A DNA stretch of 64,000 bases from Taeniopygia guttata (lineage: Eukaryota > Chordata > Aves > Passeriformes > Estrildidae), in contig NC_133063.1 in assembly GCF_048771995.1 (NCBI RefSeq), forward strand, positions 69,755,514-69,819,513. Direction: 5' to 3'. Under the pieces are notes generated by a model that ran no database searches, was not told the DNA's origin, and worked only from the letters and a program-made list of their open reading frames with translations. This document shows, piece after piece, positions 1 to 64,000 of this stretch; position 1 is the first letter of the stretch, and each line of letters opens with the position of its first letter. A program made the translations under genes and the position numbers.

Positions 1-2885
1 TAGTCCACAGTTCCTACAGCCAAAGGCTTTCTAGTCATTTTCTATCCTATAGACAAGAGAACTGTAGCATTTTTGTAAAAGAAGATATTACCACCCTCAA
101 AGAATAGTTTAGACTGGCAGAATTATAATATATTAGGGCAGTGAAGGGTTGTTTTCTAACAGGTCAGAGCTGCCTGTTACAGAATGAAGAATGAAAAAAG
201 AAGGATTGTTGCTGTAGCAGTAGGACAGCATGTTTAGGAAGATAAGTAAAATTTACTGTTTCTTTCTGTGAAGGCCTGAATTCCTGTACCTTGAAATCAC
301 ATTCTCTGCTTCAAGGGTGGTAAAGGAGGAATACAAAGTACCTTCCACCTTCAACTTTAGGTTATGCTTCACAAGTCAGAAAAAAAATATTTTTTAATAT
401 AATACACATTCACTCGGAGTATGATTTTCTTCTCCTAGCAGTGTCATAAATAGTGACTGAGTGGCTCCCATTTTCCTTCATTCTGCTCTTCTATTTCATA
501 CATTAAAGCCAGAGGTCCAAAGTGTTCCTGATGGTGACACAGAATATAGCCCACATTAAGGGTCCTTGAACTTTTCTGTGAGGTGAGTGATTTAAAGTTG
601 CCACCAGAGCCATTCAAACTGGATGCTCAAGTAGTTACATGTTTCTTCTGCTTACATATAGCAATGGTAAAGAAAATTAACACCAAAATCTAGAAAACAC
701 TAACAATATGCTTTCCATTTGTAGGTCTGCCATTTGAAATTTCCTTTTATGAGATGCATAAAAATTCTTGGGGAAGAAACAGGGGCTCTGGAGTGTGAAG
801 AAAATAATCAATCTTTGAAATGTTTCAGATGAGCTATTCTGCTGATCTTTTTCATCTTCTCTCATGTTCCACCACCTTTAATTGTATATTTCTCCCTTTT
901 AAGGGAACAGTGCTACTTTTTAGCACTAGTGATGTCCTCATTGCCAATTAGAGTACAGACAGAAAACAAATTGTCTTTGAGTTTTACACTTTAGAGACAT
1001 TCCTCCTTTTTTGAGTCCTCAAAGCTTAAGCTGTTTTGTGTTCAAGCTTCTGCAGCATATAGTATTCAAAAAGTACAGTTCCCCTTAAAATAAATAATTC
1101 TCAGCAACTTCAAGCAGAATTAAAATTTTGCAATGTGTTGCAATTAATCAAAAATCCACTCTCTAACAAAGACCATGAATATGTATTTTTAAATTAACAT
1201 AACATGTTATGATCCATATTTCTGTTATATCTTTTTAGAATTAGAGAAAGAATAAAGCAATTGAGCACATTCAAATGTTTTTTTCTTCATTCTAGATGGC
1301 TTTTGGAGTCTGCTGCATGAGAGCTGTATGGAGATGAATACTGTATGGAGATGAGTGCTGTTGGATGCCCGGGTACTTTGCCTACTTATGCCTAACACAG
1401 CTGGCTGCTGCAGGAAGTGGCACAGCAGGAATCAACATGATTTCCCACCCAACCATGCCAGACTGCCAGCAGAGACCTTCCTTCAGAGAGCACAAGTTGA
1501 GAGCTAGGAATGTGACACGAGGGAATGATTGTGCCAGATAATCAAGTAGGGTAAAATATCTAATCTCTTTGGTTCTGTAATAAACTCCAGAGTTCAGATC
1601 CCTTGTTTGTTCCCATTTGCACCTGACAGCTGGACACTCAGTATATACAGGCCGATAACTAGGTCCTTAACCTAGCTGGAAAAATAACTGATGAGATCAG
1701 GCTGCAGTATTTAATTTAGCAATGTTTTTCAGTGTGTCTGCTGCTCAGCTTCTGATGTTCACAGAACTTTAAAAAATGCCTATTTTTTTCAACTAGACTT
1801 CCTCCTTCCACATCCTTGACCAACATAGTCAAAATTATCCGGCAGATTAAAAAGTGGCTGGAGAGGACAAACAGACAACGCAACTACATATGCATCAGTC
1901 CCTTAGAAAACTAGTAGCAGGAACTTAGTCGTCTCCAACACTGTTATTTTCATTCTGCTCTCTGTAATTGTGCAACACAGGAAAGGCAACAAAATTGCTT
2001 CATACATACCTAACATTTATTTGTGTGAAAGGTTTTGCAATAATGTTTTACTGTGTCTGATTGTGTACCTGAAGTTTTTTTAAAATTTTTGTGGTATTAT
2101 AGGAATGGCAATTATTTCCGCTTCCCAATGCTGGATAGTGGAGATAAAATACCAGGATATAATTTTCATAGCAAAGAGAGGTTTTGAGAATGATTAGGTG
2201 AAGTGATTAAAATACATAGAGAGCCAATGTTTGGATGACTTAAATCTTTGTTCCATTCACATTTAGTGAATTTAGTTCCATTTAGTTCCTTTATAATCAT
2301 TAACTGTAAATACTGTGTTATATCATATCAGACAAGACAAATCAGGGCAAGGGCTAAAACTGTAGTCACACAGATTCATATCTTTGTGATATGTCTGCTT
2401 CTGACAGGGGAAAAGAGAACTCCTCCAAATATGTTCATGATATCAACAATTCTACAGTATGTGTTGTATGTCACTGTTCCTAGTGGATTGTGTGAAAGAA
2501 TCTGTGGCAAAGCATAGTCACCTTACACATAGACAGACCTTGCAGATAGAACACACCTTAAGACAACTCTTACATGCTACTGAACCAGTCCATCAATGAG
2601 GAATATTGGAAAGACTGGGAAACATTTGAAAAGTACAAGTTAGAAGGATTGTCTGTACGAACACCAACTCTTCTGAAGTGTTGTCACAAAATTTACAGGA
2701 ATCTATCAGCAAAATTCGATTAAAATGTAATTGTCTTTTGTCTCATTCAGCCACATCTCTTCTACATATCTGGTTTTATTCTACATTCAAAGAGAAAATA
2801 TAATTATTTCAAAATAAGTGATTTAGAAAAGTCAGAGTAATTAATTAATCAATATAAAACCCATAATATTTTCTTAATTTTTATT
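1..2885. other. Intergenic DNA, nothing recognised
   Basis: AT-rich sequence without coding patterns longer than chance. A short imperfect duplication of CTGTATGGAGATGA occurs near 1325-1355. No repeat family was identified by eye. Confidence 0.6.
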
Positions 2886-3045
2886 TCACAGAATCACAGT
2901 ATAGTTGAGGTTGAAACAGATCTCTGTGTGTTTGTTACCTCCATGCTTCCTTGCTCAAAGTAGGGGCAAACAGAGCTGCTTTCTGAGGGTTTTATTCTTT
3001 TGGGTTTTCAGTACCTTCAAGTATGGAGGCTACACAAAACATTTG
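2886..3045 (-). mobile_element. CR1 LINE 3' end fragment
   Basis: On the plus strand it begins CAGAATCACAGTATAGTTGAGG and runs to GGAGGCTACACAA. This is the antisense of the typical CR1 3' end, so the element is on the minus strand. It is degraded and very short. Confidence 0.6.
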
Positions 3046-3149
3046 CGTGCAATAAAGATAAACCACTGTAGTCCAAGAAGATATCCTGACAGCCTCTGTA
3101 TTTTCCTCTACTTGCTGTTAATGTGCATGGCTTACAGCACCTCAAGGTG

Positions 3150-3620
3150 TTAGAATTATAGACCATCCTGAGTTGGAAAGGTCCCACAAGGATCATTTAG
3201 CCCAACTCCTGGCTCTGGTCATAATGATTATCACACCATGTGCCTGAGAGCATTATCCACATGCATCATGAGCTCTGTCAGGCTGGTGCTGTGACTACTT
3301 CCCTGGGGAGCCTTGTCCAATGCCCAGCCACTTTCCGGGTGAAGAGCCTTTTCTTGATATCCAACCTAGACCTTCCCTGGCACAACTTCAGGCCATTCCC
3401 TTTGGTCCTGTCACTGGTCCTGTCACGGTGAAGAGATCAGTGCCTGTCCTTCATCTTCCCCTTGTGAGGAAGTTGTAACTGCAATGAGGTCTCTCCTCAG
3501 TCTCCTTCAGGTTGGAAAGAACAAGTGACCTCAGCCACTCCTTGTATGGCTTCAATATATTACTGTCCAGTGGACCCTTTTTGCTGAATGCCTTTTGTGG
3601 TCCTGTATGTCCCCTAGCAA
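3150..3620 (-). mobile_element. CR1 LINE fragment
   Basis: The antisense CR1 3' signature runs from GAGTTGGAAAGGTCCCACAAGG through the 'ccctttggtcctgtcactg' block to the 'gaggtctctcctcagtctcc' block. It has the same orientation as the neighbouring fragment, but each has its own 3' end, so these are two insertions. The right boundary is approximate. Confidence 0.8.
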
Positions 3621-5126
3621 GTGAAAGGAGTACATCTTTTGCCATTTCAAGTTCAAGAGGCATCATCCTTCTCTTATTCCAAGAAACACCAAAAATTGTA
3701 TAACCCTTAATGAGTAAAAAAAATTTACAGTAACATTTGGTATAAGAACTCTAGACTTAGAGAAATGTTAAAAAATAATTTAGTACTGAAGCAGAAATAG
3801 TTTTCATTTATACACACAATTTTTCACTTTTGTGTAGATGTTTTTAAGAACAAACCTCCAAAAACCTGTAGATTTTTCAGCAGTGGTCAGCATAGACCTT
3901 ATTATGTCATAAGTCTTCTGTGGCAAACAGAAACACATGAAGATTTAAATAAGTCCCCACTCTTGTCACTAGTAGAGGTCTTCACTGCACACAGAACAGA
4001 ATTATTTAATGACAGTTTGGAAGTACTTGAAGTTTGGGAGCAATAGATAGGCTACAGTAGGCTCTGTTTAGTCCTATATATGTCTTTGACATGCCATGTT
4101 AACAGGATGCGAAGGAAGATTAAGTTGGAAGTTAAATGCTCATGCTACAATGTTCTTAGAATATTTTAAAAACCCAATGATTTCCAAGAAAATGCATTGA
4201 TAGATTGCCAAGTCAGTTTTGGTCAGTTAGAAAATGTATTACTACTAACTATATTTGGGTTGGTTTTTTACATCTTTAGGGGAGAAAACCTCAGAGTGAA
4301 GAAAAACAAGATGTTCTCATACAAATGTTAATATATATTCTGGACTTTAGGATTGAAACCCTGTACTCTAAACTAGAGCAAGTTTTTTTGAGTTGTCATC
4401 TCCAAAATCTGAAAACCCTACCTCACACAATCTATTTTAAAGTTTTCAATTGCTTTCACTGAAAATGTTGAGAAAAGATTTTCTTCCCACTACAAGTAAT
4501 TGTAGTGGTCTTTTTGTATTTGGTCTTTTCCCCAGTGTAAGTCTGCCTATACACTGGAGTCCAAATTATACATAGCTGATCTTTTTGTGTGTTGGCTATG
4601 TTACAGGTTTTTTCCAGCTTGAGAGGTTTTGAATTAAATTTCCTGTAAATTGTTGGCAAATGGCTGATAAAATGGCTAGTATTTACTGTGTGCTCCAAAT
4701 TATTCATGCAGTGGCATGTGGTACTTTTCCTTCTTCTCTTTTCTGCAAATATTTACTTTTTGCAGATGAATTTCTAAAGCCAAAAAAGCACAAACCACTT
4801 GTAGGCAGCTGGTTTTTTTGCTACTCCCATGCCAACAGTTATATATATATATATATAATGTTTTTTAGTAACTTCATTAATGTTTTTCTCTCTATCACTG
4901 TTTTCTAGAGTTTTTCTCTCTATCACTGTTTTCCAGAGATTGTTGTCTTTCAAGATAATTTAATATGACATACTAATTTGAATTAGAAGAAAATTTTGAA
5001 AACCTGTCCATGGACCGAACCTAATGTTGCAACTGTAGGCATAGAGTTATTAAGAGGGGTCCATTGTCAATGAAATACATTAACTCTAATGGTGAAGCTT
5101 GGAGAAGAAAAGTAAGCAAGCAAGCA
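3621..5126. other. Intergenic DNA with a 28-bp tandem duplication
   Basis: Apart from a short TA run near 4841-4857 and a perfect-but-one duplication of a 28-bp unit at 4883-4910 and 4911-4938 (one T/C difference), nothing is recognised. Confidence 0.6.
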
Positions 5127-5602
<476 letters not shown>

Positions 5603-5958
5603 CTGAGCAAGGGAAAGGGAGACATAAGTGCCAGGAAGTAGGTGTGGGTCAGGCCATATTGGAAACAGACAGAGAATGGAAAATGCTTCCCAGTGGCCAA
5701 CCTAGAAGAGAAGGGTGCAGAGTTGCCCAGATGAGTGTCCTCCTCTGTTTCACTTCTAACATGGTAACTTGATACTTTTCGTCAGGGTCTGCACAAAATC
5801 ATCTTTGGGTTTTTCTGCTATTTGTGCTGTTACTGCTGATGGAACCACTAAAACAATAAAGTTTAAAGGAACTGTAAAGTTTAAGATGGAAGGTCAGCTG
5901 CAGTGAGGTTGCATCCTCAGTATTTCTATGGCATCCAGACTGTATCAATTACAATTAG

Positions 5959-5963
<5 letters not shown>

Positions 5964-6009
<46 letters not shown>
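5964..6009. repeat. (TG)n microsatellite
   Basis: About 23 uninterrupted TG dinucleotides. Confidence 0.97.
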
Positions 6010-6011
<2 letters not shown>

Positions 6012-6343
6012 TATGCTGATGGTGTATGTTGCTATTTATCTGCTAAAGACTAGTGGTGATGTGGCACATCATTATATCTCTAGAGTTGCTCCTTTAGTAT
6101 AAGAGATTGTTCTGTGGTATGGCTATAGGGATGGCATACTTAAACCTGGAATTTCACCTCCTGGCCCAGGTACATATGCAGACTGTACCACATGGTTCAT
6201 GTGATATGAAGTCTACATTTTACAACTACTCCTTACTAAAATATGCAGCTGCAGCAGCAGCATAAAATTTTGACTCAATATAGTGTCTGAACAACTATAT
6301 TAAAACAAATTAAATGCTTTTTCCATATAATACATTTCTCCTT

Positions 6344-8800
6344 GTTGTGGTTTAATCTGGAAGGTAACTAAATATCTGTGGGTCCACTTTCCACCACCAC
6401 CCTTTCCCTGTGTCCCCTCCAGCTTTTTGTGCCTCAGATTCCTCACTGGTGCAGCAGTGAGAAGACCTTCAAATTCCTTCAGTTGGTGTAAACACTGCTT
6501 AGTAAAATCTAAAATATCAGTGTGTCATCAACATTATTCTTATCCTCAATCTGTCACTATACCAACAAGGGCAAAAATTAACTCTGTCCCAGTATCTGCT
6601 CTTAATTCTGTGTCGTTTATGTCATGTCCAGGTTCCATTCTTCCCAATGCATCCTTCCCTGTCTTTTGACACATACACAGAAATATCATTCCTTTAATCC
6701 TCTAAAACGTCCATTGAGTAAAATTAGTCCATAGCTTTGAGCTTCTTCTGTCACAGCAGATCGTCAGGGCTGGAGAGATGGTGCATAGTAGCGGATAAAG
6801 TCCATGAAAAGTCCATCCCTCATTCAAAAACCCATTTGTATGTTGCATCTCTTCTTCAATGGCCCAATGTGTCGTAGGCCCACTGAGCTACCTATCTTCC
6901 CAGCTACCTTGTGATAGTCCTGCTTGGGTTAGTCTGCTTCGTGATCCCTCTTAGAGGCAGTTCCTTTATCTCTTATTAAATATGTCCATTTCTGTTGCTA
7001 TTGAGATGGTCACAACACACAGAAGAACACCATACAATTTCAGAAGGTTTCTCTCAGAAGGTTTATTATAACAGCATGCTGTCCTTTATATATTCCAACA
7101 AAGTTTATACTTATTCATTGGTTACAATGAATCAATACAGTGATCATTGGTACAGACCAATGTCCACCACTGTTTTCAACTAACATCCAACTGTGAGTTT
7201 CTTTTGTTTATAATTTTTTTCTTCTTGGTTTCCATGTCAACAGCCTTGGCAGAATTCCCCTTCAGGGGTAAGCACGACTCTTATCACCTTCTTCTTCAAC
7301 TAACTCTTCCTAGCTCACAGACCTGCTGTCAGCCCCTTCCACACACTTCTGCTTCCAGTTTTTCTCCTTGCATACAAGCACAGATAATACTGGCACAAGT
7401 TGGTTCTCTTGTTCAGCCATGGATTCTGTCACTTTGCTCTCAGTGCCAGAGACCTTCCCTCCCTGCAGCTCTGCTGAACAGAGCTCAGTCAACCCAGACT
7501 ACGCCCCAGCACATTTGCAATGATTTGTGTCTCTCTGGAATTATCTGGCAACAGCTCATCTTTCCTAAATATTTTAATAATTTTTCTGGATTCCTCACTT
7601 TTTCAGAGGTGAAGTTCCAAAACACTGGGAGATGCCCCCTGTCCTAGGCACTTGCCCATCCTATCCCATACTCCCATACTATACCCCATACTCATAGCTA
7701 TCCAGCCTTAGGGCAGATCCCTGGGTGATGTTCTTACCTAGTTGTGTAACCTTACATAAGACCTGACATATTCATGCATCATAGCAATGCAAAGGTGCTG
7801 GTTTGGACACCTTGGGGATACGTTTCAAGAGCTGTTGTAACTCACCTGGAGGAGAAGGGAAGGATGTCAGAGAGTGTCATTCCCATGGACGACCCTTGGA
7901 GGTGTAGTTAGGTGTCATTCCCAACAAGTAGCTCCTGCCGTGCAGGCACAGCAGCAATGCTGGGTGCACACACTGCCTTAGTCCTGCCAACAGGTATCTT
8001 ATCATATCAAAACCCCATTTACAAAGCACAAAATGTAACCTTAACCCAGAGCTGAGAAATGACACAAGGGAGAGCACACACAGCAAGTAAGGTGTTGCCC
8101 AATGCAACTCTGAGAATACACAACAACATTGAGATCAAATAAATCAACATTGTGGCTAACAACTCTTAAACCAATGCAACTAATTATAACAAATTTGTTT
8201 TAACATGTCAGAACAGTGGTTATCTTAACCCTTCACACCCATGATGGACTGTTGTGGTTTAACCCAGCAGGCAGTTAACACCATACAAACTTCATGTTCA
8301 CTTCCCTGTCATCACCACAGGATGAGTGAGATGACTGGGGAAAAAACCATTAAATTCACCCATTGAGATAAAGATAGCTTAATAGGCCAGAAACAGGAGG
8401 GGAAACAAAAATAACTATCATTAAAATTAGAATATACAAAACAAGCAATACACCATGCAGCTGCTAGCTACCTGCTAGCTGATACACAGCCAGTTCGCAA
8501 GCCCCCAGTCAGCTTTATCTGCAGCTGATATTACTGAACTTTACACCATATATAAGGAATATCCCTCCAGCTTGTCAGAGTCAGCTATATCACCTGTGTC
8601 CCCTCCCAGCTACTTGTGTCCCCCAGCCTCCTCACTGGTGGTGTGATGTGAGAAATAGCAAAAGTCCTTGTCTTAATGCTTAACTCTTCATCCATCAGTC
8701 TGTTATCAACATTATTCTCATCCTAAATCTAAATCACACAATTTTGCCATATACCAGCATGAAAATTACTCTGTCCCACACAAAATTAGGACAATTATGT
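6344..8800. mobile_element. Endogenous retrovirus / LTR remnant
   Basis: Two copies of one LTR-like sequence lie in plus orientation. The left (about 6344-6620) starts TTGTGGTTTAATC; the right (about 8252-8795) starts TGTTGTGGTTTAACCC and ends CACAAAATTAGGACA. They share the block around CCCCTCC-AGCT...CCTCACTGGTG and the block ATCAACATTATTCT(C/T)ATCCT. Between them is non-coding, ERV-like sequence, including a TC-rich stretch at 6990-7880 that may be a further LTR. No intact gag, pol or env was seen. The pair may be a decayed provirus or two separate LTRs; family and boundaries are not certain. Confidence 0.5.
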
Positions 8801-10614
8801 ACTGAAAGGACAATTTTACATCATGTCATTTAGAAACTTCCCCACATTTTGCAGACTGTTTGGGTAATAGGCAAAGACTTGAGCTTTCAAAGCATCGCAT
8901 TGCTTTGTCACTAAATAAATGTTTCAATAAGGCCTTTCTGTTGACCCAATACATTTCTAGTGTCTGATGAGGGCTTAGAAAATGAAAAAGACTTTTCTTA
9001 AACCAAACACAGGTAAATTATATAACCTTCTTTACACAGTGAACAAACTCTAGACAAAAACAGTAGATTCTTGATTTTAAGAAAACTTTGGCAAAAAAAA
9101 AAAGTAAATGTAATTGTTTTGGGGGATTTTTTATCATTTCAGTGAGATTAAAAAAAATGTTACTCACTCCCGTAAATATGCAAGGCTCACTAATTTAAAA
9201 AAAGGTTATATAATATGAATAGGGAGGACTTACCAATAGGAGTGAAGGGTTAGAAATGTAAATAGGTAGATAAAGCCAACTGAACATGCCAAATTCGATA
9301 ATGAAAACCTACATACTACCAGGGCTTCATGGGCAAAAAAATGTATCACATCCACTTTTAGCAGTTCACTCGTGTCACAAGCAGTCCAAGCAGTAAGTTT
9401 GGTTTGAGCTCCCTAGAACAGAGGCTATGCTCCTACTCTTAATATGTCTATATTACTATATATACAGTATCTGCACGTGACTCAGCCCTGGAAGAATGAC
9501 AGATAACAAGAACAATACTAGTGACATAAAATATAGGAATAGAGTGCACAAGACTAGTGGCTAAAAATTTGTAAGCAGTTCTAGATAGAAAAGCTTCTGT
9601 GGCATCATACAGAAACAGGCATTTAAATATTTGTTCCTACAATTTCCAAACCTCTTGTAATTTGAGGAATAGTTAAAACCATTGGAATGTTGATATGAAT
9701 GAGAATGCGTAGGGATCTAGAAGATTAGATCCACGTCAGACTTCTGTTTTATTCAGAGGTTTGGCTTCCTGCCCTCTCTTCAGGCAATAAATTGGCGGTA
9801 ACAGCTGCTTCTAGCATTCTGTTCAGTAGAAGTATCCTTGCAGAGCAAAAACACACAAAATAAGGTAAGCAAGAATGGCAGATTACAGCAGGTTTAAATA
9901 ATTTAAGATTATGTTATCAGACTGTTGAAATTTTATGAAGTAGTGATTTTTTCAGTTGACCTTAAAGTTTTCTTAAGAAATCTTTCTTCATCTAGTTAAT
10001 ATGCATTTTTGTGTATTCCTGTGTCTAGTTTAGATGATAGATTTTGTAAAGTCTGATTTGAATGAAACTATAGCCTCATTTTTATTAGATATAGGATGCT
10101 AAAAATTCTTTTTAATCCACTGTTAAATTGCAATAAACCTGGAGGAATTACTATATTGGCTAGCAGGCCTGACAGCTATCCCAATGCACTCAACTAAAAC
10201 AGTCTGACCCTGCAAGGATCTTAGACATATCTTGTTAGAAATTTGTCAACAAGGTATGAGATAATATTTGGAACATACCACCATATGGACGAACTCCAAA
10301 ATTCTAAATGCTGTTTTTATGAACTGAATTTGATTTAGTTTAATTTTATGATCACATAAATCTTGTGGTTAAATGAAAGACAGAACAAACAAGACTACAA
10401 CGGGAGCAAGAGAGACTATATAACAGGTTTTCTTTGCTGTCTTCATATCAATGAACTAATATAATCCATGTAGTAGTAAAAAAATTTCAAATTTCCTCTG
10501 CTTTTAGTGTGATCTTGTTGTCATTGATCAGAAACATTCTCATTAATTTATTAGAAGTAATTAGACTGCTGCTAGTTTCAGCAGTTTAATGAACTTTAAT
10601 TCCCTTATACTTAG
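8801..10614. other. 5' flank and possible non-coding first exon of the IL33-like gene
   Basis: No repeat was recognised. A TATATATA at 9457-9464 is followed by a combined E-box/AP-1 word, CACGTGACTCA, at 9474-9484. A strong donor, AATAAG|GTAAGC, lies at 9865 and could end an untranslated first exon. These are motif matches only; promoter and exon 1 are not proven. Confidence 0.3.
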
Positions 10615-10648
10615 TTTAGATAAAAATGAAACTAATCAGATCGAAGTT

Positions 10649-10714
10649 ATGAAAACAGTTGTTGACACATCTGCAGCCAAGAGCAATATCCAAATCTTCC
10701 TAGTCCTCTTCAAG
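10649..10714 (+). CDS. IL33: IL33-like coding exon 2 (candidate start exon)
   Basis: This encodes 22 residues starting MKTVVDTSAAK and ending FLVLFK, then a donor AAG|GTATAC in phase 0, which fits the phase-0 start of the next exon. The loose pattern S-x-A-K...L-x-x-K resembles the end of human IL-33 exon 2. An acceptor candidate, CTTATACTTAG, ends at 10614 after a pyrimidine-rich stretch, which would give a short untranslated stretch in the same exon. An upstream ATG at 10626 opens an 8-codon ORF whose TGA overlaps this start codon. Similarity is short and weak, so this is the least secure exon. Other start exons in intron 2 or upstream cannot be excluded. Confidence 0.45.
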
Positions 10715-13700
10715 GTATACCTTACAGAAGAGAGAAAAGAACTGAAGAAATAGGTATGAAAGACATTAGGATAAAAAAATCAACATAGGAAGATGCACAT
10801 AGCACAAAAGACCATGACAAAGAATGAAAAATGTGGGCAGAGGTAACATGTATGCAAGAACATGTAATGATAGGAAAGGTTTATTGAAATTGGAGTATTT
10901 ATATGTCACTCAGTCTTAAGGAATACACGGCAATTAATGGTGTGAAAACTTGTTTTATTTATTGTAAGGAGTTTTAATTGTTCTGGAGAACAATTAATTG
11001 GCTTCTGGAGAGCCAACAGAGGTGAAGTTCTACCACAGAATTTTCTATTTTCTACTTGTTTAAACAAGACAAAGTAATTAAAATTTAGTACAGTCCTTCA
11101 TGACATCAAGGTTACCTGTTACAGAAAGTTTTATCATAGAAAATTTCTTCAGAATTTATCCACTTCCTAAACATGTTTCTGAAAATGTCTTTCAACTGGT
11201 CTGTCCTCTTCAGGAATTCCTCAGTCCTGACTTGTGAACATTCTCCTTTTTTTCTAACCATTCTGAATGTAAGTAATGCAGGTGCAAGACTCTGAACATA
11301 GATCAAAACCGGGAATTGGGATCCTCAGAACCTCTGATCAATAGCAGCCAAACATTACACTTGTTTTCAGTAGGAAACTTGAGTAAGTGATTGTGTGTTT
11401 TTGAGCCTCATAGACCTAGCAAAATCTTAATGCTTTTTTAAATCTTAATGAACGCCTGGAGACTTAGATCTCTAAAGATCCACAAGGTGGCATTACTGTC
11501 CACACACGCCATAGGGCCCGATTCAGGTGGAAGTTTATAGAGACAAGTTTCCTAGTGAAAGAAATACAAAAATGTTTTGTTTTGTTAAGAATGCTCAGTG
11601 ATAAAGCAGTTTTGGCAAGATAAGGAAGACCCAGACTTTTTTTTCTACCTCTGACTGCAAGTTATCACTCATGATACAATGAAGAGCAATCCCATATAAT
11701 AAATGTTTCATTTTTCAGTTATCTAACTGAATGTTGTTATAACTAGAGTTGAAGAGAGTGAATAAGAGCCTTAGCTATTCCTTTTAGTCTGGTAAAAGAT
11801 AACTACCAGGGACAGAAGTCTTTCATTTCATGTCAAAATTTAATACAAAGCTTTCCATCAGGGAAGTGAACCAAACCAGAAAAGGGAACTGCCCTACTCT
11901 TCCTTGGGTGAATTTACAAACCATAACACTTGTGTCAGAGCCATAATCTTTCTGGTCTGACAGACATTTAATTATTCTGTGCAAAGCCACATGGGAATAA
12001 AATTGTACCCATCTTCACTTGTTTCATTCACCAGGATACTAGACTGAATAGAAGCTCATTGTTTTCTTTGGTTTGCACTTGCCATAAACACTTGTCATAA
12101 ACAGGTAATTTCAGGAGAGCATGTAGGCTTTCATCTTCCCTTTCTTTAGACCAAAGTAACATCCTTAGCTCTTCTGAAATACAGTGATATAACTTGCAAC
12201 TTCAGGATACCTTAGTAGCTGCCTGGGTGGTTTCACCATCAAAGTAGTTCACATTCTTAGACGTCAACCTCTCAGGTATCTAATCTGATCTTCCTTAATA
12301 ATGATAACATATTCTTCAAGTTTCCAAATTCCAGACCTCATTTCTAAGTCAAGATTTTCTGAACTTTGGTTTAAGATTGCAATATACCTATGTATACCTC
12401 TGAGAGTCAGATTATGCTGTTTTGAAGTTAGCATAATTTTCAATCACTTATGAATGCTTTGGCAATTATCTTAGACTGTATTCACAAAATTAATGTGATT
12501 TTTCAAATCAGTTAGCAAAATGTAGCTGGCTTCCTATGACTGACAAAAACTAAAGCCACAAACACTTCTTAGATATTATCCAAGGGGAAGTCTTTCAAAA
12601 TATTTTTGTTCAACATGACTGCGTTATCCACGTTGGCGTGCATCTTAGTGGAAATTTAGATAGTTAACTGATTTACCATCACTGGAAACACAGTATTTTT
12701 GCTTTGCAAGACGAAGACTTGGATCATGCAAGCAATCAAGCATTTTTTGAGTTTATTTACTTCTAATAATAGTCATTAATCAAAATTATATTTGAAAACT
12801 TGTTTCTCAATGGAAGCACAAAGTCTTGTGACAAATTCTAATTCCTACTTTAGGACTCAAAACAGAAGTCAAGTGAGATCATCAACATCTTCAGCACCTC
12901 TGCAATGCTGCTCCGCTCAGGCCGTAGAAAGCCTTGTCAAATGCCTCTCCATAGAAGGCAGACTGTGAAGAAGAAATTTCTGCTTAGAAATACAAGAACA
13001 GCTCCTGGGAAGACAGGTAACTCTTACCTGTGTGACAGATGTGATTGTAATCTTGAAAAGAATATTCCAATCCAAGGCAAAATCCAACAAAATTAAGCAT
13101 GCAGAACAGCTTTTCTATGATGCTGTCAAAAAATAAAAATACTTGGTGAAAAATAAACCCAAAAGCTACCTTTAAAATGACCAGAAGATAAATATTCCTT
13201 TAAAATACCTACATTACATTTTTCAGCCCACCATGCTCAGACCAGTAATTCCCAATGTACAAATATACCTCTCTGTAAAAGGGTGAATGATAAGCAGACC
13301 TGCCAACCATTCTAGTTTGGGCACTGTACTAGTTCTTGTAATTCTAATTGTAAGTGGAATTCTTACACTATAGCTACTTCAATATAAAATTTTTAGTGGT
13401 TTGCTGTATTGATTATTGTAGTTGTTCTGTTGCTTTTTAGAACAACACATCTTTTTTTCTGGAAGCCTAATTGCCATCTGCCTTTGAAGAGAAAACTTTT
13501 GTCCAGCCATAAATCAGCTATACATGTAATCAAAGGTCCAACACAGAACCTGCCACTTCTGAAGTGTGTGATTCAACTGTCAGGATGTGCATCATCCTTC
13601 TCTTTTTGCAGAGTTTCTGCTCAGCCTAAACAGGGTGGAAAGAAAGCTTCTTGGAAACAATGGATTTTTTTCAAATATTTGCGTAAATACAGATGTTTCA

Positions 13701-16700
13701 GAGGAATTATCTCATAAAATAAGTAAAAAAGTTTTTGGTGAAATCAAGCATTCCTAAAGCATTATGCTACTGCTGATGCAGTCTGGATATCCTGTTGTTT
13801 TGTTTGCCTAATTATCCTGGTAAAGACAGGATTTTTATCTCACAGCATACCCTGGAGGTCTGTGTCATCTCAGAAACTTCTTAACTGCATTTGAAATTAT
13901 CAAACCTCCTTCAGTAAAACAATGTTAAGCTGAACATAATCAAAATTGTGCCTTATAGTGTTATTCTGGAGGTGTCTGATACCCGAGTGTTCGGACATAC
14001 GTTCTTCTGGCATCAGAACAACACAGCTGTGTTTAGGAATGAAAGACAACAATTTCCCTCCTGGAAGCTTTTAGCTAAAAAGACCTGGGTTTGTTGGTTT
14101 GTGTTTGTTTGTTTGTTTGTTTGTTTGTTTGTTTGTTTGAAGTATGAGCTGTCCAATCCCCAAACTAAATGGTGCTATTTTAGCTAACCATAAGCACTCC
14201 AACCTAAAAGTCCTGTTTACAGCCAGATCCAATATTCAAAATGCAAAATTGGGAAACAGGCAAGTACTTAGTTGTGAAATACAGGAAACTAGTCTATAAA
14301 CAGTATGCTGCAGAGAAACATTCCCTACTTTATCTCTTCTTTTCTTCATAAAGAAACTTACAACTTTATTTTTCACATCTCTCAATTCACAGACTTCTGT
14401 GAACAGCCTTGCTTTGGCTCAGGTTTCCCACAGAGCTGCATTGGCTACTCTAAGTCTACTCATTCACCAGTCAACTGCAAATGTAGACCCACTCTCACAC
14501 GCTCAAATTCATCCTGTCCCCATTAATCTTTACTCTTTTTCAACACAGCTATCTGCATGCAGTCCATCATGTCGCTTTCTTACACTATTACTTAGGCTCT
14601 TGAGTTGAAATCTATTTTGCCAAACTCAAGTTTTCGTATGTTATTTCTCTAAAAGGTTGAGATGCATCTTTTCTGGTCACTGACATAAACTTCTAAGCAA
14701 ATAAATATTTATTTTCCTTCTTCACACCAACACCAAACCCTCAAAACAGCTGCTTAAACCCTCTGGATAATTTCTAGTATATGTTTGCTATACTGCTCAT
14801 AGTTCACATATATTCTATGTATATGTGTAAAGTAAAGTAAAGTAAAGTAAAGATTGTTAAAAATTGGACTTGATATTTTTCTAATGGAATCTTGTAATTT
14901 GTCTGTTGATAGTAAAATTAATTATAATTCATTTTTATTAGTGTTTAGTCTGCGGAAAACATCGAAATGTTTTATACTAACTGAAGATTCAAAAACAGTG
15001 CATTTTGATATAGATGAGGATGGTCATCATGAAATATCTACCAAGGATTCACAATCCCATGAAGGTAATGTTCCTTATGTACCAAAACTCACCAACTGCA
15101 TGTATAGTACTCAGGATATTTTCAAATGTACTATTATGTGTCATGTGTCCCTGGGTCCCTGTCTTCAAGAAAGACACTGAGGTGCTGGAGAATGTCCAGA
15201 AAGGGCAATGGAGCTCGGGAAGGGTTTGGAGCACACGTCTGGTGTGAAGCACTGGAGTGAGCTGGGGGTGTTTAGCCTGGAGGAAAAGAGACTCGGGGTG
15301 GGGACCTTATCTCTACAGCTGCCCAAAGGGAGGGTGTATCCTGGTGGGGGTCGGTCTCTTCTCCCAGGTAACAAGAGGCTGGATGAGGGGAAATGGCCTT
15401 GGGTTTTGCCAGGGGAACTTTAGATTAAATATTAGGAAAACTGTCTTCGTTGCAAGTGCTGACAAGTTTTGGAAGAGGCTGCCCAGGAAAGTGTTTGGGT
15501 CTCCACCCCTGTAGGGATTTATGTGTTTGAATGAGGTGATTAGGAATATGGTGTACTTGGCAGTGTCAGATTATGGTTGTATTCAATGATCATAAGAGTA
15601 TTTCCCAACCTAAATGATTCTGTGGTCCTGGTCTCTGTAGATATAACAATATATTGGATCTGTATGAATATTGATAATGATACAAGAAAACTTTTATTCA
15701 GATTTACAGTAGGTATATTATCTATTTAAATGATAATATTATATTATTCACACTCATTTGATTTAGTGGGAAGTCTAGACATTTAGCTCTAAAGAGAGAC
15801 AAAGGAAAGGTAATGCTCAAGAACAAATACAAAATGAAAGAACAAATGCAAAATGGAGAATAGGGCACATTTTGGAATTTGTGAGCTTATTTTGTTTGTA
15901 ATTTAACTCTTTGTCTCAACTGGGGCTTCAGTATTTGACACCAAAGATGTTATCGTAAGTATCATCACGCAAAGGCTTGTTAGAGAATAGTTAAATAATA
16001 TCTAATGCAATTATTCCAGAAGGATGCAATTATTCTAGAATGACACCATTTCCAGAGATGTGAAAGTAGGAAAAAAACCTCAATAAAACATATTTTTAAC
16101 CAAAAAAGAGGAAAACTGTTCAACTAGGTTGAAATCTTTAAGTTAGCTGTGGAATTACTAAAACTTAACGTCTATTAAATTGAGAATAACAACAGCTACG
16201 CTGATAGGGTACTTAAGTGTGTTTTATATATTTTTTCAGTATCTTTTCCTTGATAACTCCATCAAATTTTGGAGTCAGACAATTATTATTGTTAATTTAT
16301 GAACATAACCAAAACCTGTATAGGAATATAATGGAAGCAGTTTATGGACAGATATATAGTCTGACAAGCCTATAGAAGACAGTGATATTCCTAGAACACA
16401 AAAACAAAAACAAAAACCCCAACAACAACAAAAAGGGAAATGCTGTGTAATATTATTGTGCACATTAGCACCAAGACATATATTCATGATGCAGTTAAGA
16501 CAACATAATATTAGGAACCAGTTGTAATGAGGATGCTTGTGACATTTTTACCAGAAGTGGGTGGTGTTTTCCCCAGCTGACTGGCTGTGTGATTCAGGCT
16601 GACGTTAGAAAAGCCAGAAACCACTTGCTATCATTACCTGTTGCCTTCCAATCCCATACATTTCACATTAAGGTACTCACTTTCACTGCCAAAGCACTTC

Positions 16701-19700
16701 AGGCTTCTCTTTAATAGTGTACCAGGCTTTACAGCTGGCCACCAACCTCCTGGTTCTTAGGTGCATTCTCTGTTGCAAAAGAAAATTAAGCAATCAATAC
16801 ACTTTTTAGGCTCAGTGTTCAGACTTCAGTGTATCTGTTCACAAGTCTAACTGTACAGCCTTACAGAGTTAAATGAATTCAGAGACCCTCAAGAAAAGAA
16901 ATCTGATATCTGTTGTTATTACATACTTCTTCTCAGATTATGTTTCAAAACAATTCTTGAAACTGTTTGTATTCTTTTTAAATCTATGAGGAATGTAGCT
17001 CTCTAATTCCACATATTTGTTAAATACCTTCTATTTTAGATATTGCGTGGTTAAGTGTGTTCACAACGAATGGAGCAGCAGTTACTGATAAACGTCTTGT
17101 GGGAAAAAAAGGTATCATCTCTTTGTTAGGGTCTGGTTTTGAAGATACATTTGAGTGTAGGAGAAGATGGTAGCAGTGTTTTACACATAGACTTGCCATT
17201 TGAAGTAACATATTGTATCAGATTTTTCACTTAGCTCAGGTTACTGGACAGGTCTAAAAATAAAAGAGCCTTTCTGTGTTCCATGAGAAAATCTTCAAAG
17301 TTACAGAATTTGTAAATTAGGAGTAGTGGTTTGGATTAGAAAAAAAAAATGTATGTAAGGGAATACATTGTATACAAACTGGAACATACAAAATTTTTTT
17401 TGTAGAAAAGTGTGGGTGTTACATTGCTGGCATATGAGTCTTAAAGTGAAGACCTGTTTTAGCAGGAGAGGAAAACCAAAGAGAAATTAATATGAAGAAA
17501 GAGGAGGCACTCTTTCACAGCTTTCATATTGTACACTTAAAAAATTATTGAGAAAATCAAGGATATATTAGTTCAGGTATTAGATTGGAAGAAAAATACA
17601 CTCTAATTACAGACATCAAGGGCTCCTGTAACCAATAAGAACAAATCCAATCCATTACTGCACCTTGAAGAAGGGACAAATGAGATTTCTAGGGAACAGC
17701 ATAAAAATACTGATATCCTCTCAAATCCCAAAGCTTCACATTTTAGGGATATCCCCAAGAAAGACATTTTTAAATTTATTTCATTTCAAGGCATTTTCTT
17801 TGCATGGATTTTAAAATTGCCCCTTAGACTCTGATAAGGTTTTAGTGACCAGAGAGACAAGGTAATCAATTCAAAAGCCATTACAGAGTGGAAGTATCTT
17901 TGGCATACAATCATGGAAAAGTTCCTTACTTTCCTTGCCATTCTCTGGCTGGTTGATAAACCACTTGTCACCTCTTTTAGAGGTGATAGAGAAAAGCTGG
18001 GCTCCTTTGGACTTAGTCAGATTTAACAATGTATAAGCAAGTCACAATAAACTCTACAGAAGGAGAAAGACAAGGATAGTTAGGATATAAGTCATGTTGA
18101 TGCATGTCTCTGGTCAACTGGATGAACTCCTGCGTACCTCTTTTGTTGTCACTCTTACCTTCAAGAGAGAACACTCTTGACTTGGATAAGAAAACTTTCT
18201 TGCCTGTTGATATATCTCTTAAATGCTACAACTGAAATTGGACAATTGCAGCTGAGGTAATCTAAGGTGATGTCACAAAACGTAATAAAAATTACAGAAC
18301 TGTAGGCCTGCTATGGTGGTCTACCAGATTTATCTAAATACTCATTTAAACTGAATAAAGCATAGTCACTTTGAGTTTTTCTCAATTTTTTACAAGGATT
18401 TTTATGCTATTTTCATGCTATAGCTATCTCAGAAAAATGCCTTCAGAAGAATAATACAAAAGCATTACAGTTAAGGAAAGTTAAGGCAAGTAAAATCAGG
18501 GCCAAGAGCATCTAAAATTAGTCAAGTGAGATGAATACATTCTGTTAATTCTGAATAGCCTTCAAAAGTTAAAAAATGCCTTTGATAATACGTAAAAAAC
18601 CTCCAAACTTCTTAACTGTGTTATTGCATAATAAACTAACGTCTTTTAAGTTTATGTTCAGCTGCTGCAGTTAAATATAGATCAACTGCTAATTTATTTT
18701 ATATTTTTTACCTTAAATGGAATAATTTTAAAAGCACAAGAGGTGTTTTTTGAAATAAGTTTGCAAGTCAGTCAGATAAGTATGCAAATTTAAAGTCTCA
18801 CAAAGTCACAGGCTTTAAATACTTTAGACAAGAGAATGGTATGAAGAGTGATTGTATCTATTTCTATTTCCATGCCTATAAACTATGTTTACTCTTTGTA
18901 GAGCATATTCAGCTCTTTATTTTATAAGGTGATACTCATATTATTGCAATATTCTCCTCTGTGTAAAACAGATTCTAAAAATTTGGTGAGCCTTACACAG
19001 AGATCAAAGCTTAATGAATTTGTCCTGTTGTGCAAGGGTAAGAAGCATCTCTCTCTAAAGGTAAGAAGTTGTTTATTTTCTTTATAACATGTGGGTTCTC
19101 TTTCTTACTATAAGACAATTTCCTATAGAGAAGTTTTCAAATCCATTTTTATTACCACTTTCCACATTTCATAACTTCTGAATATGTCCCTTAATTATTT
19201 TTGGGAAATACTCAAAGAAGTTTATTGCAAAAAATTTGGGTTGTGTAGTTAACTACTGCCACTTGAAGATAGTCAGGGATGTTAGGGTCCAGTCTCTGTG
19301 GAAGAAGAGAGAGCTTCTTAGCCAGAAAACATGCAGGAAGATAAGAGGGGAGTAAAAAGCAGAAATCTTGCCTTGGAAAGAGATGAGTTTAAGATGGAAA
19401 TTATTTTCTTCCAATGAACCCACATTACAAGACAAGGAATGTGATAAAGAGAAAACACAGCTGAACATCCAGTTTCAAACATTTAACATCTGGTGTCTAA
19501 GAATTCCCATTTTCTCCAGCCTTGTGAAGGTTTCTTTCTGATAGGAAGGGAAGGGAAGGCAAGGCTAGTCTTCCCCAGTGAGGGATTATAACCATTGCTA
19601 AAATCTGTCTGAGGAAGTTCAGTCAGGGCTGCATTTCTAAATAGGACCTGGGCATTACACAGTTTGGAGGACTGTCTTGAGTATTTGCTTTCAACCCAAT

Positions 19701-22700
19701 TTAATTTGCATTGCAAATGGTAAAGGTGGAATATATTAATGGAAGTTTTTCAATAATTTATAAATTTATTAATTTTGGATTATTTGAATGTAATAATTAA
19801 TGAACTTCAAAAAAAAGGTAATTTTCTTTAGAATTACTGCCACATCTGATGGGTTTGAAAAGTGAAATATATGAAAAAATTACCAAATTAAATTACAAAA
19901 TTAACAAATATGTGTGTTGTAAACACAGGTTTTAAAAGCATCCTGTTCAGAGCCAGATGGTCCTTCACTGGAGAGATGTAATATGAAAACATGCAGCCAT
20001 GAAGATCCTGACTTTAAACAGGTATACAATCATGATCAAACAAATATCAACCTGTGTGTGAGACTGTGTATGCAAATACAGGTGTGTAAAAAGGGCAGCT
20101 AAATTCATCCTGTTACTCATTAAGTGACAAATTGCTTACTTGTCTTTCAGCTGATTTTTTGGGTTTTTTTCTCAGAAAAGGGAAAACACAAAATTTTCCC
20201 TTGAATTGTATTTATGACTACATCCTTCAATCTCCAGGCAAAATATATGACTTTCAATTAAAACATGAAAGGTGGATATATTTCCTGTATTATTATGCTT
20301 ATACAAAATGGAGGTAGATACAAAGTAGATTTTATCTAATACAAATTCTTAGGCAAGAGGCTGAAAATCTGAGTGAGTAAATTAGCAGATAGGATCTAGA
20401 AGATCTAGAAGGATCAGATTACAAAGTTGTGGTGTTTTAAGAACTAATGAATCCATTAGTCATAAACTTCTGGGAAGTAATAAGACCCTGTCATTTTCAG
20501 GATTTTTTCAGATGAATCAGAAATTCATCTGATTAATTTCATATCATCAGATGATTATGAATCAGGATTAATGCATTGTGGAAAGAAATACAGATAACTG
20601 GGTGGTTTCTTCACATATTTTTGTAACAAAAGCTTGGTTTTGTCGATTCTTTTCTATATAGAAATGATAAAACATAGTACCCACATGACGGAAATTAGTT
20701 TGGGATACCTAAACTTTAGGGATACTCTTGGGATACCTAAACTTTAGGGTAATAGAAGTTATAAACCTACAGAAAATGAAAAACTATGTAGCTAATAATA
20801 TTTTTTATTAGAATTGTATCCCTGTGACTTTATCATTCAACTGAAAAGCCAAACTTTCCAATTTCAATAGGCAAAATTAGAGCTATCTGGACCCAGGTAG
20901 TTTCAGAACTTCATAAGAGAGACTCTGAAACCCTGAAAACCTTAAATTCCCAGCTCAAAATTTCTAAAATGCTGACTTCAATCATAAAGCATAGAATTAA
21001 TAATTCTGGTAAATTGACGTCTATCTGAAGTGGTTTTCAAAAGGCATGAGCTACACTACTACTAATTAATTAATAAATCTGCTGCATTCTGGGCCTGGAA
21101 AATCTAAATGGGTCCTTCAGTTAAGTTCTGCTGAGTTACTCATCTGCCACTAATATTTCTTGGCTCCCTACAGAAGGAGAAAGCAGTAAAGCTTAGGAAA
21201 ATTTTAATACAACTTTTAGTACCCCCCCCCCCCTTGTATGCTGTAAACAATCACAGTCATATTGAATTTTGAGCATTATATTTAATACACTTTTTTGTGT
21301 CATGCACTTTTTTAACATAAAAATACATGCCTTTTCTGTGGAGCTGTTCACAGAGGCTTAGTATCTTTTCGCAGCATCTGGAAAGAGCTGTAACAATTGC
21401 CTGTAGAGACCTATGTATCACTTTGGGTTTTTAAACATAATTAAAATGCAAAATTCTTTCTGGAAACCCATTCATTACCTAGTAAGACAGATAGTGATCT
21501 GCTCATCATGGTTTCTTGCTGATACTCTGAAACAGAAGAAAAAATGTCACTCATTTGTATGAGGAGAAATCAGAAGCCTGCACTTGAACCACATCCTGTT
21601 GGGTAAAGAGGCAAAATCATAGGCAACTCTGAATCATGGGATCCTTAATAACCATTCTAAAATGAGTGTACTGATCAGTAAATAATTCCTAGCATGATGA
21701 ATAGTGCTTGCATTGTCCTTAGGATGAGAAAGTGTGGGAGTAGTGCACTGAGATGGAGAAATACTTCTCATGGATAATGACAAAGCTATTCAGATCTGCA
21801 ATGTGATATTTATTCTGCTAGCTTTGAATAGTAAATCTTAAAGACGGGCATTTTCTTTTTTTTTATTTGAAGACTGCCAGTAGAATTAGCAGAAATATGA
21901 GAATGTGTGGACCCTCTCATTATACCAGGAAGAGCTATATATAGTGTAGTAAACATTCATTTCTGTAACCAAGGCTATTGAAATATGGTTCACAATCAAT
22001 ATTAATTTAAACATATTTTATTAAACTTAATTAAAATATTAATTAGGTTGTAATAACAATAAATAATTTATAATTACAGCAAATAATAATTTACAATAAC
22101 ATCTGATTCTGATTGGGGATTAAGTCAGAAAGGCAACACAGGTGGCAACCAATATTTATTGCAATGCTGTTGTGGTAGGAATGGAAAACTGCACTGTAGA
22201 TAAAACTATGGCCTCACACTGTTCACACAGAGGCAGCATCCCAGCCAGAGCAGCAGTGGAGAAGCTGGCCCCAAGAGTTCACTCAGGAGCATTTACTTAC
22301 AATTGTGATTATTCTAACTCTATTATAGACCATGCTTATCATAAACTATAATATCATAGAAGACAATGCAGTTAACTGCACAACAGAATGATGTCAGAGC
22401 TACAGAACAGTATTTCACTTTAGATTCTCCACTTAAAAGGTTTTCCCAGTTCCCCCACCCATTGCTCATAATTCTCCCAGTAGGTAAGACAGTTCCCATT
22501 TTACAATTTGCATTAATTTTGTGTTATTTTTTTACTGTTTCTATTTTTTACTCTTCCAGAAGTGCAGAAATTACTGAGCCTGTAATGGTTATCAAAGAAG
22601 CACACATCTTCTTCAGTACTTACCTGTAGTGTCTCACTTTAGTGTAACTACTGTTCTGGTTCAACCATAATATTTTATGTGTTCTTGACCCATTCCTACC

Positions 22701-25700
22701 CTCAGACTTTTGAGGATGTATTCATTACACTTTCAGCTTTTCTTAAGTACTTGTAGCACTCAATTTTCCTTCTGTTAAATCTTCATGAATTAAAACATTT
22801 TCTTAAAAGAATACTAGAGGATAGAATTCAACAATTTCAATTGCTGGATCAGGCTGCTTCTCTTCAAGATGTTGTTCCTTGCTGGATAATGCAAGTTTAT
22901 TAGATCATTGTATCTGGACAGCATTTCCCAAAGTTTTGACAGGAATATCCAAGCCTGGGTGGACTGAAAGATTGCAGCTGTGAAAGTTCTATTAAGAGCT
23001 GTAACAGTTTTTATTCCACAGTCCCCTCTGTTTTACTGAGCAGTTTGACGAAGACAAGAAAGAGATTTTACCAGAGGCTACGCAGTCATGAAAGACATTA
23101 CTCTTTACTCCAGTTAAGTAGGCCAAAATAAACTCTAAACATGTAAAATCTGGCGAGGCCCACAAAGATATCTTGGTTCTGAAGCTTTGACATTGTAAGA
23201 ACTCACAATGCCATCTTTACTGTGCTTGGCAGCAGGCTGACAGGGGCACAGCCCTTTTGGCACCCAGCATGCAGCTTGAGGTTTCTGGGTTTTTTTGCTC
23301 CAAAAGTTGATTCACTTTTGCAAAGCCAAGGAGTGATCAGCAAGCCTCACTCACTCTTCAGTAATCACATATGGCCAGTGTAGAAGTCTGATGAAAGTTG
23401 AAAGTGCACTGCTCTGGGCTGAACAAAGTCATGCTGCCATTGAGGGCTGCTGTATCAGACCCTGCATCTTCGGTATGAATGGAATCAAAGGTGGCAGCTT
23501 TTGCATTCCTTTTGTGAATGCTACAGCTGATATTGCCACAGCATTTTTCTTGATCACTTTGGCGCAGGCCGAAGTTTGCTTTCAGTGGAGGGATGTACAG
23601 TACACCGGGAGCTGACTGGTCCAGGGCTGGAAGCACAGCCCTACTATTTGTCAGGAAGGACCAACTGTGGTAAAACAATAGACTGAGGTGTGTTGCTCTA
23701 GCCAGAATCCAAACCCCTGCCCCAGATATTCGTGCAATCCCACTCCGTGACAGTGGACAGGGGAGAGAATATGCAAGAATCTACACCTCACTTCTTAAGA
23801 TTTCAAAAGGATAATTGAACCACAACAAGTTACTGAATAAGGAAAAAGAAACAGTGCTGGGTGCTTAGCTGCAGCCAGATGCACACTGCCCAATAATTCT
23901 TATATATGCTATTGACAAGCCAACCCCCTGGTAAGCCAACCCTCCCCACACTTGTGCCTATGTCACTCTTCCATCTCAGCTCCTCCTTCATCCTGCTTTT
24001 TGCAGTTTGTGCAGTTCTTCTTGCTTCAACTTTCCCAATGGTCAGAGATCAACTTTCAACATTACAAAACTTATATGAAAAAAACACCAGATCTTAACAG
24101 AAAATCTTTTAACCTTATAATATACGTTTAACATTCATGAGAGCCAGCAGCACTCTATCAATTTATTACAGAATAGCAAGAACAAAAGTAAGAAAATTTT
24201 TGAGTTCAGAAAAAACTCAAAAGTAAAACATATGAAGGTCAGAAAAAACCACAAATGATGAAAAATCACTTGCTCATCTTCTCCCCTGACCAATGCTCAG
24301 CCAGTCTCTGAGCAGTAGTCTTCTCAGAAGCAAACACCCATCCTCTCAATCCTACATTTTCCATCCTCTGTACCAGGCTTTATGACTATTTTAACCACAG
24401 ACCACATAACTAATTCGTAATGACTTCCAACGCCCATAACTTCTGTGATGCAATTGAGGCAGCAGCTCAGATTTACTTGTCTGCTTACCATCATTGCACT
24501 ACTCATGTCTCTTTGTTCACATGCCCTTTGATTCCTTGCTGTATCTGAGGCGAAATGTAGATTGCAGTGTGCCCTGCACTCCTTTGTGTAACCTATCATA
24601 ACACCACAAGATGCTCTGTTTCAGCTGGCCTTCCAATACATTTCTTCTTATCTTCTAGTTTCTTCCTAGGTTAGAATGCAGCATTTGAACCTAGCTTGGA
24701 GTAATGCTCATTGTACCATATTCGATCTGACTTTATATAATTTTGAGTCTATTTATTTTAAAATTTGTAAACTACTCTCTCACATCTTTTTTTGTAGTTC
24801 CCATCACTGACCTTTTCTTCTTTAGCCTGTGAAGACAATATTTGTGGCATTTTTCTGACATGAGCATATGTGTTCAATTTCAAGTGCATGGTGAATCACC
24901 TGTAGGACATGAATAAAGGTGAAATTTTTGTCATTAAATGTGAAGCCTAAGCTGTAAATTTGTTCTTTACTTAATGCAATAGAAAACAAAATATTGGATT
25001 GTAATTAAAAATCAGTAGTCTTTTTTCTTGGAACTTGCAAATTATCTTGACTCCTACTGCAGAAACTGTCCTCAGGAGGAATTTTATCTGGCAGTAGACC
25101 ACCACATTCCCCAGGTTTTCTTGTCATCCTTCTTTATAGGTCATAATAGAAAATCACCTCTGCCATGATTTCTTGCAAAATATTTTGTTCTTTCCAATGA
25201 CCTACTGCACCTCCCAGCCCTAAAGGTGTTTCATTATGCTTCTACTCTGAGTTCAATGGTGCTTTGTTATGCTTCTACTTCTCCCTCTCCCAATCAAATA
25301 GTGTCATTCTCCAAACCATTTTCCTCTTACAGTTTTCCATCTAATTTTCTATCATTTCATGCAGGTACAGTAGGTATTTTTAAACTTCTGGATCTCAATC
25401 TGCTTTTGTGAGCATGTAAATTTTGCTTTACAAAATGCCTTTGAAATCTCCCTTGCTCTAGCATGAATTTCTGCATTGTACATACAATGGTCTCTCCTGG
25501 CTTCTACTGGTTTTCTTTCACCAAACTTTCTTATTCCTTTTATGTTTACTTTTTACCATTCTGAGTCCCTAGAAGGTATTTGTTTCCCGAAGACCAATAT
25601 TCTTCAACTTTCTTAATAGTATTTTTTAAAATTTTAATATTTTTGATTGAAGCTGCAGACACTTTTGCTACATTGAATTGATCAGGACAGAATGTTCTAG

Positions 25701-27370
25701 CTTCTTCCCATTATAGTTTTGCTGATAACAGAAGATGTATCCTCAAGTTTCCTTGAGGTACTCTGCTATAACTGCAGGACATTTTCTTTGCATCTCCTGT
25801 TGTCATACAGGCTAAAAGGACAGATTGCTCCTTCGGTCAAAAGGTGATTATTGTCAATGCTTTAATCTCCAGCAAACTGGTACCCTTAAATATGCTCCTG
25901 CGTTTCCTCAAGCATTCAGTTTCCTTTTTCCCCTTAAGCAAGGGGACCTCATGATAATACACCAGACTAATCAGAGTTATAGAACTGGATGGGACATGGG
26001 CAGAGTTATAGAACATGGGTGGAACAAGACTGTTCAATGGGTTCACTCAAAAGGAAAGTTAAAATAATTTGATTATGATACATTCAGTCTTTCCCAAAAG
26101 ATACTATGAATTCCCTGCTCTGTGGCAGGAAGCTGAGTTGGGGGAACACAAATCTTGACCTTCTATTAATTAATGTCCCACTATTAGCATCAGGTAACTA
26201 TTGACACAGTATTCTCAGTTACTCCTTTGCTCAGTGCACACAGACAGGAGCAGGGGCTCACACCCCACCCCAGCAGGCTCCAGGCAGCTGTGAGCAGTCA
26301 CACCCAGGGGTGCTGGTTTCAGCAGCTGTGCTCACCCAGGGGTGCTGGTTTCAGCAGCTGGGCTCACCCAGTGCCCTGCAATCTCTGTCCAGCCACAGCA
26401 GCTGCTCGGATGTCCTGTGCATTACACAACCCGTGGTAGGTGCTGGAGGAGCGCTGGGGACCACGGGCAGGTTCAGCAGCCCTTTGTGCCCCAAGCTTAA
26501 CAGTTTCTGCATATTTCAGCACATATTCTTCCTCTCTCTGGCATGATGATTTTTTGTAACTATTTCTCCATCCCTACCCTGAGGTGCCCAGTCAGCCCAA
26601 ACACATATGAAAGCCCCTCCACCCACACACAGAGTAGCTCTTTAGACAATAGCTATTGCTCCAGAGATAGATCTTTTTAAAAATGCATTGGAAACTGGAG
26701 ATATACAGTAGTATACACAGGTAATAAAGTGGTTTAAGAGTAATTTCTACTGTAACATTCTGATTTTATGTCAAAGGAGGCAAGAAAAACTGTGGATTAG
26801 CATTTTACTGCTAGTGTCAGTTGACAAGGTAGGCCTAGGGTGAGAAAATAACCAGATGAAAAACCTAAGTTATTGTAAATACACTGAGGAAACTGTTCTG
26901 GTGTTTTAGTGAAGCAAAGGTATGCATCTGTTAGTCTGGTATTACTCAGTCTTTGAGGGACATGGGTATTATTTTTATTCATAGTCATCACAGAATCTAC
27001 CTCAAAATTATTAGTTGTTGCCTAAGGTTTATTTAAAAATTGGTAAATATGAGTCACTGGAGAAAAGCATAACAGGCATAAAATATAACAAATCAACAAC
27101 ATACATGAGTTTTTGTCACATTTGATGTTATAGAATGGCATTAGAAATACAATGTGTTTTTTACTTTGTGTATTTTCGTAGCTGAGTGAAGATAATAACT
27201 TTTTCATCATGCATTACCAAGGAGATTCAGTGCAGTTCCAATGCTATGAAGATAGAAGTTACTATCTGTGTGTGAATGATGACTCACTTGATATTCGCAA
27301 GCTGGAAAACAAAGCGCCCAATGAGGACAAAAATTTTTACTTCAGGGTGTCATATTTACAGGAAAAGTAA
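10649..27370 (+). CDS. IL33: Interleukin-33-like cytokine gene (seven coding exons)
   Basis: Coding exons: 10649-10714, 12854-13016, 13612-13722, 14942-15064, 18972-19060, 19929-20021 and 27182-27370. They total 834 nt, that is 277 residues plus TAA. All introns are GT-AG, and phases match at every junction (0,1,1,1,0,0). Residues 23-76 form a basic nuclear segment with L-R-S-G at 42-45. About 78-113 is a linker, and about 116-277 an IL-1-family beta-trefoil. No signal peptide is visible, as expected for IL-33, a nuclear alarmin released on cell damage that signals through ST2 (IL1RL1) and IL1RAP. Human IL-33 has 270 residues with the same exon order. C-terminal motifs (FFIMH, VQFQC, VNDDSLDI) align better with IL-33 than with IL-18 or IL-1B. 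No stop or frameshift is seen. The first exon is less certain than the rest; if it is wrong, translation could start at Met 12905. A divergent IL-1-family paralogue is the main alternative. Confidence 0.85.
10715..12853 (+). other. Intron 2 of the IL33-like gene
   Basis: About 2.1 kb without recognised repeats. It contains a CTCF-core-like word, CCACAAGGTGGCA, at 11480-11492. No other convincing exon was seen. Confidence 0.5.
12854..13016 (+). CDS. IL33: IL33-like exon 3: nuclear, nucleosome-binding domain
   Basis: The acceptor is CCTACTTTAG|G and the donor GACAG|GTAACT; the exon starts in phase 0 and ends in phase 1. It encodes about 54 residues, 23-76 of the model. It begins DSKQKSSEI, reminiscent of human KSQQKAKEV, then carries MLLRSGRRK, matching the human nucleosome-binding motif M-K-L-R-S-G, then HRRQTVKKK, resembling human FRRETTKR, and ends in a KT-(G/E) junction exactly where human exon 3 ends. 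In human IL-33 this peptide binds the H2A-H2B acidic patch and holds the protein on chromatin. Basic clusters RRK, HRR and KKK could act as nuclear localisation signals. The bird exon is about 12 residues longer than the human one. An internal in-frame acceptor at AACAG (exon start 12869) would shorten it by five residues. Confidence 0.85.
13612..13722 (+). CDS. IL33: IL33-like exon 4: linker between nuclear and cytokine domains
   Basis: It has a strong acceptor, CTCTTTTTGCAG|A, and a donor ATAA|GTAAAA. The exon is 111 nt, phase 1 to phase 1, and adds E77 (split codon) through I113. It reads FLLSLNRVERKLLG then NNGFFSNICVNTD. The R-K-x-L-L-G segment resembles mouse RKRSLLG in the same exon. 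In human IL-33 this exon carries the sites cut by neutrophil and mast-cell proteases that release the more active form. Primary sequence here is poorly conserved, as is usual for this exon even among mammals; length, phase and position carry the assignment. Human exon 4 is 126 nt. Confidence 0.72.
14101..14139. repeat. (GTTT)n microsatellite
   Basis: About nine GTTT units in intron 4 of the IL33-like gene. Confidence 0.95.
14827..14852. repeat. (GTAAA)n pentamer repeat
   Basis: Five GTAAA units about 90 bp before the exon 5 acceptor. Each unit contains a donor-like GTAAA word. Confidence 0.95.
14942..15064 (+). CDS. IL33: IL33-like exon 5: first beta strands of the cytokine domain
   Basis: The acceptor is TTTTTATTAG|T and the donor GAAG|GTAATG. 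It is 123 nt, phase 1 to 1; human exon 5 is 126 nt. Residues 114-154. The segment KCFILTEDS followed by the acidic HFDIDEDG aligns with the human stretch from ITFALEDE to IYVEDL, which opens the beta-trefoil and supplies acidic residues to the ST2 contact surface. The split codon with exon 4 reads Met114. The only alternative acceptor nearby (TTTAG, six bases downstream) would be in the wrong phase. A GTAAA pentamer repeat sits about 90 bp upstream in the intron. Confidence 0.82.
15140..15630 (+). mobile_element. CR1 LINE 3' fragment in intron 5
   Basis: The sense CR1 signature reads GTGAGCTGGGGGTGTTTAGCC, then GGAAGAGGCTGCCCAGG, then 'cccaacctaaatgattctgtgg' at the 3' end. It lies about 75 bp downstream of the exon 5 donor and is heavily mutated, so it is an old insertion. 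Confidence 0.8.
18972..19060 (+). CDS. IL33: IL33-like exon 6: central beta strands
   Basis: The acceptor is TGTAAAACAG|A and the donor AAAG|GTAAGA. It is 89 nt, starts in phase 1 and ends in phase 0, encoding D155-K184. The run EFVLLCKGKKHLSLK fits the IL-1-family strand pair seen in IL-1B as VALGLKEKNLYLSC and in IL-33 as MLMVTLSPTKDFWLHA. The segment NLVSLTQRSK would match human VLLSYYESQ. The loop holding the human caspase-3/7 site DGVD is shorter here and has no D-x-x-D. A second donor-like GTAAGAAG lies 23 bases upstream of the chosen one. Confidence 0.8.
19929..20021 (+). CDS. IL33: IL33-like exon 7: beta strand and long cysteine-rich loop
   Basis: The acceptor is TGTAAACACAG|G and the donor AACAG|GTATAC. 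It is 93 nt, phase 0 on both sides, and only this phase is open (the other two meet a stop). Residues 185-215. SEPDGPSLERC aligns with human NNKEHSVELHKC, putting C201 opposite human C208. The rest, NMKTCSHEDPDFKQ, is a longer acidic loop than in human IL-33 and adds C206; C190 is also extra. It leads straight into the last exon. Confidence 0.8.
20701..20749. repeat. Tandem duplication, 28-bp period
   Basis: TGGGATACCTAAACTTTAGGG occurs at 20701 and again at 20729. Confidence 0.9.
26301..26371. repeat. Tandem duplication, 32-bp period
   Basis: CACCCAGGGGTGCTGGTTTC followed by AGCAGCTG(T/G)GCT occurs at 26301-26332 and 26333-26364, with a third partial unit. It lies in a locally GC-rich patch. 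Confidence 0.9.
27182..27370 (+). CDS. IL33: IL33-like exon 8: C-terminal end of the trefoil and stop
   Basis: The acceptor is TATTTTCGTAG|C, and the open stretch runs 62 residues to TAA at 27368-27370. It starts LSEDNNFFIMH, continues DSVQFQCYED, then YYLCVNDDSLDIRKL, then NFYFRVS near the end. This matches the human IL-33 C-terminus in order: FFVLH, VSFEC, VKDNHLALIK, ILFKLS. C236 aligns with human C232. The tail is four or five residues longer than in human. This exon is the clearest single piece of homology and was the anchor for finding the others. It lies 7.2 kb beyond exon 7. Confidence 0.9.
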   Translation: MSEDNNFFIMHYQGDSVQFQCYEDRSYYLCVNDDSLDIRKLENKAPNEDKNFYFRVSYLQEK

Positions 27371-27653
27371 CTTGTCTGCCTTTCAGTGGCCTAAGTGTCC
27401 ATACAGCTCCTAAGAAGATGAGGAAGTTTGAGATCAACTAATTTCTGTTTGAGCTAAATTTTTACATTGTCTTAATTTCTAAGTCACCAACGTTCTTTAT
27501 TTCTGTACATTCAATAGCAAAAGAGGAAGGCCCAGTTTGAAAAACTTGATACTAACTGATCAGTCTCTGTGTCTTACCTACCAATTACGTTTTTAAGGAA
27601 CCAAAATATTCTGGTGTGGGAAAATATACAGGGGATATTTCAAAGATGGCAAC

Positions 27654-27659
27654 AATAAA
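27654..27659 (+). terminator. Polyadenylation signal of the IL33-like gene
   Basis: A canonical AATAAA lies 284 bases after the stop codon, giving a predicted 3' UTR of about 300 bases (27371 to about 27680). A GT-rich stretch further upstream and T-rich stretches downstream are compatible, but the cleavage site is not determined. Confidence 0.5.
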
Positions 27660-27680
27660 GAACATATTTGAATATGATCA

Positions 27681-30020
27681 TAGAATGTGCCATTAGTTCT
27701 CCATGTCATAAACATTGTACTTTTTAAAAAACTGTCTCTTATAATCTCACCTGAATGTGACAAGAAAATTTTCAGAAGTTGCTAAATGCATATGTGCATA
27801 TCCTGATTGACTAACTTGGAGAAAGAGTCAGAAAAGGTGTCTTGATTCTGTCTGAGAATAAGGGACGATGCTGGAAGCTAGAAGATGTCTCTGCACCTGT
27901 AGCTCCAAGCCAGCCCATATAGTCCATTATGCAATTTCAGCATCTCTCCAGCATGGCAGCTCTGTAAGAAAATGTGCACAGAACATCAGATGCACAATGT
28001 GCAGGCAGAGGGAGGGAGGCACATTGAACTGATGGGCCAAAACAGATGCCTGAAAACACAGCAGAAAATTGCTCTGACATATTGGCTTTCACTTCTGAGT
28101 CATGGAGGGAAATATAATCACATGTTCAATTGCAAAGCAGAGTGCAGAACAACATCAGAAAAACAATAATGTTCAAAATTACTGAGTAAAATAAACACTA
28201 AGTGTTTATGTGGGGTACACTGGAGGAGACATAGGAGTACCTACCTAAGAGCAACAGGGTCTGTCAGTATCAAATGGAAGATGTTGACACTTAAATGTCC
28301 ATAGACCTTGCCCTGCAAACCATAACCCTGCAAACCCCCTGAAAGTTATCAGGATCACTAAGTGTCAAAGATCTGGTTCTTCATTCCTGTACATGGAATT
28401 CCTCTCTGATTTAGTGGCAGTTTTCTCTGATGCAAGTAATTTGAGACTGTATGTGTATAAATGATAGACATGGTGCATCTATGCCAAGAGACTCTTGCTT
28501 AGTTGCAACAAAACAACCTACAAGATAACACATTTGCAAGAATAGTCCTGTGTAAGTATAATAAACAATGCACGCCTGAAATAGGAATCCTAACATCAGT
28601 CTGTCGTTCACACCAATGCGCATTGCAATCAGGCAATTTTCTGATGTAAACTAAATTCCATAGGTGCATGAGACCTTAAAAGATTTCACAGCTTGCTTGT
28701 TGTATTCTTCAAATAGCGAAAATCTTTATGTTGGTTATAATACTCATTGAAGAGAACTTTAAAGTATTTTCTAAATAATATTTACAACACCTGGACCTGC
28801 AAAGAGTACAATAAACTGCCAAGAGTTAGCATGAAGAAAAAAAACCCAAAAGTCTGGATATTAATTTCAGCATTTATTACACTAGAATCAAGTTAACTTA
28901 AACTACTTAAGATGTTGCACAAGACATAGATTCAATTGTAGTAAGTACATTAATCTCACTATCTGATACACTAACACTTCATAGTCATACATTTATTATG
29001 GGTAGGGTAATCCTCTCACTAAATTACAGAATGTGCTAGAGGGCAAGTTGATGAAAAGATGACACATCACCATAAAGCTTGTACAAAGCATATAAGCATA
29101 TTAATGAAATCAGTGCTGCTGATATCACCACAAAAGTAACATTTACCTCAGTTAAATTTGAATCTATTTTATAGTCAAAATTTAAATTATGGTTATATGC
29201 AGAATTTTGAACTTTTACCATGTGCCATCTTTAATTTTTTTTAGCAATTAAAGGGAAAATAAGCCTTTACGGAATACAGCAGTGGTAACTTTGTAAAATT
29301 TTGGATTTAATATCTAAGATAGTAATATCATTTGTCTTCTTTTCTCATCAATCACAGTAAAATCAGCCAACTTTGTAACTCTAAATGTACATAGTAAAGC
29401 AAGTTAAAAAATTCTCTATCCTAATCTTTATTGAAGTCTTATTTTGATCATAAAAATCCCTTCAACTCACATTTTCCAGTTCCCACTAATCTAAGTGTCT
29501 TGTGAATGGCAGATAAGTTTTTAATGTGTGAGGTGGAAATCATATAGAAATTTTATTTTAAAATAGAAAATGAAAGCCATTTCAGAATGGCTTTCAGAAA
29601 AAGTATAGTTCAGAAAAATGTAGTTTCAAACACTTTACAATTAAATCCAATGTGTCTAACATTTGAATATGAAATATAATTAGTATTTTCCTGCTTAAAA
29701 CAACAATTATATTATTTAACTTTCATTTAACAGATGTGATAATTATTAAACTAATAATATAGATATGTTGCTCTTGTATTTCTGCCCTTCTAAAGCTGTG
29801 CCTTAAATAAAGTGCTGCATTTTGTTTGCTTAGGCCAATGTAATGCAAGTATTCTTCATATATTACTTGTAGTATTTTGACCATATTTGTGAGTTCCTGC
29901 AATAAACCTGTGAGAAGCACTACAATAACTATAAAGCAAGTGATCTTTCTCTGTGTTACATTAACTTCCTTCATTATAGGGAGCCAAAAGAGCTAGAAAT
30001 TTGAACTAGAAATTGTCATT
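27681..30020. other. 3' flank of the IL33-like gene, nothing recognised
   Basis: AT-rich DNA. Two short hydrophobic minus-strand open stretches (29036-29221 and 29723-29974) have no splice support or recognisable family. Confidence 0.5.
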
Positions 30021-30023
30021 TTT

Positions 30024-30208
30024 CTTGCCTCTATTTGGCATTTTCAAGGCTATGTCTGCATGTGATGGCATGCCACCACTTCCCCCATTCCCGCTTGAGC
30101 AAGGGCCACCCATGAGGTTTGTAGTGCATCTGACTGATGGATGCAACTGTTCAGGGCCATAACTCTTGCTCAGCAGCCAAGGGCCATAATTCTTGTTCAA
30201 CATTCAGT
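30024..30208. repeat. Unnamed interspersed repeat, copy 1
   Basis: It shares about 185 bp with the start of the copy at 31409, for example the block TTTGGCATTTTCAAGGCT and the block CATCTGAC(T/C)(G/A)ATGGATGCAA. Same orientation; the family is not identified. Confidence 0.7.
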
Positions 30209-30576
30209 AGACACTAAATGTCTCTAAAGTCTAAACAAATTATTACGATCTCACATAGGTATAATTACAATACTGCTAAAACTTGTAAGCAATCCAAATT
30301 ATGCAATTTCAGTTGAGGATCTTAAGTAACACAACATCTCAATAGAAGGACTCATTTATGCCTTTTCCTTGGTGTTAAATGTTCACCTTGCACTCACAAT
30401 CTGATGTCAAGGGCTCTTTTTCTTAGATAGGATGATGTGGTCAGGGTGCCATCACAGTAAATACAATACTTGTGTATCTTGTAGTTCTCAGCTGGTTCAA
30501 ACAGAAGAACACTCTCCCTTGAGTATTGCTACTTTTATATATACATAGTATTAATTTTAAAGATGCATATAATCAG

Positions 30577-30965
30577 ATATTATATTATATTATATTATAT
30601 TATATTATATTATATTATATTATATTATATTATATTATATTATATTATATTATATTATATTATATTATATTATATTATATTATATTATATTATATTATAT
30701 TATATTATATTATATTATATTATATTATATTATATTATATTATATTATATTATATTATATTATATTATATTATATTATATTATATTATATTAATTATATT
30801 AATTATATTATATTAATTATATTATATTATATTATATTATATTATATTATATTATATTATATTATATTATATTATATTATATTATATTATATTATATTAT
30901 ATTATATTATATTATATTATATTATATTATATTATATTATATTATATTATATTATATTATATTAT
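30577..30965. repeat. (TATAT)n pentamer array, about 390 bp
   Basis: Near-perfect period-5 TATAT repeats, broken near 30790-30817 by TAATTATATTAA variants. The Y/I-rich open frames across it are artefacts of the repeat. Confidence 0.97.
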
Positions 30966-31408
30966 TGTAATTTTGGTTTTGATTCTGTTTGTCCATAATT
31001 TATCTAACGAAAGAAATGACAGTTCGTGCGCTTTGAGTGCAACTCCCCATATTCCCTGTTAATACAAAGAGTCTGCAGAAAAGATTCTCTATCAGCCCCT
31101 CCCTTCATTGCCTCTGGTAAATTACACGGGTTAACTGGCGGCCAGGAACCAGACACAGTGCCCGCTCTTGTACAGCTCCTTGAAGTCGTCCATCTCTAGC
31201 ACCATCTGGTGGTCTCTTGTAAACTGCTATCCATATTTCATTACATCATCAAGCTATAAAAAGGTCTCATTTAGCTGAAAACAAAAAAATATATTTATTT
31301 TTCCAAACCTCGAGATTAATTTCCAGATTACACAGAGCCTAGATCTCCTTTGTCTGGAATGACTAAAGGGTGCAGACTAGCAGGTCAAGGAAAAAAATAC
31401 TTTTCCCC

Positions 31409-31985
31409 TCTGTTTGGCATTTTCAAGGCTCTATCTGCATGTGATGGTGTGCCTCCACTTCCACCATTTCTGCTAAAGCAATGGCCACCAGTGATGTTTG
31501 TGGTGCATCTGACCAATGGATGCAATACTTCAGAAGCATAATTCTTGCTCAGAAGCCAAGGTCCATAACTCTTGTTCCACAAGGCAAAGGCTAGTTGGGC
31601 ACATGCCAACCCCCAAGTGCAGCTGCTGTAGGTCAGCCATCCTCCACAAGCCAAGGACAGCCCAGGCCCATTGATCTGTCTCATGGGACAGCAGCTGCAG
31701 CCAGGATCTCCCCTTGAGCAGGGACTCCTCTCAAGGTTACTCCTCAAGGCTGAGAGATTCCTTGCTGTAATAGATCCTTGGTAAGTGATCAAGAGGATCC
31801 TCCGCTTTGAAATCCTACCTAAGTGATATAAAGGATTGATTGTGCCCAAGTCATCCTTCAGACATGGACCAAGTCTGGGACTAAGTCTGGATGCAGCTGC
31901 ATGGAGCTCCCCAATTAAAGAAGTTGAGAAAGCAGCAGGGTCCTTTCTGAACCTCTGACTCAACAGCAGGGTCTCTGATGGTTCT
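31409..31985. repeat. Unnamed interspersed repeat, copy 2 (longer)
   Basis: The first 185 bp match copy 1; the rest extends to about 31985. A 192-codon open stretch on the minus strand (31385-31963) covers it, but copy 1 is the only relative seen and no protein family is recognised. It may be an LTR or ERV-internal piece. Confidence 0.6.
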
Positions 31986-32144
31986 GCCTCACCCTGTCCT
32001 TTATGCAGTAAACACTGAAGAGCTCATGCCATCACATCTGATTTAACAACTCTCACATTTACTGTGAAACTTTGGTAAATCACAGTTTAGACAAAAAACC
32101 ACGTGGCTATATCTCCGTTACAAGTGCAGTGCATCAATCCATCC

Positions 32145-32620
32145 ATGACACAGCAGTACTGTGTTCAGTTTTGGGCTTTCCAACACATACTGGAGCAAGG
32201 CTGAGCAGAGACAAGAGTAAGCGAGGAGGATGGAGCACCTGAGGAGGAAGAGCAACAACAGCAGTTTTTGTTTATACTGGAGATTAAAGGAAACTCTTCA
32301 CCTATCTGTAGGGGGATTGCAGAGAAGATGGAACAAAACTTTCCTTAGAGGTGCACATCAGAAGAACAATAAGCAGAAATCACAAGTTATGAATTGTCAC
32401 TGCCTGTAAATAAAAAGAAAACCACAGATGATTCAAGAAATGGAGCAGGTTTTGTGATTACAAAGTATTAATCTTCTAAATTTTTCCAGATTCAGTAGAA
32501 CAGGGCTCTGTGCACCCTCACCTAATGCTGAAGGTAAGCCTCTTTGAACAGGTGGTTTGACAAAATGACCTCCAGCAGCTTTTTCCAACATAAAGTATCT
32601 TGTAATCCTGTGATTCAAAG
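32145..32620 (+). mobile_element. CR1 LINE fragment, degraded
   Basis: The sense CR1 signature begins TGTGTTCAGTTTTGGGCTTTCC. The 3' end reads 'ccagcagctttttccaacat...gtaatcctgtgattc', the CR1 terminal pattern. The middle is very diverged. Confidence 0.6.
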
Positions 32621-33679
32621 GAAGCTTCTGTGTCTTGGAACTCACAGAGAGTTTAATCCAATGAATGAAAGAATTCAATAGAACCTACACAAACACACAG
32701 ATAAACAATATAAAAGAAAAAATAAATCCTGTTGATTTCACCTCAAAGCACAATATTTTCAGGATTATATACAGGCTTAAGGCCAAGAGAAAACACATTC
32801 AGAACCAGAAAAAATGTCATCACAAGTGAAAGATTGTGTCTAGATCTCCAGAAAGGTCAAATCAAAACATGTAACCTATTTCAAAGCAGAACATTGTATA
32901 AGGAGAACAAGGGGTCATTGGGAAGATAAAAAGTAATTGCAATATGATTAACAGGAATATTTAAAAGTTAGTGTCATTTTACTTGACTGTTTCTGACCTA
33001 GTTCTTGCAATAATTATCTTCCCAATACTTGAATGATCTCAGTAAGAGCATTTCACTAGAATTAACTCAAGCCTGCTCTGTAAGGATCCACTCCATTCTC
33101 CACCCCAACAGTGAAAATAATGAACAAACTATGATTTTGTTAAAGAAATCAGAATATACATTAGGTATTGTAACATAGACATCAGATAAACTTAGCTGCA
33201 AGTGTTGCCTAAATTTCACAAATCGTAAAAATTACTATCACAAAAATTAATTTCCTGCAATTAGTGCATTTTTCTCTTATATATATTGAAGCTGGAGCCA
33301 AATACAGGCATGATCTTTTCTTAAACATTAAGATTACCTTTTTGGGCGCTATAACAGCAAACCTGGTATTTTCACTGCTTTCTCATTAAAATACTTACAA
33401 AGAGAAAGCCACAAGATTTTCAGTGTTCTGGTGAAGTTGCTTGTGTCAAGCCTGGTGACAAAGCAGGCAATATAAGCATTTAGCAGACATTGATAGAAGA
33501 AACGAAATTGTTGGTTAATACATCTTTCCTGCCAGTTTATTGACAAAGGGATTCTCAGGTGTTTTACAGAGACTAAACATAAGAAGTACACAAATAATGG
33601 GGCAAGGAAGTCTAGAAAAAAGGATTTGAATTTGAGAGAAAAAAACCACAAAATATTTTTTTCCTGGTATGTAATCAAA
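32621..33679. other. Non-coding DNA, nothing recognised
   Basis: AT-rich. No repeat family or coding pattern was supported. Confidence 0.5.
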
Positions 33680-33737
33680 ACCTACTGGTTTTCAATTTGA
33701 AGCTATTGCCCCTTGTCCTGTCACTACATGTTCTTAC

Positions 33738-33738
<1 letters not shown>

Positions 33739-33772
<34 letters not shown>
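33739..33772. repeat. Poly(A) run, 34 bp
   Basis: An uninterrupted A run inside the CR1 3' region. It may be the tail of a small retroposed insertion or slippage. Confidence 0.95.
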
Positions 33773-33775
<3 letters not shown>

Positions 33776-34240
33776 CCAGGTTTCTTGTAGGTTCCCATCA
33801 GGTACTAGAAGGTTGCAATTAGGTCTCTCTGGAGGTGCATCTTTTCCTGGTTGAACAAACTCAATTCTCTCAGCTTCCTCACAGGAGTGCTGCTCTAGCC
33901 CTCTATAATTTTGGTAGTCCTCTCTGTACTCACACCCAACTCACTCCCATGTCCTTCCTGTGCTGGGACCCCAGAGCTGATGCAGCACTGCAGTGGGGTC
34001 TCAGCAGAGCAGAGGGGCAGAATCCCCTCCCTGGCCCTGCTGCCCACCCTGCTCTGGATGCAGCCCAGGACATACTTGGCTTTCTGGGCTGCCAGTGCAC
34101 ATTTCTGGGTCATTTCCAGCCTCTCATCCCCCAGCACCCCCAAATCCTTCTCAGCAGGGCTGCTCTGATCTCTTCATCCCAGTTTATGCTCATACCATGG
34201 GTTGCCCCAATCCAGGTGTAGCACCCTGCACTTGGTTTTC

Positions 34241-34818
34241 TGTCCTAGTTTGATCCCAGCCAGCAAGCAGCCAAACCCCCATTCACCCTCTCATCTGTGG
34301 AACTGGGGAGAGAATCAGAAGGGTAAAAGCTGAAGAGCTCAGGGGTTGAGATAAGAACAGTTTAAAAGGGAGAGCAGAAGCCACACACACAAGGAAAGTA
34401 AAGCATGGGATTAAATCTGTGCTTCCCATGGGCAGGCAGGTGTTCAGCCAGCTCCAGGAGAGCAGGGCCCCATCACACATAACAGTGACTTGGGAAGAAA
34501 AACACCATTGCTCCAAATGCCCCCCACCTCCTTCTCCTTCTCTCACTCTATACACTGAGCATGATGCCACATGGTCTGGAATATCCCTTTGGTCAGCTGG
34601 GGTCACCTGTCCTGGCTGCATCTCCTCCTGATCTGAGCATCCCCGGTCCCCTCCCCAGTGTAGCAGTACCGAAAGCAGAAAAGGCCTTGGCTCTGTGCAA
34701 GCCTGGCTCAGCAGTAACAAAATTATCTCTGTATTTTCAGCTCTGTGTTCAGCACAAATCCAAAACACAGCCCCATAGCAGCCACTATGGAGGTTTACTC
34801 TACACCAGACAAAACCAG
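34241..34818. mobile_element. LTR-like insertion inside the CR1
   Basis: CR1 sequence stops after 'gcaccctgcacttgg' and resumes at 'ctttgttaaaccttgtgag', the correct next segment. The inserted block starts TGTCCTAGTTTGATCCC, like the solo LTR at 37,029. The right end and the target duplication are not clear. Confidence 0.6.
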
Positions 34819-37028
34819 TGTTCTTTGTTAAACCTTGTGAGATTCCTGAGGATCCACTTCTCAAGCTTTTCCAGGGCCTTCTGAATGACATCCCATGTTT
34901 TAGGTGTCCCAACCATATCACTCATCTTGGCATCATCTGTAAATTCACTGAGGGTGCATTCAATCTGTTTGTCTATGTCATAATAAATATATCAAATAAC
35001 ACTGGTCCCCATATGGGGACACACCACTTGTCACAGATGTCCTTTGACCACAACCCTCTGCATGCCACCATCCAACCAATTTCTCATCCACCTAACAATC
35101 CACTCAACAAATCCATCTGCTTTCATTCTAGAAAGAGGATATTGTGAGGCCTGTGTCAAAGGCTTTACAGAAGCCCAGATACAGGACATCTGTCGCCCTT
35201 CCTTTGCTTACCAATGCAGTCACCCCACCACAGAAGGTCATGGGGTTGGTCTGGCAGGACCTGCCCTTGGTGCAGCCATGCTGCCTTTCCTGAACCACCT
35301 CCCTGTCCTATGTGTGCCTTAGCACAGCTTTTGGGAGGGCCTGTTCCATGATCTTCCCAGACAGAGAGGTGAGGCTGACAGGCTGGTACTTCCCAGAGCC
35401 CTCCTTTCTAACTTTTTTGAAGATGGGTACAATGTTTTCCTCTTTCCTATTACCTAGGATTTCACCTGACTTCTGAGACATTTTCAAATATCATGGAGAA
35501 CAGCCTGGCAAATGCATCAGCCATTCCCTCAGGAGCTTGGGATGTATCTCATTGGGCCCCACAGACCTCTGTACACTCATGTTCCTTAAGTGGACCTTTA
35601 CTTTCAGTGGGAAGGACTTTGTTCCCCCAGTCCCTGTCCTACTGTCTATACTCCCAGGAGATGTGGGAAGAAATGTTGCCCTTGAAGGCTAAGGCAAAAT
35701 GATATTGAGTACCTCAGCCTCTTCCTCATCTGTTGCTTCTGGTTTTCCATCTGTGTTTATCAGCGGGGGTCACCTTCTCTGGCCTTCCTTTTGTGGTTGG
35801 CATGCCTGGAGAAGCCCTTCCTGTTAGTCTTTGTGTCCTTTGCCAAGATAAATTCCAGTTTTGCTTTGGGCTTTCTCCCCCTGACCCTGCATAACCAAAC
35901 TTGATCTCTTCCAGGTCTCTTCAACTGCTGGTGCATTTGCTTCTTTCCCTTCAGTCTGACAAGCAGTTCCCTACTCAGCCCCTCTGTTCCCTTGCCTTCC
36001 TTGCCCAGTTTCTTGCTCCTGGGGATTGCCAGTTCTTGTGCTCTGTGGAAGACTTCCTTAAAGATGTGCCAGCTCTGTTCCACTGCCTTGTCCTGAGGGA
36101 AGTCTCCCAGTGGATCTCACTGGCTATCTCCTTGAAGAGCTGGAAGTCTACTTTCCTAAAGTTCAGGGGCCTGACTTTGTTCCTTGCCTGGCCCATACCC
36201 CTCAGGACTGCAAACTCCAGCAGTGTGTGATCACTGCAGCCCAGACTCCCTCCAAGCCTGATGCTCAAGATCAGCTCACTTACACTGGTGCCCATCAGAG
36301 CCAGGATTGTATCCCCTCTGGTAGGGCTGCTGTCTGTTCCTTTGCTCCAGAAGGTATCTCTCATGTGTTCCAAGAGTCTCCTGGCTTGCCTGCAGCCTGC
36401 TATGCTGCTTTCCCAGCAGAATTTGGGATGGTTGAAGTGCCCCAGCAGGACAAGAGCGTGTGAGCAAGATGCCTCCTGTAGCTGGAGCAAGAAGGTTTCA
36501 TCAATAGGGTCCCTTTGATCAGGGGTCTGTACTTAAAGCCATCCACAAGGTTTCCTTTGTTGCCTCAGTCCCTGATCCTTACCCACAGGCTTTTGTCCTG
36601 CTCCTGGCTGCTCTTCAGAGACAGTCTTGACACTCAGTCTACCTGCTGATGTAGGGGCACCCCCTCTGCCTCTCTCTTTCCTCACCTGTCTCTTATGGAG
36701 AGCCTGTAGCCACCGGTAGTTGCACTGCAGCCATAGGATTTGTCCCACCAAGTTTCAGTACTGGCACTTGTCACATAAAAAGGGAGATTTTCTCCAACCC
36801 TTAATGTGTGATTAGTCTGTCCATGCCCCAGGAAAGCCAAGACCCTTGTGCCTGACCAGTCTGTCAGTGTCTCGATACTGGCACCCTTCACTGAGCCATT
36901 CCCCAGATTGGAAGGCAGTTCAGCTGACTTGTTTAGGGTCACACGCCAAACAGAGACACCCCGTCCTGGGTCTTCGTACCTTTACCTATTGCAAGTGACT
37001 GCCACTGCCCTTGAAGGACTTACATTAC

Positions 37029-37720
37029 TGTCCTAGTTTAGGGCAAATTTGGGGAAAACCCTCTGGAAGGAGCCCCCAGAAAACAAAGCCCCACGGCCCC
37101 TCCCCACCCACCTGGTTCAGGGAGAAAAGTTTTCTCTGAGAGAAGTGGAAAAGAACCTGTTTATTCAATGAACAAAGCACCCCCCAGCACCAAAAAGAAA
37201 ATGAACAACACCAGATGACAACAAAACTCTTTCACCCCTCTGAAGAGATGAACAAATCCAGAAAGTCTCTCCTGGGAGTGGTCACCCGGGTCTGGACGCT
37301 GGGGATTGCTCTCCAGCACTGGGGATGGCTGCTGCAGATCACCAAATGCAGGCTCCTGGTGTTCCTTGGTGTTTCCCAGATCCCAGTCCGGAGCAGGTTG
37401 GATGGTATTCAGGAAGAGGAAAGGAAAAAGCAACAGTCCAGGGAAAGAATTGGACTGCTTAGCTAACCTAACTAGGAAGCAAAGGCAAAAGCAGAAGCAA
37501 GCAAAGCAAGCAAGCAGGCAAAGCAAGCAAGCAAAGCAAAGCCAGCCAGCCAGCCCTAGCCTTTTCTAGACAGCAGACCATGGGGGGAGGTGAACTGGCT
37601 GATAACTAGGCAAAACAAACCTTCACTTTCAGAGTCAGTTCTGAAAGCACAGAACCTAATATCAAACGTAAACAGAACACAGGATTGGAGATACAAACAC
37701 CATAACGTCACCCTAGGACA
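37029..37720 (+). mobile_element. Solo LTR with inverted terminal TGTCCTAG...CTAGGACA
   Basis: It starts TGTCCTAGTTTAGGGC and ends CACCCTAGGACA, so the ends form an 8-bp perfect inverted repeat. Flanks ATTAC on the left and ATTAA on the right may be a 5-bp target duplication with one change. No internal retroviral genes are present, so it is a solo LTR. It contains a CAAG/CAGCC-rich low-complexity stretch near 37,495-37,560. The strand is assumed. Confidence 0.8.
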
Positions 37721-38119
37721 ATTAACCATTTACAGAATAACTCTATTTATTTATGTAATTTTGACAGGTTAAGGTTCAAGGGTTGCTGGTGATAGCATCT
37801 GACTGCAAAAATATACTCAAAGCAATATAGTAATTTGAACCAGTATACTAACAAACTTTAATCCCTAATAAAAGCTAACTTGAGATGATGATTCAGCATG
37901 CATTAGAGTACAGCTCCTACCCAACTGGCATCTCTAAGGGGGAAAGGAAAGCTTCTGCCAATCGACTGATACCAGAAGTTGCAATGGAATCTTCCCTAAC
38001 TTCTCACTCTTGGCTCACTTTTATACTACTTCTTCAATTTTATGTGAAGAGTAACTTTAATCATATGTCTTACTCAGTGACAGGTGGTCTTACCTTGAGG
38101 GTGGGTATCTCAGTATAGT

Positions 38120-38740
38120 ACCTGAAGCAATTTTGGGATGGGACATATGTTAGTCCTAGGAGAGTGATTTCACCACACTTGCTGATTCAATAGCAGGCCA
38201 CCTCCCTTTATCTCACCCACCACCGTGCCTGATTGTCTTTGGGGGCTTCCCAGTCCTAATGGGGCTCTGGCATGTTGTTGGGTGTCTGTGAATTCAGCAA
38301 TCCCCTTGAGATTCCTTTCAGAGGAATCTCAGCTCTGGTACTTGGAGCACCACCCCCTCTCCTTCTTCACTGTTCTCGGTGTCTATAGAGTTGTTCTCAC
38401 GTGTTCCCCTCTGCTCTTCTCTGGCTGATATTAAAACTGTGCAACTTTTTTTTTGTCTTCATTTCTTATTAAATCTGTTATCACAGGGGCATTACCACCA
38501 TTTCTACCTGGCCCAGCCTTGGCCAGGTGCAAGTCAGTCTTTGGAGCCACCAGGGACTGGCTCTGCTCGGCAGAGGAGAAGCTTCCAGCAGCTTCTCACA
38601 AAAGCAGGCCCTGCAGTCCACACACACACACATCCCCCCTGCTACCAAAACCAGGCCCTGCAAACCCAACACAGTCGTTAAAACAGGAGTTGTGTAACCT
38701 GGATACAGCACAAACCTCAGTTCCTGCATTAGATGAAAAG
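38120..38740. mobile_element. Probable LTR fragment
   Basis: A GC-richer block with an LTR-like layout (CCCCCTCTCCTTCTTCACTG, then CTCTGCTCGGCAGAGGAGAAGC) and sharply different composition from its flanks. The family is inferred from general resemblance only. Confidence 0.35.
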
Positions 38741-41700
38741 AAGAACTCTAAGATTGGTTACAGATGGTCAGATGGATCTCCAAGTCAGCTGTCTGCCAAA
38801 AAGTGATGGTGTTCATCACAAGCAAAGAGTAAAATTTCTGCCCAGTCTGCCTTGAACAACAGAGCTGACTACATGATTTCTGGAGGTCTCTTCTCGCCTC
38901 AATTACTCTATGATAATTGCTAGTGGACCGGTTCTGTAAGAGGAATTTATGCCAGGGAAAAATACTTTTGGGAGGAGCCTCAAGGACATGGAAATAGAAT
39001 ATAAATTCTTTGGGTGAGAATAAAGCCTTTGTTCTCATGAAATTTTCCTTTCAGAAGGACACTGAGATAAATCTTCAAATATCAAGCTTGAGTGATATTT
39101 TTGTAGGTAGATTATATTACTGTAAGAGTTCTAAAATGTCTTCTTCATTCTATGTCCAGTGTTTTCAGTATTATCTACTTTTTTTAGAGGTAACCAAAAA
39201 AATCATTATGTCAACAGTCAGAATCTGTGCAAATCAGTGATGACAGCATTGCTGTCTGTATTAGAATTATAAATTCAGCTCCCAAACTCTTATTGTATTC
39301 ACACATAAATACCTTTCCAAGACATAACTGGGTATGATGATGCTCCAAACATACTAATTGGGTGAAAATCCATACCTACTCCTCATGCTAGAATTGTAAA
39401 AAAGAAGGATGGTTGAAGATGTGGAATTGTAAATAGTGACATAGCCTGCACTGGTATAGCTTGTAATAACACTCACCATTCTGAATCAGTTTCATAAAAT
39501 AAAGGTAGATAAATAAATAAAGGTTCATTGCATACATTTTAAATAAACTACAGATAGGAAAATTACTTAGCTAATACCAGGCAAATCTATAATTCTAATC
39601 TATGATTCCCAGATTTCTATACACATTGGTGTGGTCTTTTTCTAATGCAGAATTGAAGCTCCATGGTATGTCTGACATCCATGTGCAGACTCACAGGTAA
39701 ACAGTAAGATTCTAACAGGTTTTCCATATCTATCAGAGAATAAATAGTTTAGAGGATGAATTCCCAAGCAAAACAAAGCAAAGCAAAGTGTCTTGTGAAT
39801 GTGTCAATCATGATTGATTTTGACATTTTAGTTAACTTTTCAAAACTGAAATAATTTTGTATGTTTTTTTGTTCTAATGAAACATAACAAGTCACTGGCA
39901 ATAAGCTAGAAAGAACTACAACCCCAAATATTTTTTTTAACTTAGTTTTAATAGATTAGGTGATTGGCAATGTTTAGATATATGTGTACTATATAAAACT
40001 CCATAAATTTAGAAGGTTTTAACTATGGACACAGATTAAATGTTTGCCAGCATTGTGTTACAAAGTTACATATATGATCCTAATTGTAAAAAAAAAAAAA
40101 AAAAACCAAAAAAAAACAAAAAACAAAACAAAACAAAAAAAAAACAGACCCCAAAGAATTGAGTTTAACAGCAGGTTCATGCATTCTAGAAGGCAACTGA
40201 AATTTGCTATCAAATTAGTAGTTGTCAGTCTTCTAATTGCAATCTACTTAGGCAAACTCTGTTGAAGTAAACCTGATCTTCTCTTTCTAAATGCAGCTTT
40301 TTTTTTTTTCCTTCAGAGAAACAGAGAAAAATTATCTACTGCAAACCTTTGTCTTGAGTCTTCATTAAGCAATTTGTTATACTTAAGAAAATTTGTTCAA
40401 TTTAAGTTAATATGCCTGTGAAAAGATACACAAGAAGTGCTGGGAATTTACATTTATTTTTATTTAGAAGTTGACATACATTTTTGAGGGACTCATTACA
40501 AACTTTTGGAGTAACAAACTGCAAATAAACATGTCAGTGAGCAGCAAGGGTTGTATTTTCGAAAGGGAAAGTGGTTTGGCCTTAAATAAAAGCACTCAAC
40601 CACTCAGTGAGAGGAAGAGTTCACACAAGGGGCATACAGAGAAAGAGGGTTACAGGCTTCTCATGGCAACAATTAGAACCTGCTGATGTGTTCAAGGCCA
40701 TGATGCAACTTTCCTTAAAGAAACATTTAAAAAAAATGTTTTGTTATAAAACAACTAGCAGATTTGTGTACTTTGTCTTATTACACATATTTAACCACAG
40801 CTATGCTTTAATTTTAGCATTTAAGCTACATATAATTGTCTTAATTCTGTTACAGTAATTTCTGATAGATGTCAAAGATCAGGAAAATGAGCTCAAATTT
40901 ACACAACTTTCCTCTTGATTACTCAAAACACATTTAAGGCTTTGATGGCTTTGAATTGACAATTTAGAAACACAGTTGCACCATATTCTTATAAACTTTC
41001 TGCAAATCTAAAGTGATATTATATTTAGCTTTGCACTGAAGAGTGTACCTCTTGGGCTTCAGTCCTGAAGTCTTTATGACAGAGCATGGTATTTTTATGG
41101 ACAAACAAATGCTATAATTATATTATCTTTTGTCTTTTAGTCCTGTTCAATTTTTGAAAGCATTATTTTAATTCATGATGACGATCTCTTTTTATTTAAA
41201 CTTAAGATTAATCTCTATATCTTTGTCAGAATTTTTCAGCTTCTACTTGTCAATACCCTAAACCTAGTATTATGACTTGAAGTTGAATTTCAAATTTAAT
41301 TTCATAGGGCCAGGAATTTACCATGTATTGCTGAAATTTATGAACTACCTGTGCAAATACATAACAAGCATGAAAATGGAAGGAATCAGCTGAGCAATAG
41401 ATTCCAGTTATAAAATTAGAGACATAATAGACATTCGGTTTCTAGCAATTTAAGCCAGCAGGACTTTTATTCTTTATGCTTCCCCTTAAAATTTAAAATG
41501 TACTAAAATCTGCAAAAAGTATAACACTCCACAGGAGTATGTCAGGCAAAGAAATGCACTATAACGCCCATTCTTTCTTGCCTGAAATCCTAGTCACTGT
41601 CCTTTGTTGTACTTTCCTATAATGTCTGACCTTAAACAAACATGTAAACAAGCTCTGTTGGAATAACATTTCAGCAAGGTCCAAGCTCTGACTACAGACC

Positions 41701-44700
41701 TTTAATCATTTAATAAACACAAATGAAGGTGTTTATGCTTTTAATAGCTTTAATAATTACGTATTTTTAACAATAAGGATAAGGTAGGCTGCTGGCAAGT
41801 GATTCTCCCACTCCTACACAAACTAGCTAATCTGTGGGCAATTTTGTGGCATTGTCACCAACAGAAGAGCCACTGTATATTTCATGCTGGTAGGAGACCA
41901 GACACACCAGTATAATTGCTCTGTTATACCCAATCTTACACCTGATCAGAGTGGGATATCCTATTGGCAAACAAAGAGGTTACTGGCTGTACATTGAATT
42001 GTTAATTTATAAATGGTCAATATTTTATTACATAAATCTACTCTATGAGTTACTTAACTGTCACTGAGAGCAGAAGGCATTCTGATGAAGGTATTTGTGG
42101 GGGGATAAAGACAGAGAGATTGCACTATCAGTTATAACCTGAGATATAACAGTGACACTTTGAATGCTTTTTAGCCAGTCCCCTCCTCCTTGGGGGATAC
42201 AGCACTATCCTTTTCTGTGATTAGGAAGATGACCTTATTGCTGGCATTTAGACTGTTTTGTCTTGTTCAGCACAAAGAAAATAAAGATATTAACGAGGTG
42301 ACTTCTATTAAAAATGTGCTGGTGATGAACTCCTTCTGTGAAAGACCTGCCTCACAATCCCCCACATTCTACTACTGAACTGTTAATTTCAGCTACATTT
42401 AAACTAGCTAAGTACAACTACTGCTTAAGGCAGTAGTACTGCCAATATCAGTTTCCATGGGTTTGAATGTTATTCTTCCACTCACTAGAACACAAGTATT
42501 TTAAATTCTGCTCTTAAATAGGGCAAATCACCAATCACACTTTTACCAAAGTGATGCACACTAGTTATGCCTGAGACAATTGAAAAATAAGGACAATAGT
42601 TTTCTTGGCCAGATCAACTAGTGGAGTAACACAGCCAAGAAGTTGGCATGTGGAAAACAGTGGTTCTGAGCTTCTTCATTTGGAACCTGCTAGTGTTGGC
42701 AGAGGCAGACTCAGAAAGGTTTTAGGGCTACTGTGAATTACTGTTTCTCAGATCTCCTAGTAACAGTTCTGCTTCTTGAACCCTTGCCACTTCAGCTACA
42801 CAATGAAAACTGTAGTTGAATTAGCTTCTGATTGAATGGGTTTTTAATATAAGAGAATAACTAAAACATGAAAATACAGCACTAAAGCCTTGTAGATGCA
42901 GGTCAGATGCAGTTGTAAAACCTGAAAGATTTTTACCTTATGTTTTGAAAACAACTTACTTTGAAAGCAGGTAGTTAACTAGAATGTGATTTCATAGGCT
43001 GAAAATTTAATCTCAAAAATAAAGAGCGTCTTTCTCAGGGTACACTTTGAAAATTTTTTATTGGCCAGTAACTGATTAGTTTAGCAAACATGAGTCAAGT
43101 ATAGCTTGGTGCTGTCTCATAACCAGAAGTCTAAGAAAAGATAAGCTATTTGGCTTCATTTTTAGCAGAAGAATGGGAAAATTATAAGAAAACTAAAACC
43201 TGACATGGAAAGACCCTTTTTACTGTAGATGCTGGAAGAAGGAACTGCTTTACACTCTCATCTAGCAGTCTAGTTTATATAGTGTAGCTGCTCACATAGT
43301 AGCTGTGAATCATATAACATTCTGGTGTATTTCTAGCAGTAAAAATATATGAATGATACATTGTCTACGTCAGAACAGTCATTTTCGTTTGTTCATCAAT
43401 TTCAGTACTTTATGTTCTTAAATTGCCATTTTAAAAAACTGTTTTTATATTTTAAAGGCAGACTTCATCACCTCCCCAGACCTTTGCAAAGAGATTCAGG
43501 AAGAATACGTTTTGGACTACTTGCTTCCTCTCAGTTCTCTTGGGAATCAATACAGAAGGTCTATTTGTTGATCTTTCCTCCCTCAACATACAAAATAGCC
43601 CAGCACTGGCAAGAAGCTCTATTCTTGTAGCCAAAGCTACTCACCCTCCGCCCCTACACACCACCATCCCCCACCCCAAAAAGAAAAGAAAAAATAAAAG
43701 AAACAGAAAGCTAGAAAAGGAATAAAATCACCATGGAAAAGGAGAAACCATTCTACATCTATTTTGAATTATCAGGAAACGTGTCATGCAGAATATACTG
43801 TAACAGGTCTAAAAACCTTTTTTCAAACAGCAGCACGAATTGTGGTGGTCATGTAAAGAATAAGAAACAAACTGCATTTAAGAACACCACTTGCTCACTT
43901 ACCAGCCAACCATTCCCAAATAACAAGTCAGTAAAAAGCTGAAAAAGGAGGGTTTCTCCTGAAATACATTATTTTCAACTGCTTTATTCTCAATGAAAAT
44001 GAATTATTAGTTCTAGCATAACTATACAGAGAATTCTTTAATCCACTTTTTCTTTCTCTCTGAAATATAAAATAACTGTATTTTGAGTGCAACAAGCAGA
44101 AACCACATTTTCATAAAATAAGGGATTTCTTACAAAATAGTCCAACAATCAACCATGACAGTAAAAAAAATGATTGAAACAGTTTTACAGAATTCTGAGC
44201 AATTTTCAGCCAAAGCTCAGGAAGACAGTTTTGAGCAGGGCTTTTATTGATCCAACAGACAAATTTGCATAGACCTATAAGGCAAAATTCACAAGAGGAA
44301 ATTGTTGATAAAAATCATGTAAGGCTTTGCAATGCCATGTTAATCAGAGGCATCCTTTATATGCCTCCTCTTTATATAAAGAAATTATATCCTGGGTTAC
44401 TGTTACAACTGCATATGTAGTTCCCAAATTTGTATGTGCATTTGTTTCAGGCTTGTAAGAGACTTATGGGCTTTCAGACACAGTAGTAAAAGAAATAAAC
44501 ACATTTAAAAGTGTGATTAAAACATCCTGAAAGACCTCAAATTTTGTACCAAATAGACAGTGAAGTAAGAAGTAGTATAATCTACATTTCATATTGTATT
44601 CATAAGACAAGAATATTACATTTTTTGAATATGATAGCAATATATTTTTGCTCATTGTGGAACAACATAAATTATTTGATATTATACTGTAGCTAAATTC

Positions 44701-47700
44701 AGCAGGTTTTGCATACATACCCAGACTATAAAGATAATCTAAAGTTTGATTTGTCTATCATTTATTAAAATGTCACTCAATGTTCTATGAGTTGCCTGTG
44801 ATAAAAAAGTTAAGAACAGGCTTACTCAATAAACTATACTTACAATTATGTCAGATGAACTTCAGCAAAAGATTCTGTACTAAATGACAGATTTGAGTGG
44901 AGATCAGAAGAGAAGTGAGCCTCAGAGTATCATACCATACACGGAGCAACAAAAATTTGAAATTCATCTCTGGTATTGAGAGTTCTTACTTTTTCAATTG
45001 ATAGTTGCTCAGCTGCATCTTTTTTTTTTTTTTTTTTTTTTTTTGGTGATTATATCTCACATTAAAACTATTTAAGACATTCTTTGTCAAGGAACAAAGT
45101 CAAGTGTTTTTATTGAAGATCCATACCTGATCAGGTTCTGATAAGTAAATTTCATAGGAAAAAAAAGCTACTATGTGCTAGATTTTATTTGCAATAAAGA
45201 TAAAAATTAATCTTCCTTTCAATTAACATTTTCTCCAAGCTTAGAAAGGGGTGGTGATTTCTACTTACTCTTTGAGATATAATGTAAATTTTTCTGGATT
45301 GCAGACCTTCAGCTGCTGTAAGTATTAGAAGTCATCATTTCCATAACTTTTTAGTTTCCTCTGGTAAGTAAATATATCATAGAAAAACCATCCATAAATG
45401 AGTCGTAAGAGTCTTTCAAAAGAATCTAAAGAAATCTTTAATGAGAACTTGGAAACTTTTAAAATTCAGTTAAAATATCACACACTTAACGCCAAAACCA
45501 TTAGGATTAAACTGTATTTCAAATAGAAAGCAAAGGATTAATTAAATGTCTTCAAACCTCATTCATCATAATATGGTAGATTTCCCTTCCCAATATATAA
45601 ATTGAAAAATACCCCAGAGCTTGGTGTTCATAGCTTAATTAAATGAGTATTTAGAAAGTGCAGCTCCATACCCTGATCTTCAGAAATTTTTATATTTCAG
45701 GGAAAATTAGGTCTCCACAACAAAGGCAAGAAGACAGAAACTACCTGGTGATTAGTAAATTTTAATTTCTCATGGCTGTGTGTCTCACTAGAGCCCACTG
45801 GATGGCTCCCTTACCACTGTCAGGGTTTGTACTTGTTTGAGTATTCCCAGGTTGCAACTGTGTTTGGTGACTTCCACTGCCTCAGAAAGCTGCTCACAGT
45901 AAATGAAAAAGCATCTCCACTTATGGTCTGTGGGTTTGCATCTGCAAGGTGTCCCCAAATATATCAAACAGCAAGTTCCTGTGGAAAAGAGTGTCTTCTA
46001 ATATGTGAGTGTAAAACATGGCTGAAAAATTATAAACAATGGTTAAAAAAAAAACCCAAATCAACCCAACACAAAGAAAACCCCAAACCCAGACAATATA
46101 CTAGGAAAAAAAACTATAAATAAATAAATAAATAAATAAATAATGAAAACAAAACCAAAATTGGATTGGATTCTTTCTTCTCTTATAATGCACCACAGAA
46201 AGAGCAAGACACAGCCATCCTAACACTGAGTAATTCATCCTCCTCAGAAACCTTGTAAAGACAACAGGACAAAAAAACCTAAGGAACAGAAGAGTGTTGA
46301 AAATGCTCAGCTTAGGGGAGTCAAGGACAACAAAAAGGAGAGGTGTCATCAGAGTACACTGCTGACAAAATTACATTACTTTTATCAGCAAGTTGATCCT
46401 ACAACAAATGGTCCTTTCTTTAATTATATCTAGATATATGCAAGATGTGATACATCAGAGAGCTGATTACACTGAATGTTTCTGATGTAATATTTTTAAA
46501 ACAGATGGTAACATTTGCAGCTGTATGATCTCCACAAGTTAACACATGGCAGGGCCTCCCGCTATTAAGGATAACACATAACTGAAGTCTGCATCTTGCA
46601 TTCAAAAGCTAAAGCCCTACTTATTTCTCTGTTTTATCATTTATTTTCACTTTTAGCAATATTCCTAGAGAGATTTTATTGCAAAGCCTATTATGTGAAA
46701 AAACCACCAATGTGAATTAAAAGATTCCTGAATATTTCTAATAAAATTCCACAAATGTTTTAGATTTCTAGTCCATATCTCATAAAGCAGCATGAAATGA
46801 CTTAATTCTTCCTTTTTATTCTCTGCTACACCCCTTAAATGCAGATAACTAAAAAGCATTTTAAAATAAAGGCATCATGAAACAATTGGAAATAATAGAC
46901 CAGTTCTTTCACCAGACACAGGTTCATTCTCTTGAGAAACCCTCTTAATCCCTTACTCATATGAAATTTCACTGATGTCCAAGAATGTTTTTACTTAATA
47001 TTTTACAGTCTTATAGCATTCAGCCTTTACTCTATTTTTCAGTCTAAACTTTTATAGTTTCTATCTGATATGTAGAATATGTCATTCTGTGTATGTTGAA
47101 TGTAACAGATGTAACAGATATGTAAATGTGTGGAGGTATAAACTCCTTTTTTTTTTTTGCCAGAAATTAAGGTTGTCTGTCATGGTGTATAGAAGGCTTA
47201 TAGTTTTACACCACACTGGACACATAAATGCTCAGAATGCCACCACAGCAAACCAAAATCACAATCACTTATAACAAGTCAATTAAACAGCTGGAAGAAC
47301 TGACTTACATTACCTTTAGGAGGTGATACCTAACTGTATTTATAAAATACCTCAAACATATATGCTAGTTAAAGAAAATTCCAACCTATTTATTGCAAAC
47401 TGACTAAATGGTTATCTAGAACCAGCTATATTGAGCTGCTGGTATTAGTTGCAAAACAGAATTTAAGACTTCCTTTACTGTTTCTGTCCTAGATCAAGGC
47501 AGACACAAATTGTCCATACTGACTTTAAATTGCCCCCTACTCATCATGTTTGGCTGTACTTCCTGGGTATCTCATTTTAGCACACAATTAGCTTAAATAT
47601 TTCACTCATAGGTCTACACTTGACACCCGAAGTGCTAGGTATTGAATTGCTGTGAGATTACTCCCACTTACCCTACCCATCATTGTAAAAGTCTAGCTGT

Positions 47701-48400
47701 TTAACCAGAAAATTTTGTGCTGTTCAGTGATTCCAGCAAAACTGTTGGCAGAAGAAAGACCTCTTTCTCATAGTCCCCTAGGATAATCTGGAACAAGAAA
47801 GTTTTGCATTTTCTGTGTAATGAGGACCAAATATGAACCATTTAGAAATGTCTTGCTCATTGCTGCTTTGGGTTGCACATAGTTCATGAATCTCCTCTCT
47901 GACTGATATTCAGGAACAGAAATATTTTTAAAAAAGAAAAATCCTATTGCCACCAAAAACTACTTGATGAAATTATAATATAACTTTCTAGGGGTAAAAT
48001 TGTTATCTCCTTTACAATTTTATAAAAATGTAAATGTTTACATAAACAATATTTGTAGCTACAGCCAATAAAGACCCAGCCCTGAACTTGGCAAGATACA
48101 CAAAGTATAATAAGTACTTCTGAAGATGTGTCAGCCAGAAGCAGAAGAGAAAGAAAAAGTAAAGAAAGAGTAACTCCCACCCCTCAATGAGCAGTGATAA
48201 AAACAGATAAGTAGAAGGCTCAACAAATTGAAATGCTCAACTAATTTTTTGCTTCAGTCCTCTCTGGCAATCTCTCTTCACACACATTGAGTGGATGGAG
48301 CACAAGGGAGGGAATGGGGAAGAAAACCCTCTCCTACCATAAAAGAGTATCAGGTGCTTGTGACCACCTGATGAATCTGAATGTACATAGGTATGAGATG
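38741..48400. other. Long non-coding stretch with simple repeats only
   Basis: About 9.7 kb of AT-rich, unique-looking sequence. It holds A-rich runs at 40,088-40,140, T25 at 45,020-45,044 and a (TAAA)n run at 46,117-46,143. No exon with matching splice sites and coding bias was convincing on either strand. Confidence 0.55.
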
Positions 48401-48409
48401 AGATGCATC

Positions 48410-50085
48410 CCAGAGACCTGAAGAAACTGACCGATGCAGCAGGTAAACTACTCTTTGTGATAGTACCACCCTGTCAGTCCCAGCTCTGTGCCTGGGAAGA
48501 TCATGGAACAGATCTTCGCAGAAGCTTGCAAAGGCACATGGAGGACAGTGAGGTGATTTGAGAAAATCAACCCTGCTTCAACAAGTACAAGCCTTGATAG
48601 AACAATGTATTGGTCTCTTGTGGATGTTCTCAGTTCAGAGAGAGAGCAAAGAGAGAGAATTCTCCCAGGCCTAGCCTGGGAAAGTTAGGAGAAGAAAAGA
48701 AAACAAGTATTATCTCTCTTTCTGTTCATGTTGTTTATAGATATGCTCTACCACAGTGTGCCATTCATAGTGCCCCAATGGTGTGAAAGGTTTTCACTTT
48801 GAGACCAATCATATTTCACCTTAACTATCCTGGTTGTAAAGGGATTCTACTTCCTGCTAATAAACATTATTCTTTTGCCTTCTGAACTGTGTGAGTCTTT
48901 TTGTCCGTCCCTGCCTCATCAGCGTCAGTCTCTTATGATGGAGCATCTCCATCAGGGAAAGAGAAGAGCTATGGATGTAACGTGTCTGAGTTTCTTTAAG
49001 GTCTTTTATATGGTGCCCCTAGAACAGCCTTCTGTCTAAAGCAGAAATATATGGTTTGATGGATGGACTGTTCATTTCATAAGGAACTAACTGTGGGATC
49101 TCATCCAGAGAATAGTGGACAATGTCCAAATGGACATCCGTGAGAAGTGGTGCCCCTCAGAAGTCCTTACTGGGATCACTACGGTTTAATATCTTTATCT
49201 CTGACATAGACAAAGGATTGAATGCAGCCTCAGCATGTTCATTGACAACACCAAGCTGAGTGGTACAGTTGACAAACCCGAGAGAAGATGCCTTACAGAA
49301 GGACCATGACAGACTTGAAAAACGGGCCCACAAAAACATCATGATACTCAATAAGTTCAAACACAAGGTTGCATATCTGAGTTGGGGCAGCCTCCAGTAT
49401 CAAGACAGGCTGGGTTGGATGAAGGGAGTGAGAGCAGTCCTGATGAGAAGGACTCACAGATGCTGGGACATGAGAGGCTGGATGCAACCCAGCCATGGGC
49501 ACCCACAGCCCAGAAAGCCAAACGTGTCCTGGGCTACATCCAAAGCAGTGTGAGCAGCAGGGTCCTCTGCCCCTCTGCTCTGGTGAAATCCCATGTGCAG
49601 CGCTGCATCAGCTCTGGTGTTCCAGCACAGGAAGGATGTAGAACTGTTGGAGCAAGTTCCAGAGGAGGCCACCAAGATGATCAGAGGGCCGAAGCATTTT
49701 TCTCATGAAGATGGGTGGAGAGAGTTAGTGTTGCTCAGCCTGGGGAAGAGAAGGCTCCAGGGAGACCTTACTGGGGCCTTAAATACTTAAAGGGGGCCTA
49801 TAAGAAAAAAGGGCACACACTTTATAGTAATGGTTTAAAAGAAGGTAGATTCAGACTGGATATAAGGAAGAAATTTTTCATTATCAGGATGGTGAGACAC
49901 TGGAACAGGTTGCACAGAGGAGCTGTAGATGCCCCATCTTTGGAAGTGCTCAAGACCAGGCTGGATGAGGCCCTGAGCAACCTGGTGTAGTGGAAGGTGT
50001 TCCTGACCATTACAAGCTGAGGAGCTGGATTAAAATCACCTTTAAATGTTCCTTCCAACTAAATAATTCTATGGTTTTATGTATC
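48410..50085 (+). mobile_element. CR1 LINE, 3' half, with an inserted LTR-like block
   Basis: A degraded RT region starts near 48,410 and resumes after 48,940. The 3' region is clear: CAGCGCTGCATCAGCTCTGG, then GTTGCTCAGCCTGGGGAAG, then GACACTGGAACAGGTTGC, ending TTCCTTCCAACTAAATAATT. Frameshifts and stops are frequent. Confidence 0.85.
48604..48940 (+). mobile_element. LTR-like block nested in the CR1
   Basis: It breaks the CR1 reading. It starts near TGTATTGGTCTCTTGTGG and holds an AATAAA near 48,860 followed by a T/C-rich stretch, as in a retroviral R/U5 region. Boundaries are approximate. Confidence 0.45.
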
Positions 50086-50228
50086 TACAAAAACACTATA
50101 GCCCTATAAGAAGAGGTAGAGTGTAATTTCAACTGACCTTATATTACTTACATTTGTAACACCTAGTTATTTTTAGTATGCATCATCTTGATTTCGATTA
50201 TAGTTTATTTGCTCATACTTAAGTGAGC

Positions 50229-50239
50229 ATATATATGTA

Positions 50240-50287
<48 letters not shown>
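50229..50287. repeat. (TA)n microsatellite
   Basis: About 59 bp, mostly perfect AT, with ATGTAT interruptions at the left end. Confidence 0.95.
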
Positions 50288-50295
<8 letters not shown>

Positions 50296-51361
50296 GTATA
50301 CCGTAGTGACCATTTGATTATGAATGACATTCTTGCTCCTTTTCTTGTATTTTCTGGAGCTTATGATACTGAGAAGAAAAAAATTCTGTCCTTGGTACAC
50401 GCAGTTTCAGCTTTTAAATATTTTTCTAGCTGGCATTTAATTATTAATCTGATCACGATATAAGAAAAGATACACCCTTACAGAAGAATACATTTTCAGC
50501 AGATCAAACTTCATATATTATGCAAATAAAACCCAGTAAAGTTTGGAATGCATATGTTCCTTAATTGATGACTCATTGCTTCAGCCTTCATAAGTAAATA
50601 TTTTTGTAATTAAGATATAATTATTGGAAATTGTTTACCTATTTATTCCTTTCATATTTTTAAGCAAATATTGAAAACCTTGATTGAGAAGTACCAACTT
50701 TATTCTTGGTTTTTAATGGGGTCAAGCAGATAGAGGGTTTTGTTACTAATTTTCAGAGGTCAGCTTATGTACTAACAAAATTGCAAACCCAGAACCTTTA
50801 CTCCTAGGTTAACAGAAGCAATTGTCTTTACTTAGACAGTAAAATGAGGTTAGCATTTCAGTTTGGAAGGTAGCAAAGGATGTTGTTATACAGTACAGGC
50901 TGGATCTGCTGTGAGTGAAAGGCTAGATCAGGCTGGAAGATGGCTCTGCTGAGTGATCATTTCAGGGAGAATTAGCTGGCATTGTTGAGCTAGTGAAAGA
51001 CTTAGACTGCTGTAGCCCATACTAAGAAACTACAGAGACATGTCATTGCATCTAGGTTTAGACCTGAAATTAGTGTCCTGACTAGTGCTATTTGTAATCT
51101 TTGCACTTGTAGATTTTGATGTAATAGGATTATAGTTATATTAATCTGGGAATAATCTTAAGGAATTATGAGCTAGTCTTAGCACTGTTTTACTGGGAGC
51201 TGTTCTAAGAATTAAGGTTAATACTGTTGCTTTTGCTGACAAGACACTGTTGACCTACCTGGATCCACAAGAAATTGCTGTGTTTCGTTAAATGTGATGC
51301 CATCTTACCAAGTTTGGAGAAGAACTGGAACTTGAAATTACTTCAGTTGATGATGTAAGTT
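50288..51361. other. Non-coding DNA, nothing recognised
   Basis: AT-rich, without recognised repeats or coding patterns. Confidence 0.5.
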
Positions 51362-51850
51362 TACAGCATCATTTAGGTTGGAAAGGACCTCTAAAATTAT
51401 CAAGTCCAACTGTTAACCTAGCCCTGCCATGTTCACCACTAAACCATGTCCCTAATTGTCACATCCACACATTTCCTAATATCCAATCTAAATCTCCCCT
51501 GGTACAACCTGAGACTGTTTTCTTATATCCTGTCACTTATTACCTGGGAGAAGAAAGTGCCAACATCCCCCCTCAGCCTTCTATTCTTCATCCTAAACAA
51601 CCTTGGCTTCTTCAGCATTTACCCTCCAGATGCCCCATCAGCTTTGTAGCTCTTCTCTGGATACACTTCAGCACTTCAATATCTTTGGTGTAGAGAGGGG
51701 CCAAAAAACTAGACAGAGGACTTGGGGCGTGGCCTCAACAGTGCTGATTGCAGAGGGAAGATGACTACCCTGGTTCTGCTGGCCACAAGCCATGATGCCC
51801 TGGCCTTCTTGGCCACGTGGGCACAGTGCTGGCTCATGTGGAGAGGTCAT
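51362..51850 (-). mobile_element. CR1 LINE 3' fragment
   Basis: The antisense signature starts ATCATTTAGGTTGGAAAGGACC, then has 'cctcagccttctattcttcatcctaaac' and 'ggccttcttggccacgtgggcac'. Confidence 0.85.
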
Positions 51851-51869
51851 GGGACAGTTTCAGTCCTGC

Positions 51870-52317
51870 TGTGATGACTTGCATCCTGGTTTAGAGACAA
51901 AACAGTGTTTTTCTCCAAAGAGAAGGGCTCCAAAAATCCCCTTTTGTGGCAACAGCTCTCTGGCCACAGAAAGCAGGCACAGAGTTTCCCAGGTATTTTC
52001 CCAGGCAAGGCTGTGAGAAGATCAGAGGAAAGAATGAGAAACAATTCTTATTGTTATTCTTGTTGCACCTGCTTTTGTGTACATGTGGAATGTGTCATGG
52101 AGATTTGTTTACCAAAGGGTGATTTCTTAATTGGACACTGGACAGTGTTTGGATTGATTGACCAATTAGGTCAAAGCTATATCAGCCTGGGTGTAGAGGC
52201 TACTGAGTTTCTTAAGAAGTATAGATATTATAATATAAGATTATAATAATAAAGCAATTGATCAGACTTCTGCAGTCATGGAGTCAATGCTAATTATTAC
52301 CTGGCTGGGGGCCTGCA
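51870..52317 (+). mobile_element. Solo LTR, class II-like avian family
   Basis: The sequence includes GGACACTGGACAGTGTTTGG, then GATTGACCAATTAGGTC, a TATA-like stretch, AATAAA at about 52,249, and an end near ACCTGGCTGGGGGCCTGCA. This matches a common songbird LTR type as I remember it. The left boundary is uncertain and no clean target duplication was found. Confidence 0.6.
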
Positions 52318-52366
52318 GTGACATCTTTTTTCTGATTAGAGTAATGAAGAACAGTTGGTGAAAGAG

Positions 52367-52397
<31 letters not shown>
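52367..52397. repeat. Poly(A) run, 31 bp
   Basis: An uninterrupted A run just after the solo LTR. Confidence 0.95.
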
Positions 52398-52398
<1 letters not shown>

Positions 52399-52659
52399 AA
52401 GAAAGGCAAAACTGTTTATTAACAAAGCAAGGCAGAGGGGAAAAAAATGGAACCTTATATCCCACCCCCACCTCACTGCGTGGCCAGGAGGCAAAAATGG
52501 CAGCTGGCCTCCTTTGCCTTAGTGGAAGGGAGAGGAAAAAAAGTCCACTCACATCTGGGAACCTGTTGGATTTCTGGTGTTATGTGTATTCTGGATAATT
52601 CATGCTTATGAGAAAGTGATATAAAAGATGTTATGTTGGTCATGTTATAAATGAAAATT

Positions 52660-53790
52660 GACCCAGCCGAATTAAAAAGAAAAAAACCCAATTTTGTTAT
52701 AGCGATCAAATTCTATCTGAGCCAGCCAGGAAAAGGACAGTGCTGAGCCTGGAGTCGGCGCTGAGTGGGTCACAGGTTTGGCTGCTCCAGCAGAAAGTCT
52801 CCTATGCCACACACCACCCTCCCAGTACAAGCGGTTCTTATAGGGAATATTTTGCTCGAGGCCAGGATTTCAGAGATCAGCCTTTTCTTTCCATTCAAAG
52901 TCCCACATATTCATGAAGTCTCTTTTTCTCTGTTGAGCTAAACAATCTGGTGTCTGGGAAGCGATGAATTCCCCTGATGCGGTTACAGGAATACTGTATT
53001 CAGATGTATCACCCTGGACGGTTCCAGTGATCCCAGTCTTGGGTCGTTGCCAGGACAATCATTCCTCAAGAGCTCTGGATTACCTTGGGAAATGACCCAT
53101 CTCCGATGGGCTACATGTATTAACTCGTAAATGAGGTTTTATCAGGGACCACTTTCCACATATGTGAGACAACCCCCAGTGCCGACCTGTGCATTTTCTT
53201 AATAATATCAAATATTACATACATATCACTCTACCTGCACGAATTATCTTTATTACACATAACAGAAGAAACATTCTTGTAATGTTTTTTAAGCACACTA
53301 GCTGGAGTCGGGAGGTTGCTTCATGGTATTTCAAAACCACTTCTGACAGGAGAGAGAAGGACCTAATTTGCAAGCAAATGAATGTGGCTGGCCTGGAGAT
53401 GGGTCCTTCTCCAAGGTGATCCGAGGAACTCCTAAGCAATGAATACTCGATAAATATCTAAGATTGAGCTAGCCAGAGCCATCAGGAAGACACATCTCAA
53501 GAGTTCAAGTAACTCGATGATTGGCACACATCGCTTGCCAGACACGTTTTGTTCAGCTCAACGCAGAGAAAAGAAACTACATGAATATGTGGAACTCTGA
53601 AAAGAAGAAAAGAAACCCTGCCTCAGGTAGAATAGATGGTTTAAGAACTGCTTGGACAGAACAGTCGGGCTGAACATATGCTGTAGCAGTCGGACCTGTG
53701 TATTACCCAATGCCGATCCCGTGCTCAGCACTGTCCTTTTGATTGTGGCTATCTTAGACCGAATCTCGGTCATGAAATAAAAATATTTTT
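52660..53790. mobile_element. Unidentified element with inverted related segments
   Basis: The plus-strand segment 52,731-52,795 and the minus strand of 53,681-53,740 share AAAGGACAGTGCTGAGC and then a diverged but alignable stretch. In both orientations the shared frame reads KRTVLS...QV(W/R)LLQ. Base composition is more even than the AT-rich flanks. It is probably a retroviral internal region, but no domain was recognised. Confidence 0.4.
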
Positions 53791-53814
53791 TATTAATTTG
53801 GCTTGATCATTTGT

Positions 53815-54745
53815 TTTGGTTTGAAAGCAAAACTAGTAAGAGACTCTAAGTCAGAAATACAATTTATTGGGAAAAGGGAAAAAGACAAAAATACATGTAA
53901 TGATACAAAAGGAAGACTACTGACAAAATTAGAATACAACCTGACACCCTTCTGGCCAGCGTGCTGGTAGCAGTCTAAATTGGAGTGGCTGCAGTCCTCT
54001 TGGAATGGCAGATGTGGTTGCTGTGTCTTCTCGGAAACCTGTGGAAAGGCTGCCTCTCTGTCTAGAAATCCCCAGATTTATCCAGGTGGGAATGCCTAGC
54101 TCCTCCCCCTGGGCGAAGCAGCTCACAATGGGCTGATGCTATTCTGAGTCACGAGGTGTGTCCTTAATTACCTGTTAAATAGAACCAGCTCCTGGGGAGT
54201 GTTATCTCTATGTCATGTGGCAAGACATCTATGGGCCTATGAACAGGAGATAAGGAAAACTGCCCAGAGGCAACTGCTTACTCGGATGATAATAGGAAGC
54301 ATCTTGGTACTTCAATCTTGGACATCATTTTTATCTATAACATCTGGCATTGGTCTTCTCGCAGCAGACAAAATTGGTAGATTTTAGTGTCGTTTCTCGT
54401 GTTGGTTCAGCTTCTATGACATCTCAGGTTCGGTGCGGCCCCCCCCACCGGCTCCCCGGATGGACCAAAAAAAAGCCAACAAGGCAAAAGCTGAAACAGT
54501 TCAAGCAAAAAACCCAAAAGCCGCTGAAAGGATTTCTGCTACAGCCTCCAGGCTACGGCGAAGGGGGGAAAAACCCTGACTTTTTGCTTCAGGATAGCAA
54601 ACTAATACAACAAAGCAACAATGTAGCATGCCAGTCCACACCCGGGTGTGCCCCGGAGCGTGAGGGCTTGAGCAAACTGAGCAGGAGCCCAGGGCCCCCC
54701 ACCCCACCCCGAGATCCACCTTAAACCTGGAGCAGCCATTCCTGG
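53815..54745. mobile_element. LTR and retroviral-like leader, decayed
   Basis: 53,815-54,190 looks like a minus-strand LTR (AATACAATTTATTGGGAAAAG, then GGAAACCTGTGGAAAGGCTG, then TCCTCCCCCTGGGCG). 54,190-54,745 has two short plus-strand open stretches, the second a lysine/alanine-rich peptide starting MDQKKANKAKAE at about 54,461, next to C-rich sequence. No known domain was recognised. Confidence 0.4.
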
Positions 54746-57700
54746 GCATAACACAGATGATTAGGGCATAAAGTAGCATCATAAAATCATCCCAAGACAA
54801 CTTAGTAAAGAAATGGTGGTATCTTGGGTAGTAAGGATCCAAACTATCTGGAGACTTTTAAAGGGAATTGGTTTGTACTCATAATTAAGACAAATTTTGA
54901 GGACTGAATACAAATCTATGTTAAGACTGGTGAGACTTAACATTCTATGTTAAGAATGGTGCTTACACCATTCTGTGTTTTTCACAGAAACACTCACATG
55001 CATAAAAGACAATGGTACTTTGGAAAGCTCTAAATGGCCTCATATATGTAATCCTTTAATGTAATTTCCAGAATAACAGAGGCTCAGACTTACAGAGACT
55101 ACCATTTCTGAGTCAGAGAAAGAATGGACAAAAACACATAGAGTAGATATGCCCCCTTCCTTTCACATAACAAAGTGTGAGCAATACTAACCAGTTTTAC
55201 TCTCAATTTTCTAACTTCTATGCTTACATAATGAGTTGTGTGTTCATCCCTAATACCTCTAACCCCCAGTTGACCAACTAAGTGTTAATAGCACTACTTG
55301 CCATCTAAATTTCTCAGGCAGTTAGTAAATACTTTAACATTCATCTGCTTTGCCTGAGAAGACTGGTTTTATGATACACATAAAATATTTATTTATATTA
55401 AAACTGTAAACTATGTAACTATGAACACTATAGTCAACAGAATTGTTTTGCTCTTTAGCATCTTTTTAGAAGGATGAACGTAAAAAATGCAATATGATTA
55501 GATGTGATGAAAACATCACAGAATTAATAAACAAAAACTTGGAAAAAGATGTAACCTTTCAGCCATTTCATAATCTCAAAATTGAAACACAATTAAAACC
55601 CATAATTCTTCATAAAAGCACTACATTTCCATTACAAAATGAAAGATTCCTATATGCTGCAATATACCATACTGATACCAAACTGACTAGAGCAATCCAA
55701 ACCAAGAAAAATGTGCCCAATCATATACAGAGACAAGACTATCATTGCATGAAGTGTTAGTTTTCAATGCAAAGATTAGTGACATCTAAAATAATTAAGG
55801 TCGACAACTTCACTATCAGCAATTAATAAGTTTTTAACAGACAAAAGTATATACAGAGTTAAATTCTTAAAGCAAGTTTGCTAGAAACAGCAGAGATATG
55901 TAAAGAAACATGAACTTCTGAATCAGGTCTGGAAGGGACTTATTAGACTGATGTAGTCTTCTTACTTCTCTTTACCTTTCTCACAGAAAAAATGTTATGC
56001 AAATATATAAAAGCAGATTGTAGAAAGTAAATTAAGACTTATTTTACTTCCCTGAGCTTTAAGTACTCAAATCCATGAGCAGATACAATGGTCCTCAGCA
56101 CAGAGACTCTTCTCAATGTAAATAAAAAGAACTTTTATTAGTACTAATCAAGGCAAAACACTCACTGCTCTGTTGCCTTTAACTCTTAAGACTGCTTAGT
56201 GTAAACTCATTCCAGCTGTCACAGAGCCCACACTTGTGCTAACAATTTTCGCCTCAACCCTTCTGGCAGAAGAAACATTGCTACAGCTATCATGTTTAAT
56301 GAGTCAGAGATGTTAGCAGTTCTGTTCCCATTACAATCAAATAGAAATATTTATGTTATGAGCTCTTACTGTCACAACTTTTCTGTATTTCATAATTTCC
56401 CCAATGGAAAGCACAGTCAACTCTACATATAGGATACCATGCTTATGCACTGTGCATTATTTGTAACAACTATATTTCATTTGCTTTTGTTCTTTCCATG
56501 AAGTTTAAATTAGGTTAATGAAGTCCGCCATCCTGATTTTCTCTCTTCTTTCCATGCTGAAATAGTCACATTGACTTCATGGGAGTTAAGTGACACATTT
56601 ATACTAAGCTCCGTAGAAGAATAATTTCCATTTCCTTCTTCTCTTCCTCTTTCCCAGAAGACACATGAGTACATCTGATAATAGTGAAATATCCACACAG
56701 GTTATTACTTTGCCTACAAGTCATTACAAGACTGTCCAGAAAAATAAGATTTCCCTTCTTTTCCTCCTTGGCTGACTGCTCCCCTTGCATAGCTCCTTCT
56801 TAAAACTGTGGCTTATATTTTCCTCTTCCAGTGGTTTCTTTCTACTTTATTCGCTTAGTATGATGCTTCTGTTCTTCCACTCCCTTCTCACATGTCCTGC
56901 CCATTTGTCTCTTTGTCAAGTTAATTGCTCGCTTCTTCTGCTCTCATCATTACTTTATGCACATTAATGTCATTACAGAGGTCTCCTACCGGCAAAGATA
57001 AACGTTGCAAAATGATCTACAGTATTTTCAAGAATTCAGGCAGCATTTCAAATACCAGTACAAACATAATCTCAGGTGACTGCTTATCTTTATTTTCATG
57101 ATAGAGCAACCTACCCATGGAAAACTATGAAAATTCCTACATATGCAAAGATCTCATTCTAACAGTTCCCACTTTTCATCCCATCTTTTTAAACTTTTGA
57201 CTATTTTATCTCAAAAAACAAACAAACAAACAAAAGCATCATGGTTTTCTTTTGAATACTCCATCATAAAAGAACTCAATTTTAAAACAAAATTATATCA
57301 TTGTGTAATTCTTGATTTATTTGTTTCATTTTATTTCACTCTTGTTCTATATTTTTCTAAGAAAACTAGCTTTGTCTTAGCTCATAAAATACCATATCAA
57401 AATTTTCTATTCAGCTCTATGCTTTTTTGTCACTAATTTATTGAGTTTGCCTCCCATTAGATCTTAGCACTTTTCTTACTTCACCCATGTTTTACTTTCT
57501 TATTCTTCACTGCTGCTTTCCTTGATGTAATGATTCTAATAATTTTTGAGCTACTGTCACCCCCATCCCTCCTACATCCTATGCTACTCACTTAGTTTGC
57601 CCTTTAGCATTACCTAATTTTCTCATCAGCATCACCATTGACCAAAGAGGACATGATTGCTCTTTAAATAATTTGCTCTTTTTTTCCTTCCTGTAGCCAT

Positions 57701-57980
57701 CAGGGTTATATTCTGGAAAGTGTAAAATGGGATGATATATATGGGTGCCATTGAGGAGGATAACCAGCAAGTATGTTGCGGAGGGGAGAAACTGAAACAT
57801 GTAAGCATTAATTTCCTCCTTTTCACCACATAGAACATTGGGGCAGGGATGGATAAAAAGGATATATATCAAAATAAAAAGCATATGAGAGGTAGTGAGG
57901 ATTTTAGTCCTATTGTGGGCCAGACTCAGGACAGACTCACTTGCAGCCAGTGAAAAAGTCACCTTTCAACTAAGCAATGG
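54746..57980. other. Non-coding DNA, nothing recognised
   Basis: AT-rich, unique-looking sequence with only a short (CAAA)n run near 57,214. No supported gene. Confidence 0.55.
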
Positions 57981-58644
57981 AAGCAGAGGGTCTGCCAGCC
58001 TTTTACATGCATCCCTTTTAATATTTCAGATTTGTTGAACTGCAAAAGATCATTGGTTCCTACCAAGGGAATCTTGAAGGAAGTTTTTGGAAATTATGGT
58101 GATGACTTATAACTCCAATAGAGGGGATATGTTAACTATATTGAATACCTTCTTACTGTGGAAGAAAAGAGAATGGTGTTAGAAAAGGTGAAACAGGAGC
58201 AATTAGGCAGGGGTCTGAAAAAGGCTTCTGCCTTGCCTTTATCATAAATCCTTCCATTATTTATAGGCAGGATGGGTTAATTAGAATATGTAACTATTGT
58301 GATATTGGATGATTTTTTGGCAAAGAGTAAAGATGACCAGGAGAAAATATCAAGGCATCTCCAGCAGATGCCCTAGTTCTGGTAAAACCAGGGAATTAAA
58401 CAAGAGATATTTTATTTGTAGAGGGCTCTCATGTGTAGTAATGACTATCTATAAGGGTCTGCTAAGCAAAGTTAAAATACCAGTTGCTGGGACAATGAAG
58501 AAGAAGAAAAGAGCTTTGCAGCCATTTTTACAACTCATAAAATGTACAATTGGAGATACTAAACTGACAAATTAGTTTCTAGATATGGTAGAATATCCCC
58601 TTATTAGAATGAAATTTATTAATACAAGTTAAATGCTCAAATGA

Positions 58645-58647
<3 letters not shown>

Positions 58648-58679
<32 letters not shown>
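58648..58679. repeat. Poly(T) run, 32 bp
   Basis: An uninterrupted T run inside the ERV region. It may mark a minus-strand retroposed tail. Confidence 0.95.
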
Positions 58680-58680
<1 letters not shown>

Positions 58681-58929
58681 GAAACTTTCTATACCTATAC
58701 AATCCACAAGAAAAGTCATGGAAGGCTTGAACCTGTTTACTAATGACTCAGACTTCAGAAGAACCTGAGAATGACACCCAGGAGACAAGTAATCCCTCTT
58801 TTATGAGATTCAAATAAACCAGCTAAAGTAAATACCATGACTCCACTTAAAAGTAGAATGCAAACCAAGAGCAGATCTGGTGACAATACAACAATGCCCA
58901 ATCAAACTGGAAGCACATGAAGGCTTTGA

Positions 58930-59605
58930 GCCCTTTACAGACTCAGAGAATGGGTCAGATTGGAAGGGAACACACTGGGACATCTGGTCTAACCTCCCTG
59001 TTGAAGTAGACTATCCTAGAGCACCTGGCACAGGAATGTGTCTAGATATATCTTGAATATTGCCAGTGAGGAAGACTCCAAAACCTTTATTGGCAATCTT
59101 CTGTAGTGAGTGGTCAATCACACAGTACAGAAGATCTTGCTCATATTCAGATGGAATTTTCTGTGCATCAGCTCCTGCACATTATCCCTTGTCCTATTCT
59201 TTGGCATCACTGAGAAGAGCCTGTCTCCATCTTCTTGGCACCTCCCCTTCAGATACTTACAGGCACTGGTGATGTCTCCTCTCAGTTGTCTCTTTTCCAG
59301 GCTAAATACACCCAGCTCTTTCAATCTTTCATCATAAAAGAGTTGCAGCAGTCCCTTAATCATCTTAGTCATCCTTCACTGGACCTGCTCCAGGAGCCCC
59401 ACATCTCTCCTGCACTGAGTAGCTCAGAACTGCACACAGCAATCCAGATGCAGGTTTGTCAGGGCAGGAGAATCAGGATCACCTCCCTCAACCTGCTGGC
59501 AATGCTCATCCTAATGCACCCCAGGATAGCATTGTCTTTCTTAGCCACAAGGACACACTGCTGGCTCACGGACAGAAACTCAGGAACTCCTGGCTTGTGG
59601 ACAGG
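58930..59605 (-). mobile_element. CR1 LINE 3' fragment inside the ERV
   Basis: Antisense CR1 from GGGTCAGATTGGAAGGGAAC through 'gatgtctcctctcagttgtctcttttccaggc' to 'cttagccacaaggacacactgctggctcac'. It is less diverged than most CR1 copies here. Confidence 0.88.
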
Positions 59606-60389
59606 TTGTTGTATTGACAGATAAAAAATCATTTGCACATAGTGGGTTATACAATGCTTATTTTTCACAAGACATTGGCCCAAAATCCCTGGTCACTTGG
59701 AAGAAATTGGTTGAGCATTGTAATAATTGGTGGCTGAAGTACACTTTGGCAGTCCGCAAAAAAAGGAGACACTGGAAAAGGGAGTGCTCCCAGGCCAGGG
59801 AAAATCACACAGAAAACCTAAACCTAGCTCTTCAAATCACCAAGCTCATAACCATAAATGAAGAATTCCCCTGAAGGAGACCAGGGGAATCATCCTCAGC
59901 TGAGGCCCTGGTTATATTATTCCTGGGCAATGAACAGGTGATTTTAAAAAATTTATATAAAAGCACCTTAATTGGTACTGAATACATGCAAAGGAAAACT
60001 TAGCTTGGAACCACTAAGTGTTGTGGGTGTGGAGAAAGAGAACAGGCTTTGTTTTCTACAACAGTTTCCATTTAAATTAAGAAAATAGTGGGGGACACAT
60101 CAATTTTTGTATAAGCCTGAATGCCAAATTCCCTTGTTGAGGAGAGATTTTTTGGGAAAATTGAATAATCAAATAACTTTCCTGGATGAGGAAATACAGA
60201 TTCAAATACCTGAATGAAAAGCCATTGAGACAAAGATTTTTATGCTACAGGAATGCAATGAGTCAGAAGAAATCCCAGAGGAAATAGAGAGTGTTGTAAC
60301 CTCATTGGTATGGGTAACTGAGATGCCTGGATGATCACAGCTGGAGAGTTGTTTGATTTTGAATGGGAAAATCCAAACCCCGGGTGGAA

Positions 60390-60640
60390 GGTTCAGCTAA
60401 CATGGACTCTGCTATCCCAGGGCTTCAAAACAGCCCCAGTATGTCTGGCAATCAGCTGGCAAAAGAAAGTGGAAAGCTGGAAAAGGAAAATCTGAGCAGA
60501 ATTTTACTACAACATAGAGATTATATTCTGCCAGCAACCAATGAAGGAAGTGTCTCAGTGCTACTACAAGTCTGTTAAATTTCTTACACAATCTGGATAC
60601 AGGATATCAAAGAAAATGGCACAAATAGGAAAAAAGTGAA
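60390..60640 (+). pseudogene. ERV reverse transcriptase remnant
   Basis: A TWTLL-x-QGFK segment, then NQLAKE, then a degraded counterpart of the catalytic YxDD region followed by ILPATNE, then SGYRISKKMAQ, match the order of retroviral RT palm and thumb motifs. The catalytic aspartates are not intact and the frame shifts at least twice. Confidence 0.75.
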
Positions 60641-60889
60641 GCAGTAATATAACTTGGTTTTGTTATGTTGCAACGAAAAAGCAGCCAAAAAGGCTTGGGA
60701 AGCAGCCAAAAGGAAGCCATTTGTCAGACTCTGGAGCCAAGAACTGTACAAGATCTATGCGTCTTCTTAGCAGGATGCTAAAATACCAAGTTGCCTTACT
60801 GGAGCAGGGAAATATTGAACCTAAGACTGGACCTCAATTGTAATCCTATCCAGGACCCGGAACTGGAGTTATACACTGGTGGGAACAGC

Positions 60890-61760
60890 ATCGTATGAAA
60901 TTCAAGACGTTCACCTGGGTATGCAGTGGTAACTTTGACTCAGGTAGTAGAAGTCCAGGCTTTACAGCACAAAAAGCAGAATTAATGGCTTTACATGTAG
61001 CTCTGGCAAAGGGTGAACATATGAACTGATTTAAAACCAGTTTTGGGATAACACATGCCCATGAAGACATTTGAAAGGAAGGTGGATTGCTACAAGGATT
61101 GCCTATGAAGTATAAAAATGAAATAAGTTAATTACTACAGAGCGTGGAAAAGCCAAAAGAAGTGGCTGTAACGCACTTGTGAAGCCCATCAACTGTCGCA
61201 TTCTGTCTTGCTGCAAACCCTAGTCCAGCTCAGCCGGGGGGAGCGTGGCATAAAATACAAGAATGGCTGCGATGAACTTGCCCAAAAATAAAGATCTTTA
61301 ATAGCAAAATAATAAATGCAGAAACCACACAGTCTGAGAAGCAAGATCCAAGATGGGGAGAGAGGTGAACATAACAAGATATAGGGATATTCTGAGGATA
61401 AGGGTCCAATCATGAATGCAAACTCAGAACATGTCCTTATATGTAACAAGTTCCAAACCAAATGAGAACAAGAACAGGAAAAGTGACTTAATATAGAATA
61501 GTTCCATTACTGACTCTCATGACCACGCTCTTCTTGTCATGACCTGAATAGATGTTTCCATTTTAATATCCTTCTTCCCATGTCCTCAGGTTGGTGCCTC
61601 CTGTATATGCTACTGAGGCAAAGCCACTATTTATCCCAGCTGGCTGTATTCCCACAATCAACCAGTTTGGAAACTCCCCAGTTAATACAGAGAATCAATT
61701 AGCTGACAAAACAGCCAAAGAGGTAGCTGAAAAATACCTAGCAGAAAGCTGAAAGGCCTG
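60890..61760 (+). pseudogene. ERV RNase H remnant, split by an insertion
   Basis: The N-terminal part reads TAQKAELMALHVAL near 60,965-61,005, typical of the RNase H helix with its conserved Glu. The part before the break ends in a KPKEVAVTH motif. The C-terminal ADKTAKEVA motif is found only at about 61,700, after roughly 430 bp of unrelated sequence. The break implies a later insertion. Confidence 0.7.
61190..61620. mobile_element. Insertion within ERV RNase H, possibly a solo LTR
   Basis: About 430 bp between the two RNase H halves. It starts near TGTCGCATTCTGTCTTGC and contains AAAATAAAGATCTTTAATAG. The ends and target duplication were not defined. Confidence 0.45.
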
Positions 61761-62429
61761 GAACAAAAACCAAATTATAGTAATCAGGATGGGCAGTTAG
61801 CCCTATCATTAAAAGTTATGAAAAATCCCAGCAGCTGATTGGTAACCTCATGTGGGCAGGTACACAATTTAAGTATAAGATAATGGAACTAAAACATCAG
61901 GAAACACTTTGGGAAATAGAAAAAATAGAAAGGAAAAGTGGAATTGCCTCAATATCTGCTTGCATCAGTAGGAATCCTAAGGTAGAGCAGCTCATGTCTG
62001 TTGCCCAGGTTGTAAGGCTGGGATGTGTTTGTAGAAATTATTCTCCCTTTCTTAACGACACCTGGTCTCGCCTAACAGATAATAAGACCTTGAGAGATAT
62101 AGACTGAGAGGAGGACATTGTAAAATCATTGGGACCCACAACATAGGTAGAAAGCAATGGAATTTGGACCGCACATTAACCATCAGGAGAATAAAGAGAA
62201 CAGTGGGCATTAGGAGTACTAATGTTCTGTCCCTTGTGAAGTAGTGACCACCAGGAACCTAGCTATAGGGAGAAGTTAAACATGATGAAACTTGGAAACA
62301 TCCCAGTATGCAGACTATAGTGAGATGGACTTCAGATTCTTACTCCTCAATTATCTACCTTTAGGAATAGACTAGCCATACTAGCCATACATAATAGACT
62401 AGCCATAATTCGACTCTGTAAATGGAAAC

Positions 62430-62790
62430 TTTAGCAAATGCAACTTACTTGGGCTTTGTTGAAATAAATGAACAGTTGCAAGCCACAGCTAAAACAACCA
62501 TACAAAACAGATTGGCTTTAGATTTATTGCTGTTACATGAATTATGTGCTTGTTTGAATTTAAACAATAGTTGTGTGCACATTCCAAATGTGACTGTTTA
62601 ACTGGATGATCAGCTAGTGCGGCTAATATTGCTACATCTCGAAGAGAGTTAAGGGTAGGATAAGAACAGGTCAAATAACCTATTTAAACAACTTGGATTT
62701 TCTCTGTCTGGTTGGTGGGCCTTCCTTTTGCAAAGTATAATTATGATCGTATTAGTAATTGTGATTATGATGCTTGCTTTAAGCTGCTGA
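62430..62790 (+). pseudogene. ERV Env transmembrane-subunit remnant
   Basis: A heptad-like stretch leads into QNRLALDLL, then a pair of cysteines six residues apart, and later a hydrophobic membrane anchor rich in Ile, Val and Leu (about 62,705-62,788) ending in a stop. This order is typical of gamma-type retroviral TM subunits. An internal stop follows the cysteine region, so it is not a functional glycoprotein. Confidence 0.65.
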
Positions 62791-63169
62791 AAAAACATGA
62801 TTTCTAATGCAATATAAGGACCTTATATGTTAGTAAAAAAGCATGGTGGGGCTTGTGAAGGCTCAAAGAGAAGACAAGCTTCACCAGCCTCAAAGGGTGG
62901 GAAAGTTGCCCAATGAAAAATCGTTTGTACCTGGTGGGTTAATACAATGCTTATTCTTCAAAAACCACTGGCCTGTGGAACTGCACAATACTTATCCTGT
63001 AGAAAGAACTGGAAAGCAACTAGCCCAGTTGTGCCAACTTTTCAACAGCTCACCAGGTGGCCAGGTACGACTCTGGGGTCAGTGACCATCAGAGACCACC
63101 AAAGAGACCCCCAGGACAGAAGAACACAAGTGCAAAGGGGAGGGAACATACATTTAGAATTTTAGGGAA

Positions 63170-64000
63170 ATTATTATCATATTTACATTTATTATGGGAA
63201 AATCAATGAATATTATGCAAAACAGGAGCTTTTTCTGTACTCAGCTGGCACAAAATTTCAGAGGACACAACATCTGGCTGAATAAAGAATGCCTGTTTCT
63301 AAATGCTACAATGGTATTAAAGAGTTTTTATTTTTACAAATTTTTGGTAAAAACTGAGCAGAATCCCCAGCTCCTTCTCAGAAATACTTTCCAGAAGGTC
63401 AGCCCGCAGCTTGCAATGGTGCATAGGGTTATTTCTTCCTGGGTTCAGAACCCTACATATGCTTATATTGAGTTTCAGAGAGTTCTTCTCTGTCAAACTC
63501 TCCAGCTAAACTGAGAATTAAAGAAACTGCAACAGGGATGAAAGTGAAGGGATCTTTCCCAGCAGAGAGGTGTGTAAGGTTTGTAAATTGCATGAACAGC
63601 TGTAAAAACTTCACTAGCTTCCTGGTGCCCTGTAATATAAAATAAGAGGTCAGCTCTGCAAAAGCCCATGTGGCTCTCTATCCTTCAGATGGTCTTTGAT
63701 ATGTGACCACAGTGCTTGTTTGTATATCTTGGCAAATGTCACAGGCATTTATGCCATCAAAGCTGATTTTGGTGAAGAATTTAAAAAGGAACTGTCTAGA
63801 CCAAGGAGAGAGATACACCAGATGGATCTGAACTGTGACCTGGAAGTAGTTGTTTTTAGCCTGCAGACCTGAATGCAGTGCCCTTTTTGCTCCCAGGAGC
63901 AGGGGTGGCGATGAGTTACTACACTCTTTAAGCAGCTCACATGTAATATAGTAAAAAGCATGGTTACCAAATAAAGGATAGCTGAAACAATTGTGTTATT
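63170..64000. other. Non-coding DNA, nothing recognised
   Basis: A 106-codon open stretch at 63,194-63,514 has no recognisable domain and is judged to be chance. Confidence 0.5.

Follow-up and report, generated by a model that had tools for sequence, protein, structure and literature searches.

The 64,000-nucleotide stretch of zebra finch DNA analysed here (the window) contains a seven-exon gene resembling IL33, an observation which we confirmed. IL-33 is an immune alarm protein. We are highly confident that this gene is the bird IL33 orthologue, open throughout and present as a single copy in the assembly, and that it most likely works as its mammalian counterpart does. The preliminary description of this DNA had proposed an IL33 orthologue, and this reading is supported by a sub-threshold match to the IL-33 profile, the presence of MLLRSG in exon 2 and a mammalian gene order.

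Structure of the candidate gene

The seven coding exons extend from 10649 to 27370 on the forward strand and, when re-derived from the DNA, join into an 813 nt frame encoding 270 aa and a stop. All six introns are GT-AG, with 12 of 12 splice dinucleotides intact, and the phases at the six exon joints are 0/1/1/1/1/0. This recovered the single open frame of seven exons with GT-AG introns and matching phases that had been described previously. The outer coordinates given then were exact, as were two exon sizes of 111 and 123 nt, which correspond to coding exons 3 and 4. The count of 277 codons was not reproduced, as the frame holds 270 codons plus stop, or 275 if a different exon 3 donor is used.

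Coding exon 1 (10649-10714, 22 codons beginning MKTVVDTSAAK, with a phase-0 end and a GT donor) was placed mainly by position and is the least certain of the seven. The start codon is uncertain, because a further in-frame ATG is located upstream at 10589. Coding exon 2 (12854-13016, 163 nt) encodes the predicted nuclear or chromatin domain, including MLLRSG (codons at 12905-12922) and a basic tail. Coding exon 3 (13612-13722, 111 nt), assigned from its splice sites, phase and position, encodes the putative linker; a second donor after 13737 would give an exon of 126 nt and a protein of 275 aa. The predicted beta-trefoil starts in coding exon 4 (14942-15064, 123 nt), which carries the acidic stretch DIDEDGHHEISTKD, and continues through coding exons 5 (17040-17111, 72 nt) and 6 (18972-19060, 89 nt, with a phase-0 end). 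Coding exon 7 (27182-27370, 189 nt including the TAA) encodes the C-terminal part of the trefoil, contains the match to the IL33_bt domain and is the best-conserved part of the candidate. Downstream on the same strand, the first AATAAA or ATTAAA hexamer past the stop (27654-27659, 284 nt away) is a candidate polyadenylation signal by pattern only. Scanning the window against Rfam and for tRNA genes gave no hits, and four window ORFs regarded as transposon remains had no Pfam match.

Similarity to IL-33 along the protein

The motif MLLRSG is located at residues 40-45 and occurs once in the six frames of the window. The chromatin motif of IL-33 is given as MXLRSG, within aa 40-58 (PMC8750818). 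MLLRSG fits this published pattern in the expected N-terminal region, and this evidence is independent of the domain search. Shuffling the window 200 times produced 10 occurrences of MXLRSG.

The sole Pfam match of the joined protein was PF15095 (IL33_bt), with an E-value of 0.0024. This improved to 0.00052 with the trefoil part alone and 0.00062 with the last exon alone. The scores of these matches, 18-20 bits, stay under the curated cut-off of 27 bits, and no IL33_bt match was obtained once the last exon was removed. Partial queries also gave weak matches to the unrelated families DUF5672 (E 0.034 for the trefoil part, 0.031 for exons 4-6) and DUF7652 (E 0.16 for the last exon). The Pfam IL1 family was not listed as a match up to E 10, in a search whose filters drop most matches above about 0.1, and an NCBIfam search of the candidate protein gave no match. 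When sequences from PDB were searched, four of the five matches up to E 10 were IL-33 (E 0.045-0.16), and none was IL-1B, IL-18, IL-36 or another IL-1-family chain. Alignment of the candidate to a human and mouse IL-33 profile with hhalign was collinear over 127 columns, with 27% identity, a pairwise E-value of 4.7e-5 and a probability of 68%, and was insignificant (E 0.21) without the last exon. In the comparison with IL-1-family profiles suggested in the preliminary description, the profile and structure-sequence searches named IL-33 and no other member of the family. At the scale of the 1.14 Gb genome, searching with IL33_bt returned one match, exon 7 of this gene (E 4.3), and searching with the joined protein returned eight, seven of which were its own exons and the eighth of which had an E-value of 0.92. 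At the sensitivity of this tool, these searches showed no second IL33 copy in the assembly.

We assessed the contribution of each part by shuffling the bird sequence 2000 times per part and scoring it against human IL-33. The score of the whole protein was reached by 0 of 2000 shuffles, as was that of exon 7, while that of exons 1-2 was reached by 12. Exon 4 was weak alone (126 of 2000), and the score of the protein minus its last exon was reached by 140 of 2000. Exons 5-6 had no significant similarity (784 of 2000), and no likeness of exon 3 to the human linker was detected (1648 of 2000). The resemblance to human IL-33 is concentrated mainly in exons 2 and 7.

Each of the five internal exons was also ranked among the phase-compatible AG-ORF-GT candidates within 10715-27181 (454 to 509 per exon), using splice weights and comparison of each candidate with the expected human stretch. 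Exons 2, 4, 5 and 6 ranked first on splice sites, codon use and similarity together. Exon 2 (combined rank 1 of 491) was 215th on codon use alone, exon 4 was first of 509 both on similarity and combined, exon 5 was first of 509 on splice sites plus codon use and 157th on similarity, and exon 6 was first of 454 on splice sites and combined and 29th on similarity. Exon 3 had a combined rank of 34 of 509 (24th with the other donor), with a rank of 299 on codon use alone and of 3 of 509 on splice sites alone (2nd with the other donor). Codon use alone favoured exon 5 only (rank 2 of 509). Spliced alignment of human IL-33 under two stricter intron penalties recovered exon 7 alone, with scores of 69.6 and 69.0; the maxima over 38 shuffles were 58.9 and 57.0, and the minus strand scored below these (47.4 and 42.0). 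Under a loose intron penalty the alignment threaded mostly other exons and only partly those of the model, and was dropped as evidence.

Chromosomal neighbourhood, receptor and alternative readings

The genes surrounding the candidate are, in order, MLANA (+), KIAA2026 (-), the candidate IL33 (+), UHRF2 (+) and GLDC (-), with MLANA upstream and GLDC downstream; KIAA2026 was identified by a KIAA2026_hel match (E 5.2e-56). This order and orientation are those of the human genome. The IL33 block has been described previously (PMC4090809). A synteny comparison had also been proposed, and it places the candidate in the mammalian IL33 block, between KIAA2026 and UHRF2. RANBP6, previously named as an expected neighbour, was not seen in the joined 223 kb or between the flanking genes, unlike in mammals; the sole frame of its size there (1239 aa) matched no Pfam family, and we regard it as an exon of KIAA2026. 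The contig carrying the candidate (82 Mb) is probably the Z chromosome.

In the same genome, the two best of 27 matches to human ST2 define a gene at C1:86484254-86498736, inside an IL-1-receptor cluster. Its match rank and place suggest that it is ST2 (IL1RL1)-like. At five contact positions of human IL-33, the candidate keeps an acidic residue at three, with K and T at the positions of human E148 and E165.

The candidate shares with mammalian IL-33 (IL1F11, NF-HEV) an N-terminal MXLRSG motif followed by a putative linker and a predicted C-terminal IL33_bt-like trefoil sequence, the gene neighbourhood and orientation, and a genome that also contains an ST2-like gene. It differs in overall identity (26-29%, with 71 of 243 aligned residues identical in one comparison), in a shorter stretch ahead of exon 7, and in the position of the motif, which starts at 40 as against 45 in the human sequence, five residues nearer the start. 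By eye, the alignment also indicates that the human DGVD stretch, a caspase site, is not kept and that three of the four human trefoil cysteines are not retained. Seven coding exons and a length of 270 aa are also those given for human IL-33 (PMC8750818).

We consider it unlikely that this IL33 orthologue no longer works here, as a recent pseudogene or an untranscribed relic. Such decay would fit the low identity and the differences at two of five contact positions and three of four cysteines; however, the seven open exons with intact splice dinucleotides and matching phases, the first rank of four of five internal exons among about 500 candidates each and the intact chromatin motif all argue for a working gene. 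It is very improbable that a different IL-1-family gene occupies the gap between KIAA2026 and UHRF2, or arrived there as a copy. IL-1B, IL-18 and IL-36 (Pfam IL1 family) are cytokines sharing the fold class of IL-33, the trefoils of the family are alike in fold, and with similarity this modest fast-evolving cytokines are hard to place. However, neither a Pfam IL1 match (most matches above about 0.1 being filtered out) nor a PDB chain of these cytokines was listed up to E 10, the four flanking genes keep mammalian order and orientation with no second copy found, and the candidate has an N-terminal MXLRSG exon, whereas we know of none in IL-1B, IL-18 or IL-36.

Least probable of all is a chance joining of unrelated open stretches under the expectation of an IL33 gene. 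This would be favoured by the availability of about 500 phase-compatible candidates per exon, the insignificant similarity of exons 3 and 5-6 alone and the weakness of exon 4. Against it, the genome-wide profile search points here alone, the motif falls in the right exon, and mammalian IL33 occupies the same position.

If the gene is the working IL33 orthologue that we favour, its product would lack a leader sequence and be made by barrier or endothelial cells. MLLRSG near the N-terminus would hold it on chromatin in the nucleus, at the acidic pocket of H2A-H2B. Cell damage would set the protein free, the linker encoded by exon 3 may be trimmed, and ST2 (IL1RL1) with the shared accessory chain would bind the predicted beta-trefoil. 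Receptor-bound IL-33 would then raise the alarm to lymphoid cells.

Bird IL-33 and the mammal-only view

Several papers from 2014 to 2025 describe IL-33 as mammal-only or as unfound in chicken. Papers reasoning from a mammal-only IL-33 present ST2 as an orphan receptor that later acquired its ligand (PMC5861070), tie the cytokine to pregnancy (PMC9020223) or treat the ligand of chicken ST2 as not identified (PMC4090809). In the turkey genome paper, none of turkey, chicken and zebra finch is listed with an IL-33. A 2015 review names bird IL-33 in passing, with the chicken Ensembl accession ENSGALG00000020558 (PMC4690019), which the later literature available to us does not take up. The mammal-only view from which bird IL33 had been taken as unreported is widespread in print, but since this review cites a chicken accession, bird IL33 is disputed rather than unheard of. 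The chicken candidate, known from its accession in one sentence, is, like ours, a bird gene named IL-33 that is poorly conserved with respect to mammals, and we presume it to be the counterpart of the zebra finch gene. In the sources available to us, we found no earlier description of bird IL33 as an intact frame with its chromatin motif and with its flanking genes in unbroken order.

We think it likely that the ancestor of mammals and birds already carried IL33, chromatin tether included, with KIAA2026 and UHRF2 on either side, and that birds still use it as a nuclear alarmin for ST2, in which case ST2 would be no orphan in birds. Because an apparently intact IL33 occupies the mammalian chromosomal place, birds probably have the partner of the IL-33 receptor. 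Chicken regulatory T cells have been reported to over-express IL1RL1 (PMC12716188). If IL33 is indeed as old as we propose, the published view in which ST2 came first and acquired IL-33 as a partner no earlier than the mammalian line would be mistaken, and an intact bird IL33 would date the gene to the amniote ancestor or earlier. A bird gene with the motif and a conserved place also shows where to look, and the receptor-ligand pair would be testable in poultry. The small size and divergence of its exons had been offered as the reason for which the gene was overlooked, and this fits the genome-wide IL-33 profile search, which finds the last exon only.

Gene model and chance expectation

Seven coding exons that very probably make up an IL33 orthologue were re-derived on the + strand where the preliminary description had reported a complete copy of that gene (10649-10714, 12854-13016, 13612-13722, 14942-15064, 17040-17111, 18972-19060 and 27182-27370). 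The model extends over 16,722 nt; its six introns (2139, 595, 1219, 1975, 1860 and 8121 nt, in order) all have GT-AG borders, and the phases at the exon joints (0, 1, 1, 1, 1 and 0) fit. The joined frame encoded 270 aa and a stop rather than the 277 codons previously claimed. A second donor of exon 3, after 13737, gives an exon of 126 nt and a protein of 275 aa, and an upstream in-frame ATG is located at 10589. The accessible part of a review gives human IL33 seven coding exons and 270 aa, the same counts as in the bird model (PMC8750818).

We ranked the internal exons amongst phase-compatible AG-open-frame-GT stretches within 10715-27181 (454 to 509 per exon), using splice weights, codon use and similarity to the human stretch expected for each exon. 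Four of the five (exons 2, 4, 5 and 6) ranked first on the combined splice, codon and similarity score. Exon 3 had combined rank 34 (24 with the other donor) and rank 3 (2 with the other donor) on splice sites alone. Similarity alone placed exons 2 and 4 first, splice sites alone placed exon 6 first, and codon use alone favoured only exon 5 (rank 2), with exons 2, 3, 4 and 6 at ranks 215, 299, 83 and 57. When each segment was shuffled 2000 times, no shuffle of the whole protein or of exon 7 matched the similarity score against human IL-33. Exons 1-2 had 12 shuffles that matched it, exon 4 had 126, exons 5-6 had 784 and exon 3 had 1648; with exon 7 left out of the protein, 140 did.

Similarity to IL-33 and the chromatin motif

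The profile search proposed in the preliminary description returned a single Pfam family for the whole protein up to E 10, PF15095 (IL33_bt, the IL-33 beta-trefoil; E 0.0024, 18.3 bits), with residues 125-265 aligned to positions 13-158 of the 158-position profile. The trefoil part alone (E 0.00052) and the last exon alone (E 0.00062) also matched, though all IL33_bt scores of the protein and its parts fall below the family cut-off of 27 bits. Exons 4-6 searched alone had no IL33_bt match and exons 1-3 alone had no Pfam match; the searches by parts gave weaker matches to DUF5672 (E 0.034 and 0.031) and DUF7652 (E 0.16). Amongst sequences of solved structures, four of the five matches were IL-33 (E 0.045-0.16) and the fifth was an unrelated arginine sensor (E 0.33). 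The alignment of a human and mouse IL-33 profile with the bird protein covered 127 columns at 27% identity, with a pairwise E of 4.7e-5 and a probability of 68%; for the protein lacking the last exon, E was 0.21. Of the 146 trefoil positions aligned in a three-way comparison, 38 carry the human residue.

The N-terminal part was not used by the domain search, and the chromatin-binding motif it carries is therefore an independent line of evidence. This motif, MXLRSG, is located in aa 40-58 of IL-33 according to the portion available of PMC8750818, and exon 2 encodes MLLRSG at residues 40-45. Counting six frames, this is the only such motif in the window; 200 mononucleotide shuffles of the window contained 10 in total, and when the protein was shuffled 20000 times, the motif arose in 4 cases.

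Genome-wide, the joined protein gave eight matches up to E 1, seven being its own exons and the eighth located on another contig (C3, E 0.92). The IL-33 profile searched against the six-frame genome had no match at E 0.001 and one up to E 10, which was exon 7 (16.5 bits, E 4.28); a single candidate passed the first filtering step. This search leads to the IL33 locus without bias, and its weak score shows how easily the gene escapes detection.

Genomic neighbourhood

The genome searched comprises 1.14 Gb in 41 contigs, and the contig carrying the gene, C40, is 82.2 Mb long; the window corresponds to C40:69755514-69819513. IL33 exon 1 starts at C40:69766162. To its left lie MLANA (C40:69691135-69694416, +; both matches above cut-off, with one of 14 control genomes also matching, below cut-off) and KIAA2026 on the - strand, comprising a helical domain (C40:69743234-69744781, profile E 5.2e-56) and a bromodomain exon within CpG-rich sequence at about 69751 kb (E 1.8e-6); a 1239-aa frame left of these domains, without Pfam match, was assigned to KIAA2026 by place alone. 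To its right, UHRF2 starts on the + strand with a ubiquitin-like exon in a CpG-rich stretch (C40:69821847, E 3.1e-8), followed by SRA-domain matches that we assign to it, at C40:69882049-69882159 (above cut-off) and C40:69892152-69892310 (below cut-off), both +; two further SRA-domain matches, on C30, were assigned to UHRF1. All six GLDC matches (C40:69919733-69930549, -) were above cut-off. We take the human order to be MLANA, KIAA2026, RANBP6, IL33, TPD52L3, UHRF2, GLDC. The predicted synteny held for UHRF2 and GLDC, whereas RANBP6, which presumably adjoins IL33 in human, was not seen as a large frame in C40:69694416-69822000.

The genome has five DM-domain matches, of which three fall at 68.08-68.18 Mb of C40 (C40:68078580-68176112), about 1.5 Mb upstream of MLANA, and the rest on C10. 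Since a DMRT cluster marks the avian Z, C40 is probably the Z chromosome. The available text of PMC4090809 describes the block on chicken Z, places RANBP6 and TPD52L3 elsewhere, infers a breakpoint with a lost or moved IL-33, and allows IL-33 in the vertebrate ancestor as a possibility. In contrast, the zebra finch block shows no break between MLANA and GLDC and spans less than 240 kb.

IL33 is the sole cellular gene recognised in the KIAA2026-UHRF2 gap of about 70 kb, from an inspection of ORFs of at least 130 aa and Pfam searches with four ORFs of the gap. An AAAG microsatellite (5109-5602, about 124 copies) opens spurious frames of 180-230 aa on both strands, and an ATATT array (30577-30965) holds about 78 copies of its 5-base unit. 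Two nearly identical 185-aa frames, at 35978-36532 (-), which had no Pfam match, and C40:69715185-69715739 (+), are oppositely oriented and separated by about 76 kb; they are presumably copies of one CR1-type bird LINE. We also take a short 3' sequence in the window to be CR1-like, and short frames at about 60844-61752 (+), two of which had no Pfam match, to recall retroviral remains.

Previous reports, a putative receptor gene and differences from mammals

The gene is of a known kind, and the literature on birds is divided, several papers standing against one sentence. In the parts accessible, IL-33 is described as restricted to mammals (PMC5861070, PMC12108812, PMC9020223, PMC8750818), as having arisen in marsupials (PMC8226699) and as unidentified in chicken (PMC4090809); the table of the turkey genome paper has an empty IL-33 entry for each of turkey, chicken and zebra finch (PMC2935454). 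Contrary to this view, one 2015 sentence in the available text of PMC4690019 mentions a chicken IL-33 entry, which therefore already existed and may correspond to the zebra finch gene. The portions seen of PMC13299143, PMC7934940, PMC11240496, PMC4662006, PMC13076529 and PMC12390377 contain nothing on bird IL33, and a non-exhaustive literature search turned up no account of a bird IL33 that covers its exons, motif or location.

A human ST2 (IL1RL1) query gave 27 matches in the genome. The interval C1:86484254-86498736 contains the best two, at 51 and 48% identity, together with two Ig exons at 41 and 40%. By rank and place it is a putative ST2 gene, and it sits inside a cluster of similar IL-1-receptor-type genes (C1:86431855-86548978) with all matches in one orientation. 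This cluster agrees with the conserved receptor cluster of chicken in the available part of PMC4090809; according to that of PMC12716188, IL1RL1 marks regulatory T cells in chicken.

The bird product would most likely be a chromatin-held alarmin for ST2, and the control of its activity may differ from mammals even with the receptor pair kept. In an alignment that was in part read by eye, the bird residues opposite human DGVD, which we take to be the caspase site, are altered, and three of the four human trefoil cysteines lack a partner. Human E148 and E165, presumably ST2 contacts, are K and T in the bird protein, whereas an acidic residue is kept at E144, D149 and D244; the E144 match requires a one-residue insertion in the alignment, and mouse IL-33 has V at this position.
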